Positions 1-64,000 of a DNA stretch of 64,000 bases are shown here, piece after piece. A model generated the notes under the pieces. That model was not told the origin of the DNA and made no database searches. It saw only the letters and a program-made list of their open reading frames with translations. The stretch comes from a virus. Where the stretch lies: IMG/VR virus record IMGVR_UViG_3300042923_000474, positions 167,725 through 231,724 of that record. One strand, written 5' to 3'. A program made the position numbers and the translations under genes. The number at the start of each line of letters is the position of its first letter. Within the stretch, counting starts at the first letter, position 1.

Positions 1-568
1 CAACCAGATAGATCGTGTTGGCTGTAACCTTACACTTGGTCAGGTCAAAGTCAGCATCTTCTACCAGAATGCCTTTGGCACGGATTGCAGCGATCACCGC
101 AGCAACGTTGGCGTAGTCCTTAGGTACCAGTTTCAGTGCAGCCAACACGTTGATGTAACGACGGTTGTAAACAACTTGCACCGGTACACGGTAGGCACTG
201 GTTTCTGTGGGGGAGATGGTCACAGTGGTTTGAGCACCGGAGCCATTCGCCACGGGTTTACCAATGGTCAGCGTGTTCCAGTCTGGCTGCACCGTCATCT
301 TGCGAGCGGTCATGGTCTTGAAGTTATCCAAGCCCGTGATGTCAAACGGCAATGTAACAAAGCCATCAGCCACCTGGGAAACCAGAACCCGGACACCTTG
401 AAGCTTGGCGAGGGGTATCACGTTCTGGGCAACCAACATCCGCGCTTGGGCAACCCGCACCTGAGGATTGGGCTGTTCGATCACAATCCCTTGGATCGAG
501 AACAGGTCCGTCCCTATGCGGTCCTTTTCAATGACCACACCTTGCAATGTAAACAGATCAGTATCCAT
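1..568 (-). CDS. Probable virion protein, domain A family (partial)
   Basis: At least 189 residues are visible; the C-terminal part lies outside the window. The ATG at 568 follows AAGGGGA. The N-terminus has two imperfect copies of a short unit, DLFTLQGVVIE and DLFSIQGIVIE. Then comes domain A of the family that fills this cluster: a strand with VVYNRR, a helix, and GILVEDADFD. The layout matches the 2718-3809 gene, which also opens with a short duplicated unit. It is the last visible gene of the minus-strand cluster, 10 bp after its upstream neighbour. A tail-fibre or baseplate-region role is inferred from the clustered beta-rich paralogues, not shown. Confidence 0.85.
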   Translation of the reverse strand, partial: MDTDLFTLQGVVIEKDRIGTDLFSIQGIVIEQPNPQVRVAQARMLVAQNVIPLAKLQGVRVLVSQVADGFVTLPFDITGLDNFKTMTARKMTVQPDWNTLTIGKPVANGSGAQTTVTISPTETSAYRVPVQVVYNRRYINVLAALKLVPKDYANVAAVIAAIRAKGILVEDADFDLTKCKVTANTIYLV

Positions 569-578
569 GGCATTCCCC

Positions 579-1628
579 TTAACGTGCTAATACGGTAAGG
601 GAAACCTCTAGCCCAGTAAGGGCTGTGGCAGGAAGGCTCTCATCGTTGGTATGAGAGTTGTTGGCCACAGCCAGTGCCGGGTTACCCAAAGACACTGTCG
701 GGTTCAGCACCAAGTCACGAGTATCCTCATGCGTGCCTCGCACAACCTTGCCACCGAGGTTGGCAGGAATGCCCTGAGTATAGGACGCACGACTACGGAG
801 CATGATGCCGTTGACGTTGGACTGAATCGGTAACACGTAGCCGTCCACTGGCTTGAGTTTCAGCACAGCGTTCGCACCATTACCCACCACGTATTTACCA
901 GCATCGGCAGCGTGATCCTTCCAACCCAGGACATTGGCAATGTTGGTGACGTCCCAGTTCTGGCTGGACACTACCTGCATTGGAACATCAGAAATGTCCT
1001 GAGGCCCCAAACGCCCGCTAGGAGTATCGTCGCCCATGTCTGCAGTGGCGTAAATGTCGGTGATGTACAAACGCTCCGTGCCAGAGACTGGGAAGCCTAT
1101 CTGCCAGGTATTGGCAAGCAGTGCATTCACGTCGGTGCCATTGGTGATGGTGACCGTCACCATGAACCGGCCATCAACGTAAACCGATACGGTTCGATCA
1201 GTGCGGTTGAACACCATCTCCACGTACCATTCGGTAATCAGCGCTGGCACCGTGTACGACGGATAAACTACAGCCCCCCGAAATAGAGGGATTGCCAATG
1301 CAGCCAAGGCACTGGCCTTGCGCTTGTAGCGAATGCCGATAACGAACGAATTAGCGGCCTGAGGGGTGAGGTGGGCGATATTCATCGCGAACTGGAAGAA
1401 GAGGTTGCTTGCACCGTTACCGGTACCGCCTCCCAACCAATACTTGTTACCCACCTTTTCTACGGCCAGGGCAAAGCTGTCCTGATAGGGACTCCAACTG
1501 GAGCCTGCGGTTATCGCAGGCAGTGCGCCAGGCAAGCCCAAGGACCCAGCGCCAGCAGCGGTAGCGATGCTGGACAACTCAATGCCCGTTTGCACTCCGC
1601 TGAAGTTTTCGAGTTGTGTAATGGCCAT
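579..1628 (-). CDS. Probable virion protein with lectin/LamG-like sandwich
   Basis: 349 residues. The central part (about 60-200) reads as a beta-sandwich of the concanavalin A/LamG type, with the typical alternation EMVFNRTDRTVSVYVDGRFM. It is followed by a LGPQDISDVPMQVV segment and a C-terminal strand-rich domain. Two neighbours (1628-2707 and 3821-4954) share this order and the (L/V)GP...P..V linker, so the three are paralogues. The ATG overlaps the stop of the upstream gene (TAATG), indicating translational coupling. A carbohydrate- or surface-binding tail role is plausible but inferred. Confidence 0.88.
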   Translation of the reverse strand: MAITQLENFSGVQTGIELSSIATAAGAGSLGLPGALPAITAGSSWSPYQDSFALAVEKVGNKYWLGGGTGNGASNLFFQFAMNIAHLTPQAANSFVIGIRYKRKASALAALAIPLFRGAVVYPSYTVPALITEWYVEMVFNRTDRTVSVYVDGRFMVTVTITNGTDVNALLANTWQIGFPVSGTERLYITDIYATADMGDDTPSGRLGPQDISDVPMQVVSSQNWDVTNIANVLGWKDHAADAGKYVVGNGANAVLKLKPVDGYVLPIQSNVNGIMLRSRASYTQGIPANLGGKVVRGTHEDTRDLVLNPTVSLGNPALAVANNSHTNDESLPATALTGLEVSLTVLAR

Positions 1629-2707
1629 TATGCAGGGTCCTTCAGAGTGAGGCTGAAGTCAACCGAAGCCAAGGGCACGTTCGCCGCCGCAAACTCGGTA
1701 CGCGGACGTGTCCAGTTAACGACATCGGCAGTCGTAGTGTTGAAGTTGATGGCGGCAGCGTTGGTGTACTTGGTCCCATCCACGGTCTGAGAAACATCGA
1801 CCACCGGAATCACGGTAGCCGCACGTCGACCGCCCATCAGGATACCTGCAGCCAAGACCTTGCCAGTGATACCGGCCATGTCCAACTTGAAGTTCACCGC
1901 ACTGTTGGCGTCAGTCAACTTCACTGTACCAGCAGGCTTGGACCATGGACCACCTGAAGCGGTGTTGACCAGTGGTTGGTTCAAAATGGCCTGGGTAGCA
2001 GCAGCATCTTTGTTGGCACCTGCAACACTTGTAACGAGCACAGGAGCACGTTTGATGTTGACAGGACCCAGGCGCTTGGTGACACCTACGCCATCGTCCA
2101 CAATAGCGTAAATGTCGCGGACTTTGAACTGGTCAGGACTGACCTTGGCCACACCCGCATTGGTCCACGGCGTGGCGTTCTTGAACATCACCCCGGTGGT
2201 CAGCAGACGGTTGTTGTAGATGTCGTTATAGAGCGGCCCAAAGGTGGTCGACATTACCAACTCCGCCACCAGTATTCCATCCTTGTAGTAGCGGACACGG
2301 TCGGTTGGGAAGTCGATCTCCAGTTCGAGGAAGACCTCCGGCGTACCTGTACCGCCCAGCAGCCCCAAGGACGGGTGGTTGGTCACCATCGGGTCGTTCA
2401 ATGCCTGGGTAGACTGAAAGCGAAACAGCCCGTAGCCGGCGTTGTTGACGTTGCGGAAGCGAGCACCGAAGATGTAGACCTTGTTCTTCTCGAAAGTGAG
2501 TGATTGGATAAGTTGGCCACGGTACTCGCCCGCGCCATTGCCTTCCGCACCGCACATCCAACCCGCTTCATCAATGCAGGGTGGCTGGGTCCAGCTACCC
2601 GAGGTGTTATAGATGCCACCCACAATGGGGGCTAGGCCGAAACTCTTGAGATCGGCACCCCCGATAGAGCGCATGTTGTCAAAACAAAGAGCATACAAGA
2701 GACTCAT
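1628..2707 (-). CDS. Probable virion protein with lectin/LamG-like sandwich
   Basis: 359 residues. The start at 2707 is chosen over an in-frame one at 2731 because AAGGAGG lies 6 bp upstream of it. It is paralogous to 579-1628 and 3821-4954. A sandwich-type core includes ELEIDFPTDRVRYYKDGIL, followed by LGPVNIKRAPVLV and a C-terminal beta-rich domain ending SLTLKDPA. It is coupled to the downstream gene by a TAATG overlap. Probably part of the tail-fibre or receptor-binding apparatus (inference). Confidence 0.88.
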   Translation of the reverse strand: MSLLYALCFDNMRSIGGADLKSFGLAPIVGGIYNTSGSWTQPPCIDEAGWMCGAEGNGAGEYRGQLIQSLTFEKNKVYIFGARFRNVNNAGYGLFRFQSTQALNDPMVTNHPSLGLLGGTGTPEVFLELEIDFPTDRVRYYKDGILVAELVMSTTFGPLYNDIYNNRLLTTGVMFKNATPWTNAGVAKVSPDQFKVRDIYAIVDDGVGVTKRLGPVNIKRAPVLVTSVAGANKDAAATQAILNQPLVNTASGGPWSKPAGTVKLTDANSAVNFKLDMAGITGKVLAAGILMGGRRAATVIPVVDVSQTVDGTKYTNAAAINFNTTTADVVNWTRPRTEFAAANVPLASVDFSLTLKDPA

Positions 2708-2717
2708 GGTACCCTCC

Positions 2718-3809
2718 TTACACGGAACCAAGACTGAGAGAGGTAAAGACCGTCGACAGAGCAGGCTTGCGGCCCACTGTGAGCGTGTAGGTACCCTTGA
2801 AGAGTGGAGAGGTAGCCTTTGCCTGCAGTGTCAACGTAAACGTCGTCAGGCTGTCCTGAGCCACTACAGGGAGGTCTTCCAGATCGTAGATCGTGAACGG
2901 GATGCCGGTGATCGCATTGATCGTTGGCAGAATGTGGTGAACCGTGGTGTCCTCCAAAACCTTGACAGTTGTGGGAAACGTGAAAGCCGCCATGCCTGAC
3001 AAATCAACACGGTTGTAGAACACATTCTTACTGATCGTACTCTGCCCATCCACGCTCGGGTAAGTCACGCCGCGCTTGATCTCACGAATACTGGATGGAC
3101 CGGTATTGAGCGATGCACTGTCGGCAAAGGTTACCGAGGCAGGTGTCAGGGTGCGGCCCAAGATAGTTCCCAATTGGGTCACAAAGGCCGCTTTGGCAAA
3201 GTACGCGGGCAGTGCAGCCAACGTAGCTGGCCAGGACAACCCCACAAGCTCCCAATCGCGGTCTGAGGGGCACATCCACCCAACGTTGACCTGAGTCCCC
3301 GGTTGGAAGTACAAAGAGTTCTCAGAGGCTTCCAGGGTGCATGGGCCATCTTGGGGGATGGGTGTACTCTTAAAGTCCGAAGCACTCAGTGCCGTACCGA
3401 AGGTAGCATTGAATCGTGGGATCACCTGATCGGTTGTGGTCATGACCTTGTCGTACTTCAGGGTATCGAGGTTACGATCCCGGACGATCTCCTTTAAAGG
3501 GAATCGGTAGTAGGCAAAGTCCAACGAACCACGGTAACCCGAGCTGGGCTTGAAAGTCACCGGCAGTTTGGCATTGAACCGATCTTTGACAGCAGCCGAT
3601 GGCACACCGAATGTCAGGTCAGCCAAGACGAAGCTTTTCTGCCACGTCGAGTTGATCGAGTTAACGATGTGCTGATTGACTTCTACTGTGAATGGATCTG
3701 TGGGGGGAGAGGACAAGACCGCGTAAGCCGCGATCTGATCCAGTTTCAACAACGCGGGTTGCTGTAAAACAGCATACGCCGCAATCTGATCAACTTTTAC
3801 AGTTGCCAT
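2718..3809 (-). CDS. Probable virion protein, two tandem A domains
   Basis: 363 residues. It opens with two copies of DQIAAYAVL (about residues 7-15 and 24-32), then carries two copies of domain A. The first has FAYYRFPLKEI and a later ASDF. The second has VFYNRVDLSGM and a closing SPLFKGTYTL strand. Domain B is absent. AAGGTG lies upstream of the ATG. The N-terminal duplication parallels the partial gene at 1-568, and may be an attachment peptide used repeatedly (inference). Confidence 0.88.
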   Translation of the reverse strand: MATVKVDQIAAYAVLQQPALLKLDQIAAYAVLSSPPTDPFTVEVNQHIVNSINSTWQKSFVLADLTFGVPSAAVKDRFNAKLPVTFKPSSGYRGSLDFAYYRFPLKEIVRDRNLDTLKYDKVMTTTDQVIPRFNATFGTALSASDFKSTPIPQDGPCTLEASENSLYFQPGTQVNVGWMCPSDRDWELVGLSWPATLAALPAYFAKAAFVTQLGTILGRTLTPASVTFADSASLNTGPSSIREIKRGVTYPSVDGQSTISKNVFYNRVDLSGMAAFTFPTTVKVLEDTTVHHILPTINAITGIPFTIYDLEDLPVVAQDSLTTFTLTLQAKATSPLFKGTYTLTVGRKPALSTVFTSLSLGSV

Positions 3810-3820
3810 CGACGTTCACC

Positions 3821-4954
3821 TTAGAGAGCGGCCGCCAACTTGACGGTGTATTTATCAAGTTCCGTTTTGGCAGGGGTGGCAGCAATCGACTTGAACGCCA
3901 TGCGACGCGCCAGACCAGTGGCCTGAAGTGCACGGGTGTAGTCGAACGTTTGCTGGAAGGTTGCCGTTTGGCTCTGGTCACTAGCACCGCTCTTGAGCAG
4001 GTCCAGCTTCAGGTTGGACGAGCCACTGGTAGCCAGCGCGTCTACCTGAACCATCAATGCCTTCACAGTATCCGTGTCGCTGATACCCGCAGTATCGAGG
4101 GTGACCACACCACTGGCATCGTTGTCGGTGACAGACACCGTGGTTGGTGTACCGACAGCCGCGTTGAAAGTGGCGTGTGCGTCGTTCAGGGATTCGACAA
4201 CAGTCTTGCCTGCCACGTCGGGCGTCCATGTGGGGGCATTGACGGCTTTGACCGGAAGGGACTTAAGACGCACAGGGCCAACCTTCTTGACCATATCGTT
4301 GGCTGCAATCTCGGACAGGAGAATGTCTTTGAAGGCATCGTCACGATACAGCTCAGCGTAACCGCCACCGTTCGTGGTCTGAACACCCACCCAGAACGCA
4401 ACCAGCTTAACCCCAGATGCGGCTAGGCGGGCGGAGATGGACAGGGTTTTCAGGTAGACGTTGTCGCGATAAACGGTGACTTCGCCGGTGACACGATCCA
4501 CGGTGATCTCAAAATAGTGACCAGTGCCGACTGTGTTTGGTGTGGCCCAGTCTGCCGCCATCACAATGGAAAGTGGGGCCAACGAATCAGAAAGACGCAG
4601 ACCAGCACTTGAGACCAGTGCGCCAGAGGTTCGAGCCTCGTGGGTCACACGAAAACCGAACGACAGCATCGAGGTGCCAGCCTGCAGCCCGGCTTCAGCG
4701 TTTTCCAACATGGCCTCAACGGTGGCCAAGTAGGTGCCGCCAGAGTAGTTGGACAGATTACGGGCACGTACCACCAATGCATCTGGGTCGGTGCCTTTGC
4801 GGATGCCAAAGGTTGGACCAGTAGGCGCGTAGGCGTAAGGGTCGGTATACCCCACCGTCATTCGACTGCCTTCGATCTGACCAACATAAGGGGTGTTGGT
4901 GTTGAAGAGACCGGTGGGGGCCTTGGTAAAACCGTAGGCTTCAATAATGCGCAT
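3821..4954 (-). CDS. Probable virion protein with lectin/LamG-like sandwich
   Basis: 377 residues, the longest of the three sandwich paralogues. YFEITVDRVTGEVTVYRDN is the strand-turn-strand signature shared with 579-1628 and 1628-2707. It is followed by VGPVRLKSLPVKAV and an Ala/Thr-rich C-terminal beta domain. AGGAG lies upstream of the ATG at 4954. It sits 15 bp after the 4970-5293 gene. The presence of three diverged copies fits a host-range or decoration function, but no specific ligand can be inferred. Confidence 0.88.
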   Translation of the reverse strand: MRIIEAYGFTKAPTGLFNTNTPYVGQIEGSRMTVGYTDPYAYAPTGPTFGIRKGTDPDALVVRARNLSNYSGGTYLATVEAMLENAEAGLQAGTSMLSFGFRVTHEARTSGALVSSAGLRLSDSLAPLSIVMAADWATPNTVGTGHYFEITVDRVTGEVTVYRDNVYLKTLSISARLAASGVKLVAFWVGVQTTNGGGYAELYRDDAFKDILLSEIAANDMVKKVGPVRLKSLPVKAVNAPTWTPDVAGKTVVESLNDAHATFNAAVGTPTTVSVTDNDASGVVTLDTAGISDTDTVKALMVQVDALATSGSSNLKLDLLKSGASDQSQTATFQQTFDYTRALQATGLARRMAFKSIAATPAKTELDKYTVKLAAAL

Positions 4955-4969
4955 GCTGAACTCCTAGGC

Positions 4970-5293
4970 TTATCGGCCGTAGTGCATGTACAAGCGGCGG
5001 CTGTCCTGACCTTCCAGATCCTGAAGGCGGATACCCACCACACGCTTGAACAAAGGGTTGGTCGGCAACATGTCGTCGTTATCACCTACATAGATGATCT
5101 CGGCGCCTTCGAGGGAGGTCAGGTCGGTACCGGTGGTAACCCACTTGCCCTGATCCTCGGTGGGGTCGTACTGACCCAGTGCGGCCGACAGCGTTGTAAG
5201 TTTGTCTTCCGGGATGGGGCCTAACTCCAGCTCATTCAAGAATTCCTCGAATGGGGCGAAGTCAACGCGGAAGAAGTTGGGCAAAGTTTGCAT
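4970..5293 (-). CDS. Probable virion protein, stand-alone domain B
   Basis: 107 residues matching only the C-terminal half (domain B) of the 255-297-residue paralogues upstream. It shows the block GAEIIYVGDNDDMLPTNPLFK and the closing RRLYMHYGR strand, equivalent to FYLHFN or YFHYN in siblings. The start lies 2 bp after the stop of 5296-5793, which encodes domain A alone, and a GGAG precedes the ATG. Together the two ORFs are 272 residues, the size of one intact sibling. This is a split copy in two reading frames, probably co-translated. Confidence 0.85.
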   Translation of the reverse strand: MQTLPNFFRVDFAPFEEFLNELELGPIPEDKLTTLSAALGQYDPTEDQGKWVTTGTDLTSLEGAEIIYVGDNDDMLPTNPLFKRVVGIRLQDLEGQDSRRLYMHYGR

Positions 5294-5295
5294 GG

Positions 5296-5793
5296 TTAAC
5301 TCCAGTCGAAGTAGGGTTCGGGAATGGCTGCAGAGATCGACGGAATACCGCCACTGAACAACGTGCAGCTACCTTTCCAGAAGATACCCGTAGATTTGGC
5401 GGTCAATGGGATTTTGAATGTCCCGTCACCGTTATCGATCAGGGCCGCATCTTCCACATCGTCGGCATCAAACAACACGCCAAACGTTTTGAGGATGTAG
5501 GGGAAGCAGTCGTAAACACGGGCTGCGCCTGTCAGTACATTGGTCTGAGCAGTGCCCGCACTGGCGCCCAAGACGGCCAAGTCCACACGGTTGTACTTAA
5601 ACGACCGGTAGTCCTTATACGTTGGGTTGGTCCCTGTTGCCGTGAGTTTGATTTTGGTGTCAAACCCTTCTGGATCATTGGCCAGCGCCGAGGGCGGCGA
5701 GAGGGTCCAGAGGTTGGCAGCAGAATAAGCGAGGGCATGATTGGCCTGCAGCTGAATAAGCAGGCTGATCTTGGAACCTTGTTTTAAGTCCAT
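5296..5793 (-). CDS. Probable virion protein, stand-alone domain A
   Basis: 165 residues corresponding to domain A of the cluster family: FKYNRVDLAVL, then a helical stretch, GVLFDADDVEDA, and TGIFWKGSCTLF. It ends at the usual domain boundary. Domain B follows as a separate ORF (4970-5293) in a different frame after a 2 bp gap. AGGTGAG precedes the ATG. This is either a real gene fission or an old frameshift kept functional by translational coupling. Confidence 0.85.
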   Translation of the reverse strand: MDLKQGSKISLLIQLQANHALAYSAANLWTLSPPSALANDPEGFDTKIKLTATGTNPTYKDYRSFKYNRVDLAVLGASAGTAQTNVLTGAARVYDCFPYILKTFGVLFDADDVEDAALIDNGDGTFKIPLTAKSTGIFWKGSCTLFSGGIPSISAAIPEPYFDWS

Positions 5794-5800
5794 GGCTCAC

Positions 5801-6694
5801 CTACACCTTGTAGTGAAGCAAGAATTTACCCACGAACCAACCACCCGCCGCAGGTGGAGTAATGACCACCACATTGTTGTAGTCTGTGGAGTTTGCCTCG
5901 GGCACGTTTACGTTGGGTAGGGCATACTTGATGCAGCGAGCATCTTGCAGGCCACCCTCAGTCGCAGCCGGAACATAAGCGTTGAGCTTACGGCCAGCCA
6001 CCAGGCTCATGTACGACACCAAGTCTTTCGCCTGCGCAGTGCTGGGCAAAACCTGAAGCGTGGTCAAAGACTGCAGCAGTGCACTGAACTTGGAGAAGTC
6101 CGTCCCATAGGTCATGAAGTCGGCCATGGGTTTCGGGTTACCGCCCGGCGCTACTCCACTAACCAAGGTCAGCAGGAGCGGGGTGGTGGCAGGCACCTGT
6201 TCAGACACAGGCTTTTTGGTAGCCTTGCGGTTCCAGCGAAAAGACCCAATCCACGCGGGGTTGTTAGTCGGGAAGTTCCAAATGTAGCCGGTTTGCACCG
6301 TATTGGGAACCACTGCACGGTCCGAGTCCGAGGCGATGAACTTGGTGCCATACTTCTGGTTGATCCAGCGCATCGCCGATTCAATCTTGACGTTGACGCC
6401 GGTCAAGTCGTCAGGCGTGGCGTAGTCGTCGATTACCGGTACGCCTTGTTGGAACAAGACATCCGAAGACAGACGACGGTAGGTGAGCACGGTGGTGGCC
6501 ATGTAGCCGGAACCGGTACGAGGCATCACCGAAATTTGTGTGTTGCGAATCCCCTGACCAGTGATCGCTGCCGGAACACCCAAACGACAGTTATCTGGCG
6601 TGAGTTTGTACGGCAGCTGAGGATTGTCCCGATTGATCAAATCAAAGACCAATTCGGCAGATGTTTTTCGATAGTCTAAGTCCATCTTCTTCAT
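5801..6694 (-). CDS. Probable virion protein, domains A+B
   Basis: 297 residues. The N-terminus has the family opening SAELVFDLINRDNP. Domain A carries VLTYRRLSSDVLF and an IGSFRWN strand. Domain B ends in GKFLLHYKV. The start is uncertain between 6694 and 6685: no good ribosome site precedes 6694, and AAGAAG precedes 6685. It is one of six intact A+B paralogues in tandem. Role in the virion is inferred from clustering and beta-rich content. Confidence 0.86.
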   Translation of the reverse strand: MKKMDLDYRKTSAELVFDLINRDNPQLPYKLTPDNCRLGVPAAITGQGIRNTQISVMPRTGSGYMATTVLTYRRLSSDVLFQQGVPVIDDYATPDDLTGVNVKIESAMRWINQKYGTKFIASDSDRAVVPNTVQTGYIWNFPTNNPAWIGSFRWNRKATKKPVSEQVPATTPLLLTLVSGVAPGGNPKPMADFMTYGTDFSKFSALLQSLTTLQVLPSTAQAKDLVSYMSLVAGRKLNAYVPAATEGGLQDARCIKYALPNVNVPEANSTDYNNVVVITPPAAGGWFVGKFLLHYKV

Positions 6695-6735
6695 CCCAGT
6701 TGGAAGGGGCCGGGGAGTACCCGGCCACTATGCCG

Positions 6736-7620
6736 TCAGTCCGCCGAGTTCGGGTTATCCGGGTCGTTGAAGTGCAGGTAGAAGCGACCAGTGGGTGTGG
6801 TCACGCCGGTACGCAGCTCCAAGCACATCACGTACTTGTACGACTGGTTGGTGGGGAAGACCATGGTGTTCAGACCGCAGAAGATCACTTTGGCGCCGTT
6901 GAGCGACCAGGTGTTGCTGCTGTCGGAGTTGTTCCACAGTGTGGCGCCAGGACCCTGATCGAGTGCCTTAAGGGCCGTCACCAGGATGTCAGCATTGGCG
7001 GAAGACAGTACGCCTTCGGCCATGGCCAGCAATTGGTCACGGTAACCTGTCAGGTTCAGCGGGTAGGCGTACAGCAGTGCCGAGGTCTGAGTCGCCGGAT
7101 CGGCCACTGGGTAGTTCAAACCATTCAACGCCTTGACCGTGGTCAGGGTGTCGATGTTTGCACCACCTTGAACGACATCAAAGGACAACTGACCCAGCCA
7201 CAGAGGCGAAGCGTCCTTGGCCTTGATGGTCACGGTACCGGCACCTTGGCCATCCAGCACCACAGGCTCGCTGAGAATATCCTGCGGACCCAGCACGAGG
7301 CCGAAGTAGTACAGGATGTTCGACAACAGGTCGATGGTCGTTGCAGGTTGGTAAACCGGCAGAGGGCGGGTAGGACGGAACTTGGCGAAGTCTGCCAACT
7401 TCAAGCGATCGTATTTAACGGTCGCCTTACCTTCGAAACCAGCGCCTTGTTTCGGCGTTACCTTGGCGTAGGTGTTTTTGGTGGTAGTACCCTCCATCCA
7501 CGTCCCGGCGATCGGCTTGGGATCGGACCAGGTGAGGTTGGCTGCAGTGAACTGCGTGGTACTGTTGGCCGCATTCAAATAGTTGAAGAGGGCCTGCTTG
7601 GAATCTACGAAAACAGACAT
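6736..7620 (-). CDS. Probable virion protein, domains A+B
   Basis: 294 residues. Domain A shows VKYDRLKLADF and SPLWLGQLSFDV. The inter-domain linker is LNGLNYP, the same linker at which the stand-alone A genes stop. Domain B ends GRFYLHFNDPD. AGGAGG precedes the ATG at 7620, one of the stronger ribosome sites in the cluster. It is flanked by paralogues on both sides with gaps of 12 and 41 bp. Confidence 0.88.
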   Translation of the reverse strand: MSVFVDSKQALFNYLNAANSTTQFTAANLTWSDPKPIAGTWMEGTTTKNTYAKVTPKQGAGFEGKATVKYDRLKLADFAKFRPTRPLPVYQPATTIDLLSNILYYFGLVLGPQDILSEPVVLDGQGAGTVTIKAKDASPLWLGQLSFDVVQGGANIDTLTTVKALNGLNYPVADPATQTSALLYAYPLNLTGYRDQLLAMAEGVLSSANADILVTALKALDQGPGATLWNNSDSSNTWSLNGAKVIFCGLNTMVFPTNQSYKYVMCLELRTGVTTPTGRFYLHFNDPDNPNSAD

Positions 7621-7632
7621 GGCTGCCTCCTC

Positions 7633-8520
7633 TTAAAGGTTGAAGTACAGAATCCACTTGCCTGCGAGGCGTGGGTTGCTGGCGTCGGTGACCGTGAGGA
7701 TCTTCGCGTAGGCAAAACCTGGCTTGTTCGCCTCGGGGTGTATGGCGCTCGGTAGCGCCACCGCGGAGAACGTGCCGTTGGACATGTTCCACGGAGCTGT
7801 ATCGGCATTGTAGGTGCCCACAGCAATCGGCCAACCCGTCAAGCGAGTGATCTCGGCAATTACGCCGCCCTGACCACTGAGGACAACCGTGTTGCTAGCG
7901 GTCCAGCCTTGGGCCAGTGCGAACTCAGTGAAGTCCAGACCTGCAAAGACAAACTCAGGACGCAGACTGCGATCTGGCTTGGCCACGAAGTCGTTACCGC
8001 CTGGCCATTGGGCGCCATCCAGTTCAGTCACGGTCAGAATGTCGATACCGACTTGCTGCAGGCCACGGTTCCAGGTGACGGTGAAGCTACCCACGTAGGC
8101 CAGGTTATCGGCAGTGGCCGTCCAAACGCGTGCGGCACCGCTGTTGGTAGAGTTCCAGACGCTGCCCGTGATGCCGGACACTGTCAGGTTCACGCCGTAC
8201 AGTTGGTTGACGTAACCGATGGCCTGGGCCAGGGTCATGGAGGCGCCATCGTTCAGCCAGCGAGTGAATGCGATGTTGTTACCACGGAACAGGCTGGTCA
8301 GATCGCGGCGACGATACAGAACTTCCAGCACGCCTCGGTACTTGCTGGAGGACTTGGCCGTGATCTTGAGCTTGGTATTGCGACCGAAACTGTCAGCGGC
8401 AACAACCACGGGTTTACCGAAGATGAAGTCGGTGGTATTGATGGGCCATGGCAGCGTCGGGTTATCCGCGTTGATCTGCGCGATGGCCTCTTCGAGAGGA
8501 CTGCCTGTGAGAATTGGCAT
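7633..8520 (-). CDS. Probable virion protein, domains A+B
   Basis: 295 residues. Domain A carries VLYRRRDLTSLF, then ATADNLAYVGSFTV and the linker TELDGAQWPG. Domain B has AGLDFTEFALAQGW and ends GKWILYFNL. AGGT lies 9 bp before the ATG. It is part of the tandem A+B paralogue run. The two halves evolve at visibly different rates, with the A-domain Y-R-x-L strand and the terminal aromatic strand being best kept. Confidence 0.88.
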   Translation of the reverse strand: MPILTGSPLEEAIAQINADNPTLPWPINTTDFIFGKPVVVAADSFGRNTKLKITAKSSSKYRGVLEVLYRRRDLTSLFRGNNIAFTRWLNDGASMTLAQAIGYVNQLYGVNLTVSGITGSVWNSTNSGAARVWTATADNLAYVGSFTVTWNRGLQQVGIDILTVTELDGAQWPGGNDFVAKPDRSLRPEFVFAGLDFTEFALAQGWTASNTVVLSGQGGVIAEITRLTGWPIAVGTYNADTAPWNMSNGTFSAVALPSAIHPEANKPGFAYAKILTVTDASNPRLAGKWILYFNL

Positions 8521-8530
8521 GTGCTTTTAC

Positions 8531-9298
8531 CTAGGCTGGATTGTAGTGGAAGTACATGGCGCCTTGTAAAAGGCCGCTCTGCACAGTCGACTGAATAACG
8601 ACGCGTTTGAACACAGGGTTGGCATCAGGTACTTCTGCCGTTGCCTTGTCCACAACTTTGCCTTTAACCCAGTCAGGGATACCCATGGCACGAGTCACTG
8701 TTTGAACGAGCGCCCAATCGGAATACTCGCCCTTGGCAGTTGGCTTCAATGCATCCTGGATACCAGAGAAGTCCGCACCCCACGTCCACATCCGGCTGGA
8801 TTGTCGGTTGGTATTGTTGGGGTGTTTGAAGATGTCCAGATCGGTCTTGCCAATCATCGAGTCCAGCCACGAGGGACCGAACGACAGATTGAGGTCCAGA
8901 CCACCGAACCACTGCAACGAGGTCTCTGCAATCTCGATGCGCGAAGAGATCGCCTCACCATCACCCAGCACAGGTGGGGTGTACTCTTCGAAGTCTTCGG
9001 GGTTGATGTCGAGGCCAAACTTGTTAGCCAGGCCCAGCACAATCATTTCACGGTTCATGGCTTCCAGAGAACGGAAGTCAAAAGACGTCACGTAGTCTGC
9101 CAGATTCATGCGGTCATAGTAGACATCGACCTCACCGTAGTAACCGCGCCCCGGAATACCGGAGATGGTCACCAGTGTGTTGCGGTCGTGCTCTGTGGTC
9201 GGTTGGGGTACCGAGAACGAGAGCCGCTTTTCCGTGAACTCCTTGGGTGGAGTGAACATGTCGTTTAGAACGACAAACATCCGTTCGGCGTTAGCCAT
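8531..9298 (-). CDS. Probable virion protein, domains A+B (short)
   Basis: 255 residues, the shortest intact A+B copy. Domain A has VYYDRMNLADYV, LDINPEDFEEY and SLQWFGGLDLNL. Domain B ends GAMYFHYNPA. GGGGG precedes the ATG. The domain linker is shorter than in siblings, which accounts for most of the length difference. Same inferred virion role as its neighbours. Confidence 0.87.
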   Translation of the reverse strand: MANAERMFVVLNDMFTPPKEFTEKRLSFSVPQPTTEHDRNTLVTISGIPGRGYYGEVDVYYDRMNLADYVTSFDFRSLEAMNREMIVLGLANKFGLDINPEDFEEYTPPVLGDGEAISSRIEIAETSLQWFGGLDLNLSFGPSWLDSMIGKTDLDIFKHPNNTNRQSSRMWTWGADFSGIQDALKPTAKGEYSDWALVQTVTRAMGIPDWVKGKVVDKATAEVPDANPVFKRVVIQSTVQSGLLQGAMYFHYNPA

Positions 9299-9308
9299 GG
9301 TTCACCCC

Positions 9309-10151
9309 CTATGCCAGGTCTGGATCGGGTTCATTGAAGTGAAGCGTCAGCTCACCTGTCAGACCCAAGCAGTTGGCATCCACCAGCATGACCTTAATGA
9401 AGCGGTCGTACTTCGGGTTGGCTTCATTCGGATGCTCGGCGGAAATACCCACCATGCGAATCGTTGCACCGGCCAGACTGAAACGGCTGATGCCTTCGAT
9501 CTTCCAATCGTCACCTGTCTGCGTTTTAAGCAGAGGACCCAACACGTTCACCGGGGCATCACCCACCACGATGTCCTTGAGCTGCTCGTAGGAGGTCGTG
9601 AAGTCACGCCAGTACGAATAGATCTGGGCATACGGTCGAGTGGTGGTCGCCGATGGGTAGCGCAGACCGTTGAGACGGGTCACCTTGAGGTAGTCCGCCA
9701 ACTGGTAGCCACCCGGACGGGTACCCACCGAAACAGTGCCAGTCCATGCCAAGCTGGTAGGCAGTGCCTCCAACTCAACCACGCCGCCTTGAGCTTTCTC
9801 TTCGTCAGTCAGCGCACGGATCAGTACATCTTTATCCGTGAGCAGTGTGCCGTAGCGTTTGTTCATGGCCGCAATGATGTCACTGGTGCTTTGCGGTTCT
9901 TTGACCGGCACCAACAAGGTCACTTGCGCAGCCAAGTCGGACAATGGGTTGCGATGGTAGCGGAACGTCTCGGAACCGGAGTACGCTGTCTCTTGGTTTT
10001 TGGCAGTGAGCACGATCGTCGTATTGAACTGCCCTACCGGAGTAATCGCGATAGGTGCTTCGAAGATGTATTCACTGGCCACCAAGTCAAGCTTGTTCAG
10101 CCGGTTGATCGATTCCACCATCACATCCAAAGAGGGTTTATAAAGCGACAT
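9309..10151 (-). CDS. Probable virion protein, domains A+B
   Basis: 280 residues. Domain A carries FRYHRNPLSDL, a long helix and TSLAWTGTVSVG, followed by the linker RLNGLRYP. Domain B ends GELTLHFNEPD, closely resembling the 6736-7620 copy (YLHFNDPD), so these two are probably nearest relatives. AAAGGG lies before the ATG at 10151. Confidence 0.88.
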   Translation of the reverse strand: MSLYKPSLDVMVESINRLNKLDLVASEYIFEAPIAITPVGQFNTTIVLTAKNQETAYSGSETFRYHRNPLSDLAAQVTLLVPVKEPQSTSDIIAAMNKRYGTLLTDKDVLIRALTDEEKAQGGVVELEALPTSLAWTGTVSVGTRPGGYQLADYLKVTRLNGLRYPSATTTRPYAQIYSYWRDFTTSYEQLKDIVVGDAPVNVLGPLLKTQTGDDWKIEGISRFSLAGATIRMVGISAEHPNEANPKYDRFIKVMLVDANCLGLTGELTLHFNEPDPDLA

Positions 10152-10162
10152 AATCGTGCCCT

Positions 10163-10996
10163 TTAGGAAGTGAGGTTATAGTGGAAGTAGGCGATACCCG
10201 AGTAGTCCATGGTTTGCACGTTGGCAATATCCTTGATCACCTGAACAAGCACTCGATCGTAGTCCTTGTTAGCTTCCGGTACCTGCGCCGTACTGTAGTC
10301 GAACATGGGGTTGTTCCATGCCACGGGCCAGTTCGAGTAACCGAACGAAGCCATCAGTGTCCGCATGGCGTTCCCGTCGTTAACGATGTTGTAGAACGGG
10401 TGCTTGCGAACTTTGGCGTAATGTTCCGACCAGTCTTCACTGTAAGTGAACAACGTGATCGGTCGCTTGTTCAGCGTGTCCAGCGTTTGACCCGGATGCA
10501 ACATGACATCGAGATCACGCATGACGACAACCTCAGACAGCAGAGGACGACGTCGGGTAAAGCGAATAACAAACTGGCCGATGTAGGACAATGAAGTGGT
10601 AAGGGCTACGAGGGGGATGTTGACCTCTTCGTTTTCGCCCAACCAGCTGTAGTCAACCTGCTCGAAGTCATCGACATCCAACTGGATGCCCAACTCTTGG
10701 CCGATATACGGCAACATCGAATGCAGGTTTCCGTTACTCAGCCCATTGATCCGGGGACGGATATCACCAAACGCGCTTGTAAGGTCCATCCGCTCGTACT
10801 CAACGGGGACCATGCCTTCATAGGTCGTATCGGGAATCGGCACAACGACACTACGGACCAGGGTAGGTAGGGGACCCTGGACAAACTTAGGCGTGGTAAA
10901 AAGCACATCGTCCGGGTTCAACGGGGAGGGAAGGACATTCTGCTGATTGATGAGATCAACTAAAACGTCCCTGCCCTTTCCAGGGACAAGGATCAT
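10163..10996 (-). CDS. Probable virion protein, domains A+B
   Basis: 277 residues. The start at 10996 is chosen over an in-frame ATG at 11053 because AGGAG lies just upstream and the product then opens like its siblings (GRDVLVDLINQQN). Domain A shows VEYERMDLTSAF, LDVDDFEQV and LSYIGQFVIRF. Domain B ends YFHYNLTS. It is the first intact A+B gene of the minus-strand run; the 160 bp upstream holds a terminator and probably its promoter. Confidence 0.88.
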   Translation of the reverse strand: MILVPGKGRDVLVDLINQQNVLPSPLNPDDVLFTTPKFVQGPLPTLVRSVVVPIPDTTYEGMVPVEYERMDLTSAFGDIRPRINGLSNGNLHSMLPYIGQELGIQLDVDDFEQVDYSWLGENEEVNIPLVALTTSLSYIGQFVIRFTRRRPLLSEVVVMRDLDVMLHPGQTLDTLNKRPITLFTYSEDWSEHYAKVRKHPFYNIVNDGNAMRTLMASFGYSNWPVAWNNPMFDYSTAQVPEANKDYDRVLVQVIKDIANVQTMDYSGIAYFHYNLTS

Positions 10997-11103
10997 TTTT
11001 CTCTCCTGAAACCGTGATCTGAAGGGAAGGAATGTGTGCCGGATAGGAAACATTCACATAGGATTAGCCCTTGCTGAAATAAGATAGGTAAGGGCATAAA
11101 AGA

Positions 11104-11123
11104 GAGTGGCCTTTCGGCCACTC
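11104..11123 (-). terminator. Terminator after 11157-11720 gene
   Basis: A perfect 8 bp hairpin, GAGTGGCC / GGCCACTC, with a 4-base loop. On the minus strand it is followed by TCTCTTTTATGCC, the TTATGCC end found after most terminators in this window (complement at 11093-11099). It separates the single-domain gene 11157-11720 from the A+B run. Confidence 0.85.
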
Positions 11124-11156
11124 CCAGTGAGTCCCTTCGTTCACGCACGTCAGGTC

Positions 11157-11720
11157 TTACTCGGCCGGCGGGGTTGCCGGAGGAGTTGGGTAGTTCAGAC
11201 CAGACAGAGTGGTCACGGTGATCACGTCGGACAATGGGATGTCTTCAGCGGTCAAGGTCACGCTCAGGGATTCCAGGAAGACGTAGGAGTCTGCGTCAGC
11301 CGGGATCTGGATGATCTTGGTTTCGTTGGGAGTACCTTCCCAATCACCGATGTCGCCGTCGATGTAGTCGTCGGCGGTCAGGTTGATGCCGAGTGCAGTG
11401 TTGATCTCGTCGATCAGGTCTGCGAACTTGGCAGCGTCACCTACCGGGATCTCCAGCGCGCCAGTGATGCCAGCGGCGGCGATGAAGCCGTCGAGAGCCA
11501 GGCGGTTGTAGTTCACGGCCACTTCACCGGTATAACCGGAGTTAGGCAGAGCCGACACTTCCAACGTGGTGTTGGCCACTGGGTTCTGACCAGTAGCGGC
11601 TTGAGGCACGCCCAGACCCATTACGGTGCTGGAGATGGTCTTGCCAGGGTTGTCGAAGTTGATGAGATCGAAAATGATCTCTTTTGGAGCTTTCTTGAAG
11701 TCACTGACATGGAGGGCCAT
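11157..11720 (-). CDS. Probable virion protein, stand-alone domain A
   Basis: 187 residues. The start at 11720 (not 11777) fits AAAGGTG upstream and the sibling-like opening PKEIIFDLINFDNP. It is domain A only: VNYNRLALDGFI, GINLTADDYIDG and DSYVFLESLSVTL. It stops at LSGLNYP plus a short TPPATPPAE tail, exactly at the A/B linker of the two-domain siblings. It is separated from the run by its own terminator, so it is probably made at a different level; possibly an abundant small structural protein (inference). Confidence 0.87.
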   Translation of the reverse strand: MALHVSDFKKAPKEIIFDLINFDNPGKTISSTVMGLGVPQAATGQNPVANTTLEVSALPNSGYTGEVAVNYNRLALDGFIAAAGITGALEIPVGDAAKFADLIDEINTALGINLTADDYIDGDIGDWEGTPNETKIIQIPADADSYVFLESLSVTLTAEDIPLSDVITVTTLSGLNYPTPPATPPAE

Positions 11721-11817
11721 GGGGACACCTTTTGGTTGCTGCGTGATGGAAAAAGGCCCCTTAGTAAAGGACCACATATCATAGTAAAGTTATAGACGAC
11801 CGCCTAGGGGCATTTAA

Positions 11818-12486
11818 ATGCAAGGGTTATTCATTACGTTGGAAGCAACTGAGGGGGCGGGCAAAGGTACCTCTCGTGGTTTCCTCGACGACTGTTTCAA
11901 AGCATCGGGTAGAACCACTACCTTAACCCGTGAACCGGGCGGTACACCACTGGCTGAAAAGATCCGTGAGCTGTTGCTGAGTCCCAGTGACGAGCCGATG
12001 TGCAATCAGACCGAACTGCTATTGATGTTTGCCTCTCGCATGCAGCACGTTGAGGGTGTCATTGGTCCTTACAAGGCCAAAGGCTGTGTGGTGCTCTGTG
12101 AGCGGTTCCTCGATAGCACGTACGCTTATCAGCATTATGCTCGGGGAATGCCTAAGGAGCTACTGGACGGGCTTGTGGAGCTACTTAAGCCACCGGTACC
12201 TGACTACACTTTCATTCTAGACATCGATCCGGTGATTGGGATGGCGCGTGCTAGCGCTCGTGGTGTGTTAGACCGTATTGAGCAGGAGCACATCGACTTT
12301 TTTCACCGTGCTCGAAACGGTTTTCTATCACGAGCCAAGGAAGATACTTCAGGGCGTTTCCGTATTGTCGATGCAACGCCACCGATTCCAGAAGTACGCA
12401 AGCAATACCTTGATCACCTACTTAACGATAACTTGATTACGCCAGAGGCTGCTGTCCTGGTGAGAGGAAAATACGATGTCGCATAA
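11818..12486 (+). CDS. tmk: Thymidylate kinase
   Basis: 222 residues, normal for dTMP kinase, which phosphorylates dTMP to dTDP with ATP. The P-loop is EATEGAGKGT (residues 9-18), and TREPGGTPLAEKIRELLL follows the family pattern. The DR[FY]-type motif appears as CERFLDSTYAYQHYARG (residues 94-110), with Glu in place of the usual Asp before Arg. AGGGG precedes the ATG. It opens the plus-strand operon, divergent from the structural cluster, and overlaps the next gene by 11 bp. It works with the dcd, thyA and DHFR genes here to supply dTTP. Confidence 0.95.
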   Translation: MQGLFITLEATEGAGKGTSRGFLDDCFKASGRTTTLTREPGGTPLAEKIRELLLSPSDEPMCNQTELLLMFASRMQHVEGVIGPYKAKGCVVLCERFLDSTYAYQHYARGMPKELLDGLVELLKPPVPDYTFILDIDPVIGMARASARGVLDRIEQEHIDFFHRARNGFLSRAKEDTSGRFRIVDATPPIPEVRKQYLDHLLNDNLITPEAAVLVRGKYDVA

Positions 12487-13966
12487 AGGCAAGCACCCCT
12501 ATGAACTCAACCCAGTTGACTTCGTTAACAACCCAACTCACCGCGCACACATTCTCGAAGGTCTGGAAGGTTTCCTGAAACTGGATTACACCCTAGACCA
12601 CAGCCCGGTGGCTGAAGGCCCAGCCGAAGCAGCCCGTAAATGGATTCGTCAGGTTATTGACTGGGCCCAGTGCAATAAGGGCTACGCCGAGCAGATCGAA
12701 GAGGTCAAGTCTGGTGGTATGACCCGGCAACAAGCCGAGGATATGGTTGATGACATTCGCAAGGACGTTATCGGCTTCCACAAAGACGTGGATCGCTCAC
12801 TGGAACTGATCAAGGAAATGCAAGCGCGTCCTGATGCCGACCCTGCGCTGGACTACATTGGTAAGGCTCTACGTCGTGCCAAATCGGGTGGTGGCATTGA
12901 CGTGTTCGCTCTGTCGGCTAAGGCTGTCCGTCATAAAGACGTTGAGCAGATCATGCCGGTCAGCCTGCAACAGATTGCCCATCGCCTCCGCAGTCGGTCA
13001 GGACCTGTGGTCAGTCAGCTGGAAGTGATTGAAGCCATCGAAGCATTGCCAGAAAGCCTGCGTAAGCATCGCGATCTGGTGGGCCGTGGTCTGACCGAAC
13101 CTAAGGTCACCTACGATCCAGTGGTCACCGAAGTCAAGCAGTACATCGAGAACGTTCAGGCGGCTCGTGGCTATCTCAGTCAAGCCGACATGCCTGACCA
13201 ACTGGAAGAGGTGGAAGACTATCTGGTCGCCCACCTGCGTTGGCTGATGGCACCTCGCCATAACCTGAACCCGGTGATGGAACTCAAACACATCGCCGAG
13301 ATCATGCGCGATTGGATCGCTGCCGAAAGTTTGGCCTCGCATGTGAAGTTTGACATGTCGAACATGGTCGAGTCTCTGGAGAAGCTGGCTGCACAACACG
13401 CTGCTGCTCCGGTGGAAGTGAAGCTTGACGGTAGCGGTACTCGTACCGTATCGCGCCTTGAGCACACGCTGGAAGTCCTCTCTGGCGCCGCTGATGCTCA
13501 CCCCCTGGACATCGACCAACAGAAGCTGCGTGAAGTTGAATTGTGGCTCAAGGCCATCGTCCTGAACAACCCAGGTTTCAAGAACCTCGGGCAAGAAGGC
13601 TACATCCTCGTACCGGCTGGCAACAACGTACCGGGCCGTGTGGTTGATGCGGTGAATGATTACCTCATCATGTACGGTCAGGGTACTCACAAGGCTGAAG
13701 ACCTGCGTGGTCAGGCTGCTCGTTCTGGTTCTGCGGCCATCTGCAACATGCCTGAATGGTTCGCTCAGACCTACGGCCATGTCAGCAAGGGCGGCTTTGC
13801 CTCGCTGATGTACCACACCATGTTGGCGGTGGCTGCGCAGGACGAACCCAAGGGTGTCTACCTGAAAGGGGCGAAGGTCGAAGAGTTGGAAGCTGCCCTG
13901 AAGGCTGGGGTCAAAACGGCGTGGACCGACTTTGTCGAGTCTGCTGAGAAGGTGGATGCACGATGA
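12476..13966 (+). CDS. Unknown 496-residue protein
   Basis: No family recognised. Largely alpha-helical and charged, without signal peptide or membrane segment. Residues 60-330 look like helical repeats, with stretches such as LVAHLRWLMAPRHNLNPVMELK. It overlaps tmk by 11 bp and the DHFR gene by 4 bp, so it is co-expressed with nucleotide metabolism. A GAGAGGAAA site precedes the ATG. Being embedded between tmk and DHFR suggests, but does not prove, a DNA-synthesis role. Confidence 0.9.
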   Translation: MSHKGKHPYELNPVDFVNNPTHRAHILEGLEGFLKLDYTLDHSPVAEGPAEAARKWIRQVIDWAQCNKGYAEQIEEVKSGGMTRQQAEDMVDDIRKDVIGFHKDVDRSLELIKEMQARPDADPALDYIGKALRRAKSGGGIDVFALSAKAVRHKDVEQIMPVSLQQIAHRLRSRSGPVVSQLEVIEAIEALPESLRKHRDLVGRGLTEPKVTYDPVVTEVKQYIENVQAARGYLSQADMPDQLEEVEDYLVAHLRWLMAPRHNLNPVMELKHIAEIMRDWIAAESLASHVKFDMSNMVESLEKLAAQHAAAPVEVKLDGSGTRTVSRLEHTLEVLSGAADAHPLDIDQQKLREVELWLKAIVLNNPGFKNLGQEGYILVPAGNNVPGRVVDAVNDYLIMYGQGTHKAEDLRGQAARSGSAAICNMPEWFAQTYGHVSKGGFASLMYHTMLAVAAQDEPKGVYLKGAKVEELEAALKAGVKTAWTDFVESAEKVDAR

Positions 13967-14667
13967 GTAAGCGCAAGATTGCCTGTATCCTGGCAACCAA
14001 CCTCGTCAGCACAATTGGCGATAAAGGTAAGTTGCCCTGGCACCTACCCGATGATTTGGCTCGCTTTAAGCGAATCACTTCGGGCAACACCATCGTTATC
14101 GGTCGTCGTACTCATGAGAGCTTGCAAGAGTTTCGTGATACGGCTATCCGTGCCCATGACCGCAAGGTTAAGGAAACGTGGGAGTGGTTTGACAGTGAGA
14201 AGGCGACTCTGGAAACACAGGGTCACTCAGAAGCCAAACTGAAACGCCTGATCAGTAAGAAGGCGTATCAACGCGACCTGTCTCTGTCGTTGATCCATCC
14301 GGTCTACCCCACCCACAGTTTGCCTAACCGCAAAACCATCGTGGTGTCCAAGACCATGGCGGAAGTCACCGATAACCCGAACATCGTTGTCGTGCGGTCG
14401 GTAGACGAGGCGATTGTGGTGTGGCGCGCTCGTGGTCAGGGTACGTTGTATTGTGCCGGTGGGGCTGAGCTTTACAAAGAGTTCTGGCCCCACATGGAGC
14501 TGCTGCACCTTACGCTGCTCAACAACAGCACTGAAGGTGACACCAAGTACCCGTTTGAACTCGCAGGTGGCGAATGGCGGATGCTCGCTCGTCAGATCAT
14601 GCGCAAGGATGACGGGTCAGGCGAAGTGAGTCACACCTTCTTCACCATGGACCGAAAGGGCGCTTAA
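13963..14667 (+). CDS. folA: Dihydrofolate reductase with large insertion
   Basis: 234 residues, against about 160 for typical DHFR, which regenerates tetrahydrofolate after the ThyA reaction. Recognised by IGDKGKLPWHLPDDLARFKR (catalytic acid Asp31, Trp26), TIVIGRRTHESL, LPNRKTIVVSKT, VRSVDEAI, a GGAELYKEFWPH segment and EGDTKYP. About 65 extra residues (55-119), charged and helical, are inserted between the first NADPH-binding arginine motif and LPNRKTIV. The core motifs are intact, so activity is likely. Overlaps the previous stop (ATGA). Confidence 0.93.
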   Translation: MSKRKIACILATNLVSTIGDKGKLPWHLPDDLARFKRITSGNTIVIGRRTHESLQEFRDTAIRAHDRKVKETWEWFDSEKATLETQGHSEAKLKRLISKKAYQRDLSLSLIHPVYPTHSLPNRKTIVVSKTMAEVTDNPNIVVVRSVDEAIVVWRARGQGTLYCAGGAELYKEFWPHMELLHLTLLNNSTEGDTKYPFELAGGEWRMLARQIMRKDDGSGEVSHTFFTMDRKGA

Positions 14668-14669
14668 CA

Positions 14670-15044
14670 ATGAAGCTTTGGACAATCCAGCTCGGCCAGT
14701 GGCGTCTAGCACAAAAGAAAAACATTACAATGGTTAACACCACGGTGATGTCTGGAATGTCCTGGCTTGCTCCTAGTTGGGACATGGTTAAAGGTCACAA
14801 GCTGAAAATCTACACAGATGCTCAGTACACTGCCAAGTTCATCCCCATGATGGTCTTGTCGGAATGTGACCACCGCGACAAATGGCTAGAACTTGCCAAC
14901 ATGGAAGAGGTAGCCATTGCTTGTTATTGTAAGGCTGGGGCATTTTGTCACCGCATGTTGCTGGTTGAGATACTGCGGGTATTCTGCGAACGAGAGGGGA
15001 TTGAGTTTACTTACATGGGTGAACTCAGGAAGGAGGCAGCATGA
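14670..15044 (+). CDS. DUF488-like protein
   Basis: 124 residues. The C-terminal half carries IACYCKAGAFCHRMLLVEIL, the Cys-x-Cys...x-Cys-His-Arg motif typical of DUF488-type small proteins, whose biochemical role is unsettled. The N-terminus has SGMSWLAPSWDMVKG. It starts 2 bp after the DHFR stop and overlaps the next ORF by 4 bp. Family assignment is from motif memory only. Confidence 0.85.
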   Translation: MKLWTIQLGQWRLAQKKNITMVNTTVMSGMSWLAPSWDMVKGHKLKIYTDAQYTAKFIPMMVLSECDHRDKWLELANMEEVAIACYCKAGAFCHRMLLVEILRVFCEREGIEFTYMGELRKEAA

Positions 15045-15595
15045 GCAATCACTACGCTTATCAAACGCACGGGATGTACAAGAATCTCGTGGCAGACATT
15101 GTTCATTCACTTCGCAAGAGTGATTGGCCAAATGAAAAGGAAGTGCTGGAGAGCCTGCCAGCCATTCCGGCTGGACGTGGCGACATGTCCATTCATTTCT
15201 GTGTAACCAAGCAGGGCAGCATTGTCCTTATTGCCATGGAGGGTACTACTGAACTGGCTCACTGGCATTTGGACGCCTCTGATACTGGTGTTGTGGTGGA
15301 TGAAGCCTCCATCATGAGCATCGGTCGGCTGCAGAACACCCTTGAGCAATTCTGGGACGCGTACATTAACAAGTGTACCCGCATCGACATGAACCACCAT
15401 CGGCGTGGGTTGACGCCCCAGACTATGAGAAGTCGGCATTACTTCGCTGATCAGGCACTGCGCTCGTGGTTGGAACACAAGTGCGTTGACATTACCGTTC
15501 GGCCAGGTGAGGTACGCATCGGTAACGATGTCTATCACACCAACCGTTCGTGGCGTCGTAGCGTACGTGACATGGTAGGTCTCAGTGAAAAATGA
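15041..15595 (+). CDS. Unknown 184-residue protein
   Basis: No family recognised. Begins in an ATGA overlap behind a strong AGGAGG site. A strand-rich middle (FCVTKQGSIVLIAMEGTTELAHW) is followed by a helical, His/Arg-rich part containing NHHRRGL. No membrane segment. Same operon as DHFR; overlaps the next gene by 4 bp. Confidence 0.88.
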   Translation: MSNHYAYQTHGMYKNLVADIVHSLRKSDWPNEKEVLESLPAIPAGRGDMSIHFCVTKQGSIVLIAMEGTTELAHWHLDASDTGVVVDEASIMSIGRLQNTLEQFWDAYINKCTRIDMNHHRRGLTPQTMRSRHYFADQALRSWLEHKCVDITVRPGEVRIGNDVYHTNRSWRRSVRDMVGLSEK

Positions 15596-16017
15596 AGACC
15601 CCCATCAACTCTGTACTGGAAGAGTTTGTTAATGACGTAGGGCTAGCCCTGGGCATGGACTGGCGCTACCAATACCAACCTTACTACGACGACCCTGGAG
15701 CGGGTCTGGAGATTGAGATCTCGGTCTACGGAATCTTTATCTCTTATCCAAATTGTCACAACAGTGAGCGGACCACTGTGACTTACGGTATCAGTGACAA
15801 GCAGTACCCGGTAGATTGGGAAACCCTTAGGGCAGGGTTGATCTTCTTCTATCGGTTGATTGGGCAGCACGTGTTACCAGACTGCGTCACCCTTAAGCCG
15901 TGTGGGTTGACCAAGTTTGCGGTGGGCATGACCAAGGCAGTGATGCAAGGCATGCGCGATAGTCGAGTGGTGTTGATGTCATTCAAGGATGGGCGTAACG
16001 ACGTGGCATTCAAGTAA
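15592..16017 (+). CDS. Unknown 141-residue protein
   Basis: No family recognised. An aromatic-rich N-terminus (MDWRYQYQPYYDDPGAG) is followed by strands and a Cys at DCVTLKPCG. Last gene of the tmk operon. It ends just before a terminator shared with the convergent gene at 16052-16564. Confidence 0.87.
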   Translation: MKTPINSVLEEFVNDVGLALGMDWRYQYQPYYDDPGAGLEIEISVYGIFISYPNCHNSERTTVTYGISDKQYPVDWETLRAGLIFFYRLIGQHVLPDCVTLKPCGLTKFAVGMTKAVMQGMRDSRVVLMSFKDGRNDVAFK

Positions 16018-16018
16018 G

Positions 16019-16058
16019 GGCATAATCCCCCACCCGAAGGTGGGGGAGCACTTATGCC
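16019..16058. terminator. Bidirectional terminator with paired GGCATAA/TTATGCC arms
   Basis: Hairpin CCCCCACC-cgaa-GGTGGGGG (16027-16046) between convergent genes. It is flanked by GGCATAA on the left and TTATGCC on the right, so each strand reads hairpin then TTATGCC. On the minus strand the motif includes the stop codon of 16052-16564. Confidence 0.9.
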
Positions 16059-16564
16059 GTCTGTGGGTAGTTCAAGCCACCCAGACTTGTGACGCGTATT
16101 ACTTCAGACAGTGGGATCAGTTGGGGTTTGATCACTTCTGCCAGAATCTGACCTTTGTAGAAGAGTGAGTCGGGACTTGCTTGGAGCATAACCATTGCTT
16201 CACCGTCGGTCCACTCAATGGGGCCATCGAGCAGGTCGTCGGTTTCCACGTTGAACCCGTACTTAAGTTGCAGTAAGGGAATCAGTTGGTGGATGGTTTG
16301 AGCGTAGGCTTCTAGTTCCAACGTATCCAGATTGATCTGTGAGAACAACCATTCCAGATCCAACTTATCAAAGGTTGAGACAACACTACCCGTCCAACGC
16401 TTTTGATCTAGCGATGTAATGGTAACGGCGGTATCACCCACCATGTCTGGGTTGTCGTTGATCCTGGGATCGCCTACATACAGCAGGTCGTAGGGAATCT
16501 CATAGTCACTCGCTACAAAGATCAAGTCGAGCAGAATTTCCTTTTGGGGCCTTAATGTCGACAT
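16052..16564 (-). CDS. Probable virion protein, stand-alone domain A, isolated
   Basis: 170 residues, domain A only, closest in layout to 11157-11720. It opens [18 protein letters not shown], has [10 protein letters not shown] and [12 protein letters not shown], and stops at [10 protein letters not shown], the A/B linker. The start at 16564 has GAGGAT upstream; an in-frame start at 16606 lacks a site. It is the only family member found away from the 1-11.7 kb cluster, between two plus-strand operons with its own divergent promoter region and terminator. Confidence 0.87.
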
Positions 16565-16650
16565 GCGTGTATCCTCTGTGTGCGCATACCATTCTTCAAC
16601 TCCCACACCCTAGGGACAATCTATCAGACCACTCAATCTCTGGAGCCACT

Positions 16651-17286
16651 ATGTCTTTCCTTTCCGATATCTCGATCCGCGAACGTTGTGTTGCCCAGTT
16701 TCTAGGTAACCGACTTGCCAGCCCGATGATCGAACCTTTCTTCGAAGAATCGGTGAGGACCGAAGTTCGCAAGATGGGCAAATGTGATGTTAACGTTGAC
16801 GTCTTCTCGTACGGTCTTTCCAGCTACGGTTATGACGTGCGGCTGGCCGATAGTCTGGAGATCTTCACCAACATCAACAACGTGAGCGGTGACGCCAAGC
16901 GTCCAGCCAGCGGGAATAAGGTCAAGGCCGAGATCCTGACAGACAACTACGGTGGTCGCTTCGCATGGCTGCCCGCCGGTGGCTTCATGTTGGGTCATAC
17001 CGTGGAATACTTCCGCATCCCTCGCAACGTCATCGTGATCTGTCTGGGCAAGTCCAGCTATGCTCGCGAAGGTATCATCGTCAACGTGACCCCGCTGGAA
17101 CCGGAATGGGAAGGTCAGGTAGTTATCGAGATCTCCAACACTTCCGGTGTACCGCAGAAGATCTACGTGGACGAAGGCATCAGTCAGTTCCTGTTCGGCA
17201 TGGGTGACATGAACTGCGCCGTCTCCTACAAGGACCGTGGTGGCAAATACCAAGGTCAGACTGGTATCACTCACGGCAAGGTCTAA
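16651..17286 (+). CDS. dcd: dCTP deaminase
   Basis: 211 residues. Deaminates dCTP to dUTP, the main bacterial route to dUMP for thymidylate synthase. Motifs: [55 protein letters not shown] (catalytic segment), VVIEISN with the conserved Glu, and [12 protein letters not shown]. This is close to the longer dCTP deaminase form I know from pseudomonads, suggesting acquisition from a host. Start at 16651 with GGAG upstream; an in-frame upstream ATG at 16555 would read back through the divergent promoter region. Confidence 0.95.
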
Positions 17287-17288
17287 TC

Positions 17289-17537
17289 ATGCCTACAATG
17301 AAACTGAAGGACCACGTAGCACGGTACATCATCCTGAGTCCGATCAACGGTGAAGAGATCCGGTTTATTCTGGGCGTTAATGCACCAGAAGACCTGGGTC
17401 AGCAGGCAATGAAATGGTACGTGGACAACCCAGAGAGCACTGTCCATGATTTGGCCTTGTGGATGCAGGGTAAGAACTGGGGCGTGGTAGCAGATTACGA
17501 GGCGGTCTCACTGAGCCGCCCAAGGAAGAAAGCATGA
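17289..17537 (+). CDS. Unknown 82-residue protein
   Basis: No family recognised. Small, soluble, with a C-terminal basic patch SRPRKKA. Two bp after dcd and overlapping the next gene by 4 bp, so co-transcribed with dcd. Confidence 0.82.
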   Translation: MPTMKLKDHVARYIILSPINGEEIRFILGVNAPEDLGQQAMKWYVDNPESTVHDLALWMQGKNWGVVADYEAVSLSRPRKKA

Positions 17538-18040
17538 GACAAGACGATCCATGGTTGGTATCTCGTTACTCACCGATCACGATTGACGGCACCATCTACT
17601 TCACCATCGCGGTGGGGTTGCCGGCGGGAACACTGCGTGAACGTAAGTCGCCTCGACTGGTTACTTACGTCGATCCCAAGACCGGGTGCGAATACACCCG
17701 TGAGGCCGACGACATGTTGCAGCGCTGCTGCTTTGCGACCCTCGATCAGGTTCAGGATACACTGGACTATCTCAAGCCCCACCATTACCGGGCCGTCCAG
17801 ATCATGGCAGGGCATAAAGACGCCATCCCCGTCACCATGGTTATCAAGTCTTTCCCAGAAGCACGTGGGCAGGCACTGAATATTCGGGACCGTGAGCTGA
17901 TCCGTAAGTACAGCGCGGAACTTGATCCTCATGATCCTGCAAATTCTATTGTAGTGGCGGCGCGCTTGGTGGAAGAACACCAGGCCACTCGGTTTATTCG
18001 TCTCTCCCGTATTTTGGGCGGGACTATCTGGAGCGTTTGA
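17534..18040 (+). CDS. Unknown 168-residue protein
   Basis: No family recognised. Starts in an ATGA overlap. Strand-rich N-terminus (ITIDGTIYFTIAVGLPAG), then helices containing LDYLKPHHYRAVQIM. No membrane segment. Third gene of the dcd unit. Confidence 0.85.
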   Translation: MRQDDPWLVSRYSPITIDGTIYFTIAVGLPAGTLRERKSPRLVTYVDPKTGCEYTREADDMLQRCCFATLDQVQDTLDYLKPHHYRAVQIMAGHKDAIPVTMVIKSFPEARGQALNIRDRELIRKYSAELDPHDPANSIVVAARLVEEHQATRFIRLSRILGGTIWSV

Positions 18041-18041
18041 A

Positions 18042-18299
18042 ATGGTAATGCGTGTTTGGCCAGCCAAGGTCAAGATTGAAGTGACCCGCCTTCTGGATCA
18101 GGATGTTAAGGTTCCAGGTGATGCTATTATCCATCAGGAACAACTCATCGTCCGTGTAGAGGGCCTGTGTGCAGATGCCGTGCTGCGCAAGATCAAGGAC
18201 CACTACAAGGCCATCGACAAGAACTGCGACGTCAAGATTCTGAGCGGTGTCGACTGGTATCCTGCCGACATGATTGGCAAGGTTGAATTAAGTTTCTAA
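18042..18299 (+). CDS. Unknown 85-residue protein
   Basis: No family recognised. Opens with strands (VWPAKVKIEVTRLL), a loop and a helix with VLRKIKDHYKAIDKN, ending GKVELSF. Its start is 1 bp after the previous stop. Last gene of the dcd unit, followed by an inverted repeat at 18304-18324. Confidence 0.82.
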   Translation: MVMRVWPAKVKIEVTRLLDQDVKVPGDAIIHQEQLIVRVEGLCADAVLRKIKDHYKAIDKNCDVKILSGVDWYPADMIGKVELSF

Positions 18300-18303
18300 A
18301 GGG

Positions 18304-18324
18304 TCTGCTAGATGTATTAGCAGA
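18304..18324. terminator. Inverted repeat, weak terminator or operator
   Basis: TCTGCTA / TAGCAGA separated by 7 bases, just after the 18042-18299 gene and before a possible small exported protein. It lacks a U-tract and the TTATGCC end, so it could equally be a protein-binding site. Confidence 0.4.
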
Positions 18325-18339
18325 AAGTATAAGGATCGC

Positions 18340-18624
18340 ATGATGCGACGGATTCTCTTAGGGGGGTCGGGGTTGGGACTTGCTTTGGCTTTGGCTGCAC
18401 TGGCACATGCCGTGGAGCCGGTTTGCGAAGGAGTGGAGTTGCCGTCTTTAGAGACGGACGACGTCGCTGGCCTACGCGTTGCCGCTAGCTCTCCCAACTC
18501 TCGATTCCCCGCCTATTCGGCTGTACCTACGAGCAGAGAACTAGGTGCCGCCCCTCTGAACCGCACGAGTCGGGATCGTGTATGGACAGCTGGGGTCGCG
18601 CAGAGTCCGATGAAGACCTTTTGA
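18340..18624 (+). CDS. Possible small exported protein
   Basis: 94 residues. The N-terminus looks like a signal peptide: MMRRILLGGSGLGLALALAA followed by LAHAVEP, with an AHA-V cleavage candidate near residues 22-25. The remainder is Ser/Pro-rich with one Cys and no recognised domain. AAGGAT precedes the ATG. It lies in a stretch with poorer coding character than its surroundings, so the call is cautious; a lysis-related or periplasmic role would be a guess. Confidence 0.5.
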   Translation: MMRRILLGGSGLGLALALAALAHAVEPVCEGVELPSLETDDVAGLRVAASSPNSRFPAYSAVPTSRELGAAPLNRTSRDRVWTAGVAQSPMKTF

Positions 18625-18631
18625 ACCTAGG

Positions 18632-18907
18632 GTGCCATGCCGACTTAGCCCACTATCAAATTCGGCACATAAGGAAAACAAGGAGCATCACACGAACTAC
18701 TTGATCCGCTGGGCACTAATCCTGCTCGGGTCAGTAGTCGCAGTACCAACTATTCTTACGCGGAATGCTACCGTTCTCTTGCCATGGACCGTGGAGGTCC
18801 CGCAGGTTGAAACGCGTTCTTCGTTTGCACAGTTGGTATGGAAAAGTGTGTTGGCTGGGATCGGCAAACTGCCTACCCAAACCCACAGCACTTTCGCGAC
18901 TGCCTGA
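18632..18907 (+). CDS. Possible small membrane protein
   Basis: Up to 91 residues, or fewer from an internal start. Contains one hydrophobic segment, LIRWALILLGSVVAVPTIL (about residues 24-42). The nearest good ribosome site (AAGGAG at 18680-18685) does not sit at a correct distance from any standard start, so the true start is unresolved. Follows the exported-protein candidate by 7 bp. No family recognised; may not be a gene. Confidence 0.3.
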   Translation: MPCRLSPLSNSAHKENKEHHTNYLIRWALILLGSVVAVPTILTRNATVLLPWTVEVPQVETRSSFAQLVWKSVLAGIGKLPTQTHSTFATA

Positions 18908-19232
18908 CAAACTCACAGGCCGCTTAGCCAAAGTAGAGGTTTAAATGGACCTCATTAGGGATGGCTCTCAGCCTACCTGTATATCTGCACAGAATCCTGC
19001 TCGCGAGGACAAGGCATCCTGAGTTCCCACGGACCCAGACCCTGTACCTTACCCAGGCCTAGGCAGTGACCGCTCGACGATACCCCTATTCCATACGCTT
19101 CCCTGATCTCTCTAGCACCAGCTGATGCGCTCAGCCGGTTTCACTGACGAGACTTGAGTGGCTATGAGTCTAGTGGGTATTCGTTGGGTATTCATTTTCC
19201 ATTTATGCCCTTGGGTCCTTTTAAAGAGATTT
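18908..19232. other. Non-coding stretch
   Basis: About 325 bp with no supportable gene on either strand and no tRNA-like element. It ends in TTATGCC (19203-19209) followed by a T/A-rich run and the promoter-like element at 19233. Composition differs little from neighbours. Its upstream part could be the long 3' end of the preceding transcript. Confidence 0.6.
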
Positions 19233-19256
19233 GAGACCTAGATCATGAACTTGAAT
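19233..19256 (+). promoter_or_regulatory. Promoter-like element P1
   Basis: Reads ACCTAGATCATGAACTTG, one of at least seven similar elements placed upstream of plus-strand units. The 19312-19794 gene starts 56 bp downstream. Promoter function is inferred from recurrence and position. Confidence 0.65.
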
Positions 19257-19311
19257 AGCTAACAGTAATGTTCGGCTTTTCCCTAATGTCCCAATACAAG
19301 GAACCTGTTTC

Positions 19312-19794
19312 ATGCGTCAGATCGACGAGCAAAACAATGAAGTCGCCATCGAGCGCATCCGGGCCACCTTTGATGCATTGGTGGATGGTTTGGGTATTGA
19401 CGTACCTGGCCTGCTCAGTGGTGAGAAGACCTACCTCGTCTTTCCCGAAGACTTGGTCAAGCCGAGTATCGTGCGCCCTGCTGAAGGCGACATGGTCTAT
19501 GGCCTGAACAACAACGACGTGGAAACCATCGGGGTTTTCAATGTCATGGGTTGGGCACTGTTCTCCCGTGATGGTAGCTTTGAGCTGCCTGATGGTGCAG
19601 AAGAAGTTGACCCACTGGATATCTATCCGGTACACGAGCACTACGATTACTGGTACGAGCTGATTGGCAGCTATATCCGTACCACCGACATGCCAGACAA
19701 AATCGAAGACCCTTACGACGACGAGATCAATGTCGAAGAAGGTTTCGGCGCTGCTGACGTTGACGGTGAACCAGTCGACCCGGAAGACGCATAA
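19312..19794 (+). CDS. Unknown acidic 160-residue protein
   Basis: No family recognised. Strongly acidic, especially the C-terminal 35 residues, with EDPYDDEINVEEGFG and a PVDPEDA end. AAGGA lies before the ATG, and the promoter-like element P1 is upstream, so it heads a transcription unit. Very acidic phage proteins can be DNA mimics, but nothing here is specific enough to claim that. Confidence 0.85.
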   Translation: MRQIDEQNNEVAIERIRATFDALVDGLGIDVPGLLSGEKTYLVFPEDLVKPSIVRPAEGDMVYGLNNNDVETIGVFNVMGWALFSRDGSFELPDGAEEVDPLDIYPVHEHYDYWYELIGSYIRTTDMPDKIEDPYDDEINVEEGFGAADVDGEPVDPEDA

Positions 19795-19853
19795 GTCTAG
19801 CCGCTTCGATTTATCCTTTTGATGTTTTACCCATTTACTGGGGGAGAGTAACT

Positions 19854-20315
19854 ATGTCCGCTTTTCGTTTGAGTGACCGTCGCCTGTTTATCCCAGGTGT
19901 TGGAATCATTCCGTATATCCGCTACTTGCGTCTGACCAAAGCTGGTCACCGTCAGTACCTGCTTGTGAAAGGAAAGCATGTTACACACAGTTTCGGCATC
20001 TATGGTGACAATGGGCGTGAGCCTTTGTTGCTCGCCTTGGAAGCCTTGGAAAAGGAGTATGGAGTAATCCGCACAGGTAGTGTACTGCGGAAGCGGGAAC
20101 GCAAAGACAAAAAGAATCCAACAGGGATGGTGGGTGTCTTCCGTAAGGAAGGCTATCTGTCACAGCCGTATCAGGTGACCTGCCCTTACGAGACCAATGA
20201 AGCAGTAGGCAGTTTGTCGAAAGCTTACATGGTACGAGAAGCAGCAGTAGCCGAGTATGAACGCAAGAACATACTCACGCGCGGTCAGGTGCTGGCACAA
20301 GCATCCAGCCTGTAG
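19854..20315 (+). CDS. Unknown basic protein, possibly AP2-like DNA binding
   Basis: 153 residues, basic. Two segments are suggestive: QYLLVKGKHVTHSFGIYGDN with a following Ala/Leu helix, and GMVGVFRKEG...ETNEAVGSLSKAY...EAAVAEYERK, which loosely follows the AP2 DNA-binding pattern (G-V, aromatic strand, then an Ala-rich helix). A KRERKDKKNP basic linker sits between. GGGGGAG precedes the ATG. The AP2 assignment is weak. Confidence 0.85.
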   Translation: MSAFRLSDRRLFIPGVGIIPYIRYLRLTKAGHRQYLLVKGKHVTHSFGIYGDNGREPLLLALEALEKEYGVIRTGSVLRKRERKDKKNPTGMVGVFRKEGYLSQPYQVTCPYETNEAVGSLSKAYMVREAAVAEYERKNILTRGQVLAQASSL

Positions 20316-20326
20316 GAAACTTTTCC

Positions 20327-20364
20327 GGTGCAACCCAGCCAACACAGAGTGGCCTGGTTGCACC
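20327..20364 (+). terminator. Hairpin after 19854-20315 gene
   Basis: GGTGCAACC / GGTTGCACC with additional inner pairing (GCC/GGC), followed by CTAGGAGC, which is already the ribosome site of the next gene. No U-tract. It may attenuate transcription or act as an RNA processing signal. Confidence 0.5.
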
Positions 20365-20376
20365 CTAGGAGCAACA

Positions 20377-20928
20377 ATGCTTCAAGAGCCAATTATTCGT
20401 AACGGGATAATCTTAGATCCCAAAAAAGACGGCGTCACGCACATCAACGTGTACACCGGGGGTGCTACCGTCGTAGGACGGGAAGGCAGTAATCTTTACG
20501 AAGCCCCAACTGACAGTCCACGACTGATTCTTCGCGAGTCAGACAAAGCCCTTATTGCCATCGGTCACTTTAAGACACTGGAGGGGACTTGGTGGTGGTT
20601 GTCAGGTGGGATGGTTGATGACTATTTTAGGACGTGCTCTGGTTTTGACGCGCGCAAACGTGGCAGTTCCATCCCTAAAGAAGACAGGGTAGAATTGCCG
20701 TCGTTTAAACACGAGATTCGGTATGCGATAGCCCTCAAATACAGAACTCATCCTGAGATACTCGATCGACTCCTTAACTCTACTTTACCCCTAACTCACT
20801 ACTACGTCTTCGGTAAGAAGTCTGCCAATCCGTTGGTAAGAACTGCCGATCGGAGTATGTGGGTCATTAAGTTCCTGGAAGAAATACGGGAAACCAAGGG
20901 GGAGGTAATAAATCAAATTCTGACGTGA
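20377..20928 (+). CDS. Unknown 183-residue protein
   Basis: No family recognised. The start at 20377 is set by AGGAG upstream; the longer in-frame option reads through the preceding hairpin. Strand-rich first half (ILDPKKDGVTHINVYTGG), then a helix with KHEIRYAIALKYRTHPEILD. No membrane segment. Confidence 0.85.
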   Translation: MLQEPIIRNGIILDPKKDGVTHINVYTGGATVVGREGSNLYEAPTDSPRLILRESDKALIAIGHFKTLEGTWWWLSGGMVDDYFRTCSGFDARKRGSSIPKEDRVELPSFKHEIRYAIALKYRTHPEILDRLLNSTLPLTHYYVFGKKSANPLVRTADRSMWVIKFLEEIRETKGEVINQILT

Positions 20929-20967
20929 CGACGCTGTGCAAGCCGCCTGCGTCGACGGAGAGCTTTT

Positions 20968-21834
20968 ATGACCGACCAACCACCAGTCATGCAACTCAAC
21001 ATCGCCGAGACGGTCAACGTTCTCGAAGGTCTGGACCTGTACGTTTTGGCTCCAGGTAATTCAAGTGCAATTCGCGTGGAGGATCACGAGAGCTGCTTTA
21101 AGTTTCACGTAACCTGCACCAACACCAGCAATGGTGAGCGCACCAAAGAGAAGTTTGCCCTACACGGCCGACTGCAATCTCGCAAGGGCGTGGGTATCGA
21201 CCACAAGTTCGTGGTGGATCAGTTTGAGAAGACACTCAAGCAGTACCTCGCCGACAAGTCGATGATTGTGTCTGACGACCTGCCTATGGGTTCGACTGTC
21301 GTGCATGCGATCTACCGGCACACCTTTGCCGCGGGTTCTCGTGTGGGCAGCTACGCTAACGGCGTGGGCGTCTTCTCGCAACCTATCGAAACCAACTTCA
21401 CCATCTCTGAAGATCCGATCGAGAAGTTGGAAGCGATGGATGGTCAGTACACGCTGGCAGTCATCGGCGATGACCTGATCAAGTTCTACTTGGGTGAAGA
21501 GCCGCCGGTCTGGGGCTACAAGCATGAAGAGAAAGATGTATGGCGCCCTATCAAGAAGCGTCCTACTCCTTCGATCATCTCGGCCTGCCTGGATCACTTC
21601 ACGCAGTTTGTTTGCGAGAAGAACAAGCAGATCGAAGTCTACGCCAATGATCGACATGCGGAACTTGTCCAATTGGTTCTGGATCGACAAGCGGCACGCA
21701 ATGCGCCGGTTGATCTGGACCACCCTGTAGGGGAAACTCCGCAGGTTTTGGCAGAGGTCGAGGCACCTTCCGAGAAGCCTGGTTTGCTCAAACGAGTAGC
21801 CAGCGCAATCGGTATGGGAGCAATCCAAGGGTAA
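20968..21834 (+). CDS. Unknown 288-residue protein
   Basis: No family recognised. Mixed alpha/beta, soluble, with a basic and small-residue C-terminus (LLKRVASAIGMGAIQG). CGGAGAG precedes the ATG. Followed by a clear terminator, so it ends the unit that began at 19312. Confidence 0.88.
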   Translation: MTDQPPVMQLNIAETVNVLEGLDLYVLAPGNSSAIRVEDHESCFKFHVTCTNTSNGERTKEKFALHGRLQSRKGVGIDHKFVVDQFEKTLKQYLADKSMIVSDDLPMGSTVVHAIYRHTFAAGSRVGSYANGVGVFSQPIETNFTISEDPIEKLEAMDGQYTLAVIGDDLIKFYLGEEPPVWGYKHEEKDVWRPIKKRPTPSIISACLDHFTQFVCEKNKQIEVYANDRHAELVQLVLDRQAARNAPVDLDHPVGETPQVLAEVEAPSEKPGLLKRVASAIGMGAIQG

Positions 21835-21844
21835 CTGCAGTAAA

Positions 21845-21883
21845 GGGGGAGGTTGACTCCCCCAACACCGCGGTTATTTTTTT
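21845..21883 (+). terminator. Terminator with late T-run
   Basis: GGGGGAG-gttga-CTCCCCC (21845-21863), then a run of seven T at 21877-21883. One of the few terminators here with a classical T-run rather than TTATGCC. Confidence 0.8.
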
Positions 21884-21905
21884 GTACCTAGGCCAGGACC
21901 CCGCC

Positions 21906-22472
21906 ATGGACAAGTCGTTTTTTACCAAGGTAACGGGTGACACTATCACTGCAGGGCGCCTCACTTTGGCCACCCTGCGGCTCACACACCGCTTGGGGTT
22001 CAGACGAATATTCTCGTTCGTCTATCGCCACTTCACAAAGGAGGGTCGTAACTGGAAAACCATGGAGACTTTGAGTCATGAGGGAGAACGGGTCGTCCTT
22101 GAGATGATCTCGGATAACCCAACCCTCAGCTGGCTTGAGCGTCGCATGCAAACACACGTCGAGGTTTCAGTCGACCGAAGGACGTGGTGGGCGTTACTTG
22201 AGATCTTTGAGGATCATCAGGTAACTTACATGGTGCAAGACTTTTTAAAGCACGGTCGGTCAGAGGACTTGCAAGCCTTTGGCCGTACATGTACAGGATT
22301 GGCTGATCAAATGTTGCGTGTCTCCAGCACTCACCCGACTCGTGGGGCTGTCGTTACGGAACCCGATTATATTCGCGCCGTTGCTATTCAGCAGCTGGCT
22401 GCATGCTTCGCGACCTTTCCACTTTTGTGTCGCACTGAAGATCAAATCAGGCATTGTCTGAAGGCTTATTGA
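21906..22472 (+). CDS. Unknown 188-residue protein
   Basis: No family recognised. The start at ATG 21906 is chosen over an in-frame TTG at 21882 that lies in the terminator tail. Helical, basic N-terminal half (LTLATLRLTHRLGFRR). Mid-region tryptophans (SVDRRTWWALLEIF). Flanked by terminators on both sides, so probably a single-gene unit. Confidence 0.83.
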   Translation: MDKSFFTKVTGDTITAGRLTLATLRLTHRLGFRRIFSFVYRHFTKEGRNWKTMETLSHEGERVVLEMISDNPTLSWLERRMQTHVEVSVDRRTWWALLEIFEDHQVTYMVQDFLKHGRSEDLQAFGRTCTGLADQMLRVSSTHPTRGAVVTEPDYIRAVAIQQLAACFATFPLLCRTEDQIRHCLKAY

Positions 22473-22484
22473 TCTACCAATTTT

Positions 22485-22520
22485 GGGAGGTATCTATTGA
22501 GGTACCTCCCTCTTTGTTTT
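22485..22520 (+). terminator. Terminator
   Basis: GGGAGGTA / TACCTCCC with a 10-base loop (22485-22510), then TCTTTGTTTTATG, a variant of the usual TTATGCC end. Confidence 0.75.
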
Positions 22521-22539
22521 ATGACCCCAAGGAGCGAAA

Positions 22540-23217
22540 ATGGATAAGCCCGTTGTTCGTTTGGCATTGCTGTCTACTGACCATGAAGACATGGAAGGTT
22601 ACGAAGCGAGCCTGCGTACGTTGTTCGAACAAACCGTTACACGCATTGGCCACTTCAGCTGGGAGATTGACAACCCACGCCTTCTAGTGAACCACGGCGG
22701 TCGTGACCATTACGACGATGGCGATAAACACGCTGTCATGATGCATGTGCAGATTCCAAAGCGCATGGAACGTGATGTGTCGCTGTTCCAGGAACTGTTC
22801 GTCAACACTTACGCCAACCGTGAGTTTGCCGATCCTGACATCAACAAGACCTTCACTCTGGCCTTGTTCGAAGTTGTACCAGTGGGCAAGCAGAGCTATA
22901 CCCTGGGCCGCGTCAAGCTGATCACCAACGTGACCTTTGCTCGTATCGGCATTGGTAGTGGGACCTACGGTGGACAGGATACTGTCATGCCTCTGGCGCG
23001 GTACCACGACATTCCGGTGGATTGGAAGTCGATCCCTGAACGGCCTGCCTATATCCCACCGTTGGCCGATGAAGAAGGTACCAGCACCTTCACCATCTCC
23101 GGTCGTGAGCTGATCGCCAACGCTAAGGCGCGTCAGCGTCTAAGCGACATGGCCCACGCGATGGTGCAAACCATCTCTGCTGCAGAGCCAAAAGCGAAAG
23201 CCCCGGCCAAGAAGTAA
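22540..23217 (+). CDS. Unknown 225-residue protein
   Basis: No family recognised. AAGGAG precedes the ATG. Mixed alpha/beta core, with a His-rich segment NHGGRDHYDDGDKHAVMMH, and an Ala/Lys-rich tail (EPKAKAPAKK) like other abundant phage proteins. Single-gene unit between two terminators. Confidence 0.88.
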   Translation: MDKPVVRLALLSTDHEDMEGYEASLRTLFEQTVTRIGHFSWEIDNPRLLVNHGGRDHYDDGDKHAVMMHVQIPKRMERDVSLFQELFVNTYANREFADPDINKTFTLALFEVVPVGKQSYTLGRVKLITNVTFARIGIGSGTYGGQDTVMPLARYHDIPVDWKSIPERPAYIPPLADEEGTSTFTISGRELIANAKARQRLSDMAHAMVQTISAAEPKAKAPAKK

Positions 23218-23224
23218 CCGTCTG

Positions 23225-23251
23225 CCTCCACCCTACGGGGTGGAGGTTTAT
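23225..23251 (+). terminator. Terminator
   Basis: CCTCCACC-ctacgg-GGTGGAGG followed by TTTATGG, a one-base variant of the TTATGCC end seen elsewhere. Confidence 0.8.
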
Positions 23252-23280
23252 GGTCTTGGGTTCTTTTTTAACGCATTTTG

Positions 23281-23304
23281 AAACCTAGATTATCGACTTG
23301 CATA
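23281..23304 (+). promoter_or_regulatory. Promoter-like element P2
   Basis: Reads ACCTAGATTATCGACTTG, the best match to the window-wide consensus, preceded by a T-rich stretch. It precedes the SspB-like and thyA genes by 20 bp. Confidence 0.72.
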
Positions 23305-23323
23305 CACCTCTAAAGGAATTGTC

Positions 23324-23767
23324 ATGGCAACCACTCACCAACGCATTCGTCCTTCTCTGACCCGGCATCTGCTGTTGGGTTACCTGCAATGGTTCCAGGA
23401 GGTCGAAGACGCTGAGAAGTGCTACATCATCGTAGACACCACACGCTGCCCATTGCCTGAGCATCTGCACAAGTTCGTGGACGATCAGAACATGATCATT
23501 CTGGACATCTCGGGTCCTGCGGTGCGTGACTTCGAGGCCACTGCGGAGACGTTGAGCTTCTCCTGCAAGTTCACGGGCGTGGATACCCACATGGAGATTG
23601 AGTGGCCGGCCATCTATTCGATCTATTGCATCACTCGTGATCAGCAGCCGATCATGCAGATGATGATGGGTGGCTATACGCCGCACGAGTTCAAAACCGT
23701 TAAACAAGAAACCCCACCTACCGCATCCGAAGCCAAGCCCGGCCCAGGTCTGCGTGTCGTCAAGTAA
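23324..23767 (+). CDS. sspB-like: SspB-like ClpX adaptor
   Basis: 147 residues. It matches bacterial SspB, the adaptor that brings ssrA-tagged and other substrates to ClpXP, along its length. The N-terminal helix RPSLTRHLLLGYLQWFQE corresponds to RPYLLRAFYEWL; CYIIVDTTRCPLP to a VVD-strand; MIILDISGPAVRDFE to IVLNIAPRAVGNLE; LSFSCKFTGV to VRFNARFGG; and EWPAIYSIYCI to PLAAVLAIYA. A shorter linker (about 112-139) then ends in GPGLRVVK, nearly identical to the ClpX-binding tail LRVVK of E. coli SspB. It sits behind P2 and 9 bp before thyA. Likely redirects host ClpXP during infection (inference). Confidence 0.85.
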   Translation: MATTHQRIRPSLTRHLLLGYLQWFQEVEDAEKCYIIVDTTRCPLPEHLHKFVDDQNMIILDISGPAVRDFEATAETLSFSCKFTGVDTHMEIEWPAIYSIYCITRDQQPIMQMMMGGYTPHEFKTVKQETPPTASEAKPGPGLRVVK

Positions 23768-23776
23768 GGACTGAAT

Positions 23777-25120
23777 ATGAAAGAGCCAATCGGCCTCGGC
23801 CAGTTGAACAAATTGCAACGTCTGATCAAGCGTTTGCTGGAACACGGCATCCCGAAAGATGACCGTACCGGTGTGGGTACTCTGAGTGAGTTCGGCCACA
23901 TCGAACGTTACAACTTGGAGGAAGGCCATCCTCATGAGTCTGCCAAGTTCACCCCGTTCAAGATCAACGTGGCTGAACTGCTGTGGATCATCTCCGGCAG
24001 CACTCGCCTGAAGTTCCTCAAGGAGTACGGTTGCCACGTGTGGGACGAATGGGTTAAGCCTGGCACTGAAGTGTGGGGTAAGACCTACACGTACGCTGAG
24101 CGCTTGGACATTCTGAACAAGCGTGTGGAAAGCGGCAAGATCCCAGAAGCCGACAAAGATCACTACGTCGATACCTGGCTGAGTGTCAGCAACGGCGCCG
24201 TGATGACGGAAGAAGATGTGGTCAACATGTTGAACCACTTCGAGATCCCAACTCAGGAACTGATCGACGGTGAACTGGGCCCTGTGTACGGTCAGCAGTG
24301 GCGCAACATTGTTGACACTCGCGTGATTGAAGATCATGAGCGCGAGGAGTATGAGGCACGCGGTTACGAAATGATCGGCTCTATGCTGACCATGGAAGAT
24401 CTGTCCGACATGAAGTGCAATGGCAGCAAGACGGTCATGCAGCGTAAGATCGACCAGCTGGCCAATGTGATCGAACAGCTCAAAACCAAGCCAGACGATC
24501 GCGGCATTATCGTCAATGCTTGGCACGTGCCTGATCTGGATCAAATGGCGCTGCGCCCTTGTCACACGCTGTTCCAATTCGAAACCACTCGTCGTCCTTG
24601 GGATGAGGTGTTCTCTGAGATTCTTCAGGAAGACCACTACGAGGAATTCGACAGCGTCGTTGTTGGCATGTCTTCGGACAGTAAGGGCGGTGAAGATTGG
24701 ATCGAGGCACAGAAGCCTGGCGGTGGGTGGCGTCACCCAGACTACTACAAGACCGGTTATGCGTTTGCCGAACTTAAGGGTCTGTCCACTCGCAAGCTGA
24801 ACTGCCTGCTGTACATGCGTTCGAACGACAGCTTCTTGGGTCGTCCGTTCAACGTGTCTCAGTACGCACTGCTGACCCGCATGGTTGCGCAAGTGGTGAA
24901 CATGAACCCTGGTGAGTTTATCCTCGTCAACGGTGATGTGCACCTTTACAACTCGCACATTGAGCAGGCCAAGGAGCTGTTGAAACAAGACGGTACCTTG
25001 CCACTGCCTTGGGTGAAGATCAACCCAGAAGTTCTGACCATCGACGGTTTCCAGGTCAGCGACTTTGAGCTTTTAAATTACAAGCATGGGCCACGCATTG
25101 GCGCCCCCGTAGCTGTATAA
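23777..25120 (+). CDS. thyA: Thymidylate synthase, enlarged
   Basis: 447 residues against about 265-290 usual. Methylates dUMP to dTMP with methylene-tetrahydrofolate. Present are DDRTGVGTLSEFGH (Arg30), NVAELLWIISGST, GELGPVYGQQWRN, the nucleophile Cys262 in ALRPCHTLFQF (Arg where Pro is usual), DSFLGRPFNVSQYAL with Asn359 that selects dUMP over dCMP, and NGDVHLYNSHIEQ. Extra segments lie at about 98-163, 180-222 and 273-335, the last directly after the catalytic strand. AAGGA precedes the ATG. Retained catalytic residues argue for activity. Confidence 0.94.
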   Translation: MKEPIGLGQLNKLQRLIKRLLEHGIPKDDRTGVGTLSEFGHIERYNLEEGHPHESAKFTPFKINVAELLWIISGSTRLKFLKEYGCHVWDEWVKPGTEVWGKTYTYAERLDILNKRVESGKIPEADKDHYVDTWLSVSNGAVMTEEDVVNMLNHFEIPTQELIDGELGPVYGQQWRNIVDTRVIEDHEREEYEARGYEMIGSMLTMEDLSDMKCNGSKTVMQRKIDQLANVIEQLKTKPDDRGIIVNAWHVPDLDQMALRPCHTLFQFETTRRPWDEVFSEILQEDHYEEFDSVVVGMSSDSKGGEDWIEAQKPGGGWRHPDYYKTGYAFAELKGLSTRKLNCLLYMRSNDSFLGRPFNVSQYALLTRMVAQVVNMNPGEFILVNGDVHLYNSHIEQAKELLKQDGTLPLPWVKINPEVLTIDGFQVSDFELLNYKHGPRIGAPVAV

Positions 25121-25127
25121 CCAAACT

Positions 25128-25158
25128 GGCCGAGGGGATGACCCTCGGCCTTTATGCC
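25128..25158 (+). terminator. Terminator ending in TTATGCC
   Basis: GGCCGAGGG-gatga-CCCTCGGCC, then TTTATGCC (TTATGCC at 25152-25158). The next gene's AAGGAG begins only 4 bp after the motif, so an RNA starting within TTATGCC would have a leader of under 20 nt. Confidence 0.88.
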
Positions 25159-25171
25159 ACAAGGAGTTCCC

Positions 25172-25426
25172 ATGTTACTCGCGAAGGGCTTTGCATATCT
25201 GTTGTTCACAACCACGGTTATAACTGGTACCACCAAACCGACCGTGGATACCGACACCACCCACATTCCAGATAAAGCAGGCTGCGTTCAAGCAGTGGCC
25301 GACTTTATCAATGAGGGGGCCTACAAGAACTATGGCACCTACGGTTCTTCTGAAATCAAACTCGGTGACGGGTTGGTGATGAAGAAAACCGCGAAGTGCT
25401 CCAAGATCGGACAAGGGGAAGAGTAA
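25172..25426 (+). CDS. Small exported or membrane protein
   Basis: 84 residues. The start at 25172 has AAGGAG just upstream. The N-terminus MLLAKGFAYLLFTTTVITGT resembles a signal peptide or anchor. The remainder has two Cys (DKAGCVQAV, TAKCSKIG), possibly disulphide-linked in the periplasm. Coupled to the next gene by a TAATG overlap. No family recognised. Confidence 0.75.
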   Translation: MLLAKGFAYLLFTTTVITGTTKPTVDTDTTHIPDKAGCVQAVADFINEGAYKNYGTYGSSEIKLGDGLVMKKTAKCSKIGQGEE

Positions 25427-25875
25427 TGGAGTTAGCAGAAAAGATTCGCCGCATTCAGGACAAGTTGGGTAAAACTTGCAACGTCTCTCAATGTGGCGTG
25501 GGTGTTCCTTTACCGGAGCCACCCATCGTGGACATGGGTGATCAGATCATGATCTACGTGATCATCCCTGAGCCGGGTGAAGAGATTCAATCCGGGCAGC
25601 ACGAGGCGCATGCGTGGGAGATGGCGTACTTCACGGTATTCGATCGCATGTCTTTCAATGACGACCCTATCGAAGTTCAGGCTCAGTCGATCTACGACAA
25701 CTGGACCAAGAAGGGTTTCAAGAAAGACGGCAAGTCCGAACACCCCGTTGAGAAGGCATTGTTCTATCTCAGTCTGGTGATCATGGCCCCAATGGCCGAT
25801 GGTTCTCCAAGCTGCTTTGAACGGGCCAAGACTCTCATTCTCGCTCATTGCACTGTGGGCAAGGGCGCACAATAA
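25426..25875 (+). CDS. Unknown 149-residue protein
   Basis: No family recognised. Starts in a TAATG overlap with GGGGAAG upstream. Soluble alpha/beta; two Cys near the N-terminus (KTCNVSQCGVG) and two near the C-terminus (SCFERAK, LAHCTVG). Followed by a terminator. Confidence 0.87.
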   Translation: MELAEKIRRIQDKLGKTCNVSQCGVGVPLPEPPIVDMGDQIMIYVIIPEPGEEIQSGQHEAHAWEMAYFTVFDRMSFNDDPIEVQAQSIYDNWTKKGFKKDGKSEHPVEKALFYLSLVIMAPMADGSPSCFERAKTLILAHCTVGKGAQ

Positions 25876-25890
25876 CAAGCTGTACTCAAT

Positions 25891-25919
25891 CGGGCTGGGC
25901 AATCTCCCAGCCCGCATTT
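25891..25919 (+). terminator. Terminator
   Basis: CGGGCTGGG / CCCAGCCCG, 9 bp stem, followed by CATTTG; lacks the TTATGCC end. Confidence 0.7.
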
Positions 25920-25938
25920 GATCATTAAGGATATCACC

Positions 25939-26805
25939 ATGACCGTAATCGCTACCCCGAACAACCCGGCTTCCAATAAATCCGTCCGCGTCAATGTGGA
26001 CCGTGCACCTCAAGTCTGGGCACGTAATGAAGTGTACCGCGGTGGCCACCCTGAGTGGACTGGCGAGAACGTGCCTAACGCCGGCGACATGATTGACATG
26101 GGTGGGTTCAAATACCTGAGCGTGACCTCGGTTGACCTTACCACTGGTGATTGGGTGGCTGAGGAGAAGGAAGGTAATGTGGGTCTGGCGATGGACGACT
26201 ACCTGTGCCGGCTGGCAGGCACCTCGCAAGACGAACCTGCTCCGTCAACCATGGTGCACGTACAAACCAAAACCCGCGATGCCGATGCTGGGTTGGGTGC
26301 TCGTGCAAAACTGACTGCTCGTCGAGCTGCTCGAAAGACTGCACAGGTCTTTCGCTGGTCGATTACCGCGGCCATCTCTCTGATCATCATCAGTGCTGCA
26401 GTCATTGCCACCTACGGCTACAAGACCATGGTGGTTGGCAACGACGCGTTTGAACGCAACTGTTCGGTCAAGTTGAGCAATGGCACAGAAGTCACCGGTA
26501 AGCGGGGTTATGTTCAGAAGTACCGTGAAGTCTTCGGCTTCAAGATTGCCAACACTCGTGAAGCTTACGAGAAAACCACTCTGGACGTCCGTGGGGCTGC
26601 CCTGACCGTTGTGGGACAATACACTAAGGCCAAGCCTATCAATCCAGAAGACAGCACTGTACCGGCTCCTGAGGAGCGCTGGTGGGCTGCTCAGATGGAA
26701 GTAGGTGACAAAGAGCGCCTGGTGCTCAGGGGTGCTGACAACTACACCTTTGTAATGGGTAAAGGCGTCGCCGTTATCAAGTACCAAGAGTTTTGCAAGG
26801 GGTAA
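25939..26805 (+). CDS. Membrane-anchored protein, single central TM
   Basis: 288 residues. The start at ATG 25939 has AAGGAT upstream. The cytoplasmic N-terminal part (about 1-133) is followed by a basic stretch (LTARRAARKTAQVFR), a membrane segment SITAAISLIIISAAVIATYG (about 142-161) and a C-terminal domain with two Cys (ERNCSV, QEFCKG), probably periplasmic. The N-terminal domain resembles short phage domains with a G-E-N-V-P / D-W-V pattern. No named family. Confidence 0.86.
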   Translation: MTVIATPNNPASNKSVRVNVDRAPQVWARNEVYRGGHPEWTGENVPNAGDMIDMGGFKYLSVTSVDLTTGDWVAEEKEGNVGLAMDDYLCRLAGTSQDEPAPSTMVHVQTKTRDADAGLGARAKLTARRAARKTAQVFRWSITAAISLIIISAAVIATYGYKTMVVGNDAFERNCSVKLSNGTEVTGKRGYVQKYREVFGFKIANTREAYEKTTLDVRGAALTVVGQYTKAKPINPEDSTVPAPEERWWAAQMEVGDKERLVLRGADNYTFVMGKGVAVIKYQEFCKG

Positions 26806-26807
26806 CC

Positions 26808-27308
26808 ATGTTCGAGGTAAAAGCGGAGGGAAGCAGTTACTCGTCCACTTCCACCCGTTCTGTAAAGGAAGTGGAGAAGGGTTGTTATGTGTTGGAACAT
26901 GTCAGCACTGGCAAGGTCATTGTGGGTGTTTCCGAGCATGTTACTGTTGAGGTCAATCGGAACCTCGACAGCCTGTACGGTGAGACCCACAATAACAAAC
27001 ACTTGAACGAGGTCTGCAAACGAGACCCAGAGCTGCGCGTTCATGTGTACCCTACTAAGACTGTCCGGCAGGCTGAGAAGCTGGCCAAAGAAATCAAAGA
27101 CAGCGTGGAGCCTAAGTATCTTTTTCTAGGGGATAAACCAGAGAGGAAGAAACCATGCCCAGCAAAAGTGAAAAGCAAGCCCGCACCATGCGCGGAGCAG
27201 CCCACGACAAAGAGTTCGCGGACAGAGTCAACATCCCCCAAGATGTTGCCCGAGAATACGTCGAAGCCGACCGTAAAGAGCGGGACAAAAAAGAAAGCAA
27301 GTAAGTGA
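26808..27308 (+). CDS. Unknown protein with basic tail overlapping another gene
   Basis: 166 residues. The ATG is 2 bp after the previous stop. The first 115 residues form a compact alpha/beta part (VLEHVSTGKVIVGVSEHVTV). The last 50 are Lys/Pro/Ser/Thr-rich, and are read from DNA that also encodes the 49-residue protein at 27155-27304 in another frame. The tail composition may simply reflect that overlap. Confidence 0.8.
   Translation: MFEVKAEGSSYSSTSTRSVKEVEKGCYVLEHVSTGKVIVGVSEHVTVEVNRNLDSLYGETHNNKHLNEVCKRDPELRVHVYPTKTVRQAEKLAKEIKDSVEPKYLFLGDKPERKKPCPAKVKSKPAPCAEQPTTKSSRTESTSPKMLPENTSKPTVKSGTKKKASK
27155..27304 (+). CDS. Small conserved-type phage protein, overlapping frame
   Basis: 49 residues, beginning MPSKSEKQARTMRGAAHDKE and continuing with VNIPQDVAREYVEADRK. 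This MPSKS-x-x-Q...AAHD...G/NIP..VA.EFV.AD layout is one I recognise from small phage proteins of unknown function. A good AGAGGAAG site precedes the ATG. It lies wholly inside the 3' end of 26808-27308 in the +2 frame and is the more convincing coding frame there. Confidence 0.72.
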   Translation: MPSKSEKQARTMRGAAHDKEFADRVNIPQDVAREYVEADRKERDKKESK

Positions 27309-27310
27309 CT

Positions 27311-27340
27311 GGCACCGGGGCAACCCGGTGCCTTTCTATT
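27311..27340 (+). terminator. Terminator
   Basis: GGCACCGGG-gcaa-CCCGGTGCC, perfect 9 bp, then TTTCTATTCG, a diverged form of the usual end. Confidence 0.85.
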
Positions 27341-27357
27341 CGTTATCGGAGAGTCCC

Positions 27358-27726
27358 ATGGAATTCAATCGCACTCACATTGTTGCCGCCCTCAAAGGTA
27401 TCAGCATTGCTATCGACACTCGGACCCCAGAAGGTCCTGAGGAACAAATCAGCACCCAGATCACAGTGGCCCTACAGATCGACGACAACCGTGGTAATGA
27501 CGTGGGTGCCCGTGGTGTGGTCTACGAGGGTGAGACCATCGACGAGTCTCTGCAACGTACCCAGGGCGAGGCCTTTGATCGGGCTATCCGCGCCTGTACC
27601 ACCATCCACAAGTTAAAAGAAGGCGACGCCCTCAAAAACAATGCCCTCTACAAGCGGGTGATGTTGATGGACGAGGCCATTCGTGCTCGTGCTGAATACG
27701 TTGCCGAGATGGGGGAGAACCTGTGA
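27358..27726 (+). CDS. Unknown 122-residue protein
   Basis: No family recognised. The start at 27358 has GGAGAG upstream. Opens with MEFNRTHIVAALKGISIAID, then strands and a C-terminal helical part. Overlaps the following GTG-started gene by 4 bp. Confidence 0.85.
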   Translation: MEFNRTHIVAALKGISIAIDTRTPEGPEEQISTQITVALQIDDNRGNDVGARGVVYEGETIDESLQRTQGEAFDRAIRACTTIHKLKEGDALKNNALYKRVMLMDEAIRARAEYVAEMGENL

Positions 27727-28127
27727 AGGAAGCATTTAAAGCAAGTGCAAAGAACTTCTTCAACTGGCTCAGCTGGAGAAAGGTTCGTCGGGCCTGCTAC
27801 TGGCTTCTGTTTGCTTGGGTGCTGTTGTTTGGCCTGAGCAGCTGTACGATGAAGTGGGTCAAGATGAATGCCATTTCATCGTACATGAAAACGTTGGACC
27901 CACAAGAACTGCGGGACACCGTTAACTGGCGTCGTGCCAACTGGATCAACACCTGCGTCAACAATGGTGCGGCGGGTGTGTTGGGTGGGGCTACCATTGC
28001 AGCCGATGCCATTGAGGCGTGTAAGCGCACTGGCTTCGAATTGTTCCCGGAACAAGACTGGGTAGCATTGGCCAAAGCCAACCGTAACGAATCGTACGAA
28101 CAGTTTCTTTGGGATACCCGTCCATGA
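27723..28127 (+). CDS. Membrane-anchored periplasmic protein, paralogue 1
   Basis: 134 residues from a GTG with GGGGGAG upstream. A basic N-terminus precedes a membrane segment, ACYWLLFAWVLLFGLSSC (about 29-46), which ends in a lipobox-like LSSC, though the long cytoplasmic lead makes lipid modification uncertain. The exported part has Cys at NTCVNN and EACKRTG and ends in a block FPEQDWVALAKANRNE. The next gene repeats this plan (see 28124-28450). No family recognised. Confidence 0.83.
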   Translation: MKEAFKASAKNFFNWLSWRKVRRACYWLLFAWVLLFGLSSCTMKWVKMNAISSYMKTLDPQELRDTVNWRRANWINTCVNNGAAGVLGGATIAADAIEACKRTGFELFPEQDWVALAKANRNESYEQFLWDTRP

Positions 28128-28450
28128 CGCGCAGTAAGTTTGACCTGACCATCTGGCATAAGCTGGGCATCTACATCGGGCTGCTGATGATCATTGTGGG
28201 TGGGTTGATGTACATCCCCACCTACGTGCACCACAAGTTGGAAGCCGAGAAGCATGCCCGTGAACAGGGTAATCCGATCTGGCTGGAAATGGACAACGTC
28301 CGCAAGCGCAAAGCTTACTTCGACGAGTGTCGCACCATGCCCAAGTTGCCGGGCGACATTCCAAACGTTACCTGCCTGGGCGAAGCCAGTAGCCTTTACC
28401 CAGATCGCAACTGGAAACAAGTTGCTGCAGACAATCTGAAGGGGAAGTAA
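28124..28450 (+). CDS. Membrane-anchored periplasmic protein, paralogue 2
   Basis: 108 residues; the ATG overlaps the previous stop (ATGA). One membrane segment, LGIYIGLLMIIVGGLMYIPT (about 12-31). The exported part carries two Cys (DECRTMP, VTCLGEA) and ends LYPDRNWKQVAADN, parallel to FPEQDWVALAKAN in the preceding gene. An adjacent diverged duplicate; the pair may act together in the envelope. Confidence 0.83.
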   Translation: MTRSKFDLTIWHKLGIYIGLLMIIVGGLMYIPTYVHHKLEAEKHAREQGNPIWLEMDNVRKRKAYFDECRTMPKLPGDIPNVTCLGEASSLYPDRNWKQVAADNLKGK

Positions 28451-30109
28451 ATGTACTATCAAAACAAGCAGGACAAACAGATTGTCCTTAGCGCGTTTAA
28501 AGTCACTCGTGCCAACTTCACCGGCGAGGCTTTCGACAATGCTCCGTTTGAAGGGGACACGGGTCATGACTGGCTCGAACAAGCGATGCTCGATGGCGTG
28601 GTATCGCTGGTGCCTGGTGGTGAAACCACATACGCGGTGTGGGGTGTGCGCACACCTGATGGTGAGATTATGTTGGCGTCTCCGGGCGACTACATTGTTC
28701 AGGACGTGGGTGCCGAAGCCATTCACGTCTGCCCAGGTCCTATCTGGGAACTTCTCACCGAATTCCTACCGGAAGCAGAAGCGCCGGCGCCACTCCCAAC
28801 TGCTGAGCAGGTTGAGCAGATTGTAGAAGGTGTGCAGGGTCAGGTTGATCAGGCCCATGTACGCTTGAAGCAGCTCTCAGAGGACGTTAAGTTCGGGCGC
28901 ACTACCGACTGGCATGCGGTGGCCACCGAAGTGAAGCAGATCCGTGAGGTCTTGGGCAAGCACATCCCTGCTGACTTTGACGGCCTGTTGGGTGCGGTTA
29001 GTGAGCACACCAGTCCTGTGTTACCTGCCGACCTGCGTCAGGTGGCCATGGATTATCTGCACCTAGCCGGCGAATGGATTGGCGAGGATGGTTGGTGCGA
29101 GTTCCAAGAGAAGATCACCTTTGCCAAGCGGATACTGCGTGACGAGACCCCTGCGGACTTCGACGCTCTCAAGGAAAAGGTTGACCTCAATGCCGCTGCC
29201 GAAGAAACGGCCATGGGTATCCTCGACGATCGTCAGCAACAGATCAACAAGGTCCGTCGCCAAGCCATCGGAACAAAGGACGCGGCGATAGCGCTTTATC
29301 ACTCTGGCATTGTTCTGTCGCCTAAAGAGTGGGAACCGATTCGCTGGAGCCTGGCTTGGGCCAGAATGGTTCTTGGCGAACCTACCGGCGAAGTTCATGA
29401 CGAGATTCATGAAGAGCTGGCCAAACGTGCTAAGTACGGTCGTTACGCCGACGCCGTTGTTGAACACATGCCTGCTTCGATCTTCCCTGAAGACACTGTT
29501 CTGATCAAGGATGAACACGGCGTTGTTCATGGCAGTGCCCATGTGGGTCAAGCCTTTGAAATGGAGCCCGCTCAAGAACTGCCAGTGGGTGGCAGTGCTG
29601 CTGGTTTGCAGGGTGTTATCGATGCCCGTGAGATGACTGAAGAGTTGGCGGTCATGATGAATGACTTCTGTGACGAAGCCTACCGGATGTATGAGCGCCT
29701 CAAGTACGGCGATCGCTTTGACTGGAAGGCCTTCCATGCCCGTGGTCTGGAGATTGCAGATCCCGAGAAGGTTGACCAGAAGCTGGTGTTCGTCAAGGTC
29801 ATGGGTGTGGCCGAGCACCTGACTCATCTGGACATCGTCACCCATGCCGACATGTTGATTGCTCAAACCAAGGTTGGCATCGTAGCGCGTCAACGTGAAG
29901 ACATGCACAAGGCGTTGGAGTATGTCAATACGGCCCGGATGTGGATCTTTGAAACAGCATCCACTGAAGAACGGGACTGGATCGAGATGCAGAAGAACCT
30001 GACGTGGTCTCACGTGGTCCTGTCGATTCACGAACAGGTGCCGGAAGACTTCGACAAAGTCAGTGGGGCTGTTGACCACATGATCGGGTCTTATCCGCTC
30101 AGCAAATAA
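28451..30109 (+). CDS. Unknown 552-residue helical-repeat protein
   Basis: The N-terminal domain (1-105) contains LASPGDYIVQDVGAEAIHV, similar to the P-G-D-(W/Y)-I-V phage domain seen in many small phage proteins. Residues 130-552 contain about five diverged helical repeats with the recurring pattern W/F..............V(L)...P.(D)FD, for example VKQIREVLGKHIPADFDGLL, KITFAKRILRDETPADFDAL and NLTWSHVVLSIHEQVPEDFD. The start is directly after the previous stop. Function unknown; a scaffold or binding platform is plausible. Confidence 0.88.
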   Translation: MYYQNKQDKQIVLSAFKVTRANFTGEAFDNAPFEGDTGHDWLEQAMLDGVVSLVPGGETTYAVWGVRTPDGEIMLASPGDYIVQDVGAEAIHVCPGPIWELLTEFLPEAEAPAPLPTAEQVEQIVEGVQGQVDQAHVRLKQLSEDVKFGRTTDWHAVATEVKQIREVLGKHIPADFDGLLGAVSEHTSPVLPADLRQVAMDYLHLAGEWIGEDGWCEFQEKITFAKRILRDETPADFDALKEKVDLNAAAEETAMGILDDRQQQINKVRRQAIGTKDAAIALYHSGIVLSPKEWEPIRWSLAWARMVLGEPTGEVHDEIHEELAKRAKYGRYADAVVEHMPASIFPEDTVLIKDEHGVVHGSAHVGQAFEMEPAQELPVGGSAAGLQGVIDAREMTEELAVMMNDFCDEAYRMYERLKYGDRFDWKAFHARGLEIADPEKVDQKLVFVKVMGVAEHLTHLDIVTHADMLIAQTKVGIVARQREDMHKALEYVNTARMWIFETASTEERDWIEMQKNLTWSHVVLSIHEQVPEDFDKVSGAVDHMIGSYPLSK

Positions 30110-30111
30110 CC

Positions 30112-30151
30112 AGCATAACTCCCGTCCCGATAAGGGGCGGGAGGCTATGTC
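30112..30151 (+). terminator. Terminator with GCATAA/CTATG arms
   Basis: CTCCCGTCCC-gataa-GGGGCGGGAG, 10 bp stem (30119-30143), preceded by GCATAA and followed by GCTATGTC. Confidence 0.85.
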
Positions 30152-30202
30152 GTCATCTGTAAATTTTTGGCTTAATGGTAAAGCCAATTTGGAAGATGTG
30201 TC

Positions 30203-31090
30203 ATGAATATTGTCGCGTTGAAAGCAGCCAGAAATGATGTGGTTGCCTCTGTGTTTGCAAAGATCCTTGGGGACTGGTGTGAGTTGCCGGGTCTCTTGAC
30301 GTGGAAGACTAACTTGGAGGTGGCTTACAACCACACCAAGCGGCTGGGTAGCACCATCGGTTTGTTCAGCAACATGCCGGGGAAATTGGGGCGGACTAAT
30401 GAAGAGCTGCCTTTCTTTCAAGTACAGGCTGAGAGGCTCCCATTCAAGCTTAGTAACGTCGAAGGCTGGAAGACGAACTTCGGGCTGAATGAATACTTCA
30501 AAGAGCGCTACAGCGAATGTGCGGGGCTGCTGGTGCCGTTCCTGACGTACGCAACTGTGCTTTATAGAAACTCCAGCAATCAGATCTGGAACATCGAGGT
30601 CGGTGACTGGCGAAAGCGTGAGCCACTGGTGGTGACCTTTGCTACGCCTAAGTCTTTGGTCAAGCTGGCCCTGTACGGCCATGTCGTGATTAAGGATGTG
30701 GATCTGATTGATTTGTATACGGCCAAACCTATCGCCATGACGGTGCCAGACTTTGACGCCACTCAGTTGCAAACATTCGCCGCCTACTCTGACGAGCGGT
30801 TGATTGCCGAGCTGATGCGTAATCGTCACGGCAAACCTGTGTTCTGGGGGCCGGCCAGTGAAGAGGTGGTGATTGGGACTTACGACAATGTGCGTTTGGA
30901 CCAAGGCCAGATCACCGCGGACGTTTCATTGATCAATCCTCGTGATTTCGAGGACTTGGATTTGAACGTGGTGATTGTTCCACGGCAACGTCACGATACA
31001 AAGCGCAGTGGACGAAAGTACACCAAACGGTACATCACTCCACATATCGAACTTGAGGTCAGGCTACTGACTAACATAAAAAAGGAATAG
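30203..31090 (+). CDS. Unknown 295-residue protein
   Basis: No family recognised. Soluble alpha/beta with a basic C-terminal stretch (RQRHDTKRSGRKYTKRYI). Starts a new unit after the 30.1 kb terminator. Spaced 4 bp from the next gene. Confidence 0.87.
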   Translation: MNIVALKAARNDVVASVFAKILGDWCELPGLLTWKTNLEVAYNHTKRLGSTIGLFSNMPGKLGRTNEELPFFQVQAERLPFKLSNVEGWKTNFGLNEYFKERYSECAGLLVPFLTYATVLYRNSSNQIWNIEVGDWRKREPLVVTFATPKSLVKLALYGHVVIKDVDLIDLYTAKPIAMTVPDFDATQLQTFAAYSDERLIAELMRNRHGKPVFWGPASEEVVIGTYDNVRLDQGQITADVSLINPRDFEDLDLNVVIVPRQRHDTKRSGRKYTKRYITPHIELEVRLLTNIKKE

Positions 31091-31094
31091 GGAC

Positions 31095-31604
31095 ATGACG
31101 CTCTACATCTACGGGGAAGCACATTTTCAACCTGAGTCCGTGAAGTTCATTCATGAAGAGATTGAACGGATTCGTCCGCATGTGTTGGTGCATGAGTTGC
31201 TGAACGATGCTGTTCTGTCTTATCGCGACGTCAAGGCCCAGTTGGCCAAGTGCGATGGTAGCGACTGGTGCGATCCTGATGTGAACCGGGATGTGTTTCA
31301 GTTGGCTGCCAAACTCAAGATCCCGTTGATTGGCTGCGACCTGTCTCACGCCCAGCTGGAGGCGAACAAGGCGTTCCCTCTGGCGGAGCAATTTGCGCAA
31401 CGCGAGAAGCGTATGTTGGAAGTCATGCGGATTGTACCTAACACTCGGTTCGCTCGAGTGGTGGTGGTAGTCGGTGACATTCACCTGCGTACCAAACCTA
31501 ACAAGGATCTGGGCGAGCCATCGGTTATCGCTCAGGCCATCAAAAACAAATCCCTTAAGGCAGACGTCGTCCGTTGCCGACCGGAATGGAGAGAAGCAGA
31601 ATGA
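31095..31604 (+). CDS. TIKI/EreA/ChaN-like fold protein
   Basis: 169 residues. Three spaced motifs recall the erythromycin esterase/TIKI/ChaN group: IYGEAHFQPES (Glu8, His10) near the N-terminus, VLVHELLND, and VVVVGDIHLRTKP near the C-terminus, with IPLIGCDLSH between. Members are metal- or His/Glu-dependent hydrolases or haem binders, so a hydrolytic role is possible. The assignment rests on motif order alone, and the protein is shorter than typical members. Confidence 0.82.
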   Translation: MTLYIYGEAHFQPESVKFIHEEIERIRPHVLVHELLNDAVLSYRDVKAQLAKCDGSDWCDPDVNRDVFQLAAKLKIPLIGCDLSHAQLEANKAFPLAEQFAQREKRMLEVMRIVPNTRFARVVVVVGDIHLRTKPNKDLGEPSVIAQAIKNKSLKADVVRCRPEWREAE

Positions 31605-32065
31605 AAAAGCGATTTAAGCTGCACGTCCCTGCGCCGTTGTCCATCAAGTCCCCTGAGTGGGTGTTCGATGAATTGGTCAAAGACAAGCACATCCATCTTT
31701 GTAAGGTGGCCATGTACATCGGTGATGAGCCGTTCCTGCCCAGTGAAGCCGACCTCACCCCTACTCCGGTCGACCTGGATGCACCCGTCCCTCAGATGGA
31801 TCGCACACAGGTCATGACCCCTCGCTTTGTAGTGGTGGCCAAGATCACAGCCTTTACCCTGGAAGAAGGTCAACTGTACGCTGATGTGGAAACCGTTGAA
31901 GGCTTCTCGGTGGAAAGTCCTAACTGGGAAGCTGTGGTTAGCTACACACCCAAGGCCAACAACCCGATGGACTGCGCTACCCACGTGGTGCTCAAGAACA
32001 TTGGCGGTGATGATCTCTTTGCATTGTCCGACGCAATGCTTGGGGTGGCCGATGTCGCTCCGTAA
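31601..32065 (+). CDS. Unknown 154-residue protein
   Basis: No family recognised. The start at 31601 lies within an ATGA overlap, with GGAGAG upstream. Mostly beta (MTPRFVVVAKITAFTLEE), acidic C-terminus. Overlaps the next gene by 14 bp. Confidence 0.84.
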   Translation: MKKRFKLHVPAPLSIKSPEWVFDELVKDKHIHLCKVAMYIGDEPFLPSEADLTPTPVDLDAPVPQMDRTQVMTPRFVVVAKITAFTLEEGQLYADVETVEGFSVESPNWEAVVSYTPKANNPMDCATHVVLKNIGGDDLFALSDAMLGVADVAP

Positions 32066-32348
32066 GTGGCTAGGCAAGCGGCGACTGATCAAGCATGCCA
32101 ACTACCTGCGTGACCTGCGAGTGGCTGCACTGCGTAAAGAGGTGGCTCAGTTCGGCTACCTCATCAGTGAAACCTACGGAGTGACCTGCGCACATTGCAA
32201 CAGTAGTGAGTGCGCCTGTGACTTCAGTCGTAACAGCGTCATGCGAGATCATCGCATCGCTCTGCGCAACATCCATGCTGATCGACATAACCTGATCGAA
32301 AAGCACGACCGGATCATTGAAGATTTGGAGGGGCGTTTAAATGCTTAG
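32052..32348 (+). CDS. Small Cys-cluster protein, paralogue 1
   Basis: 98 residues. A basic helical N-terminus (MSLRKWLGKRRLIKHANYLR) is followed by CAHCNSSECAC, a possible zinc ribbon or knuckle, then a His-rich helix. The neighbouring 32341-32610 product has the same order (basic helix, C-x2-C cluster, helix). Function unknown. Confidence 0.8.
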   Translation: MSLRKWLGKRRLIKHANYLRDLRVAALRKEVAQFGYLISETYGVTCAHCNSSECACDFSRNSVMRDHRIALRNIHADRHNLIEKHDRIIEDLEGRLNA

Positions 32349-32610
32349 GAGAATGTGGGAGTGCTGGAAGGCCAAGCAGTTGATGAAACGGCTGATTATG
32401 AAGCAGGAGGAGGAGCGAAAGCTCTTCTTGGAGAAGATCAAAGCAGAGGGTTTTACTCTGCTCAATGACTCCGAGGTGGTGTGCGATCATTGCGGGGCTA
32501 ACTGTGGTCAGTGCGGCATCGGTGTGCGGGCACATCGACTGACGCAGGAATACGACCGACTGAACGCCTGTCAACAACTCACCCGAGAGTCTTTCATAAG
32601 GAACATGTGA
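32341..32610 (+). CDS. Small Cys-cluster protein, paralogue 2
   Basis: 89 residues with a long charged helix (MKQEEERKLFLEKIKAEG) and CDHCGANCGQCG, a likely metal-binding cluster, then a short helix. A diverged duplicate of the preceding gene, which it overlaps by 8 bp. TGATG overlap with the next gene. Confidence 0.8.
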   Translation: MLRRMWECWKAKQLMKRLIMKQEEERKLFLEKIKAEGFTLLNDSEVVCDHCGANCGQCGIGVRAHRLTQEYDRLNACQQLTRESFIRNM

Positions 32611-33194
32611 TGGCCAAGACGTACGCCGGAGTGGGGTCAAGGGATACCCCACAGGACATGTTGGACTTGATGTATCGCATGGCCAAAGTCCTGTGCGATC
32701 TAGGATGGGTAGGTAACTCTGGCGAAGCCCCTGGAGCGGATTGGTATTTCCATGAAGGGGCGCGGTCTAGCAGTAACTACGGACCGGGTATGTTTAACGC
32801 CATCATTCCTTGGAACGGCTTCAAGACTCAAAACGAGGTCAAGGTGTACTCCAAACCGGGCAACAACATCTACGTCTTGGATGAGGCTCGTCGTCGTCGG
32901 GCTGAGATGTTGGGAATTGGGGCGCGGGGTACTTACGCGGGGCTGAACACACCGGGCAAGATTGCACTGCACTCACGTAATGCGATGCAGGTGCTCGGTA
33001 TGGATCTCATGACGCCTATCAGGTTCTTGATCTGCTGGGCGCAACCTGTTGGTAAACAGGGCAAGGTGAAGGGCGGTACCAATACAGCTGTAGCACTGGC
33101 ACTGCACTTCGGTATTGACGTCATCAACTTGGCTACTCCGAATGGATTGAATCGCGCGATGACATTCCTAGAGGAGTACGAGGAGGCAGCATGA
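32610..33194 (+). CDS. SLOG/DprA-like nucleotide-binding protein
   Basis: 194 residues. The N-terminus AKTYAGVGSRDTPQDML and then GNSGEAPGADWYFHEGA fit the Rossmann-like SLOG/DprA (Smf) pattern: a G-S-R loop followed by S-G-x2-P-G-A-D. VKGGTNTAVALALHFGIDVI near the C-terminus is the second nucleotide-facing segment. SLOG domains bind nucleotides or nucleotide-derived signals. Whether the phage version binds ssDNA, modifies nucleotides or sequesters a defence signal cannot be told from sequence. Confidence 0.86.
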   Translation: MAKTYAGVGSRDTPQDMLDLMYRMAKVLCDLGWVGNSGEAPGADWYFHEGARSSSNYGPGMFNAIIPWNGFKTQNEVKVYSKPGNNIYVLDEARRRRAEMLGIGARGTYAGLNTPGKIALHSRNAMQVLGMDLMTPIRFLICWAQPVGKQGKVKGGTNTAVALALHFGIDVINLATPNGLNRAMTFLEEYEEAA

Positions 33195-33283
33195 TTGGTA
33201 AACCTATTCCGTGCACACCACCTTTCCACCCACCAGAACCACCGCCTGATCCTGAGCCAATACCTCAGGACAAGGAGCATTAA
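33191..33283 (+). CDS. 30-residue proline-rich peptide
   Basis: Opens ATG in an ATGA overlap with the previous stop, behind a strong GAGGAGG site, and its TAA overlaps the next ATG (TAATG). About 40 percent proline (TPPFHPPEPPPDPEPIP). The tight coupling on both sides suggests that it is translated. No family recognised. Confidence 0.65.
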   Translation: MIGKPIPCTPPFHPPEPPPDPEPIPQDKEH

Positions 33284-33627
33284 TGACAAAGAAGAAAGCC
33301 GACGTGATACGCCGCAGCATCATTCTCTACTACGACGCCAACGACCTAGAGGCCGAGCGTCGTATCAATGAGTTTGTTGTTGACGGCGTACACCAGGTTG
33401 AGTGGGACGGTGACCTGAAAGATCCGTACATTCGATCGAAGAAGGTTGTGTGTTATCTGCGCAGCTTCATGTTCAGCGATGGGCATCTGTACGCATCCAT
33501 CATTCCACGAGAAGGTGACAAGACTCTGCCCTACGGTTGGGAAGAGGAATACACCTTCAAGATGATGACCAGTCCAAGTGGGCGAATCATTAAAATCGTA
33601 CTCGTTAAAGCGGAGAAAGATCAATGA
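33283..33627 (+). CDS. Unknown 114-residue protein
   Basis: No family recognised. TAATG start with AAGGAG upstream, located inside the proline-rich ORF. Charged N-terminus, then strands (KKVVCYLRSFMFSDGHLYAS) and a basic C-terminus. Overlaps the next gene by 4 bp. Confidence 0.85.
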   Translation: MTKKKADVIRRSIILYYDANDLEAERRINEFVVDGVHQVEWDGDLKDPYIRSKKVVCYLRSFMFSDGHLYASIIPREGDKTLPYGWEEEYTFKMMTSPSGRIIKIVLVKAEKDQ

Positions 33628-34436
33628 CTTCCAGTAACAATGTCGACAACATTCGCATCATTGAACCAGACAAGGATGGTTACTTCTCTTTGACCGGCGG
33701 CAGTGTCTCCGAAGTCGGTAACGGCGATTTTGTCTTCTTGGGTTATCGCTTCATGCATTTGAACTTCGACAGTCCGTGGAGCAAGAAGACGTACGTCGCC
33801 AATCGCGTCTCGATTCAAGCGGCCTACGACTGGTGCAAGAAAGGGGCTGACGGCGTCTACTACGGCGAGTTCAATCATCCGAAGCTGGACGACGAAGTTG
33901 CTTACCCTACCCAGTCGGCCAAATACGAACGCCTGCAGGAAATCTCTGCTGCCGATGCAGTGGTTCGTTTCGACGACACCTTCGTACTGTTTGAGCACCG
34001 CGGTGAACTCATTCTCCCAGGACCGTGGGTAGTGGGGTCGTTTACCATTCTGTCGAAGAGCCTGAACGGCAAATACCTGATCGACTACCTTAAAGGCGGT
34101 GGCCGCTTCCGGCTGGCACTGCGCAGTCTGACCAACAATGGGGATTGGGGGAGTAACGATCGAATCATCGGCCAGATGATCACCTTCGACGTCATTACCG
34201 AGGAGATGGATCAGGCCGCTGAAGCCATTGAGGCTCGGCGGCGTAAAGAGCGTGAGGAGGAACGTCTGGCGCAGAACAAGCGCGATGCAGAAGACCCTTC
34301 TCTACATGCCCCATTGGAATCTTCCGAGAAGCCGGTGGCCAGTGAAAAGGTCAAAGCTTTGGTTAGCCGGTCACTGCCCTCTGGTTTCGACAAGAATGTC
34401 GAGCCTGAACAGTTCCTCGAAAAGCGCGAAGAATAA
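33624..34436 (+). CDS. Protein resembling phage prohead-protease fold
   Basis: 270 residues. Residues 75-175 carry YYGEFNHPKLDD, RLQEISAADAVVRF, LPGPWVVGSFTILS, and a following G-x-L-x2-L...LRSL. This order recalls T4 gp21-type capsid maturation proteases (GE-x-NHP, a His/Ile strand, a V-x-G strand, then a Ser near an Arg). The usual S-S-R-G serine site is not evident, so it may be inactive or unrelated. A charged helix (RRRKEREEERLAQNK) precedes the C-terminal tail. Confidence 0.85.
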   Translation: MTSSNNVDNIRIIEPDKDGYFSLTGGSVSEVGNGDFVFLGYRFMHLNFDSPWSKKTYVANRVSIQAAYDWCKKGADGVYYGEFNHPKLDDEVAYPTQSAKYERLQEISAADAVVRFDDTFVLFEHRGELILPGPWVVGSFTILSKSLNGKYLIDYLKGGGRFRLALRSLTNNGDWGSNDRIIGQMITFDVITEEMDQAAEAIEARRRKEREEERLAQNKRDAEDPSLHAPLESSEKPVASEKVKALVSRSLPSGFDKNVEPEQFLEKREE

Positions 34437-34445
34437 CCCAAACTC

Positions 34446-34468
34446 AAACCTAGATCATTGAAGTGAGG
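34446..34468 (+). promoter_or_regulatory. Promoter-like element P3
   Basis: Reads ACCTAGATCATTGAAGTG, a clear member of the recurring element, 10 bp after the previous stop and 43 bp before the GTG start of 34511-35563. Confidence 0.65.
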
Positions 34469-34510
34469 ACTGTACAAAGTTCTCCTTCATTCATGCAAAG
34501 GAATCCTTCC

Positions 34511-35563
34511 GTGTCTGAGATTAAGAAAGCCACACCCGATACACCGATGTCTATCGTGATCCCTGTCCTGAATGTGCCACGCGCTGAGCTGGACCGTTTG
34601 GGCTATGCAGGTAAGGAACCCGGCGAGATCGCCGATGACCTCATCCTTACCGAAAACCGCATCGAGCTGATGGTGCTGCGCAAACATCTGCCGGACGTCT
34701 TCGAAGAGAAGGACCTGGTTGAACTGATGCGTGCAGCGCCTGAGGCACAATACCTCAAGGTGCGTCGTCCTGCGCCTAAGGCTGACACCGTGCGTCAAAT
34801 GACTATCGTGGAAGCCATCAACGGCCTGACCCGACTGACCTGCAAGGTTCGTCACTTCAGCAAAGACCCTGCCGACATCGAAGCGCTGCACAAGGTGCTG
34901 CGTGAAACGTCGGTGTGGTGGCCTGGTTACGGTTCGGTGATGGCCGAAGCTCGTATCAACTTGCTGTTGGCCGGTCAAGTGATCAAGGATAACTTCCCCA
35001 ACATCGTGGCGGGTTTCCCTGGTCTGAACCAGTTCGGCATCGATACCGTTAAGCGCACGCTGGCGCAGTTGGAAGGGATGGACTCCGAGGGCAACATTCC
35101 TGAACGCATGGCGGGTACTTACACCTCGCAAGAGTTCTGGCTGTCGGTCATCTCGAAGGTCAAGAAAGAACAAGCGATGTGGTACGAGATGTACAACATC
35201 GACGTTGAGCGCAAGAAGAACCCAGGCAAGGTACTGGTGGGCAAACAGTGGATGGAATACGGCTCCGTGTTCTTCGACGCCCATCAAACCGAGATGGTGG
35301 TGATCAACCATCAGACCCTGCCAAAGCAAACCTTGGAAACCAAGGCGCAGGGCATGGAGAACATCTTGGCGGCCATGCCGCTGGAACACGCTCAGCCTGC
35401 GATCGATCTGATCAACGAACTGGGCGGCAACATGTTCGCTGCCATCTGCCGTGGCGGTCTGCAGCGCATCAACCACGTGGTCAACGAATGTCACACAGCT
35501 TCTGTGAACGCGTCGACCGGTAAATCCACCGATGGCTCTGGTATCGAGGTACGTGAACAATGA
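34511..35563 (+). CDS. Unknown 350-residue protein
   Basis: The GTG at 34511 is chosen because AAGGA lies 8 bp upstream; the in-frame ATG at 34493 has no site. No family recognised. Mainly helical, with RMAGTYTSQEFWLSVISK and a C-terminal Ser/Thr-rich tail. It heads the unit 34.5-39.2 kb under P3. Confidence 0.87.
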   Translation: MSEIKKATPDTPMSIVIPVLNVPRAELDRLGYAGKEPGEIADDLILTENRIELMVLRKHLPDVFEEKDLVELMRAAPEAQYLKVRRPAPKADTVRQMTIVEAINGLTRLTCKVRHFSKDPADIEALHKVLRETSVWWPGYGSVMAEARINLLLAGQVIKDNFPNIVAGFPGLNQFGIDTVKRTLAQLEGMDSEGNIPERMAGTYTSQEFWLSVISKVKKEQAMWYEMYNIDVERKKNPGKVLVGKQWMEYGSVFFDAHQTEMVVINHQTLPKQTLETKAQGMENILAAMPLEHAQPAIDLINELGGNMFAAICRGGLQRINHVVNECHTASVNASTGKSTDGSGIEVREQ

Positions 35564-36330
35564 TCCGCGACACTCCTGAGAAAGGCTTCTACGACGGCTG
35601 CCGGAAGATCAATAGCGAGTTTGACTGTGAAACCGTTGTGGGTCTGAAGATTCAAGTTGGAGGCGAGGTCTTTGACAGTTATACCTTCGACCCAAAGATC
35701 CCAGCCATTGACCGCGCCAATGGTCGCTGGATGAATCCGTGGGCATTGGACAACCCGTACCGCGAGCATGCCCCGATGTTTGTGACGATGTCTGAGTTGA
35801 AAGTGCTGGACGCCAATCCAGAAACCTTCGCTCGCTGCATGCGCCATTACCACTCGGTGTCGATGGACGACGGTGAAGTTCAGTTGGCAGGTCAAAGCTA
35901 CGTGATCATCCGGCCTGAGTCGCCTGAGAAGTATCAGGCTATCTGCACCAAGCTGGCTGAATTGCGTAAAGAAGTTGCGGCCAACGCGCTGATCGAGCGT
36001 ATCAACATCGAAGTGGTACCCGCTGAGGTGGATAAGGCTGAACTGGTTGCCTACTGCGAAAGCATTGGCATGGGTACGGACGATGCCGTCATTACGGTTG
36101 ACCCTGATGACCGCTCGCCTGATCGCACGCGACTGCACATCCGTCATGGACTCTGCCTCAAGCGGCTGACCGAATGGCTGGCGGGTTCCAACCGTGGGTT
36201 GTTCATCACACTGATGTGCTGCTGGGACAACCTCGAAGACAAGCAACGATTCAATGCTTTGTCTCATGAGGAAAAGAAAGCACGCCTGGAAAATCTGGGT
36301 GGCACTTACGCCTTCGGGCTCAAGGGGTAG
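35560..36330 (+). CDS. Unknown 256-residue protein
   Basis: No family recognised. ATGA overlap with the previous gene. Alpha/beta, with VVGLKIQVGGEVFDSYTF near the N-terminus and LTEWLAGSNRGLFITLMCCW near the C-terminus. No membrane segment predicted by eye. Confidence 0.87.
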   Translation: MIRDTPEKGFYDGCRKINSEFDCETVVGLKIQVGGEVFDSYTFDPKIPAIDRANGRWMNPWALDNPYREHAPMFVTMSELKVLDANPETFARCMRHYHSVSMDDGEVQLAGQSYVIIRPESPEKYQAICTKLAELRKEVAANALIERINIEVVPAEVDKAELVAYCESIGMGTDDAVITVDPDDRSPDRTRLHIRHGLCLKRLTEWLAGSNRGLFITLMCCWDNLEDKQRFNALSHEEKKARLENLGGTYAFGLKG

Positions 36331-36332
36331 TC

Positions 36333-37160
36333 ATGGATAAATCATCTGAGGAGAACGAAATCGTTCTCCCTTGGAGCGTGGCCTGTACGTTGTTCCAGTA
36401 CCAGGTCGTGAACAAAGCGCTTAACCAAGGTAAGGCACTGTCTGATGTGATGGACATGTTGGACCGCGGCAAAGCTGGCGAGATGGTCGAGGAACTGAAG
36501 GTCTGGATGGACGAGTTGGTTACAGAGGCGGGCGATGAACCAATCATCCGTTACGGGCGTAGTGGTGATCCGAACGGGATCGAATACTCGGTGCGTGAGC
36601 ACCCAGCTGGTCTGTCCCTACTCACCAAGGATCTGCGGAGCCACAACTGGAATAGGTCTGAACCTACCCAGGAAGGCGGGTTGATGGTTGGTCCTGGTTC
36701 TCCGTTATATGGTCGTCGGATCATGCGTGATCCAAAAGAACTGCTGGCCAGTTTCCCACCTGAGATGATCGATCAGATGGGCGATGAACTAGCGGCCTCT
36801 TACGCGGGTGAGGCACCAGAGATCAACGGGGTAATGACCCCCAATGGTCTTTATCAGCCAACTTCGGTTGATAAGCTGACCGATCAAGAGATCCACAATC
36901 TGGGCTTGAAGTATGTCATCTATCCGGCTGGACAGGTGCCAGAAAATGAGCGGGAAAATCTTCAGCACTGGCTGGATAACCATGCGATTGGTAAGGGGAA
37001 GGTATCCTGGAACGCTTCCAATATTCCCAAGGACGACATGAAAAAGCTTCGCAATGGCGAAATGCCTATTCGTGCGGTGCCTGGCATTGAGCTGAAAATA
37101 ACGGTTCCCACCGGTGCGGGAATGTTTTCATCTCAATCGCGTGAAGCAGATAAACGTTAA
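36333..37160 (+). CDS. Unknown 275-residue protein
   Basis: No family recognised. The N-terminal 70 residues are helical and acidic (DVMDMLDRGKAGEMVEELK). The middle contains GLMVGPGSPLYGRRIMRDP; the C-terminal half has LTDQEIHNLGLKYVIYPAG. Two bp after the previous stop. Confidence 0.87.
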   Translation: MDKSSEENEIVLPWSVACTLFQYQVVNKALNQGKALSDVMDMLDRGKAGEMVEELKVWMDELVTEAGDEPIIRYGRSGDPNGIEYSVREHPAGLSLLTKDLRSHNWNRSEPTQEGGLMVGPGSPLYGRRIMRDPKELLASFPPEMIDQMGDELAASYAGEAPEINGVMTPNGLYQPTSVDKLTDQEIHNLGLKYVIYPAGQVPENERENLQHWLDNHAIGKGKVSWNASNIPKDDMKKLRNGEMPIRAVPGIELKITVPTGAGMFSSQSREADKR

Positions 37161-37175
37161 CAAGAGGAATGAGTT

Positions 37176-37865
37176 GTGTCTAAGGCTAAGAAGTTCTTTG
37201 TCGAATCTGCCAAGCAAGCAGCGGCCGCAAAGAAAGCTGAAGAGAAACGCCTGGCAGCAGAAAAGAAGCGTCAGGAAGAAGAAGAGCAGCAGGCTCGCCG
37301 GGACTACCTATTGGAAAATCCCTACACCACGTTGGACACTCTTCTGATTATGGCGCTGATGGAAAAGTTCCACGGTCAAGTCGGCATGTCTGGTAAACCC
37401 CAGAAGTGGCTGAACAAACTGTGGGAGATCAAAGACTACGTGGCGCCTGCGGTAGTGCCTACGGTTGTACAACCCTTGCTCAAGGCTCCACTGCCTTTCA
37501 AGGAACTGGATGCCATGGTGGACAACTACCTGACGCTGGGTAGTGCCACTGAGGAGTTTGTGGCGCAGAAGTACCACGGCATGCTGATCTACGAGAAAGA
37601 GATCTACCCGATCAAACTACTGGTAGAAAAGGATGTAGGTTACAAATGGGTCACGGCTAACGAGGTACAGATCATGCGCATGGCAGCTCACGTTGCCTGT
37701 GAGATGTTTGATCTGGAGACGATCCAGTGCCACGTTATGTTCTTTGCGGCGTTCAACATGTCGGGTCGCATGGGCTCTGTGGCTCATCGTCGCATCGACA
37801 TCAAGGAGGCCTTCCCAGATCAGGATGAGGCCAATGTTGTTAACCTAGTAAAAGTGGTGGCCTAA
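37176..37865 (+). CDS. Unknown protein with N-terminal coiled coil
   Basis: 229 residues from a GTG with AGAGGA upstream. Residues 8-45 form a highly charged Ala/Lys/Glu coiled-coil (QAAAAKKAEEKRLAAEKKR). The remainder is a globular helical domain. No family recognised. TAATG junction with the next gene. Confidence 0.86.
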   Translation: MSKAKKFFVESAKQAAAAKKAEEKRLAAEKKRQEEEEQQARRDYLLENPYTTLDTLLIMALMEKFHGQVGMSGKPQKWLNKLWEIKDYVAPAVVPTVVQPLLKAPLPFKELDAMVDNYLTLGSATEEFVAQKYHGMLIYEKEIYPIKLLVEKDVGYKWVTANEVQIMRMAAHVACEMFDLETIQCHVMFFAAFNMSGRMGSVAHRRIDIKEAFPDQDEANVVNLVKVVA

Positions 37866-38305
37866 TGGCTAAGATCATCTGTGCATTTCCGGGTACCTCC
37901 AGCGGCGCGCTGTACATTCTCTTGCGCTACCGTGAGAAAGATCAGGCGATCGTTTACGATTACTCTGGTACGGTTGGCAATCTGGAACGCATGGTCAAGA
38001 ACACTGACGTCTTGATTCTCAAGGCGGACATTGTTGTGATCGAAAAGCTGAACTCCCTAGGGGTAGAGTTTGACTTGGTATACCCCGACCCTGTTATCTC
38101 TCCTTCTCGCTTTACCAACATCCTTGCGATGGAAGGCATGCGTCTGAAGGAAATCCACGACCTCGTTCATTCGTGGCGTGATCAACTGAGTGTGCTTCAA
38201 CGCTTCACTCAATCCAACGTAACTCACATCGTTCTCGCCGAAGGTCAATCCATCGTCGACACCCATGGAGTAGTAGAAGATGGGCAAGGTAGTAGAAATT
38301 CGTAA
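37865..38305 (+). CDS. Unknown 146-residue protein
   Basis: No family recognised. A Rossmann-like strand pattern, KIICAFPGTSSGALYILLRY at the N-terminus and TDVLILKADIVVIEKL, suggests an alpha/beta fold. Overlaps the next gene by 26 bp. Confidence 0.84.
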   Translation: MAKIICAFPGTSSGALYILLRYREKDQAIVYDYSGTVGNLERMVKNTDVLILKADIVVIEKLNSLGVEFDLVYPDPVISPSRFTNILAMEGMRLKEIHDLVHSWRDQLSVLQRFTQSNVTHIVLAEGQSIVDTHGVVEDGQGSRNS

Positions 38306-38945
38306 GGGCGTTTTGGAAATCCAGAACCGTCATGCCCCAGGCAAACTGCGCGGCTTTTACCGTGCGCTTTGCAAAAGTCATCAGGCTGCTAGCCTAGGTG
38401 GTTGGTCGTCGGCAAACATGTTGACGGCATCCATCGTAAAACAGATGCTCGACCATGGCAATAAGCTGTGGTGGGATTTGGTTGACCTAGAGTTTGGGTC
38501 ACTCGCTTCCCCGGATAGCTCCAGGGATGAAATCGGTATCCGTACCTTGGCTGGCGAAACCTTTAACGGTGTTCCCAGTCAGCCGTTCATGATCATCATG
38601 GCAGTTACCCACCAGAACGGTGTTCGCCAAGAGATCCATGAGTGCTTTCAACAGATCACACCGGCTGAGGTGAATGCTCGGATTGCAGAGATGTTGTCCG
38701 ATCGTGACTTCCCAACCGGTGGGCTTGATCCAATGATGCTACGTTTGGGTGATGCGATCGAGGCTGCAAAGCTGCGTGTCGAGTCGGTCCTCGATAAGCA
38801 CAGTCACATCAAGCTGAACCTGCAAGACCCGAATGAGGAAGGTTTGTTTACCGCCTATTCGGTCCACATCTACCCCGATACCCTGCTCAAGGATATCGAT
38901 CTTATCAAAGCGTCTCTAGCCACGAAGGAAGGAACGAAGCAATGA
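38280..38945 (+). CDS. Unknown 221-residue protein
   Basis: No family recognised. Starts inside the previous gene. Helical N-terminal half (KLRGFYRALCKSHQAASLG), acidic middle, then strands. Overlaps the next gene by 4 bp. Confidence 0.85.
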   Translation: MGKVVEIRKGVLEIQNRHAPGKLRGFYRALCKSHQAASLGGWSSANMLTASIVKQMLDHGNKLWWDLVDLEFGSLASPDSSRDEIGIRTLAGETFNGVPSQPFMIIMAVTHQNGVRQEIHECFQQITPAEVNARIAEMLSDRDFPTGGLDPMMLRLGDAIEAAKLRVESVLDKHSHIKLNLQDPNEEGLFTAYSVHIYPDTLLKDIDLIKASLATKEGTKQ

Positions 38946-39217
38946 GCGTCACTGTTAATGTACTGCAGGCTGAAATCCGTGAAGTGGAAGGCGTTGATGT
39001 CATCGTTCAGACAGCCAAGCCTGGTGATGTGTTCCCTTCCTACAAAGCCAAGTGGCCAACGGCACTCGCCGATGACCGTACCGTGAAGGCGTTCAAGCGT
39101 CGGCTGGAACATAGCTTGGTTGGCTTCAGCTACAGCATTGTCAAACGCGATGGCACCAACAGCGTCTTCCCTCAGGTGAAGATGGGTGCATTGCGCGCAG
39201 GCGGAAACAAGGCATAA
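38942..39217 (+). CDS. Unknown 91-residue protein
   Basis: No family recognised. Beta-rich and basic (VKAFKRRLEHSLVGFSYSIV). Last gene of the P3 unit. Its stop codon is part of the GGCATAA arm of the following terminator. Confidence 0.84.
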   Translation: MSVTVNVLQAEIREVEGVDVIVQTAKPGDVFPSYKAKWPTALADDRTVKAFKRRLEHSLVGFSYSIVKRDGTNSVFPQVKMGALRAGGNKA

Positions 39218-39251
39218 GACGAGCCCCCACCTTCGGGTGGGGGTTTTATGC
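39211..39251 (+). terminator. Terminator with paired arms
   Basis: CCCCCACC-TTCG-GGTGGGGG (39224-39243) then TTTTATGC. GGCATAA at 39211-39217 mirrors it on the left. Confidence 0.9.
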
Positions 39252-39283
39252 TGCTACTTTCTTTTTTGTTTCAACCATTATTC

Positions 39284-39307
39284 AAACCTAAACTATCGAC
39301 TTGAATG
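39284..39307 (+). promoter_or_regulatory. Promoter-like element P4
   Basis: Reads ACCTAAACTATCGACTTG then AATG, preceded by a T-rich stretch (CTTTTTTGTTT) as at P2. Upstream of the exported-protein gene 39331-39615. Confidence 0.68.
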
Positions 39308-39330
39308 TATCCCACTCAAAAGGATTTACA

Positions 39331-39615
39331 ATGAACAAGTTGCTGCAGGCCATGTTGATCTCTGTGATGTTCTCTCAGAGTGCTTTGGCTCTATCGAACT
39401 CTACGCCCCCTGTCAAAACCAACTTGGATGTCATCCGTGAGTTGGCCAAGCGGACGGGGATGTCAGTGGCTGAGTGCGTCTCAGGGCTGTGTCGCGATAC
39501 AGAAGATGGCTACTATGTGACCATCGATAATTCAGATCGTGACGGGTTCTATATCTACGATCCTCTGATCACTATGCCATCGGGTGAAGACGATACAACT
39601 TCGCCTCAGAACTAA
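39331..39615 (+). CDS. Exported protein with signal peptide
   Basis: 94 residues. The start at 39331 (AAGGA upstream) gives a textbook signal peptide, MNKLLQAMLISVMFSQSALA, cleaved after ALA. The mature part of about 74 residues has two Cys (AECVSGLC) and an acidic C-terminus. Periplasmic or secreted role unknown. First gene after P4. Confidence 0.85.
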   Translation: MNKLLQAMLISVMFSQSALALSNSTPPVKTNLDVIRELAKRTGMSVAECVSGLCRDTEDGYYVTIDNSDRDGFYIYDPLITMPSGEDDTTSPQN

Positions 39616-39653
39616 ATCATCAAGGTGATAGCCTTTGATGCTTAAGGATGCTT

Positions 39654-40691
39654 ATGAACGCCAATAAACTGTTCCGAACTGCTGGCAATCGCTCGCGCTT
39701 CTTACGCCGCGAAGAATCAGCTGCCTTTATCGAACCTTGCCTGGACCAGTTGGCTCGGATGGACACCTTCCGCTTCTTGGGGGTTTCTAACCACGAAGAC
39801 ATCATGGAATGCGTCGGTGAGATGCGCGCAGGCTTTGACACGTTGCTGCATCATTACATCCATCATGGGCGTAGCTACCTGCCATGCATCCCCACCACGA
39901 TTGCCCCACCGATCTCGTGGTTCTTTGTGGCACTGTACATTGCCAGCACCCGTGGACATCTGTGGTTCAAACAGTTCGGCCCATTCCTGCGTGGGTTTGC
40001 ACTGAACACTCAGGCGGTGGTGCGGGTGTCCAACCGGATACTGGACTTTGTTCATGATCCGAAGATGTGGGAAAACGGTGAGGAGGTCATGAAAGAAATC
40101 TGCCGTGACATGAACCTCAAGTACAACCCCATCCACATGTTCCCGGATGCAGACGATGTGCTGGCGATTGCCAACCTCGTAGGTTTCCGTCGTGCAGAAG
40201 TGGTTGAAACTCGCGGCTTCAAAGTGATGCAGCAGGAGGAAGACTTCGAAGAGGTCACGATGGGCATGATTCCTCCCAACATCTTCCAACTGTTGTCGCC
40301 AGAAGAATCGGAACAGCTCAAGCGAGCCTACCTGTTCAACGCTGACTCTTTCGAAGCACTGCGGCCGTACTACATCACTGTGCAAGTAAAAGAAGGGGTG
40401 ACAGCTGATGTCATTCGTCTGGCACTTACGCTGGCAGGTTGCCTCAGCGAGAAAGACCACAGCATCGACACCATGGTTGACATCGATGAGTTGATTGCCT
40501 GGTGCCGTAAGGGGCGGTTGGACCCTATCCCGTTGTTGCGCAGCGAAGCCTTGTCCAAACGAATGAGAGATCGTTTTGGGTTCGGGCTGATCATGGAGAA
40601 CAACAACGAGAAGCAAACATCAATTCTCAACATGGTGAGCGTGTTTGCGCTGAGCCTGTATGAGGCCGATCCAAGTTTGACGTTGAACTGA
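39654..40691 (+). CDS. Unknown 345-residue protein
   Basis: No family recognised. AAGGA supports ATG 39654 over the ATG at 39648. Helical, with an aromatic and hydrophobic stretch PPISWFFVALYIASTRGHLW (about 86-105) that could be buried or membrane-associated, and an Arg-rich C-terminal region. Same P4 unit. Confidence 0.86.
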   Translation: MNANKLFRTAGNRSRFLRREESAAFIEPCLDQLARMDTFRFLGVSNHEDIMECVGEMRAGFDTLLHHYIHHGRSYLPCIPTTIAPPISWFFVALYIASTRGHLWFKQFGPFLRGFALNTQAVVRVSNRILDFVHDPKMWENGEEVMKEICRDMNLKYNPIHMFPDADDVLAIANLVGFRRAEVVETRGFKVMQQEEDFEEVTMGMIPPNIFQLLSPEESEQLKRAYLFNADSFEALRPYYITVQVKEGVTADVIRLALTLAGCLSEKDHSIDTMVDIDELIAWCRKGRLDPIPLLRSEALSKRMRDRFGFGLIMENNNEKQTSILNMVSVFALSLYEADPSLTLN

Positions 40692-40786
40692 CCTGAAGAC
40701 TTATGCTGTGATTGATGCCAACTCAATCCAGTCTAACTTCAACATAGGAGCGATCGAAGGGTTTACGCCTAACGGTCTGTGATATC
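40692..40786 (+). promoter_or_regulatory. Intergenic region with TTATGCT
   Basis: 95 bp without a gene. Contains ACTTATGCTGTG at about 40700, the TTATGC motif without a hairpin before it, upstream of the 40787-41296 gene. No ACCTAGAT element seen. Confidence 0.4.
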
Positions 40787-41296
40787 ATGCCAAAACAATC
40801 CAAAATCTTCTACACATCCTGCATGGGGCAGGGGAGTGGAGAGTTCACCTTAGTTCAGGACTACACTGGACGAGGTGTTTACATCGGCAAGCGTAAGCCA
40901 GCTGACGAAAAAGAGCTGGCTCTCTACCATGAGCAATTGCGAGCCGACCACATGATCGAGCCACCTACCCAGTGTTGGGTCTGGATCATGCGCCCCATTG
41001 CGACGGGGGACCTTATCAATGAGGGTTCCACTATCGCACGAACAATGTACGACGCCATCGGTAGTCACATGGATGCCGACTGGAACAAGCGTAAGGCCAT
41101 TCCCTGCGAACAGCTGTGTTATGTAGGGAGCGACTTTGCGGGGAGATTAGATAAGGTGCGTCCGTTACTGAACGCATTTGATCGGGCAATCATTCGTGAG
41201 CAGTTAGCCAAACAACTGCTTTCCAATCTACCAGTTCATAGCCGGGGCATGTTCGACCGCTATCAACTGCAAAATCTCAGAGACCTAAGGGGGTAA
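40787..41296 (+). CDS. Unknown 169-residue protein
   Basis: No family recognised. No strong ribosome site before the ATG (GATATCATG). Contains GEFTLVQDYTGRGVYIGKRK near the N-terminus, a Trp-rich strand CWVWIMRP, and a helical C-terminus. Two bp before the frameshift gene. Confidence 0.83.
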   Translation: MPKQSKIFYTSCMGQGSGEFTLVQDYTGRGVYIGKRKPADEKELALYHEQLRADHMIEPPTQCWVWIMRPIATGDLINEGSTIARTMYDAIGSHMDADWNKRKAIPCEQLCYVGSDFAGRLDKVRPLLNAFDRAIIREQLAKQLLSNLPVHSRGMFDRYQLQNLRDLRG

Positions 41297-41298
41297 CT

Positions 41299-42372
41299 GT
41301 GAAGCAAGCAGAATATCTGAATCTCATGCTGGGCGTTAAGTACCAGTTGGAGTCGGACGACATCAACCTGATCATTGCGATCGCGGCTATCTTGCGTGAT
41401 CGCAACATCAAGGTGTCGTTTGCATCGGCCCCGCTGTTCGATGAACTGAACGGCGATGAGTTCCGCAGTGAGCGTGCGCTGATCTACAAGATGGTCACTC
41501 AGGGTTTCCACTTCTGGGAAGTTACTCAGATGCTGGGCGGCATGGGTTCTGCATGGCATGCGATCCAGTACCTGCGCGAAGTCATGAATAGTAATGGCGG
41601 TACACCGTCGCTGCGTAAAGTGGCCATGGTCTTCGTCAGCGAGTGGCCGGTGCCAATGCCACCACCTGTGTCGGAATCCGACATGGCGCAGCCTGAGCGT
41701 CAGATCACGCCGGTTGAAGGCTACAAGGGCTGGTTGGTTACCGGCAAGATGGAACTCGAAGATGCAGACCACACCAAGCGCACCTTCGATCTGAACACCC
41801 AACCTGAAGGCGAAGAGGCGGCTCAAGAGCCAGCGGTTGTTCAGATTGCGCGCATGTTGCGTGTGACCTGGAATGCCGACAAAGGTGTCGTTGAACCTGA
41901 GCGTCTCGAAAAGATTGCCATGTTGTTGGGTCACATGCTGCTGTCTGAGCGTGAACACTTCATGGGCAAGCTGAAAGAAGCACAATCGGCAGCCAAACCT
42001 GAAGCACCTCTGATCTGGCCGAAGAACAAAGACCACTGGATCTTTGACCCTCGCCTGTCTGCGCTGAATGCTCCGATGCCACTCAACAACGACTTCCCTG
42101 CGCGTCAGCGTCTGACAGAAGTTGCTCGTGAAGCCGCTCGCTTTGCAGTATCGCGTGCCAGCGGTATGGGCACCAGCCGTGTGTTCAACATCGAAGGCTT
42201 TGTTGAGAACGTTGCCATCGGCCTGTTCGGTGACGGTACCAACGAGCACAACTTCGATTTCCGCACGCTGGTGTTTGACAAAGAAGTTGCAGCCGAAGCG
42301 CCGAAACCTGCTGAACCTGCTCCAGCACCTGCACCGGTTGAAACCGAAGCTCCAGCTGAAGTGGGAAAGTAG
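41299..42372 (+). CDS. Unknown protein, zero-frame product of a frameshift gene
   Basis: 357 residues from a GTG with AGGGGG upstream. The globular part (1-330) is helical and of unknown family, with VTQMLGGMGSAWHAIQYLRE and WIFDPRLSALNAPMPLNN. The zero-frame end is acidic and Pro/Ala-rich (EAPKPAEPAPAPAPVETE) and stops at TAG 42370-42372, directly after GTG GGA AAG. A -1 slip there continues for 80 codons (see separate entry). Confidence 0.9.
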   Translation: MKQAEYLNLMLGVKYQLESDDINLIIAIAAILRDRNIKVSFASAPLFDELNGDEFRSERALIYKMVTQGFHFWEVTQMLGGMGSAWHAIQYLREVMNSNGGTPSLRKVAMVFVSEWPVPMPPPVSESDMAQPERQITPVEGYKGWLVTGKMELEDADHTKRTFDLNTQPEGEEAAQEPAVVQIARMLRVTWNADKGVVEPERLEKIAMLLGHMLLSEREHFMGKLKEAQSAAKPEAPLIWPKNKDHWIFDPRLSALNAPMPLNNDFPARQRLTEVAREAARFAVSRASGMGTSRVFNIEGFVENVAIGLFGDGTNEHNFDFRTLVFDKEVAAEAPKPAEPAPAPAPVETEAPAEVGK

Positions 42373-42611
42373 AAGCCGGCGTTGCGCCACAGCTTGCTTC
42401 CAAGTTAGCAGCGGCCGGCTCGTTTCCTGTAGCACCGCAAGCCCCGGCAGAAGAAACTGTTCTGCCAGTCAGTGAACGTGGGGCACCTGCCAGCACGCCA
42501 TTGATCGAAAGACTGCAATCCCAAAAGACTGCAGCCAAACCCGTAGCAAAGAAACCTGCTGCAAAACCACGTCAGCCACGTAAACCGGCAGACAAAAAAC
42601 CTACCAAGTAA
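41299..42611 (+). CDS. -1 frameshift extended product
   Basis: Predicted 437-residue product: the 357 zero-frame residues, then 80 codons in the -1 frame ending at TAA 42609-42611. The extension starts VEAGVAPQLASKLAAAGSFP and ends in a very basic AAKPVAKKPAAKPRQPRK stretch, changing the acidic tail into a basic one. Composition continues the Ala/Pro-rich style across the junction, and no start with a ribosome site precedes the extension. This supports one gene read through a shift, though a sequencing indel would look similar. Confidence 0.75.
42363..42420 (+). promoter_or_regulatory. Programmed -1 frameshift signal
   Basis: The slippery heptamer G GGA AAG (42363-42369) is in the correct phase (X XXY YYZ) and is followed immediately by the zero-frame stop TAG. 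Four bases after the heptamer a stem forms: AGCCGGC+GTTGC (42374-42385) pairs with GCAGC+GCCGGCT (42408-42420), 12 pairs with one bulged G and a 22-base loop. Heptamer, spacing and stem all fit known -1 signals. Confidence 0.82.
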
Positions 42612-42618
42612 CACATCT

Positions 42619-42651
42619 GGCCTGCTCCCTGCCGGGAGTGGGCCTTATGCC
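42619..42651 (+). terminator. Terminator ending in TTATGCC
   Basis: GGCCTGCTCCC / GGGAGTGGGCC, 11 pairs including G-U, then TTATGCC and, 4 bp later, the GGAGAG ribosome site of the next gene. Confidence 0.87.
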
Positions 42652-42666
42652 ATCGGAGAGAAACAC

Positions 42667-43947
42667 ATGAACTCTACACTCAACAAAATTGCAGCGGGCG
42701 TTTACATCACTCAGCTGTTGTATCGTTGCCAGATTTCCAACATGGCACACCTGCTACCCGCCGGTGAAGAAACTGAATTCCGCAATGAGGTCTTCCACGG
42801 CGAGGTTGGTGAGCTGTACGGACCAAAGGCTGCCCAGTGCTTCAATACGGTCAGAGCGATTGCTGTGGGTCATCTGGGGCTCTTACAGGCTATCCGTCTG
42901 CACGCTGACCTCTTTACGCCGGGGGTGTTGGCAGTGGCTACCCGTCACTTGCTTGAAGAACCCGACATTGACTGGAACGATGTGGGCTGCCTACTGACAG
43001 GTACGGCTGAGCAGTTCAAGTTGGACAGCATATTGGCTGAGCACTTAGAACGTCCGCTTTGTCAGATGTCTGGCGATGCTGTCCGTGATGCGTTGAAACA
43101 AGCGGTGGGTATGTTTGAAAATGCTCGCAGCTATGACGAAACCTTTGTCAAGACATCGGTGTTCCGCTATGCCGATCTATGGACTCGGATGTTCCACAAT
43201 CCGCGGGAGTTGATGCGGGCGCTGGACGAGGTGGGCGTCAAGCAGGGTCCTGATGATTCCGAAGACGTCAATGCAATGGCCAACATCATGGGCGGTGAAC
43301 CCGATGGCGTTTTCGAGGCCTTCTGTATTCGTCACAGCCTGGGGTTGGAAACTGCCAAGGTCTGGGAAGAGCAAATGGTCACCTGGGGTTACCGCGAATA
43401 CGCAGGGGCTACTCGCGGCATGATGGCTGATGGCCGTGCCGAGTTCAAGACATTCATGGCCAGCGCAGTGGCGGCAGGCTACCCTGTCTACATTCAGGAT
43501 AAGCACCTGTCCGACTTCGAGGATCTGTTGCTGCGCATTCCTGGCTGCACCACGGATGAAGAACGCGACATGGTTGAGAACTTCATCTACTGCATCGCAC
43601 CGATCCTGTTCTTTGAACTGAGTGAGCACGGTCAGTACCGCAATGCGCGGTGGCGTGGTATCAGCGTGTCTTCAGATTACGACACAATGATCCGGGAGCT
43701 TGAGAACTACGAAGGTTCTGGCTGGTTGCCTCTGGTTCGTTTGCTGACTATGCGGTTCGCCAATCGTCGCTTTGACCGTCAAACTATCTTCAGCACCTAT
43801 GAAGAAGAGGTCAAGGAACAGATTGAACGCGCCACCCTAAATGCCAACGTGTCCCAAGCAACCCGTCGCCACACCTACTTGGTTCAGGAACTTCTGCGCG
43901 TCATTGAAGATGACATGTACGACATGAAACTCTTCGGTCACAACTAA
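42667..43947 (+). CDS. Unknown 426-residue protein
   Basis: No family recognised. Predominantly helical and soluble, with DALKQAVGMFENARSYDETF in the middle and RDMVENFIYCIAPILFFELS near 295-315. It stands alone between two terminators, and ends convergently with ligA. Confidence 0.88.
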   Translation: MNSTLNKIAAGVYITQLLYRCQISNMAHLLPAGEETEFRNEVFHGEVGELYGPKAAQCFNTVRAIAVGHLGLLQAIRLHADLFTPGVLAVATRHLLEEPDIDWNDVGCLLTGTAEQFKLDSILAEHLERPLCQMSGDAVRDALKQAVGMFENARSYDETFVKTSVFRYADLWTRMFHNPRELMRALDEVGVKQGPDDSEDVNAMANIMGGEPDGVFEAFCIRHSLGLETAKVWEEQMVTWGYREYAGATRGMMADGRAEFKTFMASAVAAGYPVYIQDKHLSDFEDLLLRIPGCTTDEERDMVENFIYCIAPILFFELSEHGQYRNARWRGISVSSDYDTMIRELENYEGSGWLPLVRLLTMRFANRRFDRQTIFSTYEEEVKEQIERATLNANVSQATRRHTYLVQELLRVIEDDMYDMKLFGHN

Positions 43948-43948
43948 T

Positions 43949-43988
43949 GGCATAGTCTCCCCAGCCGTGAGGCTGGGGAGACTGCCTT
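43949..43988. terminator. Bidirectional terminator
   Basis: AGTCTCCCCAGCC-gtga-GGCTGGGGAGACT, a perfect 13 bp stem between convergent genes. GGCATAG on the left gives CTATGCC on the minus strand. A T-run at 43997-44008 follows on the plus strand. Confidence 0.92.
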
Positions 43989-44005
43989 ACTCACTGTTTT
44001 TTTTT

Positions 44006-46648
<2,643 letters not shown>

Positions 46649-46649
<1 letters not shown>

Positions 46650-46888
46650 TAGTGCTTCTCCAGTTTGGCTTTAACAAGGTTCACATGCTCAGAGCACACC
46701 ATCAATTCATGGACACCTCCCATGTACCGATATTCCAGACAGACCACGGACGGGTAGTTCGTGGGATAGCCTGAACAGCTCTCAGCTTTCTCATCGCCCA
46801 GGTAATGCTTACACGCTTGCCGGAACCCGGCTTGAGTGCGGACCATGTACACTGGACCAAGGATGTGTTCGAAGTTTGGAAGACTCAT
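46649..46888 (-). CDS. Unknown 79-residue protein
   Basis: No family recognised. The start at 46888 has GGAG upstream; a longer in-frame start at 46933 would run back into the promoter region. Three Cys (RQACKHY, ESCSGY, VVCLEY) could bind metal. First gene of the minus-strand ligA unit. Confidence 0.8.
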
Positions 46889-46911
46889 GCTGTTCTCCAA
46901 CGTGTTTAGAA

Positions 46912-46936
46912 AAGAAGCTAGACTATCTCCCACGTG
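46912..46936 (+). promoter_or_regulatory. Possible promoter-like element P8
   Basis: AAGCTAGACTATC followed by GTGCTTG partly fits the ACCTAGATYATC element. If real it fires rightwards into the non-coding 46.95-47.46 kb stretch. Weaker than P1-P7. Confidence 0.35.
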
Positions 46937-47384
46937 CTTGTCGTTTTAAGTGTTAGCATAAAGGCCAACCTCTTCGGGCTGGCTCTGGGTGTATTATTTC
47001 TGAACAGATGATTCTTACATTGTGAATACTACTACTACTACAAAAGGGCTCCGCCCCCCTGGGGCGCAATTCTCCGATGGCGGCCTCCTGCGGAGTCCTA
47101 CCCAGGACGAAGCGCTCTTTACCAGCCGTCTACGTTCCTTCCAGTCACTACTACGTCTAGTAACGCTGCTTCTTCAATACCCTTCTCACTAAGATATACC
47201 TGCCCCCTTGGGGAATGAATTAGATTGTTTTTCTTTTGTGCTTTTGTCTCTTTCCTTTCTTTCCCTAAGAGCCTCTCAAAGAGAGGCGGGAATTGGAAGT
47301 TAGCTTTAGCTTTAGCTTCGCTAAGAGCGAGAGCATGAGCGGGCGTGGGCGCGCGCGGCGGGGCGCCTCGATTGAACGCAAACT

Positions 47385-47408
47385 GAAAACTAGATCATCA
47401 TTGTGAGG
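47385..47408 (+). promoter_or_regulatory. Promoter-like element P5
   Basis: GAAAACTAGATCATCATTGTGAGG, a member of the recurring element (AACTAGATCATC core), 55 bp before the 47463-47930 gene. Confidence 0.62.
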
Positions 47409-47462
47409 CGCCATTCTAAACCCTTGTTTAAGATGGCATATTAAAAATCCGGGAGAAACCCC

Positions 47463-47930
47463 ATGGGACGTGTGACAAAGATTCATGGCTTCAATGCACC
47501 CCGTTTAGGACGGATGGGTGACAACATCGTCGTACGGTGGCAGGAAGCCCTGTTAATCGTTTTTCCAGGTTCCCGTGCGTGGGATTACCTGGCCGACATC
47601 CCGCCAGACGACTGGGACGTAGATTACGCCCCTCAGTTGTTTACGCGGTTTACCCCGAACATCTCGTACCCTGAGTATTGGGTCAACGATTACATGCATT
47701 GCCTGTACTGGGATGCTGCAGTCGTTGTGGGATTGCATCCGGGGGTGGTTGTGGCTTTGCCTAACAGTGATGAGGTACAGCGCGCTTTGATCTTAGGCAA
47801 GGCAAGCGTGATGGAACTCTTCCCTGAACTGGAGAAGCTTAAACGACCGAACTGGATCTCCGAGGTCAATTGGCATATCGCCGAAGCCATGGAAGTTCCA
47901 GACGTTCACTGGACGCGACACACTTTCTAA
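47463..47930 (+). CDS. Unknown 155-residue protein
   Basis: No family recognised. GGGAGAAA precedes the ATG. Trp/Asp/Pro-rich first half (IPPDDWDVDYAPQ), a strand-rich middle (DAAVVVGLHPGVVVALP), helical C-terminus. First gene after P5. Confidence 0.86.
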   Translation: MGRVTKIHGFNAPRLGRMGDNIVVRWQEALLIVFPGSRAWDYLADIPPDDWDVDYAPQLFTRFTPNISYPEYWVNDYMHCLYWDAAVVVGLHPGVVVALPNSDEVQRALILGKASVMELFPELEKLKRPNWISEVNWHIAEAMEVPDVHWTRHTF

Positions 47931-47968
47931 TCAGGATAGCTCATCGGGGAACCGGTGGGCTTATCCAT

Positions 47969-47990
47969 TTATGCCCACGTGGGCCTTTTA
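47969..47990 (+). terminator. Palindrome with TTATGCC
   Basis: TTATGCC overlaps the perfect palindrome GCCCACGTGGGC (47973-47984), followed by CTTTTAAGGA, which already contains the next ribosome site. The same TTATGCCC...CCTTTTAA layout occurs at 19203. May be a promoter or processing site rather than a terminator. Confidence 0.5.
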
Positions 47991-47999
47991 AGGAAAATC

Positions 48000-48296
48000 A
48001 TGAAAGCTAGCAAAAAGATTACCGTTGCAGAACTGACCGCTGAAATCTGGGCCCGTGAAGGCGTTCGGGTTATCATCCATACCAAGGGCAACTATGTTTG
48101 CCTCAACTATCGCTATTCTCGTGCACTGGATCAGGCCCACACCATCGGCCACCTGCGTACTCGTATCCAGAAGCGACTGGACAAGTTCTTCGCCATCGTG
48201 CCTGAGTACACCATCGTACTCGGCGATGGCGCCATCAACCCGCGTTCGGACATGCGCATGAGTCGTGCTCGTAAGTCCTACTATCGGGTGGCCTAA
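48000..48296 (+). CDS. Unknown basic 98-residue protein
   Basis: No family recognised. AAGGA precedes ATG 48000. Basic, with KASKKITVAELTAEIW at the N-terminus and MRMSRARKSYYRVA at the C-terminus; could bind nucleic acid. One bp before the next gene. Confidence 0.84.
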   Translation: MKASKKITVAELTAEIWAREGVRVIIHTKGNYVCLNYRYSRALDQAHTIGHLRTRIQKRLDKFFAIVPEYTIVLGDGAINPRSDMRMSRARKSYYRVA

Positions 48297-48297
48297 C

Positions 48298-49113
48298 ATG
48301 ACAATGGCCAAACTGAACATCCTGATTGTCAATGACGGCGTCTTCTTTCACGACGTGAACAGTCGGAACACCAACACGCTGGTTGTTCACTGCATGAACC
48401 GCACGCTGTTCACTGGCCTGGTGACTCGCTTTGGGGTCGCCACCCCTCACTTGCTTCTCGCCCTGCGTGAATCCAGTGGTTCGTTCCACACCGTCGTCAT
48501 GGAGGCTGAGGACCTGTACGACCACCTCATGTCCAACGATCCCATCACCGAGAGCTTGAAGTCTGGCCGGGAATCGCAGCTCGGCGATGGGCATCCGTAC
48601 AACTTCGTAGAGGGTCCGCTCACGTTCAACATCCAGTGGGCCGACTACAACAACCGGGTCGTCGCCAAGTCAGTGTTCGACCCGTTTAACGCGGTGGCGT
48701 GGTACAGCTACGAGGGTACCAGTGGTGCTTCTGCGGAAATCGTGATGAACCTGTTCACTGGCGTCACTCAGCCAACGATTGAAAGCGAGGTCATGGAGGG
48801 CCTGGACTCACCGCTCTTCTTGGACTTGTTCAATCGAGAAGAGCGAGCACTGGTTGCAGTGGCAGGTTTTGAGGCCGTCATGCGCGCTCGTACAGGACTT
48901 ACTCGCCCTGCACAGTCTGTGATGGCGTCTCCTTACTTAACTGATCGCCCACTCAAGGACATCAAGGGCATACTCACCGAGCTGGGAATGAATGAAACAG
49001 ACGCCATCACGTTCGCGCAGAATCTTGGGTATGCTGGCCTCAGTACGGGCTCGGAATTCCACAACAGCCTCATCCGCGACATCCGCGGAATGCTCATCAA
49101 CAAAATCAAGTGA
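48298..49113 (+). CDS. Unknown 271-residue protein
   Basis: No family recognised. The start at 48298 has a weak GGGTGG site. The N-terminus is strand-like (KLNILIVNDGVFF); the middle is acidic; the C-terminal 60 residues are helical with DIKGILTELGMNETDAITFA. No membrane segment. Confidence 0.86.
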   Translation: MTMAKLNILIVNDGVFFHDVNSRNTNTLVVHCMNRTLFTGLVTRFGVATPHLLLALRESSGSFHTVVMEAEDLYDHLMSNDPITESLKSGRESQLGDGHPYNFVEGPLTFNIQWADYNNRVVAKSVFDPFNAVAWYSYEGTSGASAEIVMNLFTGVTQPTIESEVMEGLDSPLFLDLFNREERALVAVAGFEAVMRARTGLTRPAQSVMASPYLTDRPLKDIKGILTELGMNETDAITFAQNLGYAGLSTGSEFHNSLIRDIRGMLINKIK

Positions 49114-49129
49114 TTCGGGGGAATCCATT

Positions 49130-49927
49130 ATGTCCATGCAAGACACCCGTGAAGATAAACCGGAAGAGCCGAAGAAGCACCACCAGGAACGCATGCGTGT
49201 TATCAAAGTGATGGCACCGACGTGCTACGAGTTCGACCCTCGTCGTCCGCCTCATGTATTCGAGCTGCAAGTGGGTTTCACGGATCATCAGCGTGGTCCA
49301 AGTCCGGCTGCAGCGTTCGAAAGCGTTGATCATCTCTTCCAGGAGTTGCCACTGCACTTCGATCGTCAGGACCTCCTGCCTAACCTGGGCCGACCGTTCT
49401 TCTTCGTGGAGCAGGTCTACCATCACCACCAGCAGCACCCAGCTGATGTCACGGCCGAAACGTTTGTGCCAGCGGGTCTGGGTCGCTCGTATCGCAACCT
49501 GTACGAGTCGTTGGATTACGTGAGCGACTATGCTCTGCGTGAAACACGGGCCAGCTCCACGGTCTTGCAGTTGTTGGCCATGTCAGCCTACCACAACCAG
49601 TACAGTCTGGACTGGTTGTTCGAACCAACCATGACATCGGAAGATCTGGCTAAGCGCCTAGGCTTCGGTCAGAAGCGTGCCCCACGCAACCAACGTGACG
49701 TGGAATCTGGTCGCGCTGCGGGCTCTGATCCATGGGCCTGCATTGCCGATGATGCTTACCGCGCCCTGGATCGCCGCCAGAATGGTGACAGTCGCGGCAG
49801 TATGCATCGTCAAGGGGATGGTATTCACTTCTTCTACAGCACTAAACTGCTACCGGTTGACCCTAAGGTACGTCAGCTTTTGACGCTGCCTGTTTCAACC
49901 CTCATCGACTACATGGGAGGTTTCTGA
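49130..49927 (+). CDS. Unknown 265-residue protein
   Basis: No family recognised. GGGGGAA precedes ATG 49130 (49136 is also possible). A charged, disordered N-terminus (DKPEEPKKHHQERMR), a His-rich segment (VYHHHQQHP), then a helical part with YRNLYESLDYVSDYALRETR. TGATG-type overlap with the next gene. Confidence 0.86.
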   Translation: MSMQDTREDKPEEPKKHHQERMRVIKVMAPTCYEFDPRRPPHVFELQVGFTDHQRGPSPAAAFESVDHLFQELPLHFDRQDLLPNLGRPFFFVEQVYHHHQQHPADVTAETFVPAGLGRSYRNLYESLDYVSDYALRETRASSTVLQLLAMSAYHNQYSLDWLFEPTMTSEDLAKRLGFGQKRAPRNQRDVESGRAAGSDPWACIADDAYRALDRRQNGDSRGSMHRQGDGIHFFYSTKLLPVDPKVRQLLTLPVSTLIDYMGGF

Positions 49928-50163
49928 TGAACGACCGTTTCGACAAAGCGTTTCTTGAAGTGTTCGGGGCTTCGATCACCAATCCGATCGAGAACGCCAA
50001 ACATTGCATGCCCAACCGTGCAGCAATGATGCCTACCGTGGGGCACAAGACTGCATCCCGTAGCAGCATGTATCCAGGCGCTACTGGCGCTCGTACTCCG
50101 GTCACCCTCAAAAGTGGCCACGAGTCCTTGACTGCCAAGTGCCGGCATAATGGCCAGCCCTGA
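49927..50163 (+). CDS. Unknown 78-residue protein
   Basis: No family recognised. Starts in a TGATG overlap. Basic, with NRAAMMPTVGHKTASRSSMY and few hydrophobics; probably partly disordered. Ends at the bidirectional terminator. Confidence 0.8.
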   Translation: MNDRFDKAFLEVFGASITNPIENAKHCMPNRAAMMPTVGHKTASRSSMYPGATGARTPVTLKSGHESLTAKCRHNGQP

Positions 50164-50172
50164 GGCTGGCCA
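50144..50172. terminator. Bidirectional terminator
   Basis: TGGCCAGCC-ctga-GGCTGGCCA between convergent genes. GGCATAA at 50144-50150 gives ATTATGCC after the hairpin on the minus strand. Confidence 0.9.
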
Positions 50173-50178
50173 AAGAGT

Positions 50179-51000
50179 TCACAACAGTCCGCCGACAACG
50201 GATTGGATGTGATCCAGGTGCGACAGTGGGTCGACCAGAATGGAGATCTTCTGCCACTTGTTCATCTGCTCTTCGTAGAGTTCGTTGGCGTCTTGATAGC
50301 TATCAACGATTTCTTTGAAGCGGCCGATGGACATACCGCCTGCAATCTGCGCTTCATCCATTGGAATCACGATGTTGTTGTAGATGTAAGCCTTGACGGC
50401 AAACTCGCACAACTTCTTGAAGTGTTTCCAAGCAGCAGGGGGTACGTGGGAGAGGGTTGCATCGTTTTCCAGCTGGCAGTCCAGATACAGGGTACCGGCC
50501 AGGCGCAATGGAGAACGAATCATGATGGTGTTGTCGCCGATGATCTGGATATTGCTATCCGACATCAGAGGCATGGGATCGCGAGACTGCTTAACGGCGC
50601 GCATCGCATCCACCAACCCACTCGACGCACCAAACTGCATCGACACAGAACCACCCAATGCACCCGTTGGCGTACCGGTCACCATGGCATACACAGCCGT
50701 GATCGAGCGACCATTGGTGCGACTCTTGGGAATGGTCAGAACCAGGCTCCAGTCGTCTTGTTGCTCTTGCATCAGGCCGACCAGCGAAACCAGTTCACGT
50801 TGTCCACTGATCAGGTTGATACCCGGCAGAACACGGCCTTCAATCACCTTTTCACGGATGACGTGGTCGATGCTCACCACCGGGGCATTTCGGCGTCCCC
50901 AAGTTTCCCGGCGGATAAGATCATTCTGAAAAGCCTCCTTCAGGATCGGCATCGGAATGATGTGTTTCAATTCGTTGAGCGTGTGCTGAATCGCGTTCAT
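50179..51000 (-). CDS. Unknown 273-residue protein
   Basis: Not recognised with confidence. The only minus-strand gene between 47 and 63 kb. Strand-rich core with AVYAMVTGTPTGALGGSVSM, then a helical C-terminus containing DSYQDANELYEEQMNKWQK. The minus-strand structural genes make a virion role possible, but this is inference. Divergent from the tubulin gene, with an 82 bp shared promoter region. Confidence 0.87.
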   Translation of the reverse strand: MNAIQHTLNELKHIIPMPILKEAFQNDLIRRETWGRRNAPVVSIDHVIREKVIEGRVLPGINLISGQRELVSLVGLMQEQQDDWSLVLTIPKSRTNGRSITAVYAMVTGTPTGALGGSVSMQFGASSGLVDAMRAVKQSRDPMPLMSDSNIQIIGDNTIMIRSPLRLAGTLYLDCQLENDATLSHVPPAAWKHFKKLCEFAVKAYIYNNIVIPMDEAQIAGGMSIGRFKEIVDSYQDANELYEEQMNKWQKISILVDPLSHLDHIQSVVGGLL

Positions 51001-51082
51001 GATTTAAACTCGCAATGACCATTAGGTATTTATTAGCTAATACATGTTGATGAATACCATCTATCCCCAAAGGAGCAACACC

Positions 51083-52135
51083 GTGACTTCAAAAGTAAAC
51101 ATCCTGGCATGCGGCGGCTTCGGTCAAAACATCATGCTGCTGCTCGCCAAGCGTGAGTCTTTCGCATCCCTGGGTCAGGCGTTGAACCTGCATGCTTTCG
51201 ACACCTCCAAGTCGAACCTCAAGCGTTTCGCTGGTAGCGCTATCGAGTCCGCTGTCAAGAAGCACCTGGTAGAAGGCGCTGACGGTTCGGGTAAACTGCG
51301 TGCTGAAAACCACGAAGCCATCACTGCGCTCGTGACCGACGTGGTTAACAACAACGAGATCGAAGACGGCCTGACCATCATCGTCTCCTCGGCCTCCGGT
51401 GGTTCGGGTTCGAAGTTCGCTGACGACCTACACGAACAACTGGCCAAACGTGGTCGCCGTGTAATCTCCATGATCCTGGGCACCGACGAAGACAACGAAG
51501 CGCTGGGCAACACCCTGAAGACCGTCAAGACCTACCGCCACAAGGCCGGCCTGGGCGACAAGAACTTCGTCATGTTCTACGGCCAGAACCGTTTCCCGGT
51601 CGAAGGTCAGGAAGGCAAGACCTACATCGACGAGGCGTTGGCTGACGAGCTGTTCGTGACCAACCTGGAAGACATCCTGATGATTGGTCATCCAGAGAAT
51701 AACACTCTGGACACCAAAGATCAGCTGCGCTTCCTGAACTATCGCCTGGACAGCGAAGGTGGCCGTGAAGGTAAAGGTCAGCTGCGCTTCCTGTCGCTGA
51801 TCAGCCGTACTGAAAAGCAGGACTTCCCAACCGACGACGACGTCCCGGTTGCGGCACTGTCTCTGCTGGCCAAACACGGCATCACCCCGCAGTACGCAAC
51901 TGGCACCGGTTACTCCACTCGTGGCGTACTGGGTGAAAGCCTGTCGTTCGCTGACGGCGTGGTTGAAGTTCAGTTCCAACTCTTCTCCGGCCGCACCAGC
52001 AAGCTGGCTAACCAGCTGGACAAGCAGCAGAAGCTGTACGACACCATCCGCGCCAAGCAAGACGAGAACAGCTCCGGCGATGACTTCAAGCGTTCCGACA
52101 AGGACGTGGTCACCGACAGCGGTTCGTTCCTGTAA
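51083..52135 (+). CDS. phuZ: PhuZ-like phage tubulin
   Basis: 350 residues. A tubulin/FtsZ-family GTPase of the phage PhuZ type, whose filaments centre and deliver phage cargo in giant Pseudomonas phages. It aligns with phiKZ PhuZ as I remember it: KVNILACGGFGQNIM with LHAFDTSKSNL at the N-terminus; the GTP-binding loop SSASGGSGSKF (102-112) against YSLGGGSGSVL; and MILGTDEDNEALGNTLKTVK against VVGAMESTDNLGNDIDTMK. The C-terminal tail is charged (GDDFKRSDKDVV). The GTG at 51083 is chosen for AAGGAG 9 bp upstream; the ATGs at 51044 and 51050 have no site. Confidence 0.9.
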   Translation: MTSKVNILACGGFGQNIMLLLAKRESFASLGQALNLHAFDTSKSNLKRFAGSAIESAVKKHLVEGADGSGKLRAENHEAITALVTDVVNNNEIEDGLTIIVSSASGGSGSKFADDLHEQLAKRGRRVISMILGTDEDNEALGNTLKTVKTYRHKAGLGDKNFVMFYGQNRFPVEGQEGKTYIDEALADELFVTNLEDILMIGHPENNTLDTKDQLRFLNYRLDSEGGREGKGQLRFLSLISRTEKQDFPTDDDVPVAALSLLAKHGITPQYATGTGYSTRGVLGESLSFADGVVEVQFQLFSGRTSKLANQLDKQQKLYDTIRAKQDENSSGDDFKRSDKDVVTDSGSFL

Positions 52136-52148
52136 TACCTGAGCATGG

Positions 52149-52176
52149 GGCCGGCCTTCGGGTCGGCCTTTATGCC
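52149..52176 (+). terminator. Terminator ending in TTATGCC
   Basis: GGCCGGCC-TTCG-GGTCGGCC (one G-U pair) then TTTATGCC, 13 bp after the tubulin stop. Confidence 0.9.
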
Positions 52177-52296
52177 CTTACTTCTTTTTTTGTTAAACCA
52201 CACAGGGGCTACTAATGTATTGAGGTTCATGCCGACTCGGTCAGGGGTTAGCAACTGGTTTTCACGGGCCAGGGATTTCAAGCACTTTAGATTCCG
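52177..52296 (+). ncRNA. Candidate small RNA between two terminators
   Basis: About 120 bp without a gene between the tubulin terminator and a second, strong terminator at 52297. Such a layout is typical of a short independent transcript. No tRNA or known riboswitch features are seen. A leader of the next gene is an alternative, but the second terminator would then block it unless regulated (attenuation). Confidence 0.4.
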
Positions 52297-52324
52297 CCTC
52301 CCTTCTGGGGAGGTTTTTTTTTTT
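52297..52324 (+). terminator. Classical terminator with 11-T run
   Basis: CCTCCC-ttctg-GGGAGG followed by eleven T. It is the most host-like terminator in the window, and lies directly before the 52352 gene. Confidence 0.9.
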
Positions 52325-52351
52325 GCCGTCATTTCAAAACAGGTACCCCAA

Positions 52352-52702
52352 ATGTCCTACGTTCTTACTGGCAATTCCAACCCACATTTCCCGCTGCGTG
52401 CCCTAATTTTGGCACCGGCTGTACAGTCCCGCTTCGTGTTGAAGATCGATTCTGAGGGCAAGGTCGAGAAGTTACTGCGCTTCATCGGTACCGCTCAAGT
52501 GGAAGCCGGCGACATTGCCACCCACAACAAAGAAACCACCACCCGTTATCAGGTGGCTCGTTTCGAGATCCTGGAAGATAGTCAGGAAGCCTTCTTCGAA
52601 CCCGGCGAGACCTTCGATATCGAGATCACTGAATTGACGCTGGAGAACGAGTTGTTCGCGTTCATTCCTCGCATCATCAAGCAGGATCTTCAGGAGGCGT
52701 AA
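52352..52702 (+). CDS. Unknown 116-residue protein
   Basis: No family recognised. The ATG at 52352 has AGGT upstream; the longer reading frame crosses the terminator. Beta-rich with ETFDIEITELTLENELFAFI. TAATG junction with the next gene. Confidence 0.85.
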   Translation: MSYVLTGNSNPHFPLRALILAPAVQSRFVLKIDSEGKVEKLLRFIGTAQVEAGDIATHNKETTTRYQVARFEILEDSQEAFFEPGETFDIEITELTLENELFAFIPRIIKQDLQEA

Positions 52703-53058
52703 TGCTCCCACGCATGGTCTTTGGCCGTGACGAACACGGCAACGAAACAACACCGCTCACCCTGGACTTCAGCAAACAGTTCACGCTGGGTCAATTAGTG
52801 TTGGCCAGTCACGTACCTTCGACTATGATGTTCAAGGTACAGACCAATGGTCGGCGTGGTGTTATGATGCAGTACGAAGGTACCTGGCCGATGCGTCGTA
52901 CCGGCGCAGATGAGCCCGGCATCATTAACAACTACGCACACTTCACACCGTATATCCGTCAGGGTCCCGGTGTGTGGGTATTATCCAACAGTGAGACGAT
53001 CTCTGTCCCACTTAGCAAAGAAGAGCTGATGAGCCTTTATCAGTTCTACAAACTCTGA
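52702..53058 (+). CDS. Unknown 118-residue protein
   Basis: No family recognised. The TAATG start has AGGAGG upstream inside the previous gene. Beta-rich (SKQFTLGQLVLASHVPSTMM), ending in a short helix ELMSLYQFYKL. Confidence 0.85.
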   Translation: MLPRMVFGRDEHGNETTPLTLDFSKQFTLGQLVLASHVPSTMMFKVQTNGRRGVMMQYEGTWPMRRTGADEPGIINNYAHFTPYIRQGPGVWVLSNSETISVPLSKEELMSLYQFYKL

Positions 53059-53070
53059 AGGAGTAGTACG

Positions 53071-53541
53071 ATGGATTTGTTTCAAGGCACTAAGATGATT
53101 GCCGCTCAGGCAATGACTCTGGGCGAATACAACAAGTACCGCGGCTGGGAAATCCCTGCCAACGAAGACCCGGCCCGTGAAGGTTACCTGGTCGAGTACA
53201 TCGGCACCAACGACTCCAACCACCCCGAGCACAAGAGCTACATCTCCTGGTCGCCAAAGCAGCAGTTCGACGACAGTCATGTTCGCGCTGGCGGTCCAGA
53301 AACTCTGGCATACGTGCCATTCATCCAGCGCCTGCTCGGCGAGCAGGCCCGCAACTGCGACAGCCTGGAAAAGCTGCAGACCTTCCAGAAGACCGAGCTG
53401 TGGACCCAGCTGCCAGACGACGTGCGTGAACTGATGGCTCGTCAAGAGCAGGTCATGTTCGAGCTGCAGCACGTACTCAACGATCGTGTCGAACTGGCTC
53501 TCGACGTCAAGGTTCACAATAAAGAAGTGAGCCCTCAATGA
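53071..53541 (+). CDS. Phage protein with Y-R-G-W / SWSPK domain
   Basis: 156 residues. The N-terminal 75 carry EYNKYRGWEIPANEDPAREG, YLVEYIGTNDSNHPEH and ISWSPKQQFD. I recognise this domain from many small phage proteins of unknown function, often encoded near lysis or early genes. The C-terminal half is helical (VRELMARQEQVMFELQHVLN). AAGGAG precedes the ATG. Confidence 0.87.
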   Translation: MDLFQGTKMIAAQAMTLGEYNKYRGWEIPANEDPAREGYLVEYIGTNDSNHPEHKSYISWSPKQQFDDSHVRAGGPETLAYVPFIQRLLGEQARNCDSLEKLQTFQKTELWTQLPDDVRELMARQEQVMFELQHVLNDRVELALDVKVHNKEVSPQ

Positions 53542-53951
53542 AATACATTCTGATGCTGGGTTGTTTCTCGGCAGTCCCCATGGTCAAGTCCGACTGGGAC
53601 CAGAAGAATGGTTTCATTACCGATGCCGACGCCGCCGTCGAAGGCTACGAATTGACCAACGTAGCCACCGGCCGGCGTCAGTGGTTGCCACAGCAAGAAG
53701 TGGACGGCACCAGCACCGCGCTGCCAGATAACTTCATCGACCATCGTCCAGAAGACCGCCCTTGGATTGCCGAACGTGCCTTGCATGCCCAGCGTATTCA
53801 AGAGCTGGAAGCTGAGATGGCCCGCCGCAAATTGCACTACCAGCAGAACGGCACGACCGACACGTTTGCCCAGAACTTCATCGAGCCGCACATTGAAGCG
53901 CTGCGCCAGCGAGTAGCGGAATTGACCGATGCGATTCGTTGCATCGATTGA
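53538..53951 (+). CDS. Unknown 137-residue protein
   Basis: No family recognised. ATGA overlap with the previous gene. Hydrophobic start (MKYILMLGCFSAVPM), a globular middle, and a C-terminal helical part (HIEALRQRVAELTDAIRC) likely to be a coiled coil. Confidence 0.85.
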   Translation: MKYILMLGCFSAVPMVKSDWDQKNGFITDADAAVEGYELTNVATGRRQWLPQQEVDGTSTALPDNFIDHRPEDRPWIAERALHAQRIQELEAEMARRKLHYQQNGTTDTFAQNFIEPHIEALRQRVAELTDAIRCID

Positions 53952-53954
53952 CAT

Positions 53955-54052
53955 CCCTATTATGTGTAGACAAATGTCTGCATACGGTCGCGGTTAGCCC
54001 TTCCTTGCCTGGCAGCCTTTGGCAGCAAACGGCAGGATCAACCGCTAAGCCT
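53955..54052 (+). ncRNA. Candidate structured RNA upstream of a terminator
   Basis: About 100 bp without a gene. GTAGACAAATGTCTGC is a short hairpin. GCGGTT (about 53989) and AACCGC (about 54040) could close a longer domain containing repeated TGGCAGC. Ends at the 54053 terminator. It could be the 3' end of the previous mRNA. Confidence 0.3.
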
Positions 54053-54081
54053 GCCCACCCTTCGGGGTGGGCTTTTATGCC
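54053..54081 (+). terminator. Terminator ending in TTATGCC
   Basis: GCCCACCC-TTCG-GGGTGGGC then TTTTATGCC; the GGAG ribosome site of the next gene follows 7 bp later. Confidence 0.9.
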
Positions 54082-54097
54082 CCCACCCGGAGCCCCC

Positions 54098-54313
54098 ATG
54101 CCTGGTATACTGCGCTGCGTGAAATGCAATCACATTGACCACATGGACATCCGCTACCCCCATGGCGGAGACATGGATGTGAACCTGCACCCCGTTCCAC
54201 TGATCTGTGCAATCTGTGCAGGTCTTCCTTGGCACAACCGATTAACTCGTCAAGTGTACAACCCCGAGTACCACGACGTCGTTAATCCACCTACTTCAAA
54301 TCCTACGACCTGA
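54098..54313 (+). CDS. Small Cys-pair protein
   Basis: 71 residues from ATG 54098 with GGAG upstream; the longer reading frame crosses the terminator. CVKCNH and CAICAG form two C-x2-C pairs, a likely zinc ribbon. Low-complexity end (NPPTSNPTT). No family recognised. Confidence 0.75.
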   Translation: MPGILRCVKCNHIDHMDIRYPHGGDMDVNLHPVPLICAICAGLPWHNRLTRQVYNPEYHDVVNPPTSNPTT

Positions 54314-54330
54314 CTAGATTTATTGGTGGA
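54307..54330 (+). promoter_or_regulatory. Possible promoter-like element P9
   Basis: GACCTGACTAGATTTATTGG partly fits the recurring element (CTAGAT then TAT). It overlaps the end of the previous gene and would drive the gene-free stretch ending in the 54446 terminator. Confidence 0.4.
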
Positions 54331-54445
54331 AGTCATGTCATCTGCTCCTTGGTGACCTGAGCCTCCTGGACAAGCGCCCTACACTCTTTGGGGGAGTGAA
54401 TGCGATTAGCTTGTCAACTGAAGTCCTGTGTGCGGAAAAGCATAG
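54331..54445 (+). ncRNA. Candidate small RNA (P9 to terminator)
   Basis: About 115 bp with no gene, bounded by the promoter-like P9 and a strong terminator with paired arms. No coding ORF ends at that terminator, so a short non-coding transcript is the simplest reading. No known RNA family recognised. Confidence 0.45.
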
Positions 54446-54480
54446 CCTCCTCCCTCGGAAGGGGAGGAGGCCTTATGCTC
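54440..54480 (+). terminator. Terminator with GCATAG/TTATGC arms
   Basis: CCTCCTCCC / GGGAGGAGG with a 7-base loop (54446-54470). GCATAG on the left and TTATGC on the right form outer arms. Confidence 0.9.
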
Positions 54481-54607
54481 GTTAAGCTGTCTACGAGAGC
54501 CGTAGTGAGATGATTATAACAGAATGGTACCGCGCTATGGTTTAGGCTATTAACGCCCTCTGACGCAATTCTAGAAGCTTACGCTCAATGCGATACCACC
54601 TGTTTTG

Positions 54608-54631
54608 AAACCTAAATTATCAAATTGAATG
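54608..54631 (+). promoter_or_regulatory. Promoter-like element P6
   Basis: ACCTAAATTATCAAATTG then AATG, preceded by GTTTTGAA as at P2. The first gene of the 54.6-60.3 kb cluster starts 11 bp after it, so the RNA start must lie very close to the element's right edge if it is a promoter. Confidence 0.68.
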
Positions 54632-54641
54632 TGGCCCCTGG

Positions 54642-54989
54642 ATGTTCGTTATGAGATTTACCCCAATCCCAGATGACCATGCTACAGTTTTGTTCCACGT
54701 ATCCGAGATAGATGAGGAGCTTCTTCAAGTTGGGTGTTCACTCAACATGGATGAGTATCTTGCTTGGGTTTTCGTGGAGCTGGGTTTTCCTGTCTTCACC
54801 CCACCCTGGATGGCAGAGCCCGACCTTCCCTTTAAAGCTAGACTGGTTCGTCAATATCAATTGGCGGATATCCGAGAACTGTTGGTAAAGGTTCTGAGTC
54901 AAGCTGGATGGAATGGTCAAGAGCTGTTGGTGTGCGTTCAAGGCCGGGCTTATTGCTCGGTTAGTTTTTTCAAGGAGCGTGCTGGATGA
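54642..54989 (+). CDS. Unknown protein, first of tandem cluster
   Basis: 115 residues. No clear ribosome site before ATG 54642; 54651 is an alternative. It may be a short relative of the downstream paralogues (an opening strand, then helices DEYLAWVFVELGFP and LADIRELLVKVLSQAG). Overlaps the next gene by 4 bp. Confidence 0.82.
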   Translation: MFVMRFTPIPDDHATVLFHVSEIDEELLQVGCSLNMDEYLAWVFVELGFPVFTPPWMAEPDLPFKARLVRQYQLADIRELLVKVLSQAGWNGQELLVCVQGRAYCSVSFFKERAG

Positions 54990-55561
54990 ACTTTATATTT
55001 GACCTCGGTGAGCAACTGGCTGAGCTACCTGCAAGTGTTCCGCAGGGAGACTTTCAAGCGACCCTTGGTCTGCATATGCTGGAACAGCGACACTGGCTGG
55101 ACTTCATATTGCAGGATGCACGTGAGATTCTGAAAGAGAAACAATTTGGCGGACTGAACGATCGTGCGATTCGCATGGCGCGCATTCTTCGTCAACTCGC
55201 ATCCGATCATGGGGATGATGATCTGGCGAAGTTCTTTAAGCTGGCTATTGAAGAGGCGGATAAAGAACCTGTGATCGATGTGGATGGTCAAGGCCTCATG
55301 GCTGTGGCGGCACTCAATCCACATGCGCAATACATGGAAGACTTGGACGACCTGCTCGACGGTATCTTTTATGAGATCGGAGCTGAGGTCCAGGACTTCG
55401 TCAACAGCTTCTACTCCAAGGGTGACTTGTGGTCGGTGGATGCAACCCCGAACACCAAGCACATGGTCTTTACTTTCTGCTGCCGACGTTCTGTTGTGGA
55501 AGCTGCCGTGCTTGCATCAGGCGGTAACATGCGGAGCTTCATGCAGCACCTGATTGGATAA
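54986..55561 (+). CDS. Tandem-cluster paralogue 1
   Basis: 191 residues. Opens MNFIFDLGEQLAELPASVPQ, the strand plus D-L-x-E-x-L-x-E/D pattern shared by the 54.9-60.2 kb run. Long helical middle with DDLDDLLDGIFYEIGAEVQDF region, then a late strand MVFTFCCRRSVVEAAV. No named family. ATGA junction upstream. Confidence 0.85.
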   Translation: MNFIFDLGEQLAELPASVPQGDFQATLGLHMLEQRHWLDFILQDAREILKEKQFGGLNDRAIRMARILRQLASDHGDDDLAKFFKLAIEEADKEPVIDVDGQGLMAVAALNPHAQYMEDLDDLLDGIFYEIGAEVQDFVNSFYSKGDLWSVDATPNTKHMVFTFCCRRSVVEAAVLASGGNMRSFMQHLIG

Positions 55562-55570
55562 GGTGTCAGC

Positions 55571-56056
55571 ATGCTTTACTCACCGGGCCCCACTGAGCCA
55601 AACCCGGACTTTAAACTTGTGGTAAATCTGGAAGAGCTACTGGCAGGCTTTCATTACGACTTGGAAGACCCCCGGTTCTCATCTATCGCCAGTCAGTTCG
55701 AGGGTGACACCGTTGGCTACATTGCTCGCGGTTTGATACATGGTTGCATGGGGATTCCGGGAGGCTTGACCACCGGCGAGGCAGTGCGTTTCTTTCCTTA
55801 CGAGTTAGAAGGCACTGCTCGGCAATTCATCGAGAACTTCTGGATGGCCCTGTCGAAAGACGTGTCTCGTCTGGAAACGATGATCCGGCACAATTACCCA
55901 GGACGGTCCTTTGAAGCCAACCGTGTGCCATCCCCAATGGTCACGGGCGGCTATTGTTTAACCATCTGGTACCACTGGAGGACTCCGCAGCAAATCGCTG
56001 CCGACAACTACATGGAACTGGAAGAGACAGAAGAACCAGCGTCCAGGGGCTTCTAG
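55571..56056 (+). CDS. Tandem-cluster paralogue 2
   Basis: 161 residues. After a short leader, FKLVVNLEELLAGFHYDLED gives the family opening. A helix with AVRFFPYELEGTARQFIENF follows, then a late strand GGYCLTIWYHW. Same overall plan as its neighbours, with low sequence identity. Confidence 0.83.
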   Translation: MLYSPGPTEPNPDFKLVVNLEELLAGFHYDLEDPRFSSIASQFEGDTVGYIARGLIHGCMGIPGGLTTGEAVRFFPYELEGTARQFIENFWMALSKDVSRLETMIRHNYPGRSFEANRVPSPMVTGGYCLTIWYHWRTPQQIAADNYMELEETEEPASRGF

Positions 56057-56061
56057 GAGAC

Positions 56062-56487
56062 ATGATGGAGCGTACCATCCGATGGGACTTGAGCGAGATG
56101 TTGGGAGAGATCGACTACATGCTGAGAGAGCATCGAATGTCCCAACGCCCTGCGCTCAAAGAACTGATTGCGGACATGGCCTCCTTGGCCCTGCGCGATC
56201 TGAGTGCTGGTACCAACAACTTCCTGGACGAGTTCATCGAAAGTAACGTAGGGTCAGAGTTTCATGGCCTTGCGTTATTCTTCCGTAGCCGGGCAGTAGG
56301 TTGGTATAAAGAGATCACGGCGTTTACCGATCATGCCATCGCGGACTTCGATTGGTTTGAGGTAGACGACATTGTTCAACTCACCCCCACCCTTCTGAAC
56401 ATCAAACTGAATGTTGGGTACTATCACGAGAATCCAGACGCATGTATGGACATTACCGAATTTCAATCGACCTCAATGAGTCAATAG
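56062..56487 (+). CDS. Tandem-cluster paralogue 3
   Basis: 141 residues. TAGGAG precedes ATG 56062 or 56065. Opens RTIRWDLSEMLGEIDYMLRE, the clearest example of the family start. Middle helix ALRDLSAGTNNFLDEFIESN; late strand LNIKLNVGYYHENP. Overlaps the next gene by 46 bp. Confidence 0.85.
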   Translation: MMERTIRWDLSEMLGEIDYMLREHRMSQRPALKELIADMASLALRDLSAGTNNFLDEFIESNVGSEFHGLALFFRSRAVGWYKEITAFTDHAIADFDWFEVDDIVQLTPTLLNIKLNVGYYHENPDACMDITEFQSTSMSQ

Positions 56488-57035
56488 CTGAGATCCGTCA
56501 AATCCTGTCGGCGGTCTCTGGCGAAACGTACAACGATGAAATGACCACCCGAGCCTGTGCACACTACAAGCAATTAGCGCTTGTGTGTGCCTGTGCATTT
56601 ATGATGTCGCCTATTTCCCTGAACCTAAAAGACAGGCAAAAGCGACTCCAAGTGCGCAACAGCATGAGTGAGAATATCCAGTCGGTGTACCCCATGTTTG
56701 TCGGTGAGGTCAAGACATGGGACTATCAGGAAACCATTACGGTGGTGACGGAGCTGGCGATTAGTTTCGTCCAGACCATCATCTTCTTTAAACCCGAACT
56801 GCTGTCGGTAATTGGGTTGCCCCACATGTACGTGTTCACCCCATTGAACATTGGCATGGACGACGCCCCAGAGACCAGCAAGTTTGATTGCATGCGGCCA
56901 CTGGAACGTTATCGGGAACTGAGGAAGCTGGATACTCTGAGTGCGGATAAAGATGTAGCGGTCCGCGAACCAGACAACCGGCTAACCTTCACTCTCTGGG
57001 TGAGGCCTGCGCCGACAGCTAGGCTGCTTACGTGA
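56442..57035 (+). CDS. Tandem-cluster paralogue 4
   Basis: 197 residues, the longest copy. Opens YRISIDLNESIAEIRQILSA. An insertion in the middle holds KDRQKRLQVRNSMSENIQ; late strand RLTFTLWVRPA. No good ribosome site, so translation probably depends on coupling to the overlapping upstream gene. Confidence 0.83.
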   Translation: MYGHYRISIDLNESIAEIRQILSAVSGETYNDEMTTRACAHYKQLALVCACAFMMSPISLNLKDRQKRLQVRNSMSENIQSVYPMFVGEVKTWDYQETITVVTELAISFVQTIIFFKPELLSVIGLPHMYVFTPLNIGMDDAPETSKFDCMRPLERYRELRKLDTLSADKDVAVREPDNRLTFTLWVRPAPTARLLT

Positions 57036-57472
57036 TGGGTGTGGAATTCTACGAACAACAACGTCGCTTCTTTAGGGAGCAATGGGGACAGGACAAAGTG
57101 ATCCTAAGACTGTCACGAGAGGATAGCTGTTTCGATCTGGGCATGGAGGTGGGCAACCTAGACGCCTATTGCCAGACGATCATCGAAGCAGTTATCGAAG
57201 CCATCGCCATGGAACGTCGTAATGCACACTACGAGTATCCGGGCACAGCGGCATTGCAATACCTAGTGGTGTACGAATGGTTAGTCGCCAAGTTCTCTTG
57301 GATCGTGGGTAACAAGTTTGATCACGAGAGAATCATACCCGACCTTGTGCTGGTGTACAGCTACATTGCGGATTATATCGACTCGACTTTTGAGGATTGG
57401 AACCGCGAGTGTCCATCCTGCATTCGTTTCACCTTGACGCCAGCCTTCTTTGAATTCGAGATAGGTGAATGA
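57035..57472 (+). CDS. Tandem-cluster paralogue 5
   Basis: 145 residues; TGATG junction (a GTG at 57032 is an alternative start). A leader YEQQRRFFREQWGQDKV precedes ILRLSREDSCFDLGMEV, a degenerate family opening. Late strand CIRFTLTPAFFEFEI. Overlaps the next gene by 4 bp. Confidence 0.84.
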   Translation: MGVEFYEQQRRFFREQWGQDKVILRLSREDSCFDLGMEVGNLDAYCQTIIEAVIEAIAMERRNAHYEYPGTAALQYLVVYEWLVAKFSWIVGNKFDHERIIPDLVLVYSYIADYIDSTFEDWNRECPSCIRFTLTPAFFEFEIGE

Positions 57473-57888
57473 AGCAACTCCTGATTATTGATCTCAGGGA
57501 GGAGATTAACGAATACGTTGGCGACCTACCAGAGGAATCGTGGGGGTACGACAGCGACACGGCGGAATATGGGGCACCCGATGAATTGGCGATGTCAGCG
57601 GCCATCGGGTTCTTTGGATACATTGGCTCAGACGACCCCAACCACGACGAAGAAGAAGACTTCAACGAGATGGACCGGTCGATAGGGTATAGTTGCAGCA
57701 TTGAGCCGAATGATCAGTTCTGGTTCGATGTGCACCATAATCTGAATAACTTCAAAGATACCCTGATAGAACAAGGCCTTACGCATGCGACGGATATTTC
57801 GTTCAGTGCAGGCAGGCTCATAATCGAGGTGTCCACCGAAATGGATATGGCGAAGCACCATGACAGACTCCAACCCCCCAGAAGCTGA
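57469..57888 (+). CDS. Tandem-cluster paralogue 6
   Basis: 139 residues. Opens KQLLIIDLREEINEYVGDLP. An acidic insertion (DDPNHDEEEDFNEMD) sits mid-chain; the C-terminal strands are ISFSAGRLIIEVSTEMD. ATGA junction upstream, 29 bp overlap downstream. Confidence 0.84.
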   Translation: MKQLLIIDLREEINEYVGDLPEESWGYDSDTAEYGAPDELAMSAAIGFFGYIGSDDPNHDEEEDFNEMDRSIGYSCSIEPNDQFWFDVHHNLNNFKDTLIEQGLTHATDISFSAGRLIIEVSTEMDMAKHHDRLQPPRS

Positions 57889-58336
57889 CGAAGAGCTGGC
57901 ACGTGATCCAAACAAGCCAGCTTGGCACCATGACTGCCCAATTGAGTACGAGCTAGACCAGACAGCAGCTGTGGTAATTGTGGAATCTGAAGTCCTCGGT
58001 CAGATCTACGATCTCCTCCGCCGTAAGCGTTTTCGAATGGGTGTACCGGAAGATGCGCCAGAGAGTGTCTGGCTCTGCAAAGTCTCCATCGCTGTGGCCA
58101 AGGTCCTCAACGACTACCACAACGACGACTTCCGTGACACCAACTGCTTGGCCATCGGCACGCTCCTCATGAACGAGCTGATGGATGACCTACGTGAGAG
58201 CATGACGTGGGTTGCTGAAGTGTACTTCGAAGACGTGATAGGTTTCTCCGTAATCAGCGGTACCACCAAAGTCATGCTGCACTTTTCACAAGAGGATTTA
58301 GACAATGGCGGTATCTCTACAGAGCGTGAAGGTTGA
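57860..58336 (+). CDS. Probable tandem-cluster relative
   Basis: 158 residues. An acidic leader precedes AVVIVESEVLGQIYDLLRRK, which loosely follows the family opening, then helices and a late strand FSVISGTTKVMLHFS. Membership is less certain than for paralogues 1-6. Overlaps neighbours at both ends (29 and 32 bp). Confidence 0.83.
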   Translation: MTDSNPPEADEELARDPNKPAWHHDCPIEYELDQTAAVVIVESEVLGQIYDLLRRKRFRMGVPEDAPESVWLCKVSIAVAKVLNDYHNDDFRDTNCLAIGTLLMNELMDDLRESMTWVAEVYFEDVIGFSVISGTTKVMLHFSQEDLDNGGISTEREG

Positions 58337-58718
58337 CTCAAAAATCAACTTCACTACACGCATGCAGGTCGGTAATCGGACTGTGTATAACGCGTTCACC
58401 TTCATGGGTAACGTCAACTATACACTGGCCAATGCCATCGCTGGTGACCTGCGTGCACTAGTGGCCTCCACCAAGGCTTACTTCAGACCGGGCTCGCCGA
58501 CTGACGAAACTAAGATCACGTACATCGTGGTCAAGGAATCCGAAACGGCTGGCTCGATTGTGATCCCAGAACCCCTGCTAGATCTCGACTCACTGGCTCT
58601 GGCCGGTAACGAGATCTTCGACGTCGTGGTTCGAGACAAGGTCACGCAACAGCAACTTCAGCAAATCCTGACCGGTAACGGCCTCAAGGACTTTGCGATC
58701 AATGTAAGACAGGTGTAG
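58305..58718 (+). CDS. Unknown 137-residue protein
   Basis: AGAGGA precedes the ATG. No family recognised and unlike the tandem paralogues: beta-rich (VDSKINFTTRMQVGNRTVYN), then a domain with IVIPEPLLDLDSLALAGNEI. Embedded in the tandem cluster. Confidence 0.85.
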   Translation: MAVSLQSVKVDSKINFTTRMQVGNRTVYNAFTFMGNVNYTLANAIAGDLRALVASTKAYFRPGSPTDETKITYIVVKESETAGSIVIPEPLLDLDSLALAGNEIFDVVVRDKVTQQQLQQILTGNGLKDFAINVRQV

Positions 58719-58720
58719 CC

Positions 58721-59077
58721 ATGAACTGCCCTGTCAGGATTGATGGACCTGTGAAAATAAGTCCTGACTGCCGCGTTGACCTTTCTGAGTATCTCAAAGA
58801 GGTCGATCACCTGCATCGGGGCTTTGACATCGGGTTCAAGGTTTCCGCCATTGAACTGGACACAGATGCGTTCAGTGTGGAGGAATCCTCAGAACACTTG
58901 ATCTCCAGCGTGGGTAGTTATCACTCGTCGTTCAGCTTTGAAGCCGAGGACGATGAGATACCCACGATCCGCAATGTTGACTTTGCGCTAGGCGTAGGTA
59001 ACGACCTCTTTCTCTCGGCATGCGACGAGCGGGTGAAGTCCGTTACCTTGTCCTACGTGGACATCACTCTCCTCTAA
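58721..59077 (+). CDS. Probable tandem-cluster relative, short
   Basis: 118 residues; AGGTG precedes the ATG. CRVDLSEYLKEVDHLHRGFD resembles the family opening (D-L-S-E-x-L-x-E-x-D). The helical middle is missing, and the rest is strand-rich and acidic (SFEAEDDEIPTI). Followed by an eight-T run at 59079. Confidence 0.8.
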   Translation: MNCPVRIDGPVKISPDCRVDLSEYLKEVDHLHRGFDIGFKVSAIELDTDAFSVEESSEHLISSVGSYHSSFSFEAEDDEIPTIRNVDFALGVGNDLFLSACDERVKSVTLSYVDITLL

Positions 59078-59109
59078 TTTTTTTTTTGTCTCAGGACAGG
59101 GTAAAGACC

Positions 59110-59727
59110 ATGCGTCAATCTGTTAAGCTGAACCCACGACTGTCTACCATCGTGTTGGAGTCGCTGGAAAACGAAGACATGGGTGCCGTTAAGGAAATCG
59201 AACACGTTTTCTACGGCAAGATCTCTGACGCTAACCAACTCGCTGAACTGGCCAAGCAACCCTTCGTGACCAAGGTGCTGCAGGAGCAGTCCCAGGGTAA
59301 GGTGGTTACCGGCGGTGCAGGCGAAGGTACCACACTGCGCGTCCGTCGTATCAACCGTGAGTCCTGCGTCATGACCACCAAGGTCTTTGTACCGGGCAAA
59401 GCGGGTATGGATGAAGAAACCAAAGAGATCAATGGTCCACTCTTTGATTTCATGGCCCGTGTCTTCGGTCAAGGTATGGCCAAGATGCGTTACATCATCG
59501 CCCCAGAAGGTCAACCGAAGCTGGAACTGGACGTGTTCCTCGATGCACACGGCAATGCTCTGGGCTACGCCAAGTTCGACTTCACTGTCACCACCCAGGA
59601 AGAAGCGCCACCACCACTGCCGCTGACCCTGACTGACCTGAAACACCTGAACCCGTTCAACTGCACCGACGTTGATCGTGCTGCGCTGCGCGAGTTCATG
59701 AATCAGATGACTTTCAAAACCGTCTGA
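59110..59727 (+). CDS. CYTH-like domain protein
   Basis: 205 residues; ATG 59110 with AGGGT upstream. The pattern fits the CYTH (triphosphate tunnel) superfamily: KEIEHVFYGKIS at the start, TTLRVRRINRESCVMTTKVF (R-x-R then x-K), a middle helix, KMRYIIAPEGQPKLELDVFL and GYAKFDFTV. CYTH enzymes act on triphosphates such as thiamine-PPP, polyphosphate or ATP. Charge spacing is imperfect, so the substrate and even activity are open. Last gene before a terminator. Confidence 0.86.
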   Translation: MRQSVKLNPRLSTIVLESLENEDMGAVKEIEHVFYGKISDANQLAELAKQPFVTKVLQEQSQGKVVTGGAGEGTTLRVRRINRESCVMTTKVFVPGKAGMDEETKEINGPLFDFMARVFGQGMAKMRYIIAPEGQPKLELDVFLDAHGNALGYAKFDFTVTTQEEAPPPLPLTLTDLKHLNPFNCTDVDRAALREFMNQMTFKTV

Positions 59728-59733
59728 CATAGT

Positions 59734-59761
59734 GGCCGGCCTTCGGGCTGGCCGTTGTGCC
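59734..59761 (+). terminator. Terminator ending in TTGTGCC
   Basis: GGCCGGCC-TTCG-GGCTGGCC (one G-U pair) then GTTGTGCC, a one-base variant of TTATGCC. Confidence 0.85.
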
Positions 59762-59819
59762 GTCGATTAGGACAAGGCGGGGACATTGATTAGCCCAGCA
59801 CACATAAGACACTTCCCCC

Positions 59820-60254
59820 ATGAGCATCTCAACAGTTTTAGTAATTGATGTTGAGGAGATTGCTTTAGAGCTAATCGACTTCATCAATGCAAGCGGGTTT
59901 GCGGACATGGCAGACCTGATGCAGACCCATGACTTCTACTGGTTTCTGCAATACACAACTTTGATCCGTGCAAACCGCCATCACAAGTTGTCCATGTCTA
60001 TCTCGGAATACCAAGAACGCATCCGTAAGGCCCTGCGTAACTCTGATCCGAAATGGAACGACTTCGTCCCTGAACTGGTTGACGAAATGTATCTGAAGGT
60101 CTCACACGACTTCCCCCAAAAGTTCGACAGTGAGCGACACTTCTACATCACCCAAGGTTACGGGCCTAGGGTACACGTGGATATCTTCCTGAGCGATAAA
60201 GCTTTGGACTTGGGTATCCATAGCGTTGAATCCATTTCCGACTTGGTGTACTGA
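59820..60254 (+). CDS. Tandem-cluster paralogue 7
   Basis: 144 residues. Opens STVLVIDVEEIALELIDFIN, the family start. Middle helix YQERIRKALRNSDPKWNDF; late strand RVHVDIFLSDKALDL. It is separated from the main run by the CYTH-like gene and a terminator, and is 1 bp before the polymerase gene. Confidence 0.84.
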   Translation: MSISTVLVIDVEEIALELIDFINASGFADMADLMQTHDFYWFLQYTTLIRANRHHKLSMSISEYQERIRKALRNSDPKWNDFVPELVDEMYLKVSHDFPQKFDSERHFYITQGYGPRVHVDIFLSDKALDLGIHSVESISDLVY

Positions 60255-60255
60255 C

Positions 60256-62646
60256 ATGGAAGAACACTTCCTCCTTTCCTCAGAGCAGTACCAGCGTGAC
60301 CTTAATGTGGTCCGCACCTACATACACGACCAGTCTTGGTTCCTCACCAAGATGCGTGGCCGTCCATTCGAATATAACGTCGAGTGGATTCGCAAGACGA
60401 TCGGTAAAGATGGCAAGTTCCCCATCAAGAACCCGTTGGTTACCATTGTTGATAAGGACAAGAACGGTGACCGCTTCATCCGCAAGGTAGGTTACCTCAA
60501 CTACCTCAAGAACATCGTGGCCAAAGACCTCATCTGTGCACCCTCCATGACCACCTACGTGCGTCCAGAGGTGCGTCAGTCGCTGATGGGGGTCTACATC
60601 AATGGTAACTTGAACCTTCGCTCTGGCGCCAAGCACGAGTCGATGGAAGCCAAGCTGACCGCGGATGGTTACGGTGGTGAGATCTTCAAGCTGATCGGTG
60701 ACCGTGAAGCAGAAGGTTGGACCATGCCGCCTCTGACTCCAGAGCTGGAAGCCAAGCTGGCTGACCTGGAACAGAAGTATGGTTTCTACCACGACGTGGC
60801 GGAGATTAAGAACAATGAACAGACCTCGCACAAGATCTTCAACAACGGGATCTCGGGGATGCAGACCATCGGGTCTACTCCGTTCGTGCTGGTGTCTGCT
60901 CACTCCAGTCTGACCTCGGGCTGCCGCTCTGCCGTGTCGTACGGCAACGCAACCATTGAACGGTTCGTGGCGGGTAGTCGTCACTACTGGTCGCCAGAAG
61001 TGGTGATCACTCAGATCCTCTCCATCTGCCGCAACACGGACTATGAGAAGTTCGAAGCGGTGATGAACAAGTACCAGCTGCACGTGCCGTCGTTCGAAGA
61101 CATCATTGATGCCATTCGTTATTCGACTGAACTGTACTGGACACATGAAGACTCCATGGAAGAAGTCGGCGAACTGGTACAAACACTGTCGCCAATGGAG
61201 CGTGCCGCGTTCCTGTATACCGGTGACATGTTCCACCTGCGCAAACACAACGAAGACTTCATGCGTGGGTTCTTGGACGAACTCTCTGCAGCCAAGCATG
61301 GTACTCACCCAGACCCGATCCCTGTGATCAAGTCGATGGATGGTGACCACAAGGCATTGGCCCTGATCCTCTGCGCCGAAGTAACCGCCGGTAAGAAGGT
61401 CAAGGACATCATTGCCTCGGGTGATCAGGCTGCCCTGTCCATGATTGCGCTGACCTATGAAAACATCATGGGGACGCTCGACAAGTACCTGGACCTGATC
61501 CGTACCTTCTGGACCACCCTGAACGTTCCGCCAAACATCAGCCGCACACGGGACATTCGTCGCCGTTCGGTTGTAGGTTCCGACACTGACTCCTGCCTGT
61601 TCACAGTGCGTGATTGGGTTAAGTGGAAGAACGGCAAGGCGAAGTTCGATGCTCCTTGTCAGGCCACCTGGCACACCGTGGTGTTCATGGCGTGTCAAAC
61701 CGTAACCCACTCGCTGGCGTGTTTGTCGGCTGGTATGGGTGTACGCGGTGAGGACGTCAAGAAGCTGGCCATGAAGAACGAGTACGCCTTCTCGGCATTC
61801 GGTCTGACCAACATCGCCAAGCACTACATCGCCTCCATGATCGCTCAGGAAGGTGGTGTGTACTCCAAGGCCAAGGGTGAAATCAAGGGCGTTCAGTTTA
61901 AAGACTCCAACTCCCCGCCAGAAATCATCGAGGAATCAAACGGTTACATCGGTTCCGTCATGGATTCGCTGTATCGTTCGGGTGACTTTGAGATGATGCC
62001 TATCCTGAAGTCCATGGCCAAGACAGAGGCAGATGTAACGGAGTCTATCAAGAAAGGCGACACGCGCTACCTCAAGGCAGCCTATGTTCGTCCGAAGTCA
62101 GACTACAAGAAACCCATGTCGTCACACTACTTCCACTACGAACTGTGGGAGAAGGCCTTCGCGCACAAGTACGGTCCTGCTCCGGCATTGCCTTACCGTG
62201 CAGTGAAGATCTCGGTGGGTCTCAAGAACAAGACTGCTATAAAGCGTTGGGTGGAGGGTATCGAAGACCCGATCATGCGTGCGGCCTTGGAAGAGATCTA
62301 CGTGTATGGTGATGGTGGTGGCGCCGGTGAAGAAGCTGATCTGGCTCCAGGTGAGGTTCGTGACATCAAGGAAGAAGAAGGCGATGTAAGCGAAGAGGAT
62401 ACTCCAGAGAAGGAGAAAGAAAAGGATGATGGCACCGGACCTAAAAAGCCAAAGGCCTCCATCACCTCTTTCCTGATGCCTATGGACATCGTAGCGGTCA
62501 ATGGTATTCCAGAAGAGATCCTGCGGGTAGCCAACCTGCGCCGTCAGTCGTACACAACGGTTAGTCCGTTCTACCTGACAGCAGAAACTCTCGGTCTGCC
62601 AATGGTCAATGCGAACCTTACCAACCTCTTGTCCGACACACTGTAA
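60256..62646 (+). CDS. Family-B-like DNA polymerase, catalytic part
   Basis: 796 residues. VVGSDTDSCLFTV (439-451) matches family-B motif C (D-T-D-S, metal-binding aspartates). SHKIFNNGISGM (191-202) followed by SAVSYGNATIERF resembles motif B (K-x3-N-S-x-Y-G, then the 'tyrosine-gly' helix). About 240 residues separate them, far more than usual. No clear D-x2-S-L-Y-P motif A or exonuclease motifs are seen, so these may be encoded in another gene or be very diverged. A Glu/Lys-rich acidic segment occupies about 690-730. Polymerase role is probable, not proven. Confidence 0.72.
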   Translation: MEEHFLLSSEQYQRDLNVVRTYIHDQSWFLTKMRGRPFEYNVEWIRKTIGKDGKFPIKNPLVTIVDKDKNGDRFIRKVGYLNYLKNIVAKDLICAPSMTTYVRPEVRQSLMGVYINGNLNLRSGAKHESMEAKLTADGYGGEIFKLIGDREAEGWTMPPLTPELEAKLADLEQKYGFYHDVAEIKNNEQTSHKIFNNGISGMQTIGSTPFVLVSAHSSLTSGCRSAVSYGNATIERFVAGSRHYWSPEVVITQILSICRNTDYEKFEAVMNKYQLHVPSFEDIIDAIRYSTELYWTHEDSMEEVGELVQTLSPMERAAFLYTGDMFHLRKHNEDFMRGFLDELSAAKHGTHPDPIPVIKSMDGDHKALALILCAEVTAGKKVKDIIASGDQAALSMIALTYENIMGTLDKYLDLIRTFWTTLNVPPNISRTRDIRRRSVVGSDTDSCLFTVRDWVKWKNGKAKFDAPCQATWHTVVFMACQTVTHSLACLSAGMGVRGEDVKKLAMKNEYAFSAFGLTNIAKHYIASMIAQEGGVYSKAKGEIKGVQFKDSNSPPEIIEESNGYIGSVMDSLYRSGDFEMMPILKSMAKTEADVTESIKKGDTRYLKAAYVRPKSDYKKPMSSHYFHYELWEKAFAHKYGPAPALPYRAVKISVGLKNKTAIKRWVEGIEDPIMRAALEEIYVYGDGGGAGEEADLAPGEVRDIKEEEGDVSEEDTPEKEKEKDDGTGPKKPKASITSFLMPMDIVAVNGIPEEILRVANLRRQSYTTVSPFYLTAETLGLPMVNANLTNLLSDTL

Positions 62647-62650
62647 ATAA

Positions 62651-62707
62651 CCGGAACTGGGAACTAGATCATCAATGGGATAACACCCAGATCTAGGTCA
62701 GTTCCGG
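62651..62707 (+). promoter_or_regulatory. Extended inverted repeat containing promoter-like P7
   Basis: CCGGAACTG (62651-62659) pairs with CAGTTCCGG (62699-62707), CTAGATC (62664-62670) with GATCTAG (62690-62696), and TGGG with CCCA at the tip. The left arm contains the recurring element (GGAACTAGATCATC, 62660 on), and the right arm reads ACCTAGATC on the minus strand. It may be a promoter with an operator, a divergent promoter pair, or a polymerase-gene terminator. Confidence 0.65.
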
Positions 62708-62734
62708 GGGTTACATTAACGTAGGGAGGAGCAT

Positions 62735-63031
62735 ATGAAAGGCTATTATCACTGGAGTCAAATTAAAACATTAACAATCGGCAGAGCATTGGACGGGAGT
62801 CACGATCCAGTCTTCCAGGTCACACTGGAACCGGGTGCTGTACAATCACTGTCCGCAGACGTTGCAGGGCCAGACGCTCATCAGCATCTGTACGTGTTCA
62901 GCGAAAACGACAAGGACTTTTATTCGTACCTGCAAGGGGAAGATAAGGTCGACGATAAGTACGCTTATCGCGATGTCATGTCGGATCACTTGAAGTTCAA
63001 GCAGTCGGCAGCCAAGGCGAAGAAGGCATGA
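62735..63031 (+). CDS. Unknown 98-residue protein
   Basis: No family recognised. GGGAGGAG precedes the ATG. Strand-rich first half (FQVTLEPGAVQSLSADVAG), basic Ala/Lys tail (KQSAAKAKKA). First gene after the inverted repeat; overlaps the next by 4 bp. Confidence 0.84.
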   Translation: MKGYYHWSQIKTLTIGRALDGSHDPVFQVTLEPGAVQSLSADVAGPDAHQHLYVFSENDKDFYSYLQGEDKVDDKYAYRDVMSDHLKFKQSAAKAKKA

Positions 63032-63225
63032 ACATCATCCCAAGATACACCTCAAACTGGGGTGAGGCACTGGGCGTTATCATGCTTGCAGTGGCCCTGC
63101 TGATCATCTGTGCAACATTCGCTGGAGCAGCTCTGTTCATGCTGTGGCTTGTCTGGCCACCAATCCCGGTGGCTTTGGTTTGCTACATCTTTGATTCGTG
63201 GCTGTATGAAAGAAAAAAGAAATAA
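63028..63225 (+). CDS. Small two-segment membrane protein
   Basis: 65 residues. One long hydrophobic stretch from about residue 14 to 51 (GVIMLAVALLIICATFAGAA then LFMLWLVWPPIPVALVCYIF) with a Pro-Pro turn suggests two membrane helices, ending in a positive tail (YERKKK). Size and topology would fit a class II holin, but there is no lysin gene nearby, so the role is open. ATGA junction upstream. Confidence 0.8.
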   Translation: MNIIPRYTSNWGEALGVIMLAVALLIICATFAGAALFMLWLVWPPIPVALVCYIFDSWLYERKKK

Positions 63226-63226
63226 C

Positions 63227-63269
63227 GGCATATCCGCCTGCCCCTTTCGGAGCAGGCGGTGCCTTATGC
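63227..63269. terminator. Bidirectional terminator with paired arms
   Basis: CCGCCTGC / GCAGGCGG between convergent genes, flanked by GGCATA on the left and TTATGC on the right. The TTA is the stop codon of the minus-strand gene, as at 16052. Confidence 0.9.
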
Positions 63270-64000
63270 TGTCAGCGCTTGATCCAGCAGTGCGTCCAGT
63301 TTATTGACCACGTCCACGTAGGTACGACGATCCAATGCACTCGACATGCCATTGCTGCTCGTAATACGAACAAAGATGCGTTTGACATCGTTCGTCGGGT
63401 ATTCTCGTGCCCGGTCTGGAGCCATCCGAGCCAACGCCCAGAGATACCGCAATACGTTGTACCGAGAGATCACCAACGCCCATGTCACTTGCGACGTGGG
63501 TGCGTATTCACCGATGCTTGTAGCCCGTCCCAGACTGCCAACCAAGGGAACAGGCAACGCGCCCATGAGGTGTTCGAAAGTCACCTTCTTGGACATCATT
63601 AAACGGGTAAAGGTTTCAAAGATCTTCTGACCAGCCTCCGTTCTGTTAATGTAACTTTTCGACAGACGGATGACTTGGTTGTTGACTGGGTTCCCCTCGG
63701 CAATCGCACAGCAGCGGTTCATGATGGCAATCGCGTACTGGCTGAATTTCAGCTTGGGCAATACGTGCATGCTGACGAACATCTGCGGTGTACGCTTGTC
63801 GCGTTCCTCGCTGTCCATCTGCTCCTTCATCCAGAGGGTGTACTGGAGCATCAGCAGGCCCAAGTCAATCTCAACCACGTCAAACCCTAGCCCGATGAGG
63901 TCTTCGCTTTCAGCGTTGCTTCCCAAGGTGAGGTTGGTAGAGTCGTGGCTCAGGTAACGAACCGGAACCATGTTGGAGTAGGGCGTGCTACGGGTCACAC
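63264..64000 (-). CDS. Unknown protein (partial), minus strand
   Basis: At least 245 residues, open at the right edge, so the true start is outside the window. Helical and soluble: LLMLQYTLWMKEQMDSEERD, KLKFSQYAIAIMNRCCAIAE and a C-terminal helix DVVNKLDALLDQAL. By strand it belongs with the structural and ligase genes. A virion role is possible (inference); no family recognised. Confidence 0.85.
   Translation of the reverse strand, partial: VTRSTPYSNMVPVRYLSHDSTNLTLGSNAESEDLIGLGFDVVEIDLGLLMLQYTLWMKEQMDSEERDKRTPQMFVSMHVLPKLKFSQYAIAIMNRCCAIAEGNPVNNQVIRLSKSYINRTEAGQKIFETFTRLMMSKKVTFEHLMGALPVPLVGSLGRATSIGEYAPTSQVTWALVISRYNVLRYLWALARMAPDRAREYPTNDVKRIFVRITSSNGMSSALDRRTYVDVVNKLDALLDQALTA

Follow-up and report, generated by a model that had tools for sequence, protein, structure and literature searches.

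A gene of a nucleus-forming jumbo phage, located at positions 41299-42372 of the 64-kb stretch of DNA analysed here (hereafter, the window), very probably carries a programmed -1 ribosomal frameshift site that operates by tandem tRNA slippage, as judged from its own sequence and from that of related phages. The 3' end of the gene reads GCT GAA GTG GGA AAG TAG in the 0 frame, and a correctly phased X XXY YYZ heptamer, G_GGA_AAG, therefore adjoins the stop codon, as a sequence-only reading of this DNA had reported (Table 1). This heptamer is among those that are highly shift-prone in E. coli (PMC5009743). Also as that reading had described, a slip of one base backwards opens 80 more codons. They run on to a TAA.

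In the proposed mechanism, the ribosome would arrive just before the stop with tRNA-Gly on GGA and tRNA-Lys on AAG, and a hairpin 4 nt downstream would hold it up in that position. Both tRNAs could then slip one base back and re-pair with GGG and AAA. The majority of ribosomes would terminate and release a 357-aa protein with an acidic tail, while a minority would read on to produce a 437-aa form to which 80 residues with a Lys/Arg/Pro/Ala-rich end have been added. According to the sequence-only reading, the shift exchanges an acidic tail for a basic one. On this point it has to be corrected: the codons of the acidic stretch precede the heptamer, both products therefore include this stretch, and the shift adds the basic end.

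Table 1. Positions in the window of the frameshift gene, its predicted products and the surrounding signals
Feature	Position	Strand	Remark
Shine-Dalgarno-like AAGGGGG	41287-41293	+	ahead of the GTG start; seen in the sequence
0-frame gene, GTG start, 357 aa	41299-42372	+	clade-restricted orphan protein
Acidic Pro/Ala/Glu tail, net charge -4, common to both products	42277-42369	+	
TGA closing the -1 frame upstream, 6 nt 5' of the heptamer	42357-42359	+	equal distance in G001
G_GGA_AAG slippery heptamer (GGGAAAG)	42363-42369	+	phase conserved in G001
0-frame stop TAG, directly 3' of the heptamer	42370-42372	+	TAA in G001
Predicted downstream stimulatory hairpin, 12 pairs, one bulge, inner stem-loop, spacer 4 nt	42374-42420	+	
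-1 frame extension, 80 codons and TAA (42609-42611)	42369-42611	+	predicted fusion product of 437 aa
Lys/Arg/Pro/Ala-rich basic end, net charge +10 over 30 residues (the last 30)	42519-42608	+	
11-pair hairpin, 7 nt past the -1 frame stop	42619-42644	+	equivalent in all four genomes compared

Within the window, the arrangement is singular. GGGAAAG is found on the + strand at this one position. There are 147 ORFs that are 100 aa or longer, and just three of them combine an X XXY YYZ heptamer no more than 30 nt from the stop with a -1 extension that spans 60 codons or more; among these three, the heptamer touches the stop only in gene 41299-42372. An antisense open frame of 390 codons (41263-42435, - strand) spans the whole of the frameshift gene.

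The phage and its relatives

The IMG/VR record from which the window comes (G000) is 231.7 kb long, and a close clade of related records was gathered by DNA polymerase searches. Polymerase identity to G000 is 94% for G001 (IMG/VR 3300011774_000001, an independently assembled relative), 75% for G002, 72% for G003 (a 10.9-kb fragment) and 68% for G004. The nuclear shell protein ChmA (phrog_4795) is present in G000, G001, G002 and G004 (E 1e-67 or better), and G000 additionally encodes a PhuZ tubulin (phrog_4733, E 7.5e-36), the divergent family B DNA polymerase of phiKZ-like phages (divDNApol, PF20286), an NAD-dependent DNA ligase and thymidylate genes. The presence of PhuZ, the divergent polymerase, the nuclear shell protein and these other genes identifies G000 as a nucleus-forming jumbo phage (Chimallivirus group), and its clade as a group of such phages that bear ChmA and PhuZ.

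Several other genes of the window have features of their own. The thymidylate synthase (23777-25120, 447 aa) is longer than usual and matches Pfam in two separate stretches, which suggests an insertion. On the - strand, 579-11777 and 16052-16606 encode proteins mostly of ~180-380 aa with recurring motifs (e.g. LNGLNYP), apparently a paralogous family. At 36333-37160, 63 residues show a weak PHROG match (4.6e-05) to an RNA polymerase beta subunit family.

The probable recoding site and its extension are conserved in an independent assembly

Relatives of the frameshift gene were found in G001 (60-61% protein identity), G002 (E 5e-72) and G004 (E 1e-28), with identities to the window protein of 60%, 41% and 29%, respectively, in a four-way alignment. 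A search with the junction pattern yielded 34 stretches, of which the one in G001 was taken up. Between G000 and G001, the junction GCTGAAGTGGGAAAGTA is identical across 17 bases within an otherwise divergent tail, and G001 keeps the heptamer, its phase, the adjoining stop (TAA for TAG) and, 6 nt away, the upstream stop of the -1 frame. The site is common to these two genomes only. Beyond it, the -1 frame of G001 is open for 75 codons.

Selection on the extension was examined by counting dN/dS between G000 and G001 with the Nei-Gojobori method. For the extension read in the -1 frame the ratio is 0.28, the value also obtained for the main gene (0.28), while the two remaining frames of the same DNA yield 1.5 and 2.1 and are interrupted by stops; dS is ~1, and no stop has entered the 75-80 codons of the extension. 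By these counts, the -1 frame is the only one in which the extension evolves like a coding sequence. The programmed frameshift first proposed from the window is thus strongly supported by comparison with a relative of 61% protein identity, in which the heptamer, its phase, the adjoining stop and the coding constraint on the -1 frame are all kept. Two other ways past the stop were considered and rejected: for stop-codon readthrough, the 0 frame closes 11 codons past TAG, and for +1 slippage, the +1 frame closes at 42473, with no protein-level constraint in either frame.

The extension might also be seen as the decaying remnant of a longer gene, with a heptamer that is there by chance and slippage that is mere noise, a view to which the complete absence of the basic end from G004 and the tolerance of the region to deletions in G002 lend something. 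It is nonetheless highly improbable, as purifying selection in the -1 frame equals that in the main frame, the codons have remained stop-free in both genomes at the dS given above, and neither the heptamer nor the 17-base context around it has changed.

Constraint at the protein level would equally fit a small gene that is independent and starts by itself, or re-initiation after the stop, with no frameshift at all, for constraint alone is silent on how translation enters the frame. What makes this very improbable is the beginning of the extension. The first ATG, GTG or TTG of the -1 frame is at codon 47 in G000 and at codon 43 in G001, leaving 46 and 42 codons, respectively, with no in-frame start; the first TTG has no Shine-Dalgarno-like sequence before it and is preceded by the conserved block AEETxLPVSERGAPASTP. 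Lacking an early start codon, independent initiation cannot make this conserved first part, and it would also leave unexplained the conserved, in-phase heptamer that adjoins the stop. The absence of an early start, combined with the presence of the heptamer, leaves frameshifting as the only simple route into the extension.

A sequencing or assembly error, by which a false indel would split one continuous gene, is an explanation to which we assign almost no weight. The sister genome G002 does read one continuous frame into a basic end, but what sets it apart is a large deletion along with additional indels rather than one base, and in two independent assemblies, at ~61% protein identity, the frame breaks at an identical base, each having a stop and a phased heptamer there. 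The sequence-only reading had itself named two outcomes that would count against a frameshift. The first, an indel artefact, was not found, G001 having the same frame break; the second, relatives that lack the heptamer but retain two separate frames, was not found either, G002 having a single one.

One other heptamer of the window deserves mention, a phased T_TTT_TTC (54965-54971) located 15 nt before the stop of gene 54642-54989. Its -1 frame comprises 196 codons, which are those of the next gene (54986-55561, with an ATGA overlap), and it is conserved in G001 (L051:13764-14102). Because AAGGAG directly follows this heptamer, ordinary coupled initiation is the likelier reading there.

Predicted hairpins at the slip site and at the gene end

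The 12-pair stem that had been noted four bases beyond the heptamer does fold, with one bulged base and at -22 to -24 kcal/mol (arms 42374-42385 and 42408-42420). Among the 48-nt windows of the surrounding 12 kb it falls within the lowest 0.4%, and p = 0.015 relative to shuffles that preserve the -1 frame protein. Conservation in relatives, which had been put forward as a check on both elements, was found for the heptamer but not for the sequence of the stem: a 12-base deletion in G001 takes out part of the stem seen in the window, and a hairpin of different sequence is predicted in its place (spacer 3 nt, p = 0.022 with shuffles preserving the -1 protein). Compared with its surrounding 12 kb, the G001 hairpin is in the lowest 2.7% over 36 nt, but over 48 nt it reaches only the lowest 18%, and this weakness over the longer span renders its stimulatory role less certain. 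The predicted stimulatory structure is accordingly supported more weakly than the heptamer. No Rfam matches were obtained near the frameshift site.

A second hairpin, of 11 pairs (12-13 in G004), is found 7-11 nt past the last stop in G000, G001, G002 and G004, and in G000 and G001 it comes after the stop of the -1 frame, not after that of the 0 frame. It is possibly a terminator or processing signal of the clade. In all four genomes the hairpin is followed by TTATGCC with no T-run (42619-42651 in the window, hairpin included), and one further site of this kind, at G000:97119, has 2 mismatches to GTGGGCCTTATGCC.

The C-terminus takes three states within the clade

The relatives in G002 and G004 end differently from the frameshift gene. 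The G002 gene (388 aa) has neither a phased slippery heptamer nor a stop at this place and continues in a single frame into the basic end NAPARKPRTRKPAVQPTAK. Its tail DNA aligns to the -1 extension of the window with a score of 28, the best of 2000 codon shuffles reaching 21, and the alignment is in a different frame at first and in the same frame past indels. From this pattern, we infer that a deletion took the acidic tail and the slip site and that indels restored the basic end to frame, probably in that order. The G004 gene (355 aa) lacks both heptamer and extension, and its acidic tail carries a net charge of -12; since G004 does without a basic end, not every member of the clade needs the long form.

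Across the four genomes, the C-terminus therefore exists as acidic only, as basic in a single frame, and as both by way of frameshifting, which makes the clade a natural case for studying the gain and loss of a recoding site.

A clade-restricted protein of possible tethering function

Searches for the identity of the 357-aa protein gave no Pfam or PHROG match and no sequence relative in the PDB, where a single match at E 1.8 was taken as chance. AlphaFold models reached a pLDDT of 41 with two sequences and 56 with four, and had no structural matches (all E > 1). Nor were relatives detected by tblastn in 50,697 phage records (none significant), in a collection of genome contigs, or by a profile search of 41 other polymerase-related jumbo-phage records, each of these three being a weak negative. 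The protein is an orphan of one nucleus-forming jumbo phage clade.

The same frameshift could in principle belong to a protein of quite different identity, namely a tail assembly chaperone pair of the lambda G/GT type. In such pairs, low-level -1 frameshifting supplies a longer, minor form in a fixed proportion, and G_GGA_AAG is among the heptamers that they use, as in the G/GT pair of the archaeal virus HCTV-5 (PMC5009743). This identity is nevertheless very improbable for the gene described here. Its main product, at 357 aa, resembles no known chaperone family in sequence, having no PHROG or Pfam match, and the gene is located ~9 kb from PhuZ, within the PhuZ-DNA polymerase region, where it is followed not by a long tape-measure gene but by a 426-aa ORF without known function and, on the opposite strand, by the NAD-dependent DNA ligase.

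For the orphan protein, composition and the known behaviour of the heptamer offer some guidance as to function. Both point to the long form as the minor product, and by analogy with lambda gpG/gpGT and T7 10A/10B, this minor extended form is likely to reside within a complex of the major form. The Lys/Arg/Pro/Ala-rich end suggests binding to nucleic acid or to an acidic partner, through which it may tether a complex of the short form. A broader proposal, which we offer tentatively and hold to be rather unlikely in its entirety, is that the orphan exists in the clade in acidic-ended, basic-ended or frameshift-made dual forms, that frameshifting sets the proportion of the long form, and that the basic end tethers the complex to nucleic acid of the phage, either at the phage nucleus or within it; this would be the first recoding switch described in nucleus-forming jumbo phages.

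Comparison with known recoding systems

While the slip mechanism is well known, neither the gene nor its changing tail in related phages is described in the literature searched. In the open-licence literature covered, no report of a -1 frameshift gene in nucleus-forming jumbo phages was found, and the only match for phiKZ together with programmed ribosomal frameshifting concerns two Burkholderia siphoviruses. The site described here adds a well-supported -1 frameshift gene beyond those for tail chaperones and capsid proteins, in nucleus-forming jumbo phages, and it is one that annotation pipelines would end at TAG, missing 80 residues that are under selection.

A close parallel is with phage lambda, whose G/GT itself uses G_GGA_AAG. 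Like the gene described here, lambda gpG/gpGT and the G/GT pairs of other tailed phages rely on -1 frameshifting at a low level, close to where a gene ends, to make a minor, C-terminally extended protein. The present case differs from lambda G/GT in that the protein is a 357-aa orphan outside any chaperone or tape-measure context, the heptamer directly adjoins the stop, and there is a predicted hairpin downstream. In phage T7, 10A is the major capsid protein, whereas no capsid relation was found for the protein studied here. The two are alike in that frameshifting at gene 10A/10B also extends the C-terminus of a fraction of a phage protein (T7 literature cited in PMC5009743).

E. coli dnaX (tau/gamma) and copA(Z) likewise have a slippery heptamer with AAG in the A site, and a downstream hairpin such as the one predicted here. 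In these two genes, which bear heptamer sites of this kind, the shifted frame ends soon and yields a shorter product. Their relation to the present site extends to the heptamers themselves, as A_AAA_AAG and C_CCA_AAG belong to the same series as G_GGA_AAG (PMC5009743). Unlike dnaX and copA(Z), however, the jumbo phage gene would gain a longer product from its shifted frame.
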